From Sphaerolaimus hirsutus (lineage: Eukaryota; Nematoda; Chromadorea; Monhysterida; Sphaerolaimidae), in contig OZ038452.1 of assembly GCA_964036195.1 (NCBI GenBank), positions 5,636,704 through 5,700,703 on the forward strand: 64,000 nt of DNA, read 5' to 3'. A program made the position numbers and the translations under genes. Shown here in pieces: positions 1 to 64,000 of this stretch. The first letter of the stretch is position 1; each line of letters starts with the position of its first letter. The notes under the pieces are model-generated. The model did not search any database. It was not told the DNA's origin and worked only from the letters and a program-made list of their open reading frames with translations.

Positions 1-1535
1 TGACAAAAGCTGCGGTCTGTGATCCAGGCAATGCTAAAAAACACAATGCAATGCACATGTTAAAAACAATGACTGTGTTATGTTAGAACAGGGCAGGAGT
101 AGGAAAGGGGGGGTTGGGCAGGTACTGTCAAACCACCCAGCTATCAATCTGTCCTTGAGCCCGCTCAGCTATCTATCCATCCCAGAGGGAAAATTTTGGG
201 AAAACCCACCACCAAAATAAGCCAGCTAGCTATTTTTCATCTTTTAATAGACTTTCTCCTCCAAAATCAGTAGTGCATGTTTGTTATTGCCTATTTTCAG
301 CTACTTTGGCTATATATGTTCTTGCATACCAATTTTGAGCTATTATATTTGACCCTATATTTTGAACCCCCATGAAGCCCCCACAACCCCCCCAGAAAAT
401 TTTCCAGCTATCTGTCCCTCCAGACAAGCGATTTGCTATTTATCTATGTGACCCCCCAGAGGTGAAAAATGTAGTCTACCCCTGGAACAGGGTTACCGTC
501 TACATGCTTACCGTACATCCTCAAATAAGTCCCACTGGGAGTTAATAATTTGTCAGAAGTTTTTGAGGGGGGAGTTATTCGAGAGAGGGGAGTTATTGGA
601 AGGGGAGATATTATTTCATCAGAATTTTCAGTAAAATGTATGATTTATTTACTGCACAAATGGGGTAAATATTTCTGTAAGATACTCATTTGTAGGACCA
701 CATATTCACAATTGAATCAGTGAAATCAATCTTAGTGAACTCTTAGGGCACCCTTTTTTTGATTTCACTTGTGACAACCTATCTCCAGTTCCAGGGTGCG
801 CCAGAAGCTGAAACTTGGGGGAGATATTGGCACAACCCCCCTCTACTTTGCATGAATTGGGGGGGTCCGGGCGACCCCTTTACTGGGTGTGTCGCCATAA
901 GTGCAAAAATATTTTTTTTGGCTTTTCTGGTGTCCCGCAAGGGTCTGGCACCCACTGATTTCTGAGCTGTGGGAGGGGTAAAAATCTAAAATTTTGAGGA
1001 TGTGTTACCAACACCCCTCCCCTACTATACACTATTCAAAAATGTGAGATTAATGTGAAAAAAATGCTAAAATATTCTTTTGTTCTCTAAAAAACACAAC
1101 CCCCCAATAGATGGATGACAAAAAATTCACTTTTTGGAACTTTTTTATTAGACACTTGAAGAGCTAATTTACAATACTTTAAAGGGAAGGGTTTGATGAT
1201 TAGAGTTATGTAAAGAACCAGAGCTCACAAGAGAGGGGACTTATTCTAGAGGGGGAGTTATTCAAGAGGGGGACTTATTTGAGGATATATGGTATATATA
1301 AATATATATATATATAGACTCTTATTTTACATAGCAGTAATTGTTGCATTTTTCTGTCTGCATACATTACAATGAATATAAGTGCTATGGCTGCGTACAT
1401 TACAAACAAGAAATTAGTACTGGGAATTCAAGAAATTTCTGGTGAAATAATAACTTCCCCAGAAATACCCCCTCATTTACCCCCCCCCCACTCAAAATTT
1501 CCACTCTGAAAAAATTAACCCTCAGGGTGTAATTA
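1..1535. repeat. Gene-free repeat region with G-run/C-run fragments
   Basis: No supportable gene. The stretch holds degenerate copies of a dispersed family recognised by phrases such as agctatctatccatcccag (near 165) and by paired C-runs and G-runs (cccccc near 380-470, gggggagttatt near 585 and 1240). It also contains a decayed relative of the palindromic element at 28725-29041 (around 760-960: gggcgacccctttactggg). The short open frames here are explained by low-complexity G/C runs. Confidence 0.5.
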
Positions 1536-2030
1536 GAGGAAATATGGTATAATATTTTTTGAGAAATTTCCTGAAAGCCCCTTTTTGGTAAGCTAAATGC
1601 AATACTGTATTTCTCCTAATAGAAGGGTGCCCTTCTATTTATTTTGTAAACTTTTTACCCACCCTTCTATTGGAAGCTGTCCTATTTTTTCACCTTAAGC
1701 CACCTTTAGTGGGGGGTTACGCCTATATACCACATAAATATCAGCTTTCCACCCCACCCACAGCAGGAGATAGAGCATCCGCAGTGGAATCAAAAATAGG
1801 GGGCCGGACTTGAATGGGCAGGTGTTTATATAAGCAAATATATACCGTATTTCCACTAAATACCCCCAGGGGGTTTATTTTTCCAGAGTTGAAATTTTGA
1901 GGGGGGTATTTTGAGGTGGGGCTTATTCGAAGGGGGGGTCTATTATTTTGTCAGAAATTTTCATGAAATTCATAGTGGAGAGTACGCTTTTGTATACCTA
2001 AAACCGGTGATCAACAAACCAAAAATAAGG

Positions 2031-2483
2031 TACCGTATTACCTCGAAATACCCCCATGGGGGTATATTATTTCGCCAGCAAAATTTGAGGGGGGGTTAAT
2101 TCGAGGGGGGGTTTATTCGAGGGGGGGTTTATTATTTTGTCAGAAATTTTTGTAAGGATCGTAGTAAATAGTAGGCATTTGCGTACCCAAAATAGGTAAT
2201 AAATGTGTCCAAACAGGATATATTTGGACATAAAAACGTAGATAGCTAGACAAACTACTCTATGTGTAGCTGCAATGCAAATTAACAGTAATATACATCA
2301 TGTACATTGCGTACATGACGTATTTATTATGTACATGACGTACATCATTCCGAAGGGGGGGGGGGGGGGTATTTCGAGGGGGGGGGGGGGGTTTATTATT
2401 TCCCCAGCCCATTTTGAGGGGGGGTTAATTCGAGGGGGGGGGTTAATTCAAGGGGGGGGGGGATAATTCGAGGTAATACGGTA
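2031..2483. mobile_element. Inverted-repeat MITE of the ACCGTATTTCCTCGAAATA family
   Basis: Left end taccgtattacctcgaaata and right end attcgaggtaatacggta are inverted copies. The interior is rich in long G runs on this strand (2345-2460) and contains an internal palindrome of tgtacatga/tcatgtaca motifs. No transposase is present, so it is non-autonomous. The same ends recur many times in the window, for example 13332-13737, 14312-14934, 16036-16467 and 28062-28297. Each copy has C-runs next to one end and G-runs next to the other on the same strand. Confidence 0.65.
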
Positions 2484-2673
2484 CATATATTTAGACACCC
2501 ATTGACACCCATGGACATATAGACACCCATTGCTACAAAAACCAGTATATGTGTAGCTGCGATGCAAACTGCGACCACTATGTACACCATGTACATTTCA
2601 TACATGGTGTACATCATTTCAGACGAGGAAATTCCGAGGGGGGTTTATTTTTCCCCGCTCAAAGATACCTGGG

Positions 2674-3530
2674 GGTAGGGTGTCAAAAATTTTTTTTACG
2701 GAAAACGGAAAGGTATAAATTTTCAACTTTACGGAAAACGGAAAATGGAAAGGTAAAAAAAATTATCAGTCGGAAAATGGAAACGGAAAGGTAAAAAAAT
2801 TTCACTCACCGAAAACGGAAAGGTAAAAAAAAATATCGCTGGAAAACGGAAAATGAAATGCCGGAAAACGGAAAACAGAAAGCGAAATTTTCATGGAAAC
2901 AGAAAAAATAAAACTGAAATTTGCACGGAAATGGACAAATTTGCAGGAGGAAAACCTGCATGCAAGTTTGCCTGTTTGGCTTTGATTGTGGTAGCTGTAC
3001 ATTCTGCAACTATAAATCATGCCAGTAACTTCACTTGTAGTTCAAGCTTAACTGAACCAACAAAAAATAATCATCAAAAGGTAGCAAAAGTACACTACAA
3101 CAACAATAAGAATTTAGCAAAAGTGAACTTTGATGTATCTGAACAGTAAGAAGTATACTCAGCAGACTGCAAAGTATGTGTCCAAATTACTTTTGTGTTT
3201 TTTTACAGATTTGGATACAGATAAAAATGATGAATGACACAAGAACCTGGTAGTTAAAAACACCATAGTGAAAAAAGATAAATACAGATTGGAAAATAAT
3301 GGAAAAATGCCAGATAACTGAAAATTGAGCCAGAACATAAAAAAATGGCCTGGAAAATGGAAACGGAAAGGTAAAAAAAATTTCAGCCGGAAAACGGAAA
3401 AATGGGCCGGAAAAACGGAAGACGGAAAGGTAAGAAAATTTCAGCTGCCGGAAAACCGGAAAGGTAAAAAATTTTCCTGCGGAAAAGCGGAAACGGAAAC
3501 GGAAACTGAAATTTGACACTCTACCTGGAG
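2674..3530. mobile_element. Degenerate GGAAAACGGAAA-rich element with TAGGGTGTCAA ends
   Basis: The left end gtagggtgtcaaaaa (near 2675) and right end tttgacactctacc (near 3513) are inverted. The interior is long arrays of ggaaaacggaaa variants. It is an older copy of the elements at 40234-40765 and 60534-61044, which keep cleaner ends. The predicted short proteins are low-complexity shadows of the repeat. Confidence 0.55.
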
Positions 3531-5099
3531 GTGTTTCGTGGGGGGGGGGTGGGTAGATTCAGGGGGGGGGTATTGTGAGGAAATACAGTAGTCAAAACAG
3601 TTGAAAATAACCAATAATGAACATGTATTAGCGATTTTGGAAGTGAAAATCTATTTTAAAAATATTAAAAGTAGCAATTTTGAGCAACAATTTAGGTAAA
3701 ATTTCTCAAAAATCCCTCCGGATAGGTAGATAGCTGGGCAATTTTGGGGGGGGGGGTTCGGTGGATAGTAGTGAAAAAATTTGCTTCCGGGATAGATAGA
3801 TAGATAGATAAGTTTGCTTCCCACAAATCGAACTTTAGCAATAACTTACGTGTAAACTACACCATTTGATCTGAAAATTTGAATGAGGATACTTTTCAAA
3901 ATGAGCTTTTCATTGGTGCTGTCGGTTTTATGCTGGCTCAATGTATGTGTTCCAAATTTTTTTATCGTTGAATTTTGTGATTCCCGCAGTTTGGTGTGTC
4001 TGACCATGTTATGGGTGAGTGAGACAATTACGTCCTCCCTCGACAACCAGCCATAGTGAATATGCATTCCCCCTATCACTCACTATATATAGTCGGTGGA
4101 CTTGATGGCTTGCCCTCAATACTTATGTCCTCGTCCAGCAATGCAGCAATGACAAACTTATGTTAGAATTTCCAAAGGGGTACCGTAGCCTCCGGGAACG
4201 CAGCGTATGGTAGGCTTCTATCTTTACGTTCTAGCTATCAAATTCTAACATCAGTTTCCTGTTGCTGCTGAGATGGATGAAGACATAAGTATGTGCGAGG
4301 GCAGGCCATCAAGTCCGTCGACTATACTACTTGCTCACACACTTATATAAGCAACTGTGGTAAACTTCAGCACCTGTTGTAAAATGAACTCAATCAATCA
4401 ATCAATCAAAGGTAAGCGCATTCTGGAGCCATACCCCTTCAGAGGTTATGCTCCTCTCCCTTCCTAACGTACCACTGAGCTACCCAGCTACTTGTTGTGC
4501 CGGATCTGATTTGGACTATCAGTCCAATTGATACTCATTGTCGTCACAAAAAAAATGAAAAAAACACGTTCGCAGCTCGTGGCGACAATTGACAACAAAA
4601 ATCAGGCTCACATGACAACACTTTTTTTCTTGTGACGACAAGCGCTCATCGCCGCATTGTCGCCAATCAAAAGCTTGTGCCGGCAACAACATTTTTTCGA
4701 TCAAAAAAAGCGAACCGACAACGTCAAATTTTTCAAATGCTTATAACTCTGGAACAAAGAGGCCGATTTATCTGAAATTTGGCATGTGAGTGCACCTAAC
4801 TAGTGAGTATACTGACCTGTTTTTTCTCGCAGATATGGAACTTTATTCTGGATTTATGGAACTTTTTCACTTTTTGATTTGTCGGCACATTTTGCAGTGT
4901 AAACGCCGCTTTACGCATGTAAACCCATTATGCATCTAGAACCAGAACGCATTTAATCATACCCGGCATGCTGAAACTATTAATGGATGTAGATGTCCAG
5001 AGGATTTGTAGATAGCGTTTATTGAACCCGTCGAACCCTTTACCGTCACCCAGTCACACATATAACTACTCAAAAAGGGATCACTGAATTCGGGGAAAG

Positions 5100-5825
5100 C
5101 TCAAAATCCAAGTGCGCATAATCCAATCAGGCATAATCCAAGCAATTTTTGCGCATAATCCAAGCACTATCAGTGTAATGTTACATGGAATTTTTGTGCT
5201 GCTAAGTGCAGCATAATCCAAGCAGAAATGAGGCATAATCCAAGCATAATCCAAGCAAGCACTCTTCTTATGTAATTATGTATTTAAGTACAGTACAGTG
5301 CAAATGTGCATGCAGCATTATTAGGGGTGTGCAAAGTTCACACACAGATCAATGGCATTAATTACAGTGTGCATTACAGTTGTGTTGTTGCTGATTCTTT
5401 TTAGAATCTATTCATATAATATAGAAATAGATATATATAATATAAATTATTATGTACAAAATATACAATGCAACAATATATAATAAAACTATTTAGGAAT
5501 ACAAATAAGATTCCATACAAAATTGATGTTGATTCCTCTTAATTGCACTGACATCGCTATTAGTTACACATAAAAAATTGACCCCATAGAATACATAAAT
5601 ACAACATATATGAAGAGTGTTAGGTGAGCGGTGCCTGGATTATGGCTGGTTTTTGCTTGGATTATGCCTGGTTTTTGCTTGGATTATGCTCCATTTTTGG
5701 TAAGGGTGTTTTGCTTGGATTATGAAGCATTTTGTTTGGATTATGCTGCACTTATGCTTGGATTATACCCATTTTGTGCTTGGATTATGCCTGCTTGGAT
5801 TATGCACACTTGGATTATGCTGCAG
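5100..5825. repeat. Large inverted repeat of the unit gcataatccaagca
   Basis: The left arm (about 5105-5260) repeats gcataatccaagca. The right arm (about 5635-5820) repeats its reverse complement, tgcttggattatgc. The AT-rich loop between them has no open frame of note. It reads as a foldback element whose arms are themselves short tandem arrays. Confidence 0.6.
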
Positions 5826-5965
5826 ACTCCTGAATTCGCACACATCAAAGGAACACAAATCACACAACTTCCAACAATATGCAAAAAATTTGCCTCTGGT
5901 ATAGATAGATAAATAGCTGGGCCGTTTGGGGTGGATAACCCGCCCCTTTTTTTAGGGGGTGCACT

Positions 5966-6201
5966 GATACGCACATCTGCCCGTTACGCACATTTGCCCA
6001 TTTTTTTCACTTGACACTTGTTCACTGTTTTCTTTCACTTGACACATTTTCAAGTGATTTTCAGATATGAGTGAAGTTAAAAAAGTTCACTAATGTCATT
6101 GCGCAACTTTTTTCACTTCACTCATATCTGAAAATCACTTGAAAAATTGTCAAGTGAAAAAACGGGCAAATGTGCGTAACGGGCAGATGTGCGTATCAGG
6201 C
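5966..6201. mobile_element. Short inverted-repeat element (ctgatacgcacatctgccc ends)
   Basis: The arms ctgatacgcacatctgccc... and ...gggcagatgtgcgtatcag are near-perfect inverted copies about 90 bp long (acttgacac / gtgtcaagt inside), with a short central spacer. No coding sequence. It is a typical foldback or MITE structure. Confidence 0.65.
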
Positions 6202-6310
6202 CTGCCCCCTTTCTTACCCCTGCGGGTATAATGTGTCTATAATGGATGTAGATGCGTAATGGGTTTACATATGCAGATTAGGCCTGACCCGCTGGAAAGA
6301 ATTCACACAA

Positions 6311-7172
6311 TTGAGGCTTCTAGTTCCGAATGTCGGTATCTCCATCATTTTAGGTTTTTCCAAAATCGCATTTGAAACTTCAACGTTGGCCCGAGCGGGC
6401 AATTTTCAAATGATAACCCTTGCCCAAAACTTTTTGAAAAGCTTATAAATTTCGCTACATTTTCCATATTTACAGCCCTGTGGCCGGCGTAAATAGCTAG
6501 ACTTATAATGATTTAATTGACAGCAGGTCAGCAGACTCAGTGGAGATACCCTGTTTCGAGAGATTTTTTTCAAAAAAATCACTCGAAACAGGGTATCTCC
6601 ACTTAGTCCGTGGGATCAACTGGGCGGTGGTGCTGCCATTCTGCTGGCCCATGGCCCCACTTGAGAGCAAATTTACCCTGAGAGCAGTGGAGATACCCTG
6701 TTTCGGACAAAGACTTTTTGGAGATACCCTGTTTCGGACAAAGATTTTTTTGGAGATACCCTGTTTCGGATGATTTTTTTCAAAAACTGGTTTGGAATTC
6801 TATACCGTAATTCGGATGATTTTTTCTGTTTTGTATGGGAATTTGGACTGATTGCTTCAAATCTATACCGTAATTCGGATGATTTTTTCCGTCGGTGGAG
6901 ATACCCTGTTTCGAGTGAAATTTTTGGTGGCTCTTTTTGGAGATACCCTGTTTCGAGTGAAATTTTCCCAATTTGAGGGTGGAGATACCCTGTTTTGGAT
7001 GATTTTTTTTGTTTTTTCAAAAAATCGGCATATCTGTATCTCGGGAACAGTATATGATATTGAGAAAATTATTTTGCTATCATGATGAAATAAGTGCACT
7101 TATCACAGATTCGCACTTAACTCATTTTTTTCCACTTTGGTCTTTACCGACATTCGGAACTAGATGCCTCAA
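6311..7172. mobile_element. Inverted-repeat element with TTGAGGC-TCTAGTTCCGAATG ends
   Basis: Left end ttgaggcttctagttccgaa and right end ttcggaactagatgcctcaa are inverted copies. The interior carries several copies of ggagataccctgtttcg in both orientations, the two nearest the left end forming a hairpin (6541-6602). The terminal TTGAGGC is shared with the longer elements at 10884-11524 and 44756-45373, so these may be related families. No transposase is visible. Confidence 0.65.
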
Positions 7173-7194
7173 TTGAACGTGCATGTTTACCAGG

Positions 7195-7414
7195 TGCCAG
7201 TACCGCAAAATGATAAGTGAGAAGTGAAATGGCAAAGGCGAAGTGAATCGGCAAGTGAATTGGCAAGTGAGATGGCGAAAGCGAAGAGAAATCACTTTTT
7301 ATTTTTATTTTTAAACTTCGCTTTTGCCAATTCACTTGCCGTTTCACTTCGCCTTTGCGCTTTTACTTCGCATTTGCCATTTCACTTCTCACTTCTCATG
7401 TTGCGGAACTGTCC
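7195..7414. mobile_element. TGCCAGTNCCGCAA-ended element with CCAGG-like flank
   Basis: The element begins tgccagtaccgcaaaatg and ends ttgcggaactgtcc, an imperfect terminal inverted repeat. The flanks are CCAGG (7190-7194) and CCAGT (7415-7419), a 4/5 match to the CCWGG duplication seen around the introner copies. The interior repeats agtgaaatggcaaaggcgaag and its reverse complement. A related element lies in an intron of the PAN-domain gene (42525-42690). Confidence 0.55.
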
Positions 7415-8051
7415 CCAGTTTGGCTGAAACAGAAAACAGAAAGTTAAGCTGGGAAAGGGAAAATTAGATGTAAAAAACAAACAGAAAATTTAGCCAGAAA
7501 ATCGAAACAAGGCGGATAAAGCAAAAATTGAGCTGGAAAATGGAAAAGGTGGAAAACTGAAAATTTTGCTGGAGTACGGAAAATGAGCCAGAAAGGCGGA
7601 AACGGGAAAAGTTTGCCTGCGGAAAGCGGAAACGGAAAAGATAATACAGAACGTTGACACCCTATTTAGTTTGCATAGATACTACAATGACAACGATGTG
7701 GGATGCTTGAAGATACCTAGTTTACTATGGTTAAAGATTACAAAAGTGCCAAAAGCGATATGTCTACCTAACAACACGCTACATCACTGCAGGCCGGTGG
7801 TGAACGTTTCCCCCCTGGCGCTTTGCATTTGTCATTGGAAGAATGTTTGTATTATAGTGGATCTGCCGGTAGATTTAGCTGGCCTGGGGCAAAATCCAAA
7901 CCGCCAAGGGATTTAGCAATTCCGATGGGGAATCGGATCAGATTTGACGGTATTTGGAGCCTTGAATCGGAATTCTGCCTGATGATTCTTAAAAAAGTGT
8001 TGTTTTTTTCGTGTTGAAAACAACATTTCTCGACGATGCCTTCACACCAGG

Positions 8052-8249
8052 AGCCACTCCCAAACCCTGTAAAGTGTAAAGTGTGAAATGTCATGTAAAA
8101 TGTCAATCAAAACAAAAAAGAAGATTTTATTACTGAACCTTACATGACAGTTGATACTTCACATTTTGTCATGCCAATTAACACTTTGCATGACATTTTA
8201 CATGGCATTTGACACTTTACTTTACACTTTACAGTTTCTGAAGTTGGCA
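8052..8249. mobile_element. Introner-family element, intergenic copy
   Basis: The ends agccactcccaaaccctgtaaa and ctgaagttggca belong to the TGCCAGTCCCAGACCCTG family. The element is bounded by CCAGG on both sides (8047-8051 and 8250-8254), a perfect 5-bp duplication. The interior is the family's aaatgtcatgtaaaatg / gacattttacatgaca motifs. It lies outside any recognised gene, showing that the family also inserts in non-coding DNA. Confidence 0.75.
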
Positions 8250-8254
8250 CCAGG

Positions 8255-8441
8255 GCCACTCCCAAACCCTCTAAAAATGTCAAGTTCCCACATGGTGTCA
8301 AAAGTCATGTAAAATGCCCTGTAAAATCTCAAATGTCATGCAGGGTGTCAAAAGTCAAGTAAAATGCCCAGTAAAATGAAAGACAGGTAAATAATAAAAA
8401 CTGACATTTTCCAAGGCATTTTTATCCATCTGGTAGTGGAA
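8255..8441. mobile_element. Introner-family element abutting the previous copy
   Basis: It begins gccactcccaaaccctc immediately after the CCAGG at 8250-8254 and ends tggtagtggaa before CCAGC at 8442-8446. The two copies therefore appear to share one CCAGG, as if the second inserted into the target duplication of the first. It has the same aaatgtcatg / tgacatttt interior as other members. Confidence 0.6.
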
Positions 8442-9999
8442 CCAGCTGGCCGCGGGCCAATTTCAGATGATGCGTGAAATAAATGCAGCCGCGGCGCTGG
8501 GGGGGGGGCAGGAGTGAAGATCGAGTGGTTTCAGCGGTCCTTGAGTGCCGCTGCACGAATGCGCGCCGGCGCCGGGAGATTGGCCTGATCTAAATATGCG
8601 CGCAGTTTCAGACTGGCTCGCGGCTGGCTCGGCTTAGGTAGTCCACCGGCCGCACACTTTAAAGGTTAAAATACAATGTCAAGTACAATGTATGCCATCT
8701 GAATCAAACAAATAAATGTGTTATCATTACCGGTAGTCGAAATCATGCATTGTTAGGAATACTCTAGGTAATTGTGATATAATATAGGTAAATTAAGGGT
8801 ACGTATTTAATTTGATTTATTCGATTAATTTTATTTTGGTGTAATATATAATAATATTCCGATTTTGGCGTGGTTGATTCAAGTGCAAAAGCGCACTCGA
8901 TGTAAAAAGCTCTATCAATCAGGCATCCAGCAATAAATTACTTGACAGTCAGAGAGCCAGGGGTAGTGATGATAAAGCGCCAGGGCGTTGGTGGCAAGCG
9001 CCAAAAGCGTCATGCAGCTTTTCACGTGTGTGGCGCGGGTGAATCCACTATAACATGTTGTGTACTTTAACATGTTGTGGAATCTAAGATGTCAAGAAAC
9101 TATTGCAAGCAGCAGTCTGGCGTGAAATGTCGAGTTGTTCCCTGACACTGTGACGTGAAATGATGATGACGTGAAATGATAAAAATTGAATTTTTCAATT
9201 CGCTCTAGTTGTGGCTGATAACACTCAGTATTGGACACGATTAAGGTATTGATTCATATATTATCCTTAGAAAATTGTAGACCCGTAGCATGATCCACAC
9301 TCGTGTAATTAATTTCACGACGACATTTCACGTCATCATTTCACGTCGAATCGACGCTGAGCTCTAATTCCCGCTATACGGTAACATGTCCAGCGTGAAT
9401 GTAACATGCCAAGCCCAAGGTAGAATCTAACATGCAAAGCATACAACTGGCATGTCCTGAACATGTGGTCGCAATGCATGTACCGCAGAGCATGTTGTTG
9501 AGAGAGACTATTGTGGTCTTGCAGTATAGCAAGTTGACATCATTGCGTATTTTTAGTGTGTATTGTTTTGGCACTATTCTGTAAGAATTGGCAATAAAAA
9601 AATGGTTGCTTTTTGTAGGGGCGAATTTTTTTTGAAAAGTCCAAAAAATTTGAACATTCTATTTTTCTGAAAATTTTTTCTTTCTCAAATTTTTGAAATT
9701 CACACCTTGACAAACATGGTGATAATAATCGATCACTGATAATTATTTCATGCATGTGAGACATGCATTGCGACCGCATGTGTAGGGCATGTCAGTTTCA
9801 TGTGTTGCATGTTAGATTCACCTTTGGGCTTGGCATGTTATTTACATTCACGCTGCACATGTTACATTCGCGTTTTCGCATGTCAGTTTCCACAACATGT
9901 CAGATTCCCATGGTGGCATGTTAGATTCCACAACATGTTAAAGTAGGTAAAATACACAACATGTCAGAATGACCACACTCGTGTGAGTGTGACGCTAAG

Positions 10000-10090
10000 T
10001 GTCAATGGCACCACAGAAAAATAGCGCCAAGCGCCAAGAGCGCATTTTTTCTTCTAGCGCTACGCCAGGCGCCAGTGCCATGGCTCTTTT
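10000..10090. repeat. GCGCC-palindrome family fragment
   Basis: It contains gcgccaagcgccaagagcgc and gcgctacgccaggcgccagt followed by ccatggctcttttccatcac. This is a degenerate member of the compact GC-rich palindromic family best seen at 46412-46592 and 23437-23660. No gene is present. Confidence 0.5.
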
Positions 10091-10883
10091 CCATCACCAG
10101 CCAGGAGTCCAAAATATATTTCCTGAAACTTTGTTTGCCCGCCAATCAGCTGCATTCGCAGAGCAGAGAAATTTGAAAATTTGCTTTTTATTTTTGATCT
10201 CTAATTATTGTCATACCTGCAACACTGCGATTGAAACTCTTTAGCTTGTGTATCGTAGTCATATTTTATATAGGTATTTACGTATTAGCGTAATACCTAG
10301 TTTTATAGTATTTAATCGGCTTTCAGAAGTCTGATGGGTTTGATTTGAGTTTAATCTTCTGTTTAACCTTCGATTTAACAGAACGTAAAGCTGAAAATTA
10401 GCGAAATTAAATGGGGACATTTGGGTGAATATTTTTGCGCACTTCTTCAACCGCCAGCCACTTTTTTTACCGCAAAACCTCATTATAAAAATGTTTCACC
10501 GGTTTTTTTTCCTAATTACCTAGCTATGTTTGTTTTCGTTCGAAAGGAAGTTTTCCTCGATGTAAATTATTTAGGATCTGCCCCTGGGGAAACCCTTGGG
10601 GCGCCGGCCCCGTGCATTGCGTGTGTTCTATTTAGCATTACCGTATATTTTATTGTATCACTAAATACTGTAGTTACTTGTAGTTATAGTTACATTTAAG
10701 CTGTTTCTAATTTATCAATTTGAAAAACTGTATTTATTAAAAATCTAAAATCTAAAAACGGTCGCCAGACTAACACAGCGCACCAATGTCTCAGTGAAAA
10801 TATAGCAGGATGTTGTACGACACTTTGCAGCTAAATATGGAATCACCTGTTTATTTGTGTTGAGTGCCGACGACATACAATAA

Positions 10884-11524
10884 TTGAGGCGTCAAATTCT
10901 AAAAGTCGACAAGTCCAAAATATGAAAATTTAGAGTTAGACCCGGAAACGTCATCTGGGACTACGTCTGCACATTTTTCATAATTTTCCATAAATTTTTG
11001 ACCTCACGTGCCCATATGGCATAGTGCCAAATTTGACATTTTTGGGGAAAAATGCAAAAAAATGGGCAAGTAGTCGACAAGTCCACTTAGTTTTGGGCTA
11101 AAAGTCGACAAGTCCATCCTCTGCATTTTTTTTATGGGAAAAAGCGCAAGAAATGTGATAAGTCCACTGTGGACACCGATTTCTAAAAGGCGACGAGTCC
11201 ATAATTTTCCCATAAGGCAGCCTCGGCTTCCCCGGGAACAAAAACGTTCTCGCGTGCAAGAAGTCGACAAGTCCATTCCCCTCCCCGAAACAGTTTTACT
11301 CAGACGAAATGGAATTTTATGGACACCCAATTTTTAACATTTACGTTGAGTGAGGTGGCTGAAAATTTGACACTTTATTGTCAACATATGGAACTTAAAT
11401 GAAAACATGAGAGAGCCAAATTGGACACGCACCATGGGCCTGGAATTGGGTCTGAAGCTTAAAATGCGATTTACTCAAAATCACATTTTGTGGACTTGTC
11501 GACTTTTAGAATTAGACGCCTCAA
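10884..11524. mobile_element. TTGAGGCGTC...AAGTCGACAAGTCC inverted-repeat element, copy 1
   Basis: The left end (ttgaggcgtcaaattctaaa, then agtcgacaagtcc) is the inverse of the right end (ggacttgtcgacttttagaa ... gacgcctcaa). The element is about 640 bp and is closely similar along its whole length to 44756-45373. Internal copies of aagtcgacaagtcc recur about every 60-100 bp. Open frames of up to 108 codons occur on the minus strand in both copies, but the frames differ, so I do not call a gene. Confidence 0.7.
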
Positions 11525-11765
11525 TTAGTTTCTGAGTAGTTCTGCTTGCCATTTTATTTCTAATATTCTGCTGTGGGTCAATTAGCTATTTATTATTTAT
11601 AGGTTTTGCGTGCACGCCTCGACATTGAGGTAGTCTCTAGGTAGTCTCTGGGGCAAACTTTTAATTGTTTGCATTATCATATTTCTTTCGCCATCATTAT
11701 TAGTTTTTCAGTTATCGCCCGCTTATATTCATTAATTCATAGTCACTTATCGTAGCCAACCCGCT

Positions 11766-12080
11766 TGTAGTATATACACATGTAGTATATACACATGTAG
11801 TATATACACATGTAGTATATACACATGTAGTATATACACATGTAGTATATACACATGTAGTATATACACATGTAGTATATACACATGTAGTATATACACA
11901 TGTAGTATATACACATGTAGTATATACACATGTAGTATATACACATGTAGTATATACACATGTAGTATATACACATGTAGTATATACACATGTAGTATAT
12001 ACACATGTAGTATATACACATGTAGTATATACACATGTAGTATATACACATGTAGTATATACACATGTAGTATATACACA
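11766..12080. repeat. Perfect 15-bp tandem repeat, 21 copies
   Basis: The unit tgtagtatatacaca is repeated 21 times with no visible difference between copies (315 bp). Because 15 is a multiple of 3, all reverse frames stay open and give fake proteins of 110-146 residues made of five-residue repeats. The uniformity suggests recent expansion or ongoing homogenisation. No promoter or coding context supports translation. Confidence 0.95.
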
Positions 12081-13331
12081 TGTCACCTAACACTTCAATA
12101 TTGAAGTTTTGTTTGTGCTCAAATGTTTTCAAGTGCCCGAAACTTTTCGAGGGGCCGATTTCGCCGCCTTTCAAGTGGTACAAAATGTTAGAAATATTCC
12201 CAGTTTACCAATCATTTGAAGCTCAGCTATTCATTTCTCATGGCATTTAGAACTTTCCTTGTCACAGAATGCGGAAATTTCAAATTGACAAAAAATTGTC
12301 ACCTGACAAACTGTGAAATTGGTACCTGATCTAAAATTAATAGATAGAAAGCGGTCGCGTAAATGCATTATTCTCATACATAAATAACTATTCTGGGTAG
12401 ACCAATTCTCCACGCTTCTAACATTTGCCAAATGTTAGCGTTATTTATAGCCCGTATCAATCACGCATAAGTGCCTCAGCGTCGGTTTGGGTGGATATAA
12501 ATCCCCCTCCCACCAAAATGTCGATTGAAGTGTATTACTTTACTGTAAAGTGCATACCGTATTTCCTCGAAATACCCCCCCTCGAAACCTTGAAGAATTG
12601 TATATCATTTTCCCCAGAAATACTACCTAATCAGGTGAAAAAAACATCTTTGATGTCTTGTAGAGTAAAAATTGGAGAAATACTGACTTTTATGTCTTAT
12701 GTGAGAAAAAATACCCGTTTTCCCTGGAAAATGTTATTTACCCACTTTTACGCAGTGTAAAAGTAAAACGTTTTTTAAAACAATACTTTTAAAAAGTCTT
12801 AACTTTACAATTTCCTTACCTACGCTGAGCAAAAACAAAATACATTACGTTTACGTTAATTCTGAAAAAGGTCAGTACAGTACCTAGTGGTACTTTCAAC
12901 AATACTGGTAAAGTGTTGATGTGACGGAAGGGAAGGTAGGAAGGGAACCACATTTTTTTAGTTCATTAAAGTTTTTTAAGACTAAACCCTCAGGGGTCAA
13001 TATAGCGATCGGACGGTTTGCTTATAGCAGAGCCTGTAGAATTTGCAGAGTTTATTCCGGAGCGCGTATTTACCGGTCGACCTAAGTTAGGTCCGGTGCC
13101 GCTACCCGTAAAATGTCTAATGTCATTGACGCGGCCCTGTGCCATTACGCATGTAAACCCATCACGCATGTAGAACCGGCACGCATTCAACTATACCCGG
13201 CATGCTGAAAATATTTATGCAATAAAACACATGACTTAGGGATTTTAAAGGTGAAAATCTATAAAAAGTATGAAAGTTAGTGACTTTGGGTGAAAATTAG
13301 GGTAACATTGCTCAAAAGCGCTCCAGATAGC

Positions 13332-13737
13332 TACCGTATTTCCTCGAAATACCCCCTTCCTCGAAATCCCCCCCTCAAAATGGGCACAATGAACTTATAA
13401 ACCCCCCCCTCGAAATACCCCCCCCCCCAATTTGTGTATAGAGAACGTAATGCGGTTTGTGATCCGGGAAACGCAGAACACATGTTAAAAACAGTGACTG
13501 CGTGATGTTAGAACCAGTTATATACTGTCTACGCACATATACGAGTCCATAGTGTGTTATAAATGGCAGTTTTTGTTGCGTTTTTCGACATTTGTGTACG
13601 TTTCAAACAACAGTTTAGTACTGGGATTTCGAAAAATTTCTGGCGAAATAATAACCCCCCCCTCTCGAAATACCCCCCTCAGAATTTCCACTCTGAAAAA
13701 ATAAACCACTCAGGGGATAATTTGAGGAAATACGGTA
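13332..13737. mobile_element. TACCGTATTTCCTCGAAATA inverted-repeat MITE
   Basis: Left end taccgtatttcctcgaaata and right end gaggaaatacggta are inverted. C-runs follow the left end (cccccttcc, cccccccc) and the element ends with the usual aggggataatttgagg. A conserved interior phrase (gcggtttgtgatccgggaaa, caatgactg-like) is shared with 14220-14300 and with the first 100 bases of the window. Confidence 0.65.
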
Positions 13738-13924
13738 GATAGCTAGGCAATTTGCAGGGGGGCTATTTAGAGGAAAGTAGCCAAAAATTGCCTCTGGGAT
13801 AGATAGATAGCTGGGCGGTTTGGGGTGGGGTTATCCGCCCTACTTTCTTACCCCTGCGGGTATAACGTGTCTATAATGGGTCTACATGCATAATGGATTT
13901 ACATGCGTAATAGGCCTGACCCAT

Positions 13925-14055
13925 TCACGCAATGTGTCAAAATCATGTAAAATGTCAAATTTTCTTTTTTACGGGTCATTTGACATTTTTCATGAGACTT
14001 TAATGTCTTACTTTGCATGACATTTACATTTCACTTCACAGGGTTTGGGAGCGGC
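13925..14055. mobile_element. Introner-family fragment
   Basis: It contains the family interior (gtgtcaaaatcatgtaaaatg, tgacatttttcatgag, gacatttacatttcac) and one recognisable end, acagggtttgggagcggcc. The other end is degraded and no clear CCWGG duplication remains. Confidence 0.45.
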
Positions 14056-14311
14056 CATGGAATTGAACTTGAGTACCTATATATTTTATGTATACCTACT
14101 ACTTTTCATGTCACTTGTTGTCCTGTCGTATATGTGACTGAATAATAATCCTTGTGCTTGGATTACCGTATTTCCTCGAAAGACCCCCCTTCAAAATGGC
14201 CCCTATAAATAATTGACTGTAAATGACAAAAGATGCGGTTTGTGATCCGGGCAATGCAGAACATACGTTAAACCAATGACTGTATTACGTTAGAACGCGG
14301 TTTGTACCATC

Positions 14312-14934
14312 TACCGTATTTCCTCGAAATACCCCCCGGGGGGTGATTGTTTCATAGTGGTCCCTAGAGGGGGGGGGGGTTAAACGAGGGGGGGGGGTAT
14401 TTCGAAGAGGGGGGTTATTATTTCACAAGAAAATTTTTGAAAACCAAGTACGAAATTGTCGTCTGAAACGTACGCAGACGTCGAAAAATGCAACAAAAAC
14501 CGCCATTTATAAGGTTCTGTAGACTAATATTAGTATGTAGATGATATTTATGTACACTGTTCTAACGTGACACCGACATTGTTTTAACGTGTGTTCTGCA
14601 GTACACAGAACACAAACTACAGTTATTGCCATGTACGTTCCCTTTCCACTCAATTTGGGGGGGGGGGTATTTCGAGGGGGGGGGTGATTGTTTCATAGTG
14701 GTCCCGAGAGGGGGGGGTCAAACGAGGGGGGGGGGGGTATTTCGAGGGGGGGGGTATTTCGAGGAAATACGGTACATATTTACTTCCAAAAGTCTATAGA
14801 CTCTTATATTTACGTTACAAGCAACCAGTATGTAGTATGTAGAGTTCAAGAAAATTCTGTCGAAGTAATAACCCCCCTCAATATTTCCACTATGAAAAAA
14901 TAAACCCCTGGGGGAAATTCCAGAAAATACGGTA
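14312..14934. mobile_element. TACCGTATTTCCTCG MITE cluster with long G-runs
   Basis: It starts taccgtatttcctcgaaata and ends cagaaaatacggta, with another internal end (gaggaaatacggta) near 14774. This suggests one copy inserted in another. Runs of 9-13 G occur at several places (14371-14400, 14657-14757). No credible coding sequence. Confidence 0.55.
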
Positions 14935-15004
14935 AGTCAAACGGCTTGTTGCCGGGGTAGTCGCTCCATAACACGTTGGACGCGTACACGTAATGCTACG
15001 ATTA

Positions 15005-15430
15005 CAGCTCGACGTAAAATTCCAGCGTAAAATTCCATCGCAAAATTGATTACATGAAAGTGGATGATGATACAGTTCTGCAATTTTTCATGAACAATAT
15101 GTTTATCAATACCTTCATTGTGTCCCAGAGTCATCGTCCACGGTCACTGCTATTTGATTGTGAAAATTCAAAAATTTCGATTTTACGTTGAAATTTGAAA
15201 TTTCAAAAGCGTAGAATTGATTTTTCTTCAGCTGGCGTAAAATTGCAGCGTAAAATCGAAAGTTTTGAATTTTCAGAATCAAATAGAAGTGACCGTGGAC
15301 AATGACCCTTGGTCACAATGAAGGTAATTATAAACATATTGTCCATGAAAAAATGCAGACCTGTGTCATCATCCACTTTCATGTGATAAATTTTGCGATG
15401 GAATTTTACGCTGGAATTTTACGTCGAGCT
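15005..15430. repeat. Foldback repeat with gctcgacgtaaaattccagc arms
   Basis: The left arm around 15007-15130 (agctcgacgtaaaattccag, gtggatgatgatacag, catgaacaatatg, ccttcattgtg) is mirrored by the right arm around 15300-15432 (cacaatgaagg, catattgtccatg, catcatccac, ctggaattttacgtcgagct). A central spacer lies between. It is a palindromic element with no coding potential. Confidence 0.65.
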
Positions 15431-16035
15431 CAAGCATAAAGAACAATTTGGCGGTTCATAGAACATTCTTTCGTTAAAATAGTTACCTACAAAGTTAAAT
15501 GAAGAACAATGATAGAAATGATAAACATACAGATGAGCGATGCACACGAGTCGCCCACCCCCCCAAAATGTCATGATAACTTTGAAATAAAAATAAGAAA
15601 GGATTGTTACTGAACCTTTGACATTTGAAAAAATTGTATGACGTTTTGCATGGCATTACGACACTTTACATGACACTTTATAGGGTGACTGCCACAAGAC
15701 AAATATTTACAATGAAAGTCGACAAGGTATTCCTTTTTCAGTCCGGTTAAAATGCCCTAACAAAGACGCAGGCTTATGGCTCCAAAACGTTAGCCTTAAA
15801 ACCGCAAAACCGCACATTTGCCTATGATAATTAGAAAATGCAATTACCTAAATATGTGTGTCTGTTCACTTTTCATTTCATGGTGCAGACACTTTTTCAG
15901 GGTTCCGAAACATTTATCGGGAACTCAAATGTTAATGAAGTTAATTCATCCATTTGAATCGTTCACTTTTAGAAGTAAAAAGTGGCAAAAGTGAGTTAAT
16001 TCCAATTCAAATACCTAGTCAAAATTGAGTTAAAA

Positions 16036-16467
16036 TACCGTATTTACTCGAATAATTCCCCCGGGGAATTATTTTTTCCTCAGACATTTTTGAGGGGGAA
16101 CAATTCAAGGGGGGGGATTATTCAAGTGGGGGAATTATTATTTCCTCAAAATTTTCAGGTATGTTTTCATCACACTATACATACACATGTACGTTCAATT
16201 TCCATTGGTAATGCACATTGCATTGCATCTTTACACACCGGACGTGCTGCATTTGTATTTATTCGATGAATTAGTCCAGGCACAGCTTTTTTGCTTGGTT
16301 TCACTTCATTGATTGTTAAAAAAAATGTATGTGCATTATCTATCCTCTCATGGGGGGGGGATTATTCAAGTGTGGGAATTATTTTTTTCCCCACTTGTCT
16401 AGCAGGGAGGAATTATTCGAGAGTGGGAATTATCCAAGTGGGGGGAATTATTCGAGTAAATACGGTA
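16036..16467. mobile_element. TACCGTATTTACTCGAATAA inverted-repeat MITE
   Basis: Left end taccgtatttactcgaataa and right end ttattcgagtaaatacggta are inverted. This subfamily has TTACTCGAATAA where most others have TTCCTCGAAATA. C-runs lie near the left end and G-runs near the right. No coding sequence. Confidence 0.7.
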
Positions 16468-16892
16468 AGCAGAAAATTGATCTAGGCATGACTGTATGAC
16501 ACTGCCCACTATTTGACGATTTTCCATTACATTTTTACTCAACTTTTTAACATATTTGTATACCTATTTGTCCCAGTGTTGAGAATTTGAACTGCAAAAT
16601 GTGACACCTTTGCGGTGTTTTTGTGACAAGATTAAAGCGAGAGGGCAGTGTGTCCATTCTCGCAATGAAAAATGAGATGAATGTCAATATGTTCATGTTG
16701 GACACTGATTTCAAGTCAAAAATATGTCCAAAATACCTATGCCTACACTCTACACTTTGCCTATAAACCCATTTGTCCAATAAGCGTACAGTTGACAATT
16801 CATTCTGGTGAAATCAAATATATTTGAAACATTATCTAGTCGGTTTCGGACATATCGGCTGTCAAGTGTCAAACTGTCAACTACCTACCTAG

Positions 16893-17154
16893 TATACTCG
16901 ACGGACCGCATGCTATGCATTTTTTTGAAGGAAACACTCCATCATGACGTCATCTTTGATAAAATAAAAGTATTCCAGCAAAAAAAGAAAAACCATTTCA
17001 GGAAGAAAAATTCGTTGCTTCTACGCGACTCCGCCTTTTTCTTTTTAAAATATTTTTCTTTTTTGTAAAATTGCATACATAAGTATCCTGCTCGCGCGTT
17101 TTCGACTAAGACATAAATAAATTTGGGCGAATACTTTGCGGTCCGCCGAGTATA
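16893..17154. mobile_element. TATACTCGGCGGACCGCA-ended MITE, near-intact copy
   Basis: Left end tatactcgacggaccgcatg and right end actttgcggtccgccgagta are inverted. The interior contains gaaggaaacactccatcatg and gaaaaaccatttcaggaag. Related copies or subfamilies occur at 27868-28058, 31557-31731, 47017-47206, 61540-61735 and, with a nested insertion, 49352-50463. Confidence 0.7.
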
Positions 17155-18499
17155 CGTAAAAAGCGCCATTGTCCTGTTTTCTCAAACTTCACAAATTCCG
17201 TCCACAAGAAATCATTTAGAAATTCTCATTTCAAATCAATCATCAAGTTTCAAATATTCATACCTATACCTTTCCCAAAATATACTATCTTATAGCTACT
17301 ACATAAAAATACATTCAGTTCAAAACTCATTATATGCATTTATTTATCTACCAGTGCGCTGAGGTATTTCATTACATATTTAAACACTGTTCTATGGTTC
17401 CATATGTAGTTTTCCCAACAACAATGACTTTCAGGTGACTGGGCGGAGATAAGCCCCGCCCCCTTGAATAATCCCCCCCGATGTTTTTTTCTTTTTGTTT
17501 TCTTCCACTTAACCTCCCTCCTTCAAATTACTCCCAATTACTATTTATCCTGCGACGAAAAATATATCCCGGGAAGCTTATTCAAAAATATACGGTAAAA
17601 ATATTCAAAAGGTATACAGGTATAACACCTACGTAGGTAAATACAGGCATTATGTAAGCCCGCAGTGTTCCGCACATTTTTATAATCATTGTCTCATTTT
17701 ATCACCCATTAGGCGGCAGTTGAAATGGTTAAATTGCTACCGAACATTTCCGCAGAACCAGGTGCCAGGTTCGATTTGGGGCGTAGGGCGCAGTGTAAGG
17801 TGTAAAGTGTAAGGTGTTCGGCGCTTTACCTACGTCTATGTAGGTACTGATGGAAAAGGCTCCAAAAAGTGATTAATATTCAAGGTGGTTTTTTCTAAAC
17901 TGTTTCCAGGTTAAAAAAAATTCCTGAGTATTGTTTTCGAATTTGTTAGAATACTTTTCAGTGTTGGTTATACTTTATTCATAATTTACGAATTTTATCA
18001 GACCTTATTAATTAGACCGAATTTTATTAATCTTAATTTTTTGGATAATCCTTAAAAAAAAACAACGAGAAAACAATTTCAAATTTTGTTTCCCATGGTC
18101 ACATCACGTGCACCTTATTTCCCAATTGGATCGGGCCCCAGCGACACTCCATTCCCACTTTAATCGCAGTTCGAAACGCTGCGCTATAAGTCGTGAGGGT
18201 GTGCAAGCACTTTCCGGAAATTTGATTAGGATACAGCTTTTCAAGCCTCAATGTAGTGCAGTGGTTTTAGCGCGCCGCCCCGAGTCTGTTCCGTTTTGTG
18301 GCAGTGGGAACTTGGCGGGATATATCTTATCAAATGTTGAGTTTTAGTGTTGTGTTTTTTTAAATTAAACCCGCTTCCCATCATAGAGTTTTCTATATTT
18401 TGATGAACAAAGATCGGAAAAATAAAGTTTTGATACCTATTTTTATTACGGTAGATATCATTTTTGAGGGCGTCGATGCCACAAAAGTGTCGATGCTGA

Positions 18500-19010
18500 A
18501 GTGTCAAAAGTCATGTAAAATGGTCTGTAAAATGGTAAACGTAAACTTACATTTTACATGACTTTTGACACTGTGCATGACATTTGACATTTTACAGGGT
18601 ACAGTGGCGAGTGGCCTGCATCAAATATTTTCTATCGTATCGGGTAACAAATTCGGATCAAACTTGGAACACTTCAAGTCGAATTTCAATGAAGTAAAAT
18701 ATTTTAAAACATATCGAATACTTATCCCGAACGTGCTACCAATCTAACCCTACCGTTATGTACGCATTCACTAAAGTGTTAAGAAGACCCGATGTTCTAA
18801 ATACCTAAATATGTACTCCTGGGGGCAGTCCCAGATCCTGTAAAATGTCATGTAAAGTGTCTAAAGTCATGTAAAATGTAAACTTACGTTTGTCATTTTA
18901 CAGAGCGTTGACATGACTTTTGACACCAAGTCTGACATTTGACATTTTACAGGGGATTTTACATGACTTTTGAGACTTTGCATGACATTTTACACCTTAC
19001 ATGGGTTTTT
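18500..19010. mobile_element. Two degraded introner-family copies
   Basis: The first (18500-18602) has gtcatgtaaaatggtctgta ... gacattttacaggg. The second starts cagtcccagatcctgtaaaa (18827) after cctggggg, shows a nested internal acagagcg block, and ends near aaattggcac (about 19015). The ends are diverged and no gene is seen nearby. Confidence 0.5.
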
Positions 19011-19149
19011 AAATGTCTGAAATTGGCACATCTATGGCCGAAATTTAAGGTACACTTGAAGCGTGTGCGTTATGGGCAAAACGAGCAATACCACTGGATT
19101 TCCGTGCAGAATGCGCCGGAAGAGTTTTTACATTTATGCAGGAAGTACT

Positions 19150-19335
19150 CGAGGCTAGCGATGGAAACGCGCCAAAAAATGGCGCCAGCGCCATGGCGCC
19201 ATACCAATACTAGCCTAGACTGTGCTGAAAAAGCCACGGCGCGTTTTAGAGATCTAGCGCCAAATTTTAAACGGGCCATCGGAAAATATCGCTGAGCTCT
19301 GGCGAATTTTCTGCGCCACGGAAATATGGCAATGC
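19150..19335. repeat. GCGCC-palindrome family copy
   Basis: gcgatggaaacgcgccaaaa, gcgccagcgccatggcgcca and gcgccaaattttaaacg form a compact GC-rich, self-complementary stretch. The overlapping 118- and 107-codon frames on opposite strands are explained by this palindrome, so no gene is called. Confidence 0.5.
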
Positions 19336-19899
19336 CCAAATAGCAATGCCCGAGGTGCCGCGATTTCGCGTTTCTATCAGACACTTTGAACACGTGTGTG
19401 TGTTTTTCGGTGGAACCACATTTTCTACTGGAATATGTAAATACTAGCTGGAACCTTCGGTCCGGTTCCGCAGTATCCTACGCTTTTATATTTACATGCA
19501 AACGGACATTTTTCACATACATCGAATATCAATCGAATATCATTGAATCGTTTAGTTGGGAAGAGATTGGGATTCGGGCTTGCGAAATTTTACTTTTTTT
19601 GTTTTGAGCAAAAGAATTCACTGTAAAATATAAGATAGTGAAGTATGTGCAGTAAGGCTGGATGGGTGTGAAGCTGATCAGTCTCTGTGAAGACAGTTAC
19701 ACCAGAGTTGTGAAAATACCGGTATTTTTGGAAAGTGTAAGTGTAAGTGTAAATACACTTTCCAAATTTTGAGTATGGATACTGTAAGCGTAAGGTATTT
19801 TTTAAATACCTAGGAAAGTGTAAAAAAAGTGTAAAAATTTTTATAGAAAGAGCTCTCACTGTTGAGTATCAGAAACCCCACTGTTTTCACCTTTAGATC

Positions 19900-22060
19900 A
19901 ATTTATTTATCATTTTCATGCATTATTTCACATTTTACTGCTATATGAACAGCCATATGAAACATTTCAGACTGTGTAAGGTAAAATTGTAAATTTTTTC
20001 TTTTCTAAGAATAACTTCATAATTCATTGACTAATTAATAAATCATTTTTTCTTTTATACTAATTTTGCTAGTTAATAATTTTTTTGAAAACCCCATTTT
20101 TACTCTGAATTTACTACTGTAGGAAGCTTGATATTACTCATGTCGATGTCATGCGAAAGCTATATAGAAATATGGCTGAGTAATCCTAATTCCCTGATGC
20201 ATGGAACACTTTGATTGATCCATGACATCTTGGACAGAAGTGTGTTGATTGTAAAACAGCCACTGGAGAATTGATACGCATGATATTTGATCATGTGATC
20301 TAATTTGACCTTGTGACAAAAGTGACATTCCCTAGATGAAATTGTGTTGTTACATACAATGTGTGTGATTGGATAAGCGCATGATGTGCACCTGGGGAAT
20401 TGACTGGATAAATCATATGACTTGTTCTATATTAGGTGAGATGAAAAATCAATAAGTCAGTTGAAGAGTCTGGCTAGTCTAGGGAGTCGAGAAATGCATA
20501 ATTTTGAAAGGAGAAACCAAAATTATCAGATTTCTTATCATGATTAGAGGCATGAATTTGAAGTTCCAGTTCTGACGCATGTTTTGCATGCGTCAGTTAA
20601 AGTCATGAAATCGAGAGAAATGACCAAGGAACTTAAATATGTAGGATGTGTTTATGAGAATGGAAAACTTCTTGTAATTTTCCATAAAATCCGTAATCAT
20701 GGATTTATATTTAGATTCGAAAATTCCCCATGAATCCACCCAAGCTCATAAAGAAATGAATCATCTGAAATGATTTAAAAGTGATTCATAATTTATCATA
20801 TTATACACGCTACTTATTAAAGCCTCATGTGTTACTATATAAATTATGAACGACTCTAAATTAAGAAAATAGCTAAAAACTAAATCATTTAAAAATGACT
20901 GTCTCAATCCTGAATTGTAGCAGAATCAACTCCAGTTTACATTCCTAATTATGAATTAGTCCTTTTCCACAATGTCTCATATTTTTATTCAATACCTTAT
21001 GAAGTGGTAGCAATATATTCCTGATTCAACCAGTGAGAAAGTATGATAGTATGCTTCAAGTATATTTAGCAATGAGTTGCTGAACAGTGGGAAATTAGGA
21101 TTGAGCATGAATTTGTCATGCAACGATAGCATCCTATCTCTAAGGAAAAAGTCAAACCCTTAATTGCAAATTTCCATGCAAAAATGAGAAAGTATTATAA
21201 GAATACTTCCCCCAGTGAGAACTGTATGTGGGATCACCCCGTATGGTCCAGTTGTGATATGACATCTCCTTGAGATTAGATAGAGGATGTTCAGTGATAA
21301 CCACGTAGACCAGTATGAATGAGGTCACCTGTGTCGAACAAGGCTTGTAGAAAAATAGTCAAGAAGTCCAAAAAATAAAACACTAGCTAGTGAAATGTCA
21401 TTTGAGTCACTGATGTCAGTAAGATTATAAAAATTGACAAATTAGAATCAAAATACCATGCATGAAGATAAAGGATTACAAAGCTATGAATACAAGTGAA
21501 AGCTAGAGCATGACATCCAATTATTGCTAAATTGAAGATCTTTTAGCTAACATTGATTGTATTTATGTGCTAAATAGTGATATGACCTAAAACTGCAGTA
21601 GTAAGTTAAACAGCAGCCATTTGTTTTGATTTGATGACCCTTAATAAACCCCTTAGCTTGCTTTGATAATTAAGACCAGTAATTAATTAGTCACAAAATG
21701 GAGTTAATCGCATTTTCTCACTCAAGACCTCGATAACAAAAATAGAAGTAGTTGTCTTCTCAAAATCAACTTTACAACTGTAACAAATTTAGTGGTATGA
21801 AGTTGCGTAATAATGGCATGTTTTCAGTGTTGATATTTTACTGATTAAGCTATGTGATACACACTGTTTAAATACAAGAATGGACATACAGCAATAATGT
21901 CAATGCAAAAGCCAGTGTCCAGCAGGTGAAATTGATCTTGTCCTCTTTACAAAGTATGATGAAACTGTAGAATACCATGAGTACTGATCAAAGGTTGGAG
22001 CTGGTGCACATTTGTACATTTGCCATATTTTCTACATTCAATGCATAACTGCATGTGTGC
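19900..22060. other. AT-rich stretch with no gene and few recognisable repeats
   Basis: About 2 kb without G-runs, without the MITE ends common elsewhere, and without an open frame above about 60 codons on either strand. Many evenly spread stops (tga, taa) make coding unlikely. It may be old unique sequence or a very decayed element; nothing in it can be named. Confidence 0.5.
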
Positions 22061-22139
22061 ACTGTGCAGTTATTTTTTGTACATGACCCTGTTTTATGCT
22101 TCCTCAAATGCTTCAAACAGGGCCATCTGAAAGAAAAAA

Positions 22140-22290
22140 ATACACTTTCCGTATCCGGGTATTTTGCCCAGGAAAGTGTAAAAAAAGTGTACGGGTATTT
22201 TATGAAAGTGTAAGTGTAAGGGTAAATATAAATACCCATTTACACGGGTATTTTGGGTTACACAAATGGGTAAATACACTTTCGCATCTC
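22140..22290. repeat. agtgtaagtgtaaatacac repeat
   Basis: The phrases acactttccgtatccgggta, gggtattttatgaaagtgta and agggtaaatataaatacc form short internal inverted repeats. The same unit occurs at 19730-19830. Overlapping frames on both strands are its shadow. Confidence 0.45.
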
Positions 22291-22915
22291 TGAGTTACAC
22301 AGGCTTCCAAACGCTTCATGTGATTTGAGGTGAGATGTAAAATACCTATTATCATAAAAAGACAAAATTTGTGAAGGGCATTTCACAAACCATCGCAGCA
22401 TATCGCATTTACTCGGATAATCTCTCCTTGAATTGACTTCCACTTGAATTAACCCCCACTCAAAACTTGCATAATTACCCCCTGGAGGTATTTCGAGGGA
22501 ATATGGTACTTTGCATGGTTCATGAAGCATCTGGAGGAACGCTGAAGTGTCTTCATGCTGACATTGCATATCTGTGTAAAATCATGCCCCCATTTTTACT
22601 GTGATTTTGCCGATGGAAACCTATAATTTGGATACATCTGGATACCTCAACAAAAGTGACAAATGGAATGCATTCCACTGCACACTGCATGCATTTTTTG
22701 ATATACTCGGCGGACCGCATGCTATGCATTTTTCTTAAGGAAACACTCCATCATGATGTCATCCTTGAAAAATTACAATAATTCCAGCAACAAAAAAAGG
22801 AGCCGTGTTAAAAAATGGGCACTTTAATTTTCACAGGCCAATTTCGCAGCATGACAATTACTACAATAATTTCAACATTTGAGCGACCGTACATTCGCCA
22901 GTCTCTATCAAAATA

Positions 22916-25900
22916 ATGCAAAATGAAATGGATTATGATTATGTTGCATATAATCCAGGGATAAATTCTAGCGGCAATGTGAATGTGGCTTCAAATGACG
23001 TGACTTTGAATGAGGAATGTCCTTATGAACGGATGCCGATATTGGAGCAACAATTTTGGATTATTACTGTAGCTGGTTGGTCGACTTTGAAGTTGACCGA
23101 TTTTTTTAATCGATTTATTTTGAATTTTTGAAGCCCTGCTTGAATACACCCCCATTAGTCAGTGGGATTTTTTATAATGATAGTGTCTTCAAGTCAAAAG
23201 CATCCTCGAAATACCCGCAGGGGGTTTATTTTTTCACGGTGGAAATTTTGAGTGGGGTATCTCGAGGAAATACGGTAACTCCCCAATAGTGATATAAAAG
23301 TGCCATGGCGTTGGCGCCTGGAGCTGGCGCCAACGAAAAAAGCACCATGGCGCTTTCGTTGCTTGGCGCCATTTTTATTTCGCTGTTGGAAAAGCGCCAC
23401 TATTTACATTCCAGAGCCAGCTGACTTGTCCTGGGACTAGTGATGTAAAAGCGCCATGGCGCTGGCGCCTGGCGCTAGCGCCAAACCAAAAAGCGCCATG
23501 GCGCTTTTGGCGCTTGGCGCCTTTTTGCCGTGGCGCCATTGGCGCTTGGCGCCGAGACCTCCAAAAGCGCCATGGCGCTTTTGGCGCTTGGCGCTATAAT
23601 GCCGTGGCGCCATTGGCGCTTGGCGCTCACAGTTTAAAAAGCGCCAAAAAAGCGCCATACCATCTGTGTACGTTTTCGATAGGTGGCATCAAAAATGCCA
23701 TCAAAATATGTGATGATTGCTTTTTTGTTCCATCCAATTCTTCCATCACCTAACACTTGTGGTTCACACATCCAAATTTCATTGATATAAATATAAATGG
23801 CACAACTTCACTTGCTTCACTAAGCTACTGAAACTTTCTGCATTCAGAAAAAAAACTACCTATATAGCTTGCTGAATGTACACTTTACAATCTACCTAAC
23901 TATCATCTCACATTTATTATTCAGACAATCCGTTGAATAACACTCACTGAATAACTCCCCTTGTTGACCAACTGATAAAAAATACCCCCCTTGAATAACT
24001 CCCCCATCTGGGTATTTGATATGTACATATATCCATCAATGATTTAAATTCCGAGGAAGACCAATTTTTGCATGGATACCTTGTTTTTGTTGTTGTTGAA
24101 CTATAAAATACCCGGATTACATGAGTTTAGGGAATGCATTCATACAATGAACAACGTGCAAGTTCCGAGGGCAAAACTTCTGATGAAAACATTACTCCCC
24201 TAGGGTCTTATTTGAGGATATACTATACAGTACTTGCATTCACTGCGAGTAAATGTTTTGCACAAATTTTCAGGCAGCTTCATTCGTAAAGTAGAGGAAC
24301 AGCTTTGTGAATTTGGCATCCAGATATTGATGTACATGGCTAATTAAAAATCGACCGAAAAATTTTTGGCGCTGGCGCTATTGGCGCTTGGCGCTATAGT
24401 CCTCTGGCGCCATTGGCGCTTGGCGCTACGTTCTGGAAAAGCGCCATGGCGCTTTTGACGCTTGGCGCTAAAATCGTGTGGCGCCATTGGCGCTTGGCGC
24501 CGCAATGCGAAAAGCGCCATGGCGCTTTTGGCGCTTGGCGCCAAAACTCTGGCGCTTTTTACATCACTACCTGGGACCACTTATAGACCCTGTAAAATAT
24601 CAAATGTCAGACAAATTGTCTAAAGTCGTGTAAAATGCGATGTAAAATGTCAACTGTTATATATAGTGTCAAAAACAGTGTAAAATGTCATGAAAAGTGT
24701 CAAATGTCCATTAAAATAGAACATTTGCCATTTGACATTGCATTTTACATGACTTTTGACATTTTAGGGAATTTTACAGTGTCTGGGAAGGATGCGGTTT
24801 CGAATTTATAATATAAAAAAATTACAAAAAATACTTTTTCTTGCTCACAGGTATCACATGTTGCCTTGCGGGTATAGTATTGAATTGTTTCGTCCTGTAC
24901 ATTCTACTGGCCAAATTGAAATCGAAATACACGACTGACAAACTTTACTTGGTTTTGCTGGCTGCACTCGATTTGTGCGTCGAATCGTCATATATGCTCA
25001 CGTTTCCGATCGGTTCGTTTTTTTTAACTTATGTTTGCTTTGGTTTTTGTTTCTAAAACATCGGCCGTTCACGTGACATAAATTATTTACACATAAAACA
25101 CCAAGTGATGTTGCATATTTTATTTTTGCATTCTTTTTAATAAATATTTTTGCATTCTTTTTTATAAATATTTTTGCATTCTTTTTTTCAGGTATTTACG
25201 CGGAGTACATGGAGGAGGTGGAACTTTACAAATTCTGGTTGCAATATATAAAATATGTGTATACTGTGGCAAAAATGCTGATGACAGTTTCCAGCTACGT
25301 TATCGGTAAGAATTGGAAAAAAATTTAAAATTCGGCCGTAATTTTTGCCGTGACACTGCAAAAAATAGGTTGTTGAAGTGTGAAGCCGCTTTCACACGCT
25401 TCACGGAATTAGAAGTGAAGTGTCTTCCACGCGCTTCACCTCTCATCACGAGGGTCAAAATTCGTGAAGCGCACTTCACGAGCCATCGCGGCATAATTTG
25501 CATATTCTTGAAGTGCCGTGAAGCGTCTGAGACTCAGTGAAGTGGCTTCACGCTGACGCTGCGAAGTGCGCACCATGGTGAAGACAGTTCACCGCGCATC
25601 ACACACCCATTTTTTGCTGTGTGAGTTATCCGGAAAGCTGAAATTTTCGTGTTCAGTTGACTCCTGTCCAGGGTTGGTTTTATAAAAATTCATTTTAGTA
25701 AAATTGTATAAAAATTGTATAAAAATTTTATTTTATTTTTATTTTATTCTTGTTTCATTTTATTTTATTTTATTCCCAAAAGTCATTAATAAAATAAAAT
25801 GACACATTTTACAAAATTTTTACAAAAATTGTAAAAAAATTTTACAAAAAATCAGAAACATGCATGCAAGGCCAGAAAAATGTTATAATTAGACCTATAC

Positions 25901-28900
25901 ATGAAAAACCTGTGACAAATTTTTCCCTTTCTTTTCAAAAGTTGCATGCAGTATGTATTGTTAGCTAGCTGCAAGTGTAAAGTTACAATTATTGATAAGA
26001 ATGGTTTGCATTTTCAGTAGAAGGACTACTGGAGTGTGCTTGGCACATTTGTAAAATGTCATGCAAAGTGTCAATTGTCATGACAAATGTAAAGTAAAGT
26101 ATCAATTGTCATGCAAAATGTCAAGTGTCAGGTAAAATTTCAAGCACAGTGGCAATTGTCATGACAAATGTCATGCAAAGTGTAAATTGTGTATCGAAAT
26201 CTTGTGTTTTTGTATCCATAGTATGTTTTATATCCAAATCTTATGTTTTATATCCAAATCTTATGTTTTTGTATCCAAATCTTATGTTTTATATCCAAAT
26301 CTTATGTTTTTGTATCCAAATGTTCACATAAGATTTGGAGTCAACAACAACATAATTTGGATACAAAACATAAGATTTTGAAATAAAACATGAGATTTGA
26401 ACACAATTTGCTTGACAATTGATACTTAAATGTTTACATGTCATGACAATTTACACTTTACTATACATTTTTCATGACAATTGACACTCTGCATGACATT
26501 TTACATGACATTTGACACTTTACAATGCTTGGGACTGCCCCCAGATCCATGAATAAACAGGTAGAGACTCAAGCAATGAGACAAAATTTTACAAAAAATA
26601 TGAATTTTTATACAATTTTACAAAAATACGAATTTTTATACAATTTTACAAAATTTTTACATAAATTCAAATTTTTATACAATTTTTATTTTTATTCTTA
26701 AATTTTCCATTTTATTTTATTTTATTTTATTCTTGAATATTCCATTTTATTTTTATTTTATTTTTATTTTTTTCTGAGATTTTGCCAACCCTGCTCCTGT
26801 CACAGCAAAAAATGCGTGTGTGATGCGTCGGGAAGCGGGCTGGATGCGCGTGAAGCGGCGCGCTTCCACACGCTTCCCAAGCTTCAGCACGCTTCAGCAC
26901 GCTTCACCAAGAATCCTGAAATTTGTGGTGAAGTGTCTTCCACACGCTTCACCTAGCTTCACCTAGCTTCACCAACGCTTCACACGCTTCCAAAAATGTG
27001 GAAGACACTTCACGCTGCTTGGCGCTTCCACACGCTTCACGCACATATACATTTGCGTGCCAGCACCATATTAAAAAGCGTGAAGACTCTTCACGACACT
27101 TCATCGCGCATCCAAACACCTATTTTTTGCTGTGTGTGTTAAGAACCCGCTCTATAAATAGTTCGGCCGATATAGCAAAATCATATGCCGTTGGTGGATT
27201 TACAGCATAGCGACAAATAAAAGGTGAAATTACATATTCAGTCTCAACAAATTACAAATACATAAGAACAATTAGATTGGCCCCTATATTGACTTGAGTT
27301 GACAGCTGCTGTTTCAATTGTCGTTATGCTTTGAAATCAGCTTTGAAGGCACTCGAGTTCACCGGAATAAAAACTGCGTCAACTTCTAATATGGAAATCA
27401 AATGTGATTCATTCTGGTAGACTATAAGGTCTTTAAAACATAAAATTTATCAATTTCCGAAAAAAATGAGGATGTGAATAGAACCACATTAGTAATTTGG
27501 GTCCGACCGCCACTGTAATGCAGCGGTCATGGCGCGCACGCGCTATCATGATGCGGGTTCGATTCCCGCCGATGGCAGTTCATTTTTTGCACTCTTTTCT
27601 AAATATATTCTCGCGCTTTTTCCGCCAGAATTTCTCGACTCCATCGATTTCACATTCCTATTCTACAGTAATAGCTGCCGTGGAACGATGCATAGTGGCC
27701 GGGACGGGAACATTGAAGCCGAAAAAGCCATTCAGTGCCACATTGAGACTGCTTATAATCACCACGGGATTGGCTTTTTCCGTCATTTTGTGGGTGGGTT
27801 AATTTTGATGGGTTTAAAAAAAAATAAAAAATGCCCAAAATTGTCTATTCGTGATTGCTGTAAATATACTCGGCGGACAGCAAAGTATGTGCAGAACCCT
27901 ACCGTAATTTAATGAATACAATCTTGTGATAAATTTCGTAAATACATGTTCCATAGTAAAAAAAGAACGAAATATTATCATGAAAAACTGTACAATATTT
28001 GGTTAATTATTCAGATGGGTTACGGTAGGTTTCCATACTAAGTGTGATGTCTGTCGACTACCGTATTTCCTCGATTTACCCCCCGGGGGGTTTATTTTTT
28101 CAGAGTGAAAATTTTGAGAGAAAAACGTGAAAAATGCAACAATAACCACCATTTATAAGTTTTTACAGCCTTACATAAGGATGTAGATGGTATAAACGAT
28201 GTTCTAACGTAACAAAGTGTTTTGAATGTCTGTCATAGTGCCCATTTTGAGGGGGGTATTTCAAGGGGGGGGGGGGTGTTTCGAGGAAAAACGGTATACT
28301 GATTTTTCAATTTTCAGGGCTCGACGCTCGTAGAGTTGCAGGTATTGGAAAATCCCCTGTGCGCTATCGACAATATGGGTCGATTTCAGTTGATCCAGCG
28401 TGAAAACATGAGAGCGAGTTTTTTTTATCGGACAGTTTTCGCATTTTGGATACGCACGATTGCGACGACAATTGCGCCATTCGCGATACTCGTGCGTTTA
28501 TGTTTTATTTTTATTCATTACCGTATTTCCTCGAAATACCCTGACCCTCTACTAAATGCCCCCTCAAATTTGTTTCTGCACTCTGAAAAATTAACCCCCC
28601 CCCCACCTCGAAATACCCCCACCCGAAATGAGTGTTAAGGAAAGTGCAATGTAAATAAATACAGCGCCATTCCCTTCTCCTTAGGCGCCGTTAGCATTGA
28701 AAAAAACAACCGATTTTGAGAAAATAAACACCTTCCCGGACAAGTTCACCACCCATTTTTTTATTTCACTTCGAATGCAATATATCCGTCCATGGGGGTG
28801 TTATAAAGCCGAAACTTTGTATATATAAAGTTGTAAGACCCCTCTACTCCCCAACAATGGGGGAGGTGCGGTGACCCACTACAGGGTGGGTCGCCGCACC

Positions 28901-31900
28901 TCCCCCCATTGTTGGGGAGTAAGGGGGTCTTACAACTTTATTTATGCAAAGTTTCAGCCTTGTAACACCCCCATGGACGGACATATTGCGTTAGAAGTGA
29001 AATAAAAAAATGGGTGGTGAACTTGTCCGGGAAGGTGTTTATAATTAAATATTATCTCAGAAAATCTCTCAAGAAAATAATATAATTAAATCTCTTGGGT
29101 TATTTTGGAAAATATAATTAAATCTCTGAGAAAATCTCTCGCAGTTCAAAAAATCTCATAAAATCTCTCAACTTAAAGTGTGATTTAATCGATATTTCAA
29201 TGTGTTTGCACCATTGAGAGTAGTTGTTAAGCACATTTTGTGTTGTTTAACCTTTTCATTCATATATTCATATGATAACAGCATATTGTCTACTGGTGGC
29301 ACACTTTGTACTACCATGTATTTAGTATCTGAATAATGAACAAAAATATGGTTTAGGCACATTTTTCCTCAAAGTAGAATACCTACATTACTTTCACGTG
29401 TGATGATCCGCACAGAATTTATCAGATGACTTCTTCACCAAAATTTCACGATATTTCCAAAGCATGCTGTCAACTCTTTAGTTGTTAGAACCGAGTGCAT
29501 AAGTTTACCCATTGCACAAGTAGCAACATCCAGTGCCAATGTAGACCCGGTGCTTAGGTACAGCCCTGTACTTGAGCACTGGGTCTTCATGGGACTGTAG
29601 GGGTTTAGTATGACACAACAACAAAAACAAGGTATCCATGCTAAAATCTGTGTTCTTCAGTATCCAAATCATTCAAATACACATTGTGGATACACATATC
29701 AAATACCCGGAGAGGGAGTTATTCAAGATGGGGGACTTACTTGAGGGGGGATTTATTTTTTCCTTATCTGGCAAACAGGGGGAGTTATTCGAGGGGGAGG
29801 ACTTTTTCAAGGATATACAGTACTTGAGTACTAAGTAAATGCATCTAAATTTCCTCTGAAAAAGTACTAGTACTCTCTTTAATGTATACTTCTTGAAAGT
29901 ACTTGAGTACAGAAAAAGGGGAGGAAAAACTACAAATATGGGGAAAATAGCCAAAAAATTGGTATATATAAGCAAGCATATACCGTATTTCCTCGAAATA
30001 CCCCCAGAGGGTTTATTTTTTAAGAGTGGACATTTTGAGGGGGGTATTTCGAGGGGGGCTTATTCGAGGGGGGTATTATTTTGCCGGAACTTTTCGTGAA
30101 CAATGGTAGTAGAGAATGGGTTTTTACGTACCCATAACTAGTAATAAACGTGACTAAATGGCATATATTAGGACATATAAACGTATACTCTGGTTACTTT
30201 ATGCCGTACATTTTTCCCGAGGAAACACTCGTACATCGTAAATTTTTGCCACTGTCCAACTCGTTCCACTGTGAAATACAGATAAAATATAATCTGGAAT
30301 ATTCGATCGATCAAATTGATATTGTGTGATGCGCGGCTTCGATGCGTTCTCGGAACGGAATATTTCCTGATTCTAAAGACCACTTTCTAAACGTTTCGCC
30401 GCACGGTGAAAAAACCTGCGATAAGTTCCGCTGAAGATAAATAGGAATATTTCTGGCTCCGGAAACGCTACATATTTACTTGAAAATAGCAGGGACGGCC
30501 GGAATACCGACAAATTAATGCTTTTCTTACTTTTTTTTGTGAAAGGTCGGTCCTTCAAGTTTTCAATTTGACTTCGATATTTGAAGTTGATAAAAAAGGT
30601 ACATAAATATTTGCGGTGGTAGAGTATCATGTTCGCCGAGTATACATTGCTACACATCCTAGTCTATGTGTAGTTATGATGCAAATTGGCCGCATAGAGT
30701 ACATCATGTACATTACATACATGGTGTACATCATTACAGACGGGGGTATTTTGAGGGGGGGGGGTTATTTTTTCCCCAGCTCAAAAACACCTGGGGGTTA
30801 ATTCAAGGGGGGTATTTAGAGGAAATACGGTAGTTAAAAATAGATGAAAATTGGTAAAAAGCACATGAACTAGTGGTTTTGAAGGTGAAAATTGGCAAAT
30901 ATAGAGATATTTTCTTGAGAGATTTTCTTAATCAGGAGAAAATATAATTAAATCTCTCTGGAAAATCATGAAAAAAATATAAATCTCAGAAAATCTTATA
31001 TTTTCTGAGATTTTCTGAGATTTTTAAAATATAAATCTCCCAGAGATTTTTTCAATGCTAGGCGCCGTGTAAAACGTCCCAGACCTTGTAAAATGCTGTG
31101 TAAATGTAATGGAAACTATCAAATGTCATGTAAAATGTGATGCATAATCTCAAATATTATTTTATTTTTTACCATTTGTTTGGCATTTTCAAGGGAACTT
31201 CACGTTACTTTTTCGTGACATGTGACACTTTACAGAACATTTTACAGGCTTTGAAATGGTCCCTGGCCCGACGCCCTTTCCAAATGGTGCCATAGGGCCC
31301 ACGTACACACAAGTAGTTGACATCACAAATTCGTGTCAACTGAGTGTCAACTGCAAATCACAACCCCACACAGATAGTCGCCCAAACGGTTCTGTGGTTC
31401 CGCACGAAAAGGGCGTCGTCGGGCGTGCGCTCGCTCATGCTCATAGCCAGGAAACAAAGGGCTGAGAGGGCCGTGCCCGCCGAGACGCTCGCCGCTAGAC
31501 GAATGCTCATTTGTGAGGTTTTTGGGAGGCTTTTGGGGTTTTAAAAGTGATTTTTGTGTACTCGGCGGACGTCACGCTTAGTATGGACAGCTACCGTAAC
31601 CCGTCTGAATAGTGTACCAAAATTATGCAGTTTTTCATCAAAATATTCCGTTTTTATGATGGAATATTTAATTTTGTAATTTATCACAAGATTTTATTAA
31701 ATAATGGTAGCATGCGGTCCGCCGAGTATAGTGAATTCTGGTCAATAATCAATGGGTCTTAACGTTTTGTGGTCTTTTAAGCCGTTGCCGCATTTGTAAA
31801 TTTGAATAGTTTTTCCACAACCGAGAGATTCATGTGAAATTTTTAATTGCAAATATGTCTGCATATTTCAAGAAAAAAATCAATTTTTAGTTCTCAATCC

Positions 31901-34900
31901 ACAATCCCCTCAAAACCATACTCAATACCCAATACCCAATACCTTTTTCAGCCGTGGTGCTCACATACATTCTGTGTCAAACGTTGTCAATTCTTATCAC
32001 CGTGTGGGAGTTTGTCGATGAAGAGTCATTGCAAGCGACAGGAAGATTTTATCCAATATCTACTGATGTTATAAGCATATTGGCTATTGCGCCTGGCACC
32101 GCCCGTCTGCCAATGTATTATATTTGTAATCACAGATTCAGGCATGAGGTAAGGTTTGGAGCTTGGTTTGTATTGGTGATGAAAAAGTGCCATGGCGCTG
32201 GCGCCAAAGAATAATGCGCCATGACGCTTTTGGCGCTTGGCGCTATTTTTTGGTGATGCCAGGAACACAAGCGTCTGGCGCTGGATCCAACGTAAAAAGC
32301 GCCATGGCGCTTAGCGCCATTTTGCTGTGGCGCCATTGGCGCTCGGCTCTAAGGGTTAGAAAAGCGCCATGGCGCCACGCGAGAACAATAACAACAAGTA
32401 AAAATGTATTATAATAGGAAATATTGACATTGAATAAAGGAATATTGACGTTCCACTGCTTGCTGTCACCATTTTGTATTGGGCTGGGCGCATGGCGCAG
32501 CGCCATGTGGCGTTCTCAAATGGCGTAAATGGCATTAACGGCCATATGGGTTTATTCTCAAATGTCAACTGCAGTTGACGGGCATAAAAATAGCTCACTA
32601 CACATTTTTGTCAACACATTTTTTAAACCAATTTCAGCTGAATAGAACACTGATAAATTTCGGCTGGATTTTCCGTTGTCTCGGATCGGGTAAATCCTGG
32701 GCGCCGCCCGATTCCGAAGCATCGTCGGAACCGATTTTCGGAATGGCCGGCGTCGTGTTGGCGAAAATGAGCACGCCCAATCCCAATTCGACTATTCTTA
32801 GACGGAATTCGAAGGTAAAATCGGGGGCTATTTGATGGTGCCACATTTATTTAATTCTTGATTGGTTATTATTTTACATATTCTCTAAATTGCCGCATTG
32901 CCATTAACGATGGCAAATTCTGATGTTTGAAAACGTTTTTGAAATTTGGATTCAGTCTTCAAATTTTGTAAAAGTAGTTTTCAAAGTTCCGTTGTAACTA
33001 TTCACGCAACCTTCTACTGTCGTTTCACCTTTTATTTGTCATAATACTGTAAATCCACATGAAATAAAAATAAAAATAAAAACGCCCAGGCCACGAACGG
33101 CGTAATATCGCCAACTTCCATCACATCTCCGGGGGCCGGATCGAACGTGGAAGAAAAACAAAGATTGATATCGCAAATTCTAATGATGGATGCCGAATCG
33201 AAACACGAAAAATGGAACGCTAAGGGAATGAATGGTCAAAAATGGCAATCTTCCAGTCTGCGCACAAAACACTCCACTCAAAGTCGGCAAATAAGAAATA
33301 TGAAAGCGCAGGTTGGTTTTTACCATATTTCCTAGAATTAACTCGGGGAATTTATTTTTCGACGGCTTGTTCAGGTCGGGGTATGGTTCGGAATTTCATA
33401 TTTTTCGTGTTCGGGTATCGGGTAAGTAGAAATTCGGGTCTGGTATCGGTTCCAAATTTTTTGAGTATTTTTGGGTGTTGCGCTGAGTTGATAGTGGGTA
33501 TTTACGTTTACTCTTTAATGCATGTAAAACAACACTCACAGGTACAATAATTTACTTGTAAAAGATAAGTACGCATCTGTATTTTACGCCATTTTACCCA
33601 GGCAAAAGTATTTTACCTGTGTATTTTATGAGCATGGGTAAAAATCGAATTATTTACCCATTTAGGGGGAGGGTATTTCGAGGGGGGTTAAATTCATAGA
33701 GGCCAGGGGGTTATTTCAAGGTTTGAGGGGGTTATTTCAAGGGGGTATTTCAACGAAATACGGTTTAACACCTATGCTGTTGAGTGTGGGTTCGGGTATT
33801 GGTGTTGGGTATCGGTGTTGAGTATTGGTGTCGGGTATTGGTCTCAGGTATTGGTATTGGGTATCGGGTTTGGGTACTAGTGTCGGGTTCAGCCAGTAGA
33901 GTCGGGTTCAGGTAAATAGTAGAGTGAGGTTCATGTAGAAGGGTAGGTAAACTCGGGTTACTTTATGCCATACAATTCTGCTGACCGTACCCGTGCATGA
34001 TGTCATTATGCTGGAATTCAGCCAAGAATAAAGGATGTAAAATATATTAAGCGATAAAATGCGCAATCTAAATTGCGCAATCGTCGCACGTTCTAAAGTC
34101 AGCGAACATTTCGCTATACAATTTTGTTATGTGTAGGTACGACTGATTATGCATTGATTTCAACTTTGGACGGATATATCCCATTCAGTTATTGGTGGAA
34201 TTTATTCCATCCAACCTGTTAATGCAAGATCGGTGGATATTTTTACCTTTGGAACAGTGCCAAAAATGTGTGTGGCGTGTGTTTGTGACGGAAACTCAGT
34301 AAAATGTTTGTTGGATGTAAACTCAGTAAAATCAAATCATAACCCAAATTTGTACTCACCATCATTTTTGTTGTTGCATTCCGACGGAAGGTGCAAATTC
34401 GAGAGAAAAAATTTCGTTTTTCGCTATAATGGCTATTTTTACTCCCAAAAAAGCAAAAATGGGACAGTGAACATGCTTAGATGTCGCATTTGAGCGTTTT
34501 CAGGATTTAAAACCAATTTTAACCCAATAAAAACGAGGGTTATGATTATATGTTAGAAATTGTCAGTAAATTATTAATTTGCAATAATGTTAAGTCAATT
34601 TTATATTCTCCACTAAGTGAAATGAATGTTGTGGCTTGCGGCAATGAGCTACCCCGGATAGACCGGCAGAATTTTTTCTATTTTTATTTCTATTTTTATT
34701 TTAATCGGCAGTCGGAACTTATGTTCCGCCTCAGTCGACGCTCAGCGAAGGGAAACATAAGTCAAACAACACTGATTCGTTTCATGTAAGTCGAGTTTAG
34801 TAGTTTGGGTATCGGTTTCCGGTTCCGAAAAACGTGTGCTGATCGGGTTCGCGCGTCACGTCGGATCAGCTCGGACCTTTTTCAATTCAAACTCGATAAT

Positions 34901-35107
34901 TGATTATTATCAAAAAAATTATTAAAATTCTACAATTCACTTAGATGCTTGCACTCTTTACAGCGCAATTCCGACGTGTTTCTCTATGTTGAGGATGGCT
35001 GCACCCCATTTTCCGATTTGGAGTTGATACGGATGAAAAAACACTGCAATCCCAGTGTCACGATGTACAGACACGCCAGCTTGGAGGTGCTCACTGCTGT
35101 GATATGA
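22916..35107 (+). CDS. Rhodopsin-like (class A) G-protein-coupled receptor, 11 exons, 554 aa
   Basis: Exons: 22916-23075, 24851-25012, 25192-25305, 27669-27793, 28318-28491, 31374-31512, 31952-32148, 32638-32814, 33090-33311, 34735-34785, 34964-35107. All introns are GT-AG and all phases agree (1665 nt including stop). An in-frame stop at 22880 precedes the first Met. The N-terminus has one N-glycosylation site (N17). TM1 holds GIVLNCFVLY (N65), TM2 LAALD (D94), TM3 ends ERC (151-153, in place of DRY), ECL2 has C202, TM5 has IAPFAIL, ICL3 is basic (WFRTKR), and TM7 ends LPMYYIC (344-350) in place of NPxxY, followed by a tail of about 200 aa. The usual TM3 cysteine is absent. The tail exon 34735-34785 could start at 34712 instead, but phase favours 34735. 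The ligand is unknown; the motif set suggests a peptide-type receptor. Introns are filled with transposons. Confidence 0.9.
23280..23660. repeat. GCGCC-palindrome elements in GPCR intron 1
   Basis: Two adjacent copies: aagtgccatggcgttggcgc... (23309-23400) and gtgatgtaaaagcgccatgg... to aaaaagcgccaaaaaagcgc (23440-23656). They are built almost wholly from GGCGCTTGGCGC, GCGCCATGGCGC and related words, so nearly every segment is self-complementary. They are strongly CpG-rich against an AT-rich background. Confidence 0.65.
24358..24567. repeat. GCGCC-palindrome element in GPCR intron 1
   Basis: From tttttggcgctggcgctatt to tctggcgctttttacatcac. It has the same vocabulary as 23440-23656. It is directly followed by an introner-family fragment (24575-24790). 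Confidence 0.65.
24570..24795. mobile_element. Degraded introner-family copy in GPCR intron 1
   Basis: Left end cctgggaccacttatagacc and right end cagtgtctgggaaggat frame the typical agtcgtgtaaaatgcgatg / cattttacatgacttttgac interior. It ends about 55 bp upstream of receptor exon 2 (acceptor at 24850) and does not form the splice site. Confidence 0.5.
25370..27130. repeat. Nested repeats filling GPCR intron 3
   Basis: The outer parts (25370-25620 and 26810-27125) are arrays of gaagcgtcttcacg-type words in both orientations, forming a large inverted structure. Inside lie an attttataaaattt-rich inverted repeat (25680-25860 with 26580-26770), an introner-type copy (26030-26545) and a short tandem array of tgttttatatccaaatctta (26187-26325). 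It reads as successive insertions, one inside another. Confidence 0.55.
27508..27577 (+). tRNA. tRNA-like sequence (probable pseudogene or SINE head)
   Basis: A TψC arm is clear: gcgggttcgattcccgc (27553-27569) with a perfect B box ggttcgattcc. An A-box-like taatgcagcggtcatgg lies about 40 bp upstream. Putative acceptor strands gccactg and cgatggc pair with one mismatch, but the D and anticodon arms fold poorly and no anticodon can be assigned. It lies in GPCR intron 3. A decayed tRNA or the head of a tRNA-derived SINE is likelier than a working tRNA. Confidence 0.4.
27868..28058. mobile_element. TATACTCGGCGGAC MITE in GPCR intron 4
   Basis: Starts tatactcggcggacagcaaa and ends tgatgtctgtcgacta, an inverted and diverged copy. 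The interior has ccctaccgtaatttaatgaa and gggttacggtaggtttcc. It is about 190 bp, matching 61540-61735 and 47017-47206 in the opposite orientation. Confidence 0.6.
28062..28297. mobile_element. TACCGTATTTCCTCGA MITE in GPCR intron 4
   Basis: Left end taccgtatttcctcgattta and right end gtttcgaggaaaaacggta are inverted, with C-runs then G-runs inside. It ends about 20 bp upstream of receptor exon 5. Confidence 0.6.
28725..29041. repeat. Near-perfect 317-bp palindrome in GPCR intron 5
   Basis: The left arm taaacaccttcccggacaag... is mirrored by ...cttgtccgggaaggtgttta. The match continues through aacaatgggggaggtgcggt / cgccgcacctccccccattg to a tiny centre near 28883 (cccactacagggtggg). The arms are about 150 bp with few differences, so the DNA or RNA could form a very long hairpin. 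No coding sequence. A decayed relative lies near 760-960. Confidence 0.85.
31075..31260. mobile_element. Degraded introner-family copy in GPCR intron 5
   Basis: It starts cgtcccagaccttgtaaaat, has the interior gtcatgtaaaatgtgatg / cgtgacatgtgac, and ends acaggctttgaaatggtccc. No intact CCWGG duplication is visible. Confidence 0.45.
31557..31731. mobile_element. TATACTCGGCGGAC MITE in GPCR intron 6
   Basis: It begins gtactcggcggacgtcacgc and ends catgcggtccgccgagtata, clear inverted ends. It sits in the 439-bp intron between receptor exons 6 and 7, taking up about 40% of it. Confidence 0.65.
32185..32370. repeat. GCGCC-palindrome element in GPCR intron 7
   Basis: From ttggtgatgaaaaagtgcca to gaaaagcgccatggcgccac, dominated by gcgccatggcgctt words. 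It starts about 25 bp after receptor exon 7. Overlapping frames on both strands are palindrome shadows. Confidence 0.6.
34158..34493 (+). pseudogene. Possible FLYWCH-type zinc-finger fragment inside GPCR intron 9
   Basis: An open stretch of about 110 codons ends at a TGA at 34491. Its C-terminal part, with NFVFRYNGYFYSQKSKNG then VNMLRC, fits the F-x-Y-x-G-Y-x-Y ... L-x-C pattern of a FLYWCH zinc finger, and an upstream segment has CVACVCDG. FLYWCH domains occur in some Mutator-like transposases and in some animal regulators. No transposase core or complete gene surrounds it, so a transposon remnant is most likely. The match is short and could be chance. Confidence 0.3.
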
Positions 35108-35399
35108 CACATTCGCATTCATATTGACAATTCACATACCGTGTATCCTTGAATAAGACCCCCGAATAACACCCCCTTGAATAACTCCACCCTGTTGGCC
35201 AGGCGAGGAAAAATAAGTCCCCTCCTTGGTGCTGGCGCCATTTGAAGGCGCCAGATTGTATGGTTGGTGCCCTATTTTTGTGGTGACGGGTGCCCGGCGC
35301 CACTTTCGCAAGGCGCGATAACAAAATCGCAGAATAGAACAAAATTCATTGCCTGTTGGTGTCGCAACTTGTTTTTTTAGTTAATTTCATGTATTTCAT

Positions 35400-35570
35400 T
35401 TATTTCGGCAGGCTGCAAAGTATGTGCAGAATTCTACATAATTTAATGAATAAAACCTTGTGATGAATCTTGTAACTAATTATTTAGAAGCAAAAAAGTG
35501 GTTGGTTATTCATATGGGTTATGGTAGGCTGTTATGCAAGTGTGATGTAAATACGACGAGTATATCTACG
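35400..35570. mobile_element. Diverged TATACTCGGCGGAC MITE downstream of the GPCR gene
   Basis: It contains ggctgcaaagtatgtgcaga, taatttaatgaataaaacc and gggttatggtaggctg, then agtgtgatgtaaatacgacg. This is the internal order of the 190-bp family with worn ends. The surrounding 35110-38530 interval otherwise holds a GCGCC-family fragment (35220-35330), an introner-like fragment (36008-36190) and the element at 36195-36795, with no gene seen. Confidence 0.5.
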
Positions 35571-36194
35571 GTATAAATTATTGAATGTTCTGCATTTGGA
35601 AACTGTGAAGATGCCTTTTTTTACATTATCAGTGATATGTAAATAGTATTTGTTTTTACGTGTACTTTTTATTGATAAACTATCGTTTTTCTTCTAAATA
35701 GGTATGCGAAGTTTTTAATTATGTGAATTGTATTTAAAAAAGCAATGGGTTTAAAGTTTTTGGCGTTCCCACAGCCACAGGATACCTTCTTTTTATTCCC
35801 AATGTTTCTAGGTGGTCTACAGTTAAACTGACCCCATTCCACCAATTGCAATTTATTATCCATTTATTTGCTTTTTGACTATTGAATTAATCATCCTCAA
35901 AAACATTTTGAAATGTTGTTTTAGGTATATGTATTTTCACTCGATTTAAATACCAAATGTATGCAATTGAGATTCATGTATCTAAGTCTTTGGGTCTATC
36001 TGTGGTGATCTCATCTGGTGGTACTCCAAGACCCTGTGAAACCTCATGTAAAATGTCATGCAGGGTGTAAAATCTAAAGTGAAAAGACATGTAAAACGTA
36101 AAAAAACTTTATACTGGGCATTTGACATTTTACATGACTTTTTGTGCTTTGTGACATGTTACATGACTTTTACACAGGGTCTGAGAGTGCCGGG

Positions 36195-36795
36195 GCACGC
36201 CTCCTACGCACATAAATACGCCCGGCCTGCACATAATGAAACCCGGCCCGCACAATAGCCCGGTCCGCACATAACTGGTGCTATGTGCGTACCGCCCCAT
36301 GTGCGTGCCGGTCGTATGTGCGCGCCGGGCCGGTGAGGGGAGGGGAGGCCTGTGTGTACATGAGCCCGCACATGACACTGACTGCGGCAAACACAGGCCA
36401 GGGAACAGTGGTAATAAGAGAGAACAATGCTTAGCCCTTTGTATTCGGCTGCCACTACCATAATCGCTTTATGTGAAGAGCTACAAAATTTCGATTTTTC
36501 TGATGACATAATAACTCCCCCCCTCAACAATAAGCCCACCCCTCGAAATACCCCCCCCCTACAAAATTTCGATTTTTCTGACGAAATAATAAAGGCCCCC
36601 TCAATTGAAAATATGATGTAAAATAGGAATGTCTTGCCACTTGACTTCTCGGTCAACTGAAAAAATCGAAAATTAGATATTTTTCAGTTGACCGAGAAGT
36701 CAAGTGACAACACATTTTAGATGACATTTTATGTGCGGACCGGGCTTTTATGCGGGCCGGGTTTCATTATGTGCGGGCCGGGCATGTGCGTAGAA
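36195..36795. mobile_element. GC-rich inverted-repeat element (gcccggcccgcacata ends) with nested insert
   Basis: The left side (cacataaatacgcccggcct, aatgaaacccggcccgcaca, cggtccgcacataa) is mirrored on the right (atgtgcggaccgggctttta, gcgggccgggtttcattatg, tgcgggccgggcatgtgcgt). The centre holds TACCGTATTT-type C-runs and an ttgacttctcggtcaactga hairpin, so at least one other element has inserted. The 150-codon minus frame across it is a shadow. Confidence 0.65.
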
Positions 36796-37129
36796 ATGCA
36801 CCCTCGGAGTGCCGCCCTGTTCTGGGAGTACTGTTTTATATAAAGAATATTTATAAGAGTCTTATACCATTACCTATAAATAGTGTCAGTTTTACTACTA
36901 CCTTATTAATATCATTCGCCACAACTAGGTATTTTAGTCATTGCTTTCACTCCACTAGTTGCAAAATGATATGGTAACATAAATAAATACTGAAGCTCAT
37001 TTGTAAATACAGAGGTGATCACATTTCCTTGAAATACCCCCTTGAAATACCCGCCCCTCTAAATACCCTAAGCTCTGAGCAGGCTGATGAAAAATACCCC
37101 CTAGAAATATTTGCGGAAAATAAAAAAAG

Positions 37130-37390
37130 CAAAAATTTTACAACAGAAGCAAAAAAATTAGTTTGCTAGAAAACGGAAATAAAATTTTCACGGAAACAGG
37201 AAAAAGAGCAAAAATTTTGCCGGAAACAAAAAAAATTGCAGAAATTTTGCTAAAACATTCCATAATTGAAAGCCCTGCAGGGCGGGTTTACCAGTATGGC
37301 TGAAACAGAAAGTTGAGCCGGAAAATGAAAAATGAGGCGGAAAAACAGAAAATATACTCGAAATGGAAGATGAGGCAGAAAAACCCCAGA
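37130..37390. repeat. ggaaaacggaaa-type repeat fragment
   Basis: A short decayed member of the family at 40234-40765 (gccggaaacaaaaaaaattg, ctgaaacagaaagttgagcc). The rest of 37390-38530 shows only tactcgaaaatacatac / gtacttttt-type AT repeats and nothing codable. Confidence 0.45.
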
Positions 37391-38530
37391 ACTGGATGGA
37401 AGTAATGTAGCTAGAAGCATCTAGTAGCCTAAAAATATTCAATTGTCCAATAATGTCCTTATGAAGATTATTCATCCGCTTTACTAACGCACATTACAAC
37501 CGTGCTTTCTAACCATTTTTTGTTGCTAACCAACAAGCATCGATTCTGACAATGTAATGTTTACTGGTGTTCCATTTTCGATTTGAGGTTAGACGTCACA
37601 TTAATCCATTGACGTTTTCTGTTAGGGCGACCAGTTGCTAGGCGCTGACGTACCTATTTAGTTAGGGTTCTAAAAATCGTAGTTGTTAAAACGTATTTAC
37701 GTTTACTCGAAAATACATACATATACTGAGTAAATACATTTACGTTTCGTCTGTAGAAAAATACATGTTCTCACCTTTATGCGTACTTTTTGAAAGTACA
37801 CAAGTACAGAAAATGGTATTAAGGAAATCAATAGGGTGCATAAAAAGCCATTAACGACTCGAACAAATTGAAATGGGTTCAAAAATGGCAGCGGAAATGA
37901 TTGAGGTTTCAGTGGGTAGGGAGATAGTTGACTCTTATTTTTACTTTTACTCACATTTGTTTTACTAGGTACAAAATCGAAAACAAATATTAACTTTTAC
38001 GTTTTCCCTGAGTAAAAATACTGGCTTTTATGTTTATGTACTCACCTTTTATGCAGCGTGAAAGTAACTTTTTTTACTTTACGATTATGTACTCAGGGGC
38101 GGGGGCGCGTAAAAGTAAAGTACTTTACATTTACGTTTACCATGAAAAAGTTCAGTACTTTTAACAACTGCTCGAAATGGGATATTTGGAACAGTGCGCA
38201 TGTCCCAATGGCAAGATACATTTGAGGCGTCCACTTAGGCGACACTTTTGGGACATTTGTGTCTGTGTGTCCAACAAGCCTCAATGTGATTTTGAAGATG
38301 GTCAGAATTTCTTCCAACTTGTAGTATAACTTGCACATGATCATCGTTTTGTCATCAAGAGGTGATTGCTTCATGATCAATCTACAAATTTGTAATTTAC
38401 AACAACCAGTAAGTAGAAAAATATGCCAATATTCAGATAGAGAAATAGGCCAAATATAAAAATACCTAGGCCAAAAAAGGTAGAAAAAATATTCCAATCG
38501 TCAGGTCCCAAAAGCCCAACACTCAATACA

Positions 38531-41500
38531 ATGGAGGTCTTTCCAAACAGTTCAAATCAGGCAGTTCAAATCAATTGTCTCATTCTCATTCTACTGGTGG
38601 CAGTGTTGGCACTATGCCAAGGGGCAACACTCAGTGCCGCTGGAGACATTTGCCCGCCCAGTCCACACAACGCCTCCGCGTCCATGATGCATGTGATGCA
38701 TTGGAGCAAATGAAGTCAGATTTCTCTGTGGGGGCCACTTCCAAATTAAAATGATTTTCACCTACAACTTTGGTTGTCACTTGTACACTCACTTTTCTTT
38801 ACTTTCTTCTTTACTTTTCTTATCACTTTCCACTTGCGAAATTAACACTTCAATGGTGTGCAAAAACATTTTATTCCCTGAGGCTAAAGTTATGACCCTA
38901 TTCAAGTTACAGTTCTTTCATAAAAGCTAGAGATTAGAGTAATTAAGCGTAATCAAAATAGGTAGTAAAAGTAAATTTAAGTAATTGCCTAATTTACAGA
39001 CATGTCCATCATTGTCATATTGATAAAAATTTCAAATCATTTACACTTCTGATTCATTTGCATCAATTGTCAGCGGATTTTGTTTTACAAAAATTGCAAT
39101 GCCAATCACACATGATCAGGTGCGGCTTTTTGAATGTTTCTGTGTGCTGAAGCTTCAAATCAAGTAAAGTCGGCGGACATTTCACCCTACAAAATCGGAG
39201 AGTTAGAATTCGTTCGTGAATAGAGCGAACAACGAAACTTGTGTCCCACGCGGACGCTAGAAATTGAAAAAGAAAATCATATTAAAAGAAAAATGGACGT
39301 TTCGCTGCGCCCATGCGTGCCACGCCCTAGTTATCTACATTTTCAACGTTGCTCGTAAAGAATTTGACCGTTCAAACTACCGTTTTACCGTTCAAACTAC
39401 CGTTTTTTTATTTATTATTTTTTTCATTCATTGGCTCCGTTCCAACAGAAGAGAACTTGGCAGCCGGCCAAAATTTCGAAATCCACTATTAATATGAATA
39501 AAATAGGCTCACAATAGCTATATAACCATGTATATAAACAAAAATAGCAATTATGAAGGTGAAAATTGACAAAGCGAAGCAAATTTTAACGATTTTTAGC
39601 TAACTTTCAGTTTTCACTCTCATTTGTATAATACGCAACTGGTAACTGGGATAAGGGCCAAGTTTTCATACGTGACCCGATCTATTCCAATGGTTAAAAT
39701 ATTGCGTCACAATACCTAGTGCCGTCATGCACTCTCCACTGGAGAGATTGACGCAAATGTTTGTAGGGCGATACGTCTGCCGACTTTAGAAGTAGAAGCG
39801 TGTGGGAGCACATTGGCTGGATATTATATACCACGGTAACATAAACATGGACAAACCAATTAAAACCGCTACCGATGGCAATGTGTATGGTCAATTGCGT
39901 TTAAAAAAAACTTTCTATGCTTGCGTTTAAAAAAAAACTTTGAAAACCTTTGAAAAAAGCCTCATCCATCGCTAGTAGAGATTCAAGTATTTTTCACAAG
40001 ATTTTCACACATTTTCCATTTTATTAACCATTTAATCATATTTACATGCATCAAAGCCATTTGCAGGCAGCAACTGCAGATTACAGTGAATATACCCCAG
40101 CGGGTTTCAAAGGGCAGCTGGCATCACCCAGTGACCCTGGTGTGCTCCAGTACGTTGCCACAACAGACGACGTTGGTGACACAATTTCTTTACATTCGAA
40201 TTTAGGTTGAGCATTGATTCTGTTGTTCCCAAGTAGGGTGTCAACAAAAACTTTTTGGCGGAAAACGGAAACGGAAAAAAATTTGCACTTGCCGGAAAAC
40301 GGAAACAGAAAAAAAATTCCACCTGCCGGAAAACGGAAAAATGAAAGCCCGGAAAACGGAAACGGAAACGGAAAAATTTGCTGAGATTATGCCGGAAACG
40401 GCAAAAATTTGCTGAAATTTTGCCGGAAACGGAAAAAAAATTGCAGAAATTTATCCAGAAATCAAAAAATTTGCAGAAATCTTGCTAGAAATAGAAACAA
40501 TTCACATAATTGAGAACCTGCATGCATGTTTACCAGTTTGGCTGAAACAGAAAACAGAGAATTGAGCCAGAAAATGAAAAAACGTTGGAAAAACAGACAA
40601 TTGAGCAGGAAAACGGAAAAAAGGCGGAAAAACTGAAATTTTAGCCGGAAAACGGAAAATGAGCCGGAAAAATGGAAACGGAAACGGAAAAAAATTAGCA
40701 GCCGGAAAACGGAAACGGAAAAAAATTTGCCTGCGGAAAGCGGAAAACGGAAAGTTGACACCCTATTCCCAAGTAGTATAATAAACAGACCCATATACTG
40801 TACACTGTATACGTATTTACGTTATTTACGTATGTGTACTCAAGTACTGAGTGAATACGTTTAAATGTTTCTTCTGAAAAAAGTACCCGTACTCTTTTAT
40901 GTATACTTCTCAAATATACTCGAGTACAGAAAGCATATGTCAAAGAGGCTTTTATACAGGTTTTCTCAAGGCATAGAATAGAAAAAGAGAAAAAGCTACA
41001 AATCTGGGAAAAAATCCTAAATGGGCTTATAAGCACATCTATGGCAAAAAATAACTGAAAATAGTCAAAAAGCACTTATAAACTGCTGAATTTGAAGGTG
41101 AAAATGGGCCAACAATGCAGGAAAATTAGTGACTTGAATGAAAAATCTTGCAAAATTTCTCAAAAATACCTATAGACATGTATTTATGCTGATCCAATTT
41201 TTTACCTTACAGTATGTCACCATGTTTTATGAATGGTATCATTGATAAGTTATGCCCCAAACTCGCTAACAGTGAAAGCAATGTGATCAGATGATAAAAA
41301 TGATTGTTTTGTCATTCAGATTGGATATGGTAGATGTCACCATTGTGTGATCTTGCACCAATTCTGCAAGAGAGTAAGCGAAAGTACCTATAAAGTTTGT
41401 AGAGTAAAACAAATAGTAAAAAGTACATTTTTCGCAATTGATTACTGGAATGAATTACCTTATATTGTTTCTGTTACTGTCTAGGTATTTGTATTTTAAT

Positions 41501-42976
41501 TAGAGTCTAAAGTACCTATGTACTAGCTGGTAAGCGCAGGCACTTATCTGGCATCATATTGGTCTTGAAAGGAATGACACCGATATTGACACTGGCGCTT
41601 ATGGTCAGTTTCAAGATTCAACATGTGTCTAGCATCTAAAAATTGGTTGATTTTGAGAAAAAATTCAATATATTTCCCAAATATCTCTTAAAAATAGAAG
41701 GTAATTAAATCTGACTGGGCATTTTAGAAAATATGATCAAATCACAGGGAAAATCTCCCAGAAATACAAAAATCTCAGATAGTTTTGATGCAAAATGCTT
41801 GTAAATATTATTAGCCTAGTGGCCGCTATGACCTTACATGGAAAGTACCATGGCACTCCTGGTGATTGGCACTATGTTCTCATGGTAAGAACATATTCAC
41901 CCATGATTTTTAACCTGGGAGGGAGTCTTTTGCATGTAGTGATGGAATAGTACCATGGCCCTGGCGCCATTCAAAGGTGCAGTTTCATGGCAGTATTGGC
42001 AATGGTGTTGGTGCCTAGCATCATATAGGTGTAATACAGCATGGAGGAAAAAACACCTACCATAATTTAATATTTATATTTAGTATACACTATCTATTCT
42101 TATGCTTTCCTTAACTTTTGCCAGTCACAAAAAGAAGGGGGTGGCTGCCTCCCCCCCCCTGAGTACACCCTTCTCTCATGGTGATTTTGGTGCTTGACAC
42201 AAGTCTTGATGCTTTTTGCATCACTGAGTGTGACATTTGAACCAGTAGCCAGGCAATTCACACCCTTCATAAATATATGCTACAACATTTAAAAAAGAAA
42301 CTGAACTTTAGGTTGGCAGTGGATAGATTACATCAACAATGAAGTGGCTGAATTGAGTGTGTTCAATCGAGACAATTTGAGTGATCCATTCATTGCAACC
42401 TACTTCTATGCTGCCCTGTCAGTACCAGGTGGCAGACTCGGTGTCACCCACAACATGTCCACAAATCCTTTCCTTGTGCAGTACAGTTGGTTCATTTAAC
42501 TACAGATTGTTAGTACTGAACAGGGGCCAGTTCAGCAAAGTGAGAAGTAAAATGGCAAAAGCGTAGAGAAATAACTTTTTGTTGTTTACTTCGCTTTTGC
42601 CAATTTACTTGCCATCTCACTTCACTTTTGCCATTTTACTTCACTTTTGCCATTTTACTTCCCATTTTCCTCAATTTGCGGAACTGGCACCTGTAAGGTT
42701 TTTGGCCACTGCAACAATTTTACATTGACAATCACAGGGCCTCATTCAATGCATTTCAGCAGCGTGCTGGACAAAATTGGCACAACATTCATTTTTAAGA
42801 CAACCTCTGGTAAAAACCGCCACCAGTGTCTCAGATTGTGCCTGGGGAGCATGTTGTGCTATGCAGTCAGCTATGACAGTGGTGAACAACTGTGCAATTT
42901 GCATTCACAGGTTGAGGGAGTGAAGCAAAACTTGATAGTGAAAGATGGCAGTTCTGTACATTTTGTAGACTTCTAG
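38531..42976 (+). CDS. Secreted protein with C-terminal PAN/apple-like domain, 5 exons, 249 aa
   Basis: Proposed exons: 38531-38692, 40067-40205, 42312-42428, 42487-42539, 42698-42976 (750 nt with stop; phases close). The first exon encodes a hydrophobic stretch LILILLVAVLALC (about 18-30), a signal peptide. The last exon carries C201, C205, C211 and C223 in a CLRLC ... LCYAVSY ... LCNL arrangement typical of PAN/apple domains, which bind proteins or sugars outside the cell. Between them is a segment with GWQWIDYINN that I do not recognise. Exon 2 to exon 3 joins cleanly (TTTAG|GTTGAG ... CTTTAG|GT). The exon 1 donor and the last intron are less certain. That intron (42540-42697) lies in an inverted-repeat element whose own ends may be partly exonic. 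Confidence 0.7.
40234..40765. mobile_element. TAGGGTGTCAAC element with 8-bp target duplication, in PAN gene intron 2
   Basis: The ends tagggtgtcaac / gttgacaccct(a) are inverted. The flanks are TTCCCAAG on both sides (40226-40233 and 40766-40773), an 8-bp duplication as made by hAT-type transposases. The interior is repetitive ggaaaacggaaacgg on this strand, without coding capacity. It starts 28 bp after exon 2 of the PAN-domain gene. Confidence 0.8.
42525..42690. mobile_element. GCCAGTTCNGCAAA inverted-repeat element at the last PAN gene intron
   Basis: Left end caggggccagttcagcaaag and right end tttgcggaactggcacctg are inverted; the interior is agtaaaatggcaaaagcg and its complement. It is related to 7195-7414. 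It fills almost the entire proposed intron 42540-42697: the donor AAA|GTGAGA lies inside its left end and the acceptor TGTAAG lies just past its right end. Confidence 0.6.
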
Positions 42977-42999
42977 AAGTAATATAGTCTGATATTGGT

Positions 43000-44040
43000 T
43001 TGCAAACTGCTTCAAAGCCAAGTTCGGCACCCACTTTCTGACCGCCGGGTGGACACTATTAGATGCTATATATCAAGCTGTGTGGGGGATCAATACAACA
43101 TTTTGGTGGATGAACCCAACATCCCTGGCTATTATTTATGGGGAGGGTGCAGCCGGCAACCCACCCGAGTATGAGCCACTGTATACCTGGAACTTTTTGT
43201 GATTTTGGCTGTCTAGGCCAGGCCCTCAGTCTCAATTTTCAGTTCTAAAGGCCAAATTTTGCTCCTGTGATGACATTTTGGGGGCGAGATTCATTAAGTT
43301 ATGTTTTAATTTTATAATTGTTCCCCAGAAGTCAATGCATGCCAGGTTTACAAGTGTTTATAAAGTACGTGGCTAACTCCACTCAGTATGTGGCCAACTC
43401 AAAATCATCCCTCATAGCTGTGTTGGCCAACTTTTTAAGAAATTGGGTCAGTGCCAGAAAGTGGGTGCCAAACTTGGCTTGGGAGCAGTTTTTTATAAAT
43501 GCATAGACAATTAGGTAACCAAAATGATTGTGTTCATCAGTTTCATCAATTAATTTGGACCCTTTTTTGCTCCATTCATTACTTTATTTACTATCTATTT
43601 AGTTATTTTATCTTTATCTTTATTTACTATTTATTTACTTATCTACTTTATCATTACAATGTGGACGTGGTATGAGAAGCTCGGTATATTTGAACATCGG
43701 CTGTCCATTTATTTATCCGAGTCACCGTGTTTCTGGATAAATTTTTTCAATTAAGCATACATTTTACAGAAAATCAAATTAAGTCGCATCATCCTTTGTC
43801 ACTGGGGCGGGTTTCCGGAGCCTGAAATTGAAGCAATAAAAATGATGAAAATGAACGTAAAGTTATACTGATAGTGCTGAACGTCGCGCAAAGAACGTTA
43901 CCATACTTTGATGAATGAAGTATCATGCAAAATAGTGCGCCAAATATTTGCACACACAACGAAAGCAACGTAAATTGTCAAGAAAAAATATTTGTATTTT
44001 TTGGACAGTTTTGACATATTTTTGACAGTAGTTCCCACTG
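43000..44040. other. Intergenic spacer between convergent PAN and zinc-finger genes
   Basis: No gene recognised. The + strand gene ends at 42976 and the − strand gene ends at 44056, so the two are convergent with about 1.08 kb between stops. A tttattt-rich stretch (43580-43630 and 43705-43715) gives AATAAA on the minus strand and may hold the zinc-finger gene's polyadenylation signal. Confidence 0.4.
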
Positions 44041-44055
44041 TTCATTCAGCAAAGC

Positions 44056-47000
44056 TCACTTGATAAAATGCTGGCTGGCCGCGTGCGCTTTTCTCTGCGA
44101 CTCATCATCGAACAATCTCATGCAATAGGTGCACACGGCGGCGGCGGGCGACTGGTGGGCGGCGCGCACGTGCCGCTGCAGCTCGCTGGGGCCACTCCCG
44201 CACCCTGGAAAATGCCATGTAAAATGTAAAATGTCATGCAATGTCGAAACTTGAAGTCGTTTGACATGACTTTTGACACTTCCCGTTGCATTTGCCATTT
44301 CCCAGGTGCCAATCCCAGACCATGTAAAATGTCAAATGTCATGTAAAGTGTTAAAAGTCATACAAAATGCGCAGGAAATTGGTAAACGTACGTTTGCCAT
44401 TTTGCAGGGCATTTTACATGACGTTAGACACTTTGCATGACATTTCACATTTTACAGGGTTCGGGACTGCCTCCAGGGCATTTTGCATGACTTTACACAC
44501 TTTGCGTGACAGTTGTCATTGTGCATGGCATTTTACAGGGTGCGGGAGTGGCACCTGGCCGACTCGAAAGCGCAGTCGTTGCACGCATGCGCGGCCGACA
44601 CGGCCAGCGGGCACCGGCCCCTGGTGCTGTTCGAGCTGTCGCCGCAGCTGCTGCTCGCCGTCGCGTTGTCGCCGCCGTAGTGCGCCCGCAGAATGTGTCG
44701 GTCGAGCTGAGCGCGGTCACTTTGGAGATTTGTAAAAATATTCCGTTATTATAAATGAGGCGTCTACTTCTAAAAGTCGACAAGTCCAAAATATGAAAAT
44801 TTCGAGTTAGGCCCGGAAACGTCATCTGGGGCTACTTCCGCACATTTTTTAAAATCATTTTCCATAAAATTTTTGACCTCACATGCCCATATGGCAATGT
44901 GCCAAATTTGACATTTTTGGGGAAAAATGCAAAAATTTCGGGCAAGAAGTCGACAAGTCCATTCCTCCGCTTCCTTTTTTTATGGGAAAAAATAGCAAGA
45001 AATGTGATATGTCCACTATGGACAGCTACTTCTAAAAGTCGACAAGTGCATAAATTGCCCATAAGACAGCCTCGGCATCCCCGGGAACAAAAATGTTTGT
45101 TAGTGCAAGAAGTCGACAAGTCCAATTCCCTCCCAAAAACAGTTTTGCTCTGACCGAATGGAAATTTATGGACACCCAATTTTTCAGATAAAGGTTGAGA
45201 GTAGGGGCTGAAAATTTGACACTTTATTGTCAACATATGGAACTTAATGGAAAGCATGAGAGAGCCAAATTGGACACGCACCACGGGCCTGGAATTGGGT
45301 CCGAAACTTAAAATGCGATTTACTCAAAATCACATTTTGTGGACTTGTCGACTTTTAGAAGTAGAGGCCTCAATTAGCCCGACACATTTTCGCGCAGCCC
45401 GATACATAGGTATTTTAGTATATTTACGTTGCCGGGTTCAATGTGGCTATGCTCGAAATCTTGGCTGACGGCAGGGTCGTAGCCAGGATTTTCGAGCGGG
45501 GGCGGATCGTAAATATATGGAACCCAGCAGTCCCCCCTATAATTTGGCCCTGTGGAAACGCAATCACGTTAACGCCATTTATAGGCGCCAGCGCCACGTC
45601 AGTATTGTCTTTGGCGTTGGCGCCAACGTCCACTATATAGGTAATTGCCTATAAATAGTTAAATACATGGTACTGGGCTCGGTGTTGAATACATTTCTAA
45701 TGTTTTATTTATGACGCTGAAACATAAATAAATACATACCGTATGTCCTCGAAATAACCCCCTTTGAATTATTCCCCCCCCCCCCCGGAAATACGCCCAG
45801 GTTATTCGAGATGAGGAAAAAATACCCCCCGTCTACCAAAAACATGTCAACTCAATAAACGGCGTCACCTGCACGCGCTGAGCGAAGACGGCCGAGCAGT
45901 GAAGACACTTGAGCGTGCCCCTCTTCGCGTGCACGGCCATGTTGTGCGTGCGCAGCTCCCTCTCGCTGCCGTAGCTCCTGCCGCACTGCGCCACTATTCA
46001 CGGTCAAACTCAAATGGGTTTAAAGCATCTATGATTTATGAGTGTTCAAAGCATTTATGAGTGTTCAAAATTTCTAAGTTTTTTTAAAAACTAAGCGCGC
46101 AGGGTCCTCAGTCATTTTTCGTCAGTCACAACTCACAAACAAGTCACTTAACCAACTACAGCACTTACTTCCTCACTTAGCACTTAACCATCACTTCCGC
46201 ACTCTGACAAAGTGGCACCTGGTCGCAGAGCAGCCTGTCAGCGGGGTTGCCCTCGTCGGGGTGGTGGAAGCGCATGTGCGACAGCCAGTCGTCCAGCCGC
46301 GCCAACTGCACGCTGCCCCGGGGGCACCGGTCGCAGCGCAGCACCGACGCCGCGTGCATCCGCTGCTCGTGCCGCCGCACCTCCCAGCTGTGTGGTGCGC
46401 CGTTGTTGACTGTAGTGATGGAAAAAGCGCCAGGAGTTTGGCGCCAAGCGCCATGGCGCTTTTTATGGGTGTGGCGCCAAGCGGCAATGGCGCCACGGAA
46501 AATAGCGCCAAGCGCCAAATGCGCAATGGAGCTTTTCCCTTTGGCGTTTAGCGCCAGGCACCAGCGCCATGGCGCTTTTCCATCACTAGTTAAATGTATT
46601 TACTTTTACTCGAAAAATATATATACTCGAGTACTGGGTAAATACATTTATAAATACTTTTTAAAAGTACACGTACTCACATGTACGCGTACGTTTGAAA
46701 GTACATGTGTACATAAAAGGTATTTCAGAAATTTCAAATTGTAATTTTTTGTCGCTGAAATACTAAATCTTGACAAAATCATATCATTTCTATCATATCA
46801 TAAGTTTCGTAATTTTAACAACTATTTATGTTGCGGTGTGAAGTTCCAGTTTGGCACTCGGCACGTGTTCGGTCGAGAAGAGAGACACTTTTAACGCATT
46901 CTCGTGGCTACGGACACTGGATGCCAACTGGTTGCCCGTGTCGATTGAGATTTTAGTTGACGGGTCTCAGGCAAAATATCAAGTGCACATCAAGTGGCGA

Positions 47001-49172
47001 AAAGCAATTGATATTGGTATACGCGGCGGAAATCACACTTAGCATGGAAACCTACCGTAACCCATCTGAATACTGAACAAAAATTATACAGCTTTCATAA
47101 TATTTTGTTTCACGGTGGAATAATATTTTACGAAATTTATCACGAAGATTTTTTTCATTTAAGTTATGGTAGGATTCCGCATACTTTGCGGTCCGCCGAG
47201 TAGACAATAAAATATCTAAAGGGTTAGCCAACATACACCCAAAAACTCAACCAACTTGGACACAAAGCTCATGTGACAGTGCGCGCACGGGAATCGCTTC
47301 TGACCAGATTCCGAGTGCTTCGCTTTCACGTGTCGCCGCAAATGCTCAGCCAGGAGACAGTCCCAGACCCTGTAAAACGCCCTGTAAAATGTCAAATATC
47401 CTGCAAAATGGAAAACGTTTGCTTGCCATTTTACAGGGCATTTTCCATGACTTTTGACACTTTGCATGACATTTGACATTTTACATGGCATTTTACAGGG
47501 TCTGGGACTGGCACCAGGGTGAACTTTGCGCTGCAGCGGCCGCACTCGTGCTCCTTGATGCTGTAGTGGAACAGCTGGTGCCGCTGCAGCTGCGACACGC
47601 TCGGGAAGGTCTGCGTGCACGGTTTCGTGCCAAATTGTCAGCTGTTGACATTTGTCAATTGTCATGCGAAATGTCAAAAAGCTCGGTGTTAAAATCTTCT
47701 TTAAATTCAATTTGACATTTTGCACGACATTTGATAATTGACTTTACACTTTACATCGTGCGTACTGACACTTCCAGAATCTGCGACTGCCCACGGGGAG
47801 GATTTTCCGTGTACCTAAATACATTGCATAGTTCACGACTTACCTTTGAACACATGCCACAGGGGTGGGCGGGGCTGGACGTGGTCCGCTGGCGCTTGTG
47901 CACGCGGCGCACGTGGCCCCCCAGGTACCTGCGCCACAAACCACGGCAGGGGTAAGATAGGGGGGTTGAAGGGGTTGGAGGGGGGTAACCCCCCAAACCA
48001 CACAGCTATCTATCTATCCCGGAGGCAAATTTTTTGGCTACTACCCCCTGAACCCCCCCCCCCCAAATCACCTAACAATTTTTCAGGAACGGTGACATTT
48101 TTCCAGGATCAGGATTTTCATATTTTGGTATCGGGATCGTGGCCTCGGGACAGCTAAATACGGAAAATTATCGGGATCCCGTTTGAACCCTAACTGTAAC
48201 TACGTAGACTATTAATCGACTCAACGTGAATGGATGTCAGTCGTAGGGATGGCCGAAAAAGTTTTTTTTCAACGACAAGGTTTTTTTTAATAACCCCGTT
48301 TTTTCCAAAAAAGGTTTTTTTATAAAATGAAACCGTTTTTTTCTTCTTCAAAAGCTCCCAGTTATGGTCATGAGTCAACATATACAGGTAAATCAGACAG
48401 GTGACAGTACTTTGTGATGTTATATATAGCCATAGAATGGCTGTGGAGCCATGCGGTATCATTATAAGTGGTGATTTCTGTCAAAAATATCTGTTTTATG
48501 TCGAATTATTACAGATATCGCCTTTTGTCGAACATTCATGACTTTGACAAGTGAAGTTGGGTATTGAAACGTGCTTAAATAAGGATATAAGAGCAGGCTA
48601 ACACATTGGCAGTGGTGTTTCACACTGCACAAGTATGTGGGGGCACATTGGCTGTATATTATATACTACACTAGCACATCGTGGCTCATTATGACAAATA
48701 GCATAAACAAATGGAAGCTTTTACACTAAAAATGCTTCAAAAAAATGAAAACCACCACAAATGGTAAAATGCAGGTGAAATTGCGCGCTTGCGCGCAAAA
48801 AAATCACAAAATACCTAGTGCTTAGTACAAACAATTTAGGCCAAGGTTTAAAAAAAAACGGTTTCGATGGTCGGGTGTTTTTTTTAAATAAAACGTTTTT
48901 TATTTTAAAAAAACCTTTGAAAAACCATCCCTAGTCAGTCGTCAAGTATTCAATTCAATTTGACGGTGTCAAAATTGCATTGAAGTAGATTAATTCAGAA
49001 TAGTTATAAATTCTTATGATTAAAAACTTTTTTGACACACATTCAACCAAAACATTGAATTGACAAAACGCACGAAAATCACCCACCTTTTCTGGCTGAA
49101 AGTTTTGCCGCAAATGTCGCAGGTATGCGCGCAGTCGCCAGACGGTGTATTTGCATCATGTTCATTTGACAT
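44056..49172 (-). CDS. C2H2 zinc-finger protein, nine fingers, 8 exons, 309 aa
   Basis: Exons (minus strand): 49172-49087, 47928-47844, 47610-47515, 47350-47256, 46387-46219, 45985-45869, 44706-44555, 44185-44056. Phases close to 930 nt. The start ATG is at 49172 and the stop TGA at 44058-44056. Fingers begin CDICGKTF, CGMCSKTF, CGRCSAKF, CAHCHMSF, CDRC (irregular), CDQCGRSY, CLHCSAVF, CNDCAF and CTYCMRLF, each completed by an H-x3-4-H pair. It is probably a nuclear DNA- or RNA-binding protein; its target is unknown. All seven introns cut through a finger, and correct Cys-to-His spacing (12 residues) is restored only by the junctions listed, which supports the model. Intron 3 has no AG at the required junction (CCTG|G). 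Introns 3 and 7 are transposons from end to end, and intron 5 appears to be an older one. Confidence 0.9.
44190..44553. mobile_element. Introner forming zinc-finger gene intron 7 (compound)
   Basis: On the sense (minus) strand the element runs tgccactcccgcaccctgta ... cagggtgcgggagtggc. The sense-strand flanks are CCAGG and CCAGC. The intron (44554-44186) is the element plus one 5-bp flank, spliced GCCAG|GTGCC ... CCCCAG|C, and it joins finger 8 (CNDCAFESA + SELQRH) in frame with canonical GT-AG. A second family member (44307-44472) is nested inside; without it the host element is about 193 bp. Confidence 0.85.
44307..44472. mobile_element. Introner-family element nested in another copy
   Basis: Starts tgccaatcccagaccatgta and ends gggttcgggactgcct, bounded by CCAGG on both sides (44302-44306 and 44473-44477), a perfect 5-bp duplication. 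Removing it reconnects gccatttcccagg with gcattttgcatgac of the host copy. Confidence 0.8.
44756..45373. mobile_element. TTGAGGCGTC...AAGTCGACAAGTCC element, copy 2, in zinc-finger intron 6
   Basis: Left end atgaggcgtctacttctaaa and right end ttttagaagtagaggcctca are inverted. It is highly similar to 10884-11524 throughout, with shared phrases such as cccggaaacgtcatctggg and caagtccattcc. Some internal lengths differ. It has no conserved open frame between copies. Confidence 0.7.
45990..46217. mobile_element. Probable older introner forming zinc-finger gene intron 5
   Basis: The intron 46218-45986 begins (sense) CCAG|GTGCCACTTTGTCAG and ends GAATAGTGGCGCAG|T. TGCCACTTTGTCA and the reverse complement of the other end, GCCACTATTCAC, look like worn inverted repeats. 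The left flank is CCAGG; the right (GCAGT) is degenerate. Splicing is GT-AG and completes finger 6 as CDQ|CGRSY. Confidence 0.5.
46412..46592. mobile_element. GCGCC-palindrome element with TAGTGATGGAAAA ends
   Basis: Left end tagtgatggaaaaagcgcca and right end tggcgcttttccatcacta are inverted. Inside are gcgccaagcgccatggcgct and cgccacggaaaatagcgcca. It is the cleanest copy of this family in the window and lies in zinc-finger intron 4, 25 bp upstream of exon 5. It is CpG-rich and self-complementary at several scales. Confidence 0.75.
47017..47206. mobile_element. TATACTCGGCGGAC MITE in zinc-finger intron 4
   Basis: Begins tatacgcggcggaaatcaca and ends actttgcggtccgccgagta. The interior (catggaaacctaccgtaacc, gaaatttatcacgaag) matches the 190-bp family. 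Confidence 0.65.
47355..47513. mobile_element. Introner forming zinc-finger gene intron 3 (GT-TG junction)
   Basis: The sense strand begins tgccagtcccagaccctgta and ends cagggtctgggactgtct. The flanks are CCTGG on the sense strand at both ends (47518-47514 and 47354-47350). Intron 47514-47351 is the element (159 bp) plus 5 bp. Splicing ACC CTG|GTGCC ... CTCCTG|GCT GAG restores finger 3 as CGRCSAKFT-LAE-HLRRH with the standard 12-residue spacing, but the acceptor is TG. A canonical alternative (CCA|GTCCC with GCTGAG|CAT) keeps the same length and would give VP in place of AE. Confidence 0.85.
48244..48933. mobile_element. TAGGGATGGCC element with perfect 8-bp duplication, in zinc-finger intron 1
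   Basis: The ends tagggatggcc / ccatcccta are inverted. The flanks are GTCAGTCG on both sides (48236-48243 and 48934-48941). The interior has T-runs and A-runs that pair across the element plus gcacattggctgtatattat. It is a non-autonomous, hAT-like structure. A related element lies at 57420-58066. Confidence 0.8.
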
Positions 49173-49351
49173 TGCGCCGTGGCTTTTTTACGTTTGGAGA
49201 AAGTATTTTTTTTTAAACAAAAAAAAGCATATTCATATGAACACCGAAGTTCGGCTGCTATTCTAGCTGAATTTGTTTCGAGCTCGATTATGTGCAAGAA
49301 TAAACAGTTTATTACATTCAACTTGAACCAGTTTAACTGAAAAGAAACAGG

Positions 49352-50463
49352 TATACTCAGCAGACCGCATGTTATGAATTTTTCTGAAGGAAACACACCA
49401 TCATCTAGGGTTCAAACGTTATGACTTTTCGATATCGATATTCGATATTTTTTCAAAATTTTCGATATCGATATTCGATATTTTTTTCTGAAACTCGATA
49501 TTCGATATCGATACGATATGGAACCTCGATATTCGATATCGATACGATATGGAACCTCGATATCGATATTCGATATTCGATATTGAAAAATGGTCGATAT
49601 TGAAAAATGGTCGATATTCGATATTGAAAAATGGTCGATATTCGATATTTCGATATTTTCGATATTCGATATTGCGATATGCTTTTGGTATAGCAAGGCA
49701 TCTTTCAAGTGGCATATTGTATTTTCATTTGGTTGCACACATGTTTAATCATCTCTTTACTGAAATTTGAATGGTGCAAGTGATTTTAACAAGCTTTACA
49801 TCACTCAATGGTAGAAAATAGAAGAAAAACATGATGAATCAAAGTGTATCAGACAAATAATAATTGGTAGATATTACAGTTCATCCTAACCTAATTGCTT
49901 AAGGGCATGTTGCAAAAAAAAGTATATCAGCGTTTTCTGGCTTCAAATTTAGCACTCCAACAACAATGACATTATAAATACTGTACTTTTACTCATCAAA
50001 TACCATACTATAAGCACATCAGATCAACCATAAACATCTCAAAATGAAAATGAAAAGTAAATTTGGGGACACAATACAGGTTCGATATATCGAAAAAATG
50101 GTCGATATTCGATATTTTTTCAAAATTTTCGATATCGATATTCGATATTTTTTCAAAATTTTTGATATCGATATTCGATATTCGATATTAAAAAATGGTC
50201 GATATCCGATATTCGATACGATATATCGTTTGAACCCTAATCATGACGGCATCGTCAATAAGATGAAAATTGTTCCAGCAAAAAAGAAAAAACGTTTCAG
50301 GAAACACTTTCCTCGCTTCTACGCGAGTCCGCATGTTTCTTTTTAAAATATTTTTTATGAAACCCATTTTTATGAAATTTTATGAAAATAAGTACCCTGC
50401 GCACGCGTTATCGACTAAGACATAAGTTATTTTGGGCACATACTTTGCGGTCCGTCGAGTATA
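49352..50463. mobile_element. TATACTC MITE split by a GATATCGATATTCG element
   Basis: The outer ends tatactcagcagaccgcatg (49352) and actttgcggtccgtcgagta (50463) belong to the 16893-17154 family. The phrases gaaggaaacacaccatcat and tcatgacggcatcgtc are separated by an insert at 49405-50239. The MITE without the insert is about 275 bp, like the intact copy. Confidence 0.75.
49405..50239. mobile_element. gatatcgatattcg-rich element with TAGGGTTCAAACG ends
   Basis: The ends ctagggttcaaacg / cgtttgaaccct(a) are inverted. ATCAT lies on both sides (49400-49404 and 50240-50244). The left third (49430-49680) and right part (50083-50225) are dense in tcgatatt/aatatcga palindromes, which leave all frames open and give shadow proteins. 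It is inserted in a MITE copy. Confidence 0.75.
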
Positions 50464-50765
50464 AGGACACAAATATCACACAAAAACGACCGGCTATTGA
50501 CGCAAATAAAGTCACCACAACATCAATGATGCCCCCCTTACAACACACAAACACAACCATCCACGTAATTTACAGTATTTCCCCGAAATACCCCCACGTC
50601 TATGTGAGCTGGGGAAATAACACCCCCCTGCCTAGTTTCAGACAATTTGTGCACGCCATTCACAAATTACAGGCGTTTTACAGTTACTCATAAGTCACAA
50701 ACGCTACTCAAAAGCTAAACCCCCCGGGCTGTAATTGGAGGAAAAACGGTAAATACCCACTCAAC

Positions 50766-53700
50766 TCAATACCAAGCCAGCTGCCTAGAACTGGAATATC
50801 TGTGTCTGAGGTGGTTGCCCAGGCGACAAAGTGCTCCGGTGGCAGCGCCGACAGCCACGGCGGCAGTTGCGGATCCGGTGAGGGCGGCAACGGCCGCACC
50901 GGCGGCGACTGATTTCGCTACTGACGCCTTGGGGGGGGGGGGGTGTGGTGATTGCGTGAGTATTGCGGGTAGCGATGGATGCGCGCCAGAAAATTGGCGC
51001 CAGGTAGACGGCCACATGGCGCCATTAAAAGGCGCCAGCGCCATGGCGCCTATGCATCTATTGGCTCGAAAAATATTTGGTATTTAATATCGCTAGAATT
51101 TTTATCTACTGTTTTTCACTATAAATATATTTTACACAGGCGAAATTCTAGCAAATCCTGCGCCCAATATCGACACTGAAAATGTGTCAGAATGTCTCCG
51201 AAAGCCAAATCCACAACAGCTCCTATCAGTATAAGCACCTGGTAGCTGCACTTGGTGCCGTATCTGCACCAGCTGGCGAAATGCTCGCAATTTGTGAACA
51301 ACAAATGGTAGCCCTTTGTGCCAATCTGGCTGAGCGCCCTGCCGACGCATTCCTCAGAGAAAAGCGGCTTATAATGGCAATCTTTGACGTTGTTCACGCG
51401 ACACTCGCAGCCGCCCGCCACCAGACTCAGCTTGTCCACACGCACCTGAAAAATGAAAAGAGTTGAAAAGGAATTGGAAAAGTGATTTGCGGTCGTTCTG
51501 GCTACTTACTCACCCTGGCAGTCCCGCCCGCCACCTGTGGCTTGGAAACCGTTTGTTCAGTCTGTTTCTACCGTAATGTTAGTACTTTGCATTTGCGTTT
51601 AGAGGGGTCGGGTGGCGCAGATCAAAGGGCATGCATGCTACCAAACTATTGTTTATTTTTTGGATTTCGAAATTGTTATTTTTTTGAAGTTTAAAAAAAA
51701 AGAGTCACCTAAGCCACTTGAAGGCGTCGCTCTTGCCAGGGTGAGTAACTATAATTACATATTCTTTGCGGTGAAGCGTGGGGGAGTGGTAGCTGATGGG
51801 GGTTGGGATGGTTACACACAAACATACAGAAATTACAGAATACCTAGTGAATGAGTACTCAAATTTTAGCTGGCATATCTCTTTAAAAGGCGGCCTCGAC
51901 GCTGGCATATTTTTTCACCTCCATGCTCGACACTCAAGAAATTCTTTTATGGTTAAAAAGACGCCGGGTATCCCAACTTCACACCCATCCATCACCAACC
52001 ACAGAAAACCCTATAAAGTCGTAACTCGTAAAACAAACCTCGGCCAAAGCCTCCGTGGCGCTGCCAATGATGTCACTCAAACTGCACAGTGACACAGACT
52101 TGGACAGGTGCCAATGCAACGGCTGCCGCCCGCGTTTCAGCTTCGCGACAGCGCCGGTGCGCCTGTTCACGCGTGAATTAGTGCACGAAGGCGCGCTGCT
52201 CGGCCGGCTGTTTGGTTGTGAGTTTGAGCAAGTTGGCTCGGTGCCAGGGTCGTGCTGAAGGATTATGTCGTCTAGATCGACTGCGGCGCTGGTCGCTGTG
52301 GGGGCGGCATTTTTTTTCAAATACAGAATTTTTTGTAAGATTAAATTACAATAGGTTCACAGTTTAACTGTATCATTACAGGAATAAAAAATTTCATAGT
52401 CATAATAACTTTCAGGCGCACTAATGTGCGTTCTAAACAGACACCCCGTTTAAAAATAGCGCGACGTAACGAACCTTTTCCACATTCTTAATATTTTTAA
52501 ATACTTAAAACGGCAAGAATGCTTTGACAATTGTTTCTGCCAAACTAATTATCCAAAAACCACCCCAAATCGCAATGAAGAAACCAACATTCTGAAGCAT
52601 CAATGACATTACTTTGATCATCATCACACAAATTCAGCCAGCGCTTTTCATCCCGACCAGTGGATTTATTGAAAGCGAAAGATTTTTCGGGGCCGCCACT
52701 CAAATGGGCGACCAGAGCACCTTGCTCCCGTTGTACAAATATGGCCCAGTGCTGAAAGAGGCTGAGAGTAGGGATGGCCGGTGTTTTTTAGCCGTTTTTT
52801 TAAACAGGCATCGAAACCGTTTTTTTAAAAAAACGGCAGCCAAATTTTTTAGTACTAAGCACTAGGTATTTTGCAATTTTTTGCGCGCAATTTCACATGC
52901 CCATTACCATTGGTGGTTGTTTTCATGGTTTTGAGGCATTTTTAGTGTGAAACCTTCCATTTGTTCATGCTATTGTGTCATAATAAGCCGTGATATGTTT
53001 GTGTAGTATATAATATCCAGCCAATGTGCCCCCATATAGCTGTACAGTGTGATACATCACTGCCAATGTATTTGCCTGCTCTTATAACCTTATTTACGCA
53101 CTTTTCCACGCCCAACTTCACTTGGAAGTCAAGAACATTTGACAAAAGGCGATATACGTAAGAAGTCGACACAAAAAGGACGTGACGATGCGCTCTAAAC
53201 TTTCACAACCACCCCGAATATTGATACCGAAACTGGCATTTTCCGCTACGAAACGAAACCCGCTACAGCCCCCCCCCCCCCCGCCTGGATACGTCCTTGT
53301 GCACTATTGTAAATTCGGATGATATTTTACACTTCAACTTTACAGGATATGGTACCATCCCCAAGCTTGATCAATTGCCAACTGCATAGCATGGACAGCT
53401 GGTGCATGTCTACACTGCAAATTGCAGGTGCACGGCAAGTGTCACAGTATGCATTGATTTGTTGAAGACCATGTGGCAGTGGAAAAATGCATGTGCACAG
53501 CAGAAGCAACTGGTTGGTTTCAAAAGTGACAATAGATGCACGGAACATGTGGCAGCAGCTGGAGCGCGCTGGGTGCGTACCAGCTGGGCAGGCATGATGC
53601 AGCGCCATACGTGTCCATGGGTGCCATGCCCACTGCACGCATGCAAATGTCCACGAGATCAGATGTCCACAAGACCAGATGTCCAGCGGGTTTGGTGTCC

Positions 53701-53880
53701 AGGGGTCACTCACCAATCAAACGGCTCTCAAACACAAATCTATTCACAAGCTCTGTACAACCCAACCTTATACAGCCCGCCGCAGCGCCGTATCTCGATT
53801 AGGTCGCCGGGCAGCGCGCATTGGGCCAGTTCGCTGGCACAAAGCCACTTTGTGACCACCCCTTTGTGCGAGGCTGACAT
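50766..53880 (-). CDS. LRAT-domain (PLAAT/H-Rev107-like) acyltransferase, 5 exons, 287 aa
   Basis: Exons: 53880-53767, 52751-52628, 52295-52039, 51445-51239, 50927-50766. Phases close to 864 nt. The LRAT/NlpC-P60 core is complete: PGDLIEI (24-30), HWAIF with the first catalytic His at residue 39, VAHLSGG (second His, 54), RVNN, and the nucleophile in NCEHF (C218) followed by RYG. The C-terminal exon encodes an Ala/Val-rich hydrophobic segment (about 237-265), a likely membrane anchor as in PLAAT proteins. Family members are thiol acyltransferases/phospholipases acting on membrane lipids. Exon 3 adds a polar segment of about 60 residues rich in Ser, Pro and Asn that typical members lack. The exon 2/3 boundary has an alternative (52630 with 52288). 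The last acceptor is CAAG after a C-run, slightly weak. Confidence 0.9.
50985..51060. repeat. Short GCGCC-palindrome copy in LRAT gene intron 4
   Basis: gcgccagaaaattggcgcca ... ggcgccagcgccatggcgcc, a compact member of the GCGCC family located about 60 bp upstream (sense) of the last exon. Confidence 0.55.
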
Positions 53881-54295
53881 GCTTTGTTGTGGTTTTACTG
53901 TGTTTGTGGTTTCTGTGGGAAGGGGTGAGATGGTGGCTTCATTTGGGGAGATTTTTTGGCTACAGATAATTATCAGGTAAAAATGGCGTTGCGCACATGT
54001 ACTGGGAAATTCTTGTCCGTTCAAAAATATTGATAATTTTGGTTTTTGAAGAAAAACAAACTTAAAGAATATAATGTAAATTTGAAATGAAATCAATGCT
54101 TAGTTTGGAACTGGGTTTTGAACACAGCGATAGCGAAATCCAAATACGGACACATAATGCGTAAGTTACAAGTTACTCCGTAACTTTTGAACGAACAAAC
54201 AGTTTTTCTAGTGCAGAACGGCCCAATTTTGCTGAAATTGAATGAAGATTTCCATCAGAAGTTCACGTATTGGATACACAAAGAGACATAACGCA

Positions 54296-54301
54296 TTTAT
54301 T
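54296..54301 (-). terminator. Possible polyadenylation signal of the TXNDC15-like gene
   Basis: AATAAA on the minus strand, 170 nt past the stop codon. The motif is common in AT-rich DNA, so this is only suggestive. Confidence 0.3.
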
Positions 54302-54470
54302 AAAATCGATTAGAAAGAGAAATGAACCAAATAATAAATATGATAACAGCATTGCGATAGAAATACCCGTATGCAGGAGCTTCAATTGACAACAAATTCG
54401 ACCAATAAATTTTCTACTGCCACTACAAAAACAACTGTTGAAACCTAAATAAATATGTGCAATTCAATAT

Positions 54471-57400
54471 TCACCGGTGTCCATTAACATCACCACCGGG
54501 GTGCATTTCCTGATTAAGTCGGTCATCCTGATCGATATCCTCATCAGGGTCTGGGTCAATATTCACCGCTGCAGCTTCGTTGGCTTCGAGCCAAGCGCGT
54601 CTGCGTGCCAAAATGGTCATTAATATGGAGCGAGTGTTAAACTTGGAATGAAAAAAAAGGAACCAAACTACTTGAACGGTTTAAAAATAATGTTTGTTTT
54701 TAAAAAAAAATTTATTAATTCATAAAGCCAAAAAACCTGCCGACAAACTTGATGGACGCAAATGCCGCCCAAAAAGCGTTGGTCTGCGACAAAGCGTAAC
54801 ACATGGAGCCAATGAGCGCCAGCCAGGGGGCAGTCCCAGACCCTGTAAAATTCCCTGTAAAATGTCAAATGCCATGCAAAGTGTCAAAAGTTATGTGAAG
54901 TGACCAGAAAATGGCAAACGTGTTTGCCATTTCCCAGGGCACTTTACATGACTTTTGACACTTTGCAGGACATTTGACATTTTACTTGGAATTTTACAGG
55001 GTCTGGGACTGGCACCAGGCGGCCAGGAGCGTCCAATCGGCGTCGCCGGTGCCGTCGGAGTTGGCGCAGGGCAGCGCGCCGATCTCGACCATTTTGGACA
55101 TCAGATCCGCGTCGGACATGCTCGACGCATTTTGCATTATCGTGCCATTCACGTCCAATTCTGGGGCCAATTTCTCACGTGGACAAGTGACCAGGAAAGT
55201 GGTGAGTGGTGAAGCGTTTTCCAGCCGACAAGCGAGCTTGTAAGTGACTTATAAGTATTCAATTTTCATCTAAAGATTTACCTCTCATACTTATAAGTTT
55301 ACTTGGCATTTAAATACTTGTCCACATAACACTTTTCTTGCCACTTGTCCACTTGCGGAATAGGCACCTGGCTGTTCGAGGGGACAAAATTGTTGCAGTA
55401 ACGGGACGCGTCTGTCTCGTTCTAGGTCTGAGTGAATAGAGCTTTGCCATAACTCGAAACATTCTCGAATTGCCAACCCTACAGTTCTGAGGCCGTCTAG
55501 CACCTTGTATACTTCTGTGACTTTACACCTTGCACACTCAAAGCGTACTAACGTTTGATTAACACGTTTGATTTTCATGAATAAATGGAAAAAAATTGTT
55601 GCTGTTATAACTTTTAACGTTAAAATTTTCACGAGAAAAACTTTTTCATATTTTAACAAATATCACATGCCTAAATTCTAATTGGCACGCTTCCAACGTA
55701 AGACAAGTAAATAAGCGTGCAGAGCGTCATGTCATTGGAGATTAAAGTGAAATGTAAAGTGTAAAATACTATGTAAAATGTCATGTAGATTGTCATAAAA
55801 ATTTGTCAATTGTCAAAGAATGTCGAAAATCCACTAATAAAACTGTTTCCTTTCGATTTCAATCGACACTTAACATGACACTTGACACTTCACTCAACAC
55901 TTTACAGGGTGCGGGACCCCCCCCCCCCCACCCATTCCAACCGACCGGTCCACCTCTGCAAGAAGCGTCTGATGGACTTGTACGAGTAGTTGGCGCCGGC
56001 GTACCTAGCCACGGCTCGCTCGCGGTGCCACAGCAGGATGGTGGGCGTGCCGGCGATGCCGTAGCGGGAGTGCACCCTGCGCAGGTGCGACACGATCGGG
56101 ACACAAGTGTGTTTGGGCGACTATGCCCTTTTCGGACAACGGGATAGACTTTTCAGATCGGGATTGGGGTCTCGGGATTGTTTTTTTGGTGAGATTTCGC
56201 GATCGGGATTGGTGTCTCGGCATTGGCATCAGAACCGGAATCGGCATTTTTGGGGGATTGGGATTTTGGGATGGGGGTCGGGATTGTGGAAAAAGTTCTG
56301 ATTTTAAACGATTTACGTAATTTGTCACAAAAATGGTCTAGAAACACATCAGGATGCCATTAAAATGGCATACAGTGGACTTCAGGTAACTATTCAGGGG
56401 ACTTCACATTTATTAGTGCAAAAATGGCATTTAATAAGTTGGCAATTTTTTTTTGGCAAACCTGCTAAAAACGGAGGCGTCCACGGCTAGCACGTGCAGA
56501 TTTGGATACAGTCTGGGCAGCTGGTTGAGCGCGTGTGCCAACTGGCGGCTGTAGGCGCAGTGCAGCGCGTAGAACACAACCAGGGACGCGATTTAAATTG
56601 CCCCACACGGTTTTCGGGCAGCCCGATAATTCCGTGCTTGGAATGATACGTGCTTAGCAAAATTTTCGCTCAAAATCGCTAATTTTCATAAACTTTTATA
56701 GATCCTACATGCTTTTAGCTATTTTTCTCCCATTTCTTCCTCTTACACCTACAGATCCGGAAAATTTGGAAATTCCCAACCCTAGTAAATATGTGTTCAG
56801 TAGAGTTATGCGCTAGTCACACCGAGACTAGCTAGTCCTCTAAATCAATTCCGCACTAGTCTGAAAAAATCCAAGCACTTGTTTTTTTGCTTACCACTTC
56901 TGCATAACTTTCACTCGTCAAATGCGTAATTGGTCCCCGATTTCAATCTCAAACATTTCAATCACCATCACACCGAACCGTGCAAAGTATCATTCCACAC
57001 ACAACACAATTCAAAGCCACCCTCAAACCCACACAGGGCAATTCAAACCGCGGCACCAGGGCGCACCAATTGTAGTCGGGCAGGGCGGCGGCGGTGTCGT
57101 TGACGCGGCCGCGCGCCGCCGCGCTCGTGTAGTTGTCGGCGAGCTGCGAGAGCACGTGCAGCGCGTCCGCCCCGCTGCCCAGCACGTGCACCACCGGCGA
57201 CCAGCTAGAGTCGCGCCGCGCCGGCCCTGAGTTGCGTTGGCGGTTTGGTGTTGCATGATGGAGGTGATTGGGCCAGTTGTGGACCGACTAGAAGGCAGGG
57301 TTAAAATGGAATTCGGGATCCGGATTTCGGTATTTTTCAGTCATGATCCCGATCTGGAAACCTCAATTTCGATCCCGAAATCTAAAAATATCCCGATTAA

Positions 57401-59835
57401 AAAATAAAAATGTCCCGATTAGGGTTGGAAAAAAACGTGTTTTTTTAACTCGATGTTTTTTTAATATAAAAAAACGTTTTTTAAATAAAACAACGTTTTT
57501 TTTTAAAAGCTCCCAGATATGACCTAGTGTCAACATATATAGGTATATCAGACAGTGGCAATACACTGTGATGTTATATATGACCGTATAATGGCTGTGG
57601 AGCCATGAGATAGCATTATAAGTGGTGATTTGTGTCAAAAATATCCATTTTTTTGTCGACATGTTCATATATCGCCTCATAGTCGAATGTTCATGACTTC
57701 AGGTGAAGTTTGGCATGGAATAGTGATCAAACAAAGTTATAAAAGGAAGTTGTTACTTTGGGAGTGAAGTTACACACTGTGGAGGTACATGGAAGCACAT
57801 TACCTCAATATTATATACTACAGCAACATATGATGGCTTATTAACCCATTGTAGCACATATAAATGTGTGCTTTGATACTAAAAATGCCACAAAACCAAT
57901 GAAAATAACCACCAATGTCAATTTGTGTGTGAAATTGCGCGCTTGCGCGCAAAAATTTTGCAAAATACCTAGTGCTTAGTGCTAAAAATTTCGGCCGATG
58001 TTAAAAAAACAACATCGGACGTCATGTTTAAAAAAAAACGTTTAAAAAAAACATTGGCCAACCCTAGTCCCGATACTGAAACATTTGAAATACCAATCCC
58101 GATCCCGAACAGAATTCCATAATCCCGATCCGATCACGAAATTTTTGTCAGATTTGTCAGTGACATTTTTGTATTGATAACTGTGACAGAAACCTCCCGT
58201 ATGCCACACCTCTGGCAACCTCCCCCCCCCCAAACCGCCCAGCTATCTATCTATCCCGGAGGCCGCTTAGCTATCTATCTATCCCGGAGGCAATTCTTCT
58301 TCTTGTTCTATTTACCTATTTTCAGCTATTTTTAGATTTGCTATATGCTCTTGTATACCCATTTTGAGCTATTTTACACCTAATTTTAGCGATTTTTCTC
58401 CCTTTTCTTCCTTTTACACCCTGAAAAACTCTATATGTCGCACCCCCGCAACCCCCCCCCGAAAGTTTTCCAGCTATCCATCTATCCCGGAGGCCGCTCA
58501 GCTATCTATCCAACCCCCCAGTGAGTCAAAATCTAGGATACCCCTGCCTGATCCCGATCCCGAAAAAAATGTCCGCCCGATCCAGATCCCGAAAAGTCAA
58601 TACCCGTTTGAACCCTACTAGGTGGTAGAAAAAGTTTAAGTGACTAGTGTGCTTCTACTTCTTATGGTAACTTACTAGCGGTTTGAATGCCTTTTTACTC
58701 ACAATTGAAAAAAATTTAAAATGAAAATAACACAAATTAAAAAGTAACCAAAAACAACGAACCTCTACCACAGGGGTACCGGGTGGACCAATAATCATAG
58801 GGCCACTGCAGATATTGTCCAGATTCGTGGGCGGGACAAGTCAAGTGCACCACCGCGTGCCACAAAAGTTGCGGCGGCACTGGCAAAGTCACGTTTTCGT
58901 TGACGTTTTCGGTCGCGGCCGGGTCGATAGATTCATTTTGGTCGATTTGTGGGTCGAATTGATCTATCGACGGGCCGTACGCATCTGAAAATGGTTGATT
59001 GCATACTGCGTGGTTAGAAAGGTGTCAAAAATGTTCAAGTAAATTTGCATTGAAAATATTTGTAGTTTTTCATAAATTTTTCAGTTTAAACTTTGTTTGC
59101 TTTGAACAGGCCGAGTTTTATCGACGGTTTTTTGACGACATTTAATTTCACGGTGAAGTATCTAAGCTCATATATTTGCATTTGCGAAAGCGATAATTTT
59201 TTGCCGATGTGCTTCTGCTACCACACATTCAGATACGCCAATGGATGAGATTTGATCAGCCAAACACTACTTTCCGATGAGCCAGTTGCCACTCCCACAC
59301 CCTGTAAAATGCCATGTGTTATGTAAAATACCCTGTAAAGTGTCAAATGTCATGTAAAATACCCTGTAAAGTGTTGTCTATCCAAATATTTTTTTATCGT
59401 ATCCAAATATTATGTTATTGTATCCAAATCATCTGTCAAAAAGTAAGATTTGGATACATAAACATAAGATTGGCATACAAAAAAATGAGATTAGGATACA
59501 CATGACATCTAACAGGGTGTTTCACACAAAATTTAACACTCTTTGACAGTATTTTACATGATACATGGCATCTGACAGGGTCTTTTACAGGTTCTGGGAG
59601 TGCCCCCAAATACAACGCAGTCCCCAGAGCTGGACTAAATCCACCCGAAAATATCCTCACACCCAGACAAGCAAAAGAAGTCACCAGCACCAGTCTCTTC
59701 GCCATCATCATGGACACCTTCAATGAATTCGTCGTTCTCAACGAGCTGCTCGGTTGGCTCCGACAGCTGCCCGCGCACTTGGCAACATGCCAAAACACAT
59801 ACAATGAGGGGTATTATTTTGGTTTTGGAAGTCAT
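54471..59835 (-). CDS. TXNDC15: TXNDC15-like transmembrane thioredoxin, 8 exons, about 378 aa
   Basis: Exons: 59835-59685, 58984-58769, 57226-57057, 56580-56462, 56076-55946, 55160-55016, 54823-54749, 54600-54471. It starts with a signal peptide (PLIVCVLACCQV, about 9-20) and an acidic segment. The thioredoxin fold shows VVFYALHCAYS (C187 and S190 in the C-x-x-S position), LAVDAS, then GIAGTPTILL with cis-Pro 230 and AVARYAG. A single TM helix follows (about 305-330, starting DWTLLAAW), and a short acidic cytosolic tail. The order and length match animal TXNDC15, an ER/ciliary membrane protein. Exon 2 could end at 58763. Two introns (57056-56581 and 55015-54824) are transposons bounded by CCTGG. 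Both need a GT-TG junction to keep the conserved protein intact, and no AG in the right phase is available. All other introns are GT-AG. Confidence 0.9.
54828..55014. mobile_element. Introner forming TXNDC15-like gene intron 6 (GT-TG junction)
   Basis: The sense strand begins tgccagtcccagaccctgta and ends cagggtctgggactgccc. CCTGG stands at both ends on the sense strand (55019-55015 and 54827-54823). Intron 55015-54824 (192 bp) equals element plus 5 bp. Splicing GCC TG|GTGCC ... CCCCTG|G CTG restores DWTLLAAWLALIG across the membrane helix. The internal sites CCCT|GTAAAA and TTTTACAG|GG look good but would leave 37 nt and shift the frame. Confidence 0.9.
55210..55372. mobile_element. Element with TTGCGGAA-TAGGCACC end in TXNDC15-like intron 5
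   Basis: The right end cacttgcggaataggcacct resembles the TGCCAGTTCCGCAA family. The interior has cttgtaagtgacttataag and its complement. The left end (ccagccgacaagcgagctt) is only partly matching. It starts about 50 bp upstream (sense) of exon 6. Confidence 0.45.
55735..55915. mobile_element. Introner-family fragment within TXNDC15-like intron 5
   Basis: The sense strand begins gtcccgcaccctgtaaagtg, about 30 nt after the donor of exon 5. It continues with cttgacacttcact / aaaatgtcatg-type interior. Only one end is clear, and it does not form the splice sites (donor ACCG|GTCGG is outside it). Confidence 0.5.
56585..57055. mobile_element. Second-family introner forming TXNDC15-like intron 3 (GT-TG junction)
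   Basis: The sense strand begins tgccgcggtttgaattgccc. The other end, read inverted, is gggacgcgatttaaattgcc, a clear but imperfect terminal inverted repeat unlike the GTCCCAGACCCTG family. The flanks are CCTGG on the sense strand at both ends (57060-57056 and 56584-56580). Intron 57056-56581 (476 bp) equals element plus 5 bp. Splicing GCC CTG|GTGCC ... TCCCTG|GTT GTG gives NWCALVVFYALHC. An in-frame TAA stands nine bases before the TCC codon, and no AG lies between it and the junction. Confidence 0.85.
57290..58618. repeat. cccgatcccgaa-rich element, interrupted
   Basis: The flanking parts (57300-57419 and 58067-58618) are rich in gatcccgatcccgaa/ttcgggatcggg and end gtttgaaccctac. They are split by 57420-58066, and the right part also contains an agctatctatctatcccgga unit (58210-58540). 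Similar sequence occurs at 56105-56290 and 48090-48195. Confidence 0.5.
57420..58066. mobile_element. TAGGGTTGG element with perfect 8-bp duplication, in TXNDC15-like intron 2
   Basis: The ends tagggttgg / ccaacccta are inverted. GTCCCGAT flanks both sides (57412-57419 and 58067-58074). The interior resembles 48244-48933 (gagccatgagatagcattat, cgcgcttgcgcgcaaaaa). It has inserted into a cccgatcccgaa-rich element. Confidence 0.8.
59288..59604. mobile_element. Introner-family copy in TXNDC15-like intron 1
   Basis: It starts ttgccactcccacaccctgt after CCAG and ends acaggttctgggagtgcccc. The interior has repeated gtaaaatgccatgtgttatg plus a tccaaatattatgttattg tandem insert (59380-59510), as in 26187-26325. 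It lies between exons 1 and 2 and does not form the splice sites. Confidence 0.55.
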
Positions 59836-60158
59836 TGTCTGCGGTTTGTGAAGTGGAACCGGTATTTATTTAGTTTGCGTGAAGTTTGAATTGAAAATAT
59901 TTATTTGGGATTTTTTCAGCGGATCGACTGTTCGTGATTATAAAAAATATTGCAAGAATGATCAGTCGAAATCAAGAATTCATTAGGTGACATTTCATAG
60001 CACAAATCTTTGTATGTGAAAACCTGTTTAGCACACAATTATGGACGATTATTTAGTTTTATGGCTGGAAATAAATAAAGCCTGGAATATACGCGAACTT
60101 GAAAGAATATATTAGGAAGAAATCGGGAATAGCGTAAGCGTAATGCCATAACACCAGG

Positions 60159-60290
60159 GAGCAGTCCCAGACCCTGTAAAATGGCACACACGTTTGCCAT
60201 TCGTCATGCCATTTCACATGACTTTAGACACTTTGCATGAAATTTGACATTTGCGCGACATTTCACATTTTACGGGGTATGGCATTGGCA
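60159..60290. mobile_element. Introner-family copy upstream of the TXNDC15-like gene
   Basis: Starts gagcagtcccagaccctgta and ends cggggtatggcattggca. The flanks are CCAGG (60154-60158) and CCAGA (60291-60295). At 132 bp it is short, and it lies outside coding sequence, about 320 bp upstream of the ATG of the minus-strand gene. Confidence 0.7.
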
Positions 60291-60424
60291 CCAGAACGCA
60301 TAAATATTATTGGTTTCATTTTGGGCGAAGAACAAAATTGCAAAATGAAAATAAAAAGGTATTCGAGTTGGAACTGTGCATAAATACTGAAACCGAGAAA
60401 GCCCACGGAGTGGAAAACAAAGCG

Positions 60425-60520
60425 ATGGAAAAGCGCCAGGCGCCACAAAAACGTGGCGCCAGACAGCCCACACTAGCGCCATAAAAACGCCAGTGCCGTG
60501 GCGCCATTCCATCACTACAC
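60425..60520. repeat. GCGCC-palindrome copy
   Basis: gcgatggaaaagcgccaggc ... gtggcgccattccatcacta. It has the ends of the 46412-46592 family with a shortened interior. Confidence 0.6.
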
Positions 60521-60533
60521 GAGTAGGGTGTCA

Positions 60534-61044
60534 ACTTTCCGTTTTCCGCAGGCAAATTTTTTTCCGTTTCCGTTTTCCGGCTGCTAATTTTTTTTCTGTT
60601 TCCGTTTTTCCGGCCCATTTTCCGTTTTCCGGCTAAATTTTCAGTTTTTCCGCCTTTTTTCCGTTTTCCGGCTCAATTGTCAGTTTTGCCAACTTTTTTT
60701 CACTTTCCAGCTCAATTTTCGGTTTTCTGTTTCAGCCAAACTGGTAAACATGCATGCAAAATCTCAATTATGTGATTTTTTTCTATTTCTAGCAAGATTT
60801 CTGCAAATTTTTTTATTTCCAGATACATTTCTGCAAATTTTATTCCGTTTCCGGCAAAATTTCAGCCAATTTTTTCCGTTTCTGGCATAATTTCAGTAAA
60901 TTTTTCCGTTTCCGTTTTCCGGCCTTTCATTTTTCCGTTTTCCGTTTTCCGGCAAGTGCAAATTTTTTTCCGTTTCCGTTTTCCGGCAAGTGCAAAATTT
61001 TTTCCGTTTCCGTTTTCCACCAAAAAGTTTTTGTTGACACCCTA
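60534..61044. mobile_element. TAGGGTGTCAAC element, reverse orientation of 40234-40765
   Basis: Left end tagggtgtcaactttccg and right end ttgttgacaccctata are inverted; the interior is ccgtttccgttttccgg-rich. ACACGAG occurs directly on the left and two bases after the right end, consistent with a slightly altered 8-bp duplication. No transposase. Confidence 0.7.
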
Positions 61045-61539
61045 TAACACGAGTGAGTATACTGCACTGGTTGTGTTCCGAAAATTGCGCACATGAGGTA
61101 CAGTGGCTTCACACACTATTTAGTTCACGGCAAAAACTGATAAATCTCTTTTAAACACATTTGAGTTCACCGGAATGAATCGTTATTGACATTCGTCAAC
61201 AGTTGTTGACGGACTTGTTATTCCGGTAAACTCAAGCTGTTTTCAAAGATGATATACCATTTTTCAAAATTTCGGCTGAAAACTGTGGGCATTACTGGCT
61301 TGGTCATAGACAACCCGAAATAGAGCTACAAACATTTTTTATCTGAAATCAATGCCAATCGGTTCAACAAAAAGAACAACATTTTGCATGCCTCACGTTT
61401 GAAATTTCGGAACTCAAACATGTACATAAAATACTAGGCTAGGTGTTCATTTGGGAAAATAAGCATTTCAAAAACGCTTTAAACGTTTTTTTTGTGTTAT
61501 CATCTAAGTTGAGCAAACTGAGTGTGTGAAAATAGTTAT

Positions 61540-61735
61540 ACTCGCCGGACATCTCACTTAGTATGGAAACCTACCATAACCCACATGAATAATGAACCAA
61601 AAATTATATACAGTTTTTCATCATAATATTACGTTTTTACTATTGAATGATTAATGACGAAATTTATGACGAAATTTTATTCATTAAATTATGGTAGGAT
61701 TCGGCACATACTTTGCGGTCCGCCGAGTATACACA
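61540..61735. mobile_element. TATACTCGGCGGAC MITE between genes
   Basis: Begins tatactcgccggacatctca and ends actttgcggtccgccgagta. The interior (ggaaacctaccataaccc, aaattatggtaggattcgg) is conserved with 47017-47206 and 27868-28058. Confidence 0.7.
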
Positions 61736-61879
61736 ACTCGACAGACTAGTGCAAAATGTTGGTTTCACTGTGTTAACTTTTTTGAAATGCTCAATTTTTG
61801 GCAAACGTGCATCTGGTAGAGGTAAATAATTTACACAGGGTATGACTACGACTATAATTGGGATGCCATCACTATTCGA

Positions 61880-62390
61880 TACAGGGGTCTCGAATGGGGG
61901 GGGGGGTTACCCCCCCCCCCCCAAACCGCCCAGCTATCTATCTGTCCCGGAGGCCGCTCAGCTATCCATCTATCCCGGAGGCAAAATTTTGGGCTACTAC
62001 CCCCTAAAACCCCCCCCCAAATCGCCCAGCTATCTACCATCTGGAGCGATTTTTCAGAAACTATACCCCAATTTTCGCTCAAAATCGCTATTTTTCATAC
62101 CTATATATAGATTTTCACCTCCAAAATCACTAGTTCATGCGTCTGACTGCCTATTTTCAGCTATTTTAAGTACTTTATGCTCTTGTATACTCATTTTGAG
62201 CTATTTTACACCTACTATTAGCGATTTTTCACCCTTTTCCTCCTTCTATGCCCCGAAAAAGCCTATATATCGAACCACCACAACCCCCCCCCCAGAAAAT
62301 TTTTCAGCTATCTAACCCTCCGGAGGAGCGATTTGCCATCTATCCAACCACTCGGAAGGTCAAAATTCAAGATACCCCTGATTCGATATC
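61880..62390. repeat. agctatctatctatcccggagg repeat region
   Basis: Repeated agctatctatctgtcccgga and agctatctaccatctggag blocks with C-runs, as at 130-480, 47960-48070 and 58210-58540. The 157-codon frame across it follows the repeat and is not a gene. Confidence 0.55.
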
Positions 62391-62830
62391 GATATCAAAT
62401 ATTTTCAAACTTCGATAAGACATACCATCCCAAACTTCTATGACACATGCAAATAGTAATTACCATATTTAGATATTACACATTAAAGTTAAATCTAGAT
62501 GGATAAAACGTGGGTGAAAAAAACACATCATGAAATGAAAACATCGTGGGTGGAAAAAAACGGAATGATTGTCACATCAAAATTGAGTAACACACAGTGG
62601 GCGACATTGTTTACACTCGCTGGATTCCAGCGAAATTTTTAAAATCGAGTTGACGCTTCGTTCACATTTCAGTTCGCCGAGAACGAGTTATTTTTAATCT
62701 TCGTCAACTGTAGCTGACGAACACCCGATTCCGGTAAACTCAAACTTCATTCAAAGCTCATTTAGGAGTTAACAAATTTTTCGTTAAATTAGAAAACCAC
62801 TTTCTGCTTACTGTTAGTAAAGTGTCTTGT

Positions 62831-64000
62831 TTACACTTGACGCACTAATTCCAACTTTTCTTCTCTTGTCACTTGATAGGCTGTGCATGTCCCGATGTCG
62901 CCCAGACATCCCACTACGTATCCTGTTAAAAAAAGTTACGTGTAAATAAAAAACATCAACTTGAAAAAACGGAAGAAGATTACATAAGTACCGAATTTTA
63001 AAAAAGCCACCCCCAGAGATTCGAGTGCCCAGAGACCAGTGCCAATATTTAGAAAGCACAAAATATAGAACTTCATAAATAAATACCTATGTAAACATAC
63101 AAATGCATTTTAATGCACATTGAAGACTGTAAAAATTATTTGCGTAGATAGAACTTTTATTTCAAACATATTTTTAGTCTATAAAATGTGTACATTTACC
63201 ACAAAAGCTCCAATCTCATGGAGGTAATTTGTAAAAAATATTACATAGAAAATCAGTGTAAAAACCAGTAAAATAATAATAATATCAAACAGAATCAATA
63301 CCAGAAAAAAACCCATCAAAAATATACATAAATAGATACACATGAGTAGTAAACGCATGTTATTCGGCATTATTATGAGCGCATTTCAACACAAGCGTCT
63401 GGCGTCATTCTCCTGTGCCCAGATCCAATTTGAACGTAAGGCGTGCGTAAGGCGCACAATTTCAACGAATACCCGCTTATCGGGCGCCTTACATCCAAAT
63501 TGAATTTGGGTCCTGGCGGTGCCAAAAATACATACAGAGACAAATAAAGTCCCCCAATGGCACGCAGTAGACTGAAAACTTTGTATTTGCGTCCGGACAG
63601 TTTTTGGACACGGAATCAAAAATGCCGAAACGGAAAATCTACAATGCGTTTCATTGCCAGAAACAGCGATAATGACCGAAATCACAGCAAACTTCCCATG
63701 ATAATCGATCACTTTATTCCAAATTTTCTAGATATGTAGAATAGAATTAATGCGGAATCGAAAAACCGTCCGAACCCGGAACTAAAATTGTCCAGTCCAC
63801 GCTAAATCAATCAATAATACATACACCGCTCAGTATAAACGTCCATAATCAACGAGCAAAACAGACACCTTGAAAAATAAAAGTCCCGCTCAAATAAGCC
63901 CCCCCCATAAATAATCCTCAGTACATATTTGTCTTCGACGTTGATCTTACCAAACATCTGGGCCAAGGCAGTGGCCATTCGTACCGCCGGGGCACATTGT
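62831..64000 (-). CDS. 3' end of an unrecognised gene, last two exons
   Basis: The last exon is 62922-62831 (acceptor TTTTAACAG|GA, stop TAA at 62833-62831). The preceding exon runs from beyond the window edge to 63951 (donor TTTG|GTAAGA). Both are phase 1 and join as ALAQMFG-YVVGCLGDIGTC, ending ...EEKLELVRQV. The join is in frame and both splice sites are strong, so the gene is real, but the visible 46 residues do not identify a family. The intron contains nothing obvious except AT-rich sequence and a short GC-rich inverted segment (63400-63500). Confidence 0.7.

Follow-up and report, generated by a model that had tools for sequence, protein, structure and literature searches.

Palindromic transposons that probably become introns in Sphaerolaimus hirsutus, with TG acceptors predicted at CTG target sites

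A family of short palindromic DNA transposons probably supplies introns to genes of the nematode Sphaerolaimus hirsutus. Judged from sequence, the elements are with good confidence non-autonomous (MITEs), mostly about 160-190 nt long; they would enter CCWGG-like sites and become introns, with GT-AG ends at CAG and GT-TG ends at CTG. The window is the whole stretch of 64,000 nt that was analysed (contig OZ038452.1, assembly GCA_964036195.1, positions 5,636,704 to 5,700,703), and positions without a locus number refer to it.

Results

The exact 18-mer of the element end occurs in 1544 copies in the 348-Mb genome, and its reversed control in none; a genome-wide search for inverted pairs of the end flanked by CCWGG had been proposed in an earlier note on this DNA. 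The window holds 10 copies at ≤3 mismatches (expected 0.01). A consensus from 104 selected copies, read against its reverse complement, agrees at 182 of 189 positions. Outside the loop it is a palindrome whose only mismatches, at positions 2 and 4, set GTGC at one end against GGGG at the other. The median divergence of the 104 aligned copies from the consensus is 8.3%.

The target is CWG, duplicated as 3 bp inside a preference for CCWGG. Pairing of GT ends yielded 90 cases, or 84 once a few double pairings and loci in duplicate are dropped, and 57 of the 90 carry an exact 3-bp target site duplication (TSD). These are CAG (30), CTG (25), CAT (1) and CGG (1), that is, CWG in 55 of 57. The CAT duplication is exact in L014 and is found in L022 too if one extra base is allowed. 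The right end reads GGGG in 57 of the 90 pairings; the left end GTG was the criterion by which the copies were chosen. A duplication of all five bases of CCWGG, as first proposed, is ruled out by the unequal flanks at 44554 (CCAG|G left, CCAG|C right) and by the base after the repeat, which is G in only 38 of the 57 elements. The donor GT had likewise been thought to use the last G of the duplication; this G belongs to the element, and GT lies wholly inside it (GTGCC...). A scan of the window with all 64 trinucleotides gave TTT (11 hits), AAT (8), ATT (8), CAG (6) and CTG (4), the AT-rich hits being treated as low complexity without inspection. The GT end faces a G end in seven of the ten CAG/CTG hits and not in the other three.

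Four intervals in two neighbouring genes had been described as an inverted-repeat element plus a short direct repeat, the removal of which restores the coding sequence. All four have this structure, and the frame is open in 4/4 after removal of the element and one repeat. Two lie in a C2H2 zinc-finger gene (approximate extent 43770..47960, minus strand). Element 1 (GTGCCACTCCCGC...GGAGTGGCCC; 44189..44554, minus strand) has the TSD CAG at 44186-44188, giving a predicted GT-AG intron. The interval 44554-44186 had been taken as one element; it is an inverted-repeat element plus repeat, but a second introner is nested inside it in the opposite orientation (44306..44473, plus strand), with the TSD CAG in its own orientation. 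The other (47354..47514, minus strand) has the TSD CTG with the acceptor copy at 47351-47353, a predicted GT-TG intron, and the F-x5-L-x2-H spacing is regained once it is taken out.

The second gene (54471..57226, minus strand) has a Pfam Thioredoxin match and is, we presume, TXNDC15-like. Its six exons (57226-57057, 56580-56462, 56076-55946, 55160-55016, 54823-54737 and 54600-54471) were set by eye, a placement in which the 5′ end was not located; a protein collection gave 2423 candidates for its product, none of them scored. An element at 54827..55015 (minus strand; TSD CTG, 54824-54826) makes a predicted GT-TG intron and is predicted to fold as a single long hairpin. Another (GTGCCGCGG.../...CGCGTCC; 56584..57056, minus strand; TSD CTG, 56581-56583) also makes a predicted GT-TG intron. 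It carries the family end signature on a different body, sits where the thioredoxin domain starts, and has no end-to-end relative in about 345 kb of sequence compared. The Thioredoxin profile starts about 3 residues ahead of the 57056 junction, so that the domain match spans it. A weak zf-H2C2_2 match, below the profile cut-off, crosses the 47514 junction. The 44554 and 55015 junctions were judged by the open frame and by what we take to be zinc-finger and TXNDC15 patterns.

Three further elements bear on whether MITEs jumped later into old introns and did not create them, a reading that is hardly credible. One (GTGCCTATTCCGC.../GGGCCAATTTC; 55164..55367, minus strand; TSD CAG) lies within an apparent longer intron, and exon 4 of the TXNDC15-like gene is predicted to use its right TSD (55161-55163) as acceptor. 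Two others, at 7194..7415 (GTGCCAGTACCGC/GGGACAGTTCCGC; plus strand; TSD CAG) and at 60158..60291 (GT end on the minus strand; TSD CTG in that orientation), have no recognised gene nearby. Such placements would suit later insertion; against it, element borders are intron borders, and tandem Na/K-ATPase paralogs retain empty sites. Three insertions are each present in one paralog and missing from the other, reciprocally. The matching stretches are 82-93% identical, and the empty sites are uninterrupted coding sequence in both directions. These three sites indicate that insertion makes a new intron. Intron gain by transposition, the central claim of the earlier note, is thus borne out by the empty sites, the TSD and terminal inverted repeat (TIR) structure, the number of end copies and the restored conserved proteins.

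Junctions with database matches fall in eight protein families. Alignments to PDB chains are gapless at the junction for Na/K-ATPase, BCKDHA, cyclin Y and CNOT9; a second BCKDHA alignment also has no gap there, with one additional residue about 4 residues upstream. The matched Pfam stretch is equal in length in peptide and profile for Oscp1 (twice), Rcd1, Sugar_tr and Peptidase_M18. Counting against the intron account, two Pfam matches are not gapless and differ by one in length: E1_dh at L051 3607 sets 50 residues against 51 profile positions, and the permease match at L053 sets 44 against 43. Three sets of junction peptides gave Pfam matches in 7/10 (E≤0.01; four of them above the curated cut-off), 2/10 (both below it) and 3/10 (all above it). 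An innexin match is weak (E=3.5e-4, under the profile cut-off); with Na/K-ATPase, cyclin Y and OSCP1 it fits the animal origin of the DNA. L127, presumably similar to a mitochondrial phosphate carrier, has neither a Pfam nor a PDB match; L120 and L124 we take to resemble a TTC30-type protein and DNPEP, respectively. Of 15 introns tested, 14 would bring a stop in frame if the element were retained, and the other a frameshift. On the opposing side stands a codon model, partly trained on the same genes and thus not giving independent counts for those: of 84 copies it classed 9 as antisense and 31 as noncoding.

Restored reading frames would also result from precise somatic excision of DNA, as with the internal eliminated sequences of ciliates, in place of RNA splicing. 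Exactly one CWG remains whichever base W is, and the exon around a reverse-oriented copy in BCKDHA (L051 4539-4730) would also be restored exactly; that exon is conserved, and the lack of a GT at the copy's exact border counts against the intron account, although a GT 6 nt inside would insert Gly-Thr in frame. Excision is nevertheless very improbable. The elements are present in the assembly itself. The GT end lies on the donor side in 18/19 gene-supported cases by hand count, the four window cases being weaker, and antisense peptides matched Pfam in 0/10, these peptides having been picked by eye and not as a blind test. The change to CAG described below sits on the acceptor side. Symmetric cutting of DNA predicts neither this change nor the orientation bias, so both count against excision.

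AG is the near-universal 3′ end of introns. The second TSD copy would here supply the acceptor, making CAG copies GT-AG and CTG copies GT-TG introns. The TG acceptor of CTG-site copies is the most surprising feature of the family. It was absent from the earlier note, which did not discuss the acceptor; GT-TG ends are predicted for 3/4 window introns. Exact-ended copies of 160-190 nt have the left/right TSDs CTG/CTG (100), CTG/CAG (51), CAG/CTG (17) and CAG/CAG (194). The acceptor side is accordingly CTG in 117 of 362 copies and CAG in the remaining 245, and an AG end is not common to all. Acceptor-side CTG has changed to CAG in 51/151 copies, against 17/211 for the reverse (Fisher OR 5.8, p=1.3e-9). 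Because the former change is far commoner, AG is preferred and TG apparently tolerated.

Proteins interrupted by CTG/CTG copies in CNOT9 (C1:10595875-10596052), BCKDHA and Na/K-ATPase align gaplessly after removal of the copy, and no AG acceptor restores the protein. Near-optimal splits of the three scored CTG introns never end in AG; GT-TG is the sole GT option in two, while the third also allows GT-GC. For non-introner introns of the same genes, GT-AG was placeable in 14 of 17 scored by a splice finder that takes a GT-AG split over the best one if it scores ≤2 points lower and that passed over four stretches where the reference had no coverage. It placed no GT-AG in three introns (L065 2243, L064 3425 and L051 4335), nor in the single TXNDC15-like intron scored. 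The finder misplaced the CAG introner of BCKDHA, the reverse-oriented copy in that gene and the CTG introner of OSCP1; these three were read by eye.

The same change to CAG may be turned against TG splicing: only CAG copies would work, and CTG copies would be harmful insertions of recent date or pseudogene alleles, or would be spliced at an AG close by, which alters the protein. Left-CTG copies are also somewhat rarer (151 vs 211, p=0.002). This account is unlikely. The 100 exact-ended CTG/CTG copies are still present, among them copies in CNOT9, Na/K-ATPase and, twice, one BCKDHA gene. The share called sense by the codon model is similar (11/25 CTG/CTG vs 14/28 CAG/CAG), and the median divergence is too high for brand-new copies. 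The usual nearest AG of the element, in the TIR 19 nt before the junction, would leave 19 nt and break the frame.

Discussion

Splicing at TG, as predicted here, would begin with one end of the element. Its alteration from the symmetric GGGG to GTGC would bring the GT donor, and the duplicated CWG would act as acceptor, so that splicing would take out a CAG copy with GT-AG ends and a CTG copy with GT-TG ends. Acceptor-side CTG would turn into CAG with time because AG is the better acceptor, and the CTG on the exon side would remain as a relic of the site first targeted. Choice of TG may be favoured by the long hairpin and by the TIR AG. A bolder version, put forward tentatively, is that an introner family in an animal broke the AG rule wholesale. 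The TIR AG 19 nt upstream would satisfy the first splicing step, the hairpin would bring donor and acceptor side by side, and the (A/T)G of the palindromic CCWGG would be used in the second step. CAG and CTG sites would then both serve, and at least 100 constitutive GT-TG introns would be slowly becoming GT-AG.

The survey of human TG 3′ splice sites in U2 introns is, we believe, that of Szafranski et al. 2007. The passages cited from it describe GT introns of 36 genes in which TG is an alternative close to an AG (≤28 nt away) and never alone (PMC2374985). The TIR AG here usually lies at a similar distance, yet TG is the predicted sole frame-preserving site in many introns. Non-AG 3′ ends are described for another animal genome, that of Fritillaria, where a YAY triplet accompanies AG/AC and AG/AT, the main non-canonical types; the donors here are GT (PMC13326754).

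Many similar copies appear to form introns at unrelated positions, as expected of introners. In the account of Gozashti et al. 2022, introners are transposon-derived introns with TSD and/or TIR and splice sites split between element and TSD, likewise here, and within its survey of animals and land plants they occur in two taxonomic groups only (PMC9860276). The Chrysochromulina introner described there comes with a 5′ splice site and recruits the 3′ site; it has a 4-bp TSD and no TIR, whereas the present family has a 3-bp CWG TSD, a complete palindrome and often a predicted TG acceptor. Introner elements of Amoebophrya are similar as hairpin introns with inverted repeats, border direct repeats of 3-5 nt and many non-canonical ends (PMC7789003). 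They differ, in the text cited, by broad splice motifs and no family-specific inverted-repeat motif; here a single family has GT as its constant donor and (A/T)G as acceptor, and most scored ordinary introns are GT-AG.

The CWG TSD agrees with that of the NuwaI group among PIF/Harbinger-like transposons (PHIS), and the GGG of one end may do so too. In the sections cited, this group is reported from animals only, duplicates 5′-CWG-3′ and has TIRs mostly beginning with GGG (PMC4482050). The right end here is GGGG and the left end GTG, and the present elements, unlike NuwaI/PHIS, are known from short non-autonomous copies alone, with no transposase linked. A literature search for introners together with Harbinger, mostly outside subscription journals, surfaced fungal work alone, and priority is not claimed.

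If the reading is true, introners would be tied to a CWG-targeting PIF/Harbinger-like transposon. Intron birth would be visible with its intermediates: a symmetric transposon, two base changes making the donor, the insertion and, afterwards, the mending of the acceptor by a change of TG to AG. Should the GT-TG introns prove to be spliced, TG would stand as the only acceptor in a whole set of natural introns, a situation of which the human survey found no case. They would then allow a direct study of the way in which the 3′ splice site is checked by the spliceosome.

Introner copies in the window and the genome

All four intervals that the earlier note had placed in a C2H2 zinc-finger gene (about 47960-43770, minus strand) and a TXNDC15-like gene (57226-54471, minus strand; Pfam Thioredoxin, E=2.9e-9) consist of inverted-repeat elements with a short direct repeat. 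The reported end sequence occurs 10 times in the window, against 0.01 expected by chance. When all 64 trinucleotides were tried as possible target site duplications (TSDs) in the window, CAG gave six matches and CTG four, and in 7/10 of these a GT end faced a G end; AT-rich words were commoner (TTT 11, AAT 8, ATT 8). The scan yielded further elements at 7194-7415 and 60158-60291. Another (55164-55367) lies in a TXNDC15-like intron, its right TSD CAG (55161-55163) being the predicted acceptor of exon 4. At 44306-44473, an introner is nested in opposite orientation within another, at a CAG site of the host introner. The element at 57056-56581 shares the end signature of the other elements; no repeat of it was found in the ~345 kb of sequence examined.

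Elsewhere in the window, long near-perfect inverted repeats (15006-15430 and 28724-29042) are 91% and 93% complementary. Several frames of a short-period tandem array (11746-12086) read as repeated short peptides. An ORF at 24817-25053 was judged by eye to be like the transmembrane helices of a rhodopsin-like receptor, and a marginal tRNA match is located at 27509-27577 (29.3 bits, gathering score 29). Minus-strand ORFs at 51122-53880 presumably resemble an LRAT/HRASLS-type protein (GDLIEI and NCEHF motifs).

The genome-wide search proposed for the end sequence returned 1544 exact matches in the 348-Mb genome and none for the reversed control. A first set, analysed together with the window, comprised 70 fetched stretches that cover 73 of these places; they come from a single contig, within its first 10.3 Mb, and each was chosen by the exact left 18-mer. 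The second set, 57 stretches picked by patterns fixing both ends, comprised all 17 copies with left/right TSDs CAG/CTG, the first 20 of 51 with CTG/CAG, and 20 of 100 with CTG/CTG, the latter being next in the list after copies already in the first set. Two near-alike duplicated loci about 200 kb apart (L019 and L020) carry the same introner.

Target site and element structure

Of 90 GT-end pairings (first set plus window), 57 have the element flanked by identical trinucleotides; the 90 include a few double pairings and duplicate loci (84 once removed). The matched pairings are CAG (30), CTG (25), CAT (1) and CGG (1). The base directly after the right TSD varies (G 38, A 11, C 8; n=57), so that the last G of CCWGG, present in 38/57, is a target preference outside the duplication. 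The left flank of the 44554 copy reads CCAG|G, its right flank CCAG|C. The TSD is thus 3 bp, in place of the 5-bp CCWGG duplication described before. Hence the element itself starts with G, which makes the GT donor entirely its own, not partly derived from the duplication as had been supposed.

The consensus of 104 aligned copies is 189 nt long and matches its reverse complement at 182 of these. Apart from three positions in the loop, mismatches are confined to positions 2 and 4, i.e. the GTGC versus the GGGG end. End identity partly reflects how copies were chosen, first-set copies having been picked by the left end and second-set copies by both; the right end, unselected in the first set, is GGGG in 57/90 pairings. 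Copies diverge from the consensus by a median of 8.3% (mean 10.6%). The 55015 copy is predicted to fold into one hairpin (-127 kcal/mol, z=-19.9). The ancestor probably had symmetric GGGG ends, one of which later became GTGC. Excerpts of PMC4482050 give CWG TSDs and ends usually GGG for the NuwaI group of PHIS transposons; the putative GGGG ancestor and CWG TSD agree with this group.

Intron gain and predicted exact removal

The introns are made by the elements themselves. Two adjacent Na/K-ATPase genes on fetched stretches L064 and L065, 82-93% identical in matching stretches, have ordinary introns in common and different introners. L065 carries introners at DHL|VGGK (CTG/CTG) and YEDL|GGLG (CTG/CAG), where the coding DNA of L064 is unbroken; L064 carries one at AYEQ|AESD (CAG/CAG), where L065 is unbroken. 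Presence and absence in both directions bear out the proposed intron gain by transposition. Four introners reside in BCKDHA (stretch L051).

Removal must be exact. Read across the emptied sites, peptides show no gap at the junction when aligned with PDB chains (Na/K-ATPase, BCKDHA, cyclin Y, CNOT9); one BCKDHA alignment has a single additional residue some four residues upstream of the junction. Peptide and Pfam profile lengths are equal for Oscp1 (twice), Rcd1, Sugar_tr and Peptidase_M18, and are off by one position somewhere for E1_dh (L051 3607) and the permease (L053). Retention is predicted to introduce an in-frame stop in 14/15 tested introns and a frameshift in the remaining one (CNOT9).

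A codon model whose training data included some of the genes it scores called 33/84 first-set copies sense and 9/84 antisense at the strict level; a further 11 received weaker calls, of which 9 were sense and 2 antisense, and 31 were called noncoding. Sense-coding calls were obtained for 14/28 CAG/CAG and 11/25 CTG/CTG copies in the first set, and for 9/20 CTG/CTG, 8/20 CTG/CAG and 5/17 CAG/CTG copies in the second; CTG/CTG copies are therefore not barred from coding exons. The GT end lies on the donor side in 18/19 gene-supported copies, counted by hand with peptides chosen by eye and including four window cases on weaker grounds. One BCKDHA introner (L051, 4539-4730), in a conserved exon, runs opposite to the gene. 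If it is taken out exactly, KGRQ|MPVHYG is restored, but its 5' border reads GG instead of GT; a GT six bases inside (+7) would insert Gly-Thr in frame.

Acceptor sites

The predicted intron ends in AG in CAG copies. In CTG copies, wherever the border is set inside the duplication, the 3' end of the intron reads CC, CT, TG or GG, never AG. A splice finder, which favours GT-AG within 2 points and left four stretches uncovered, scored three CTG introns (L051 5112, L051 3012, L065 4647) and found no AG-ending split among those scoring at most 2 points below the best; GT-TG was the sole GT option in two and stood alongside GT-GC in the third. The remaining introns in the Na/K-ATPase, BCKDHA, cyclin Y and OSCP1 genes are mostly ordinary: GT-AG was placeable in 14/17 scored and not in three. 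One of these three is a non-introner BCKDHA intron (ATL / ACP; L051, about 4335-3973), for which the finder gave no near-optimal GT-AG border. CTG/CTG junctions with database support occur in CNOT9, Na/K-ATPase, BCKDHA (twice, one with a C missing on the right), OSCP1, a permease, a sugar transporter and an M18 peptidase; the window adds CTG/CTG copies in the zinc-finger gene and, twice, in the TXNDC15-like gene.

Genome-wide, exact-ended copies of 160-190 nt have the left/right TSDs CTG/CTG (100), CTG/CAG (51), CAG/CTG (17) and CAG/CAG (194). Taking the left copy as the record of the target, CTG on the right has turned into CAG in 51/151 and CAG into CTG in 17/211 (odds ratio 5.8, p=1.3e-9), counts that are not all independent owing to segmental duplicates such as L079/L080 and L073/L087. 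Such an acceptor-side change toward CAG would be predicted if AG were selected for where RNA is spliced. Alternatively, the elements might be excised from DNA rather than spliced from RNA, but a directional acceptor-side change from CTG to CAG is not expected from DNA excision.

In excerpts of PMC2374985, TG 3' sites of human genes are described solely as alternatives with an AG no more than 28 nt away, never alone; its authors propose a requirement for AG at the first splicing step, with TG selectable at the second. The right arm of the introner terminates in TTTTACAG-GGTCTGGGACTGCCCC-CWG. The distance between the exon and the last AG of the element is 19 nt in 20/28 right-CTG and 25/37 right-CAG copies. 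This AG could serve the first step of RNA splicing and the TSD the second; splicing at the element's own AG would shift the frame.

Relation to known introners

As a class, the elements are introners as outlined in excerpts of PMC9860276, in a genome whose genes indicate an animal. Relative to those treated there, they match the style in which the element brings its own donor and co-opts the acceptor, and differ by the CWG target, a more complete palindrome and a frequent predicted TG acceptor.
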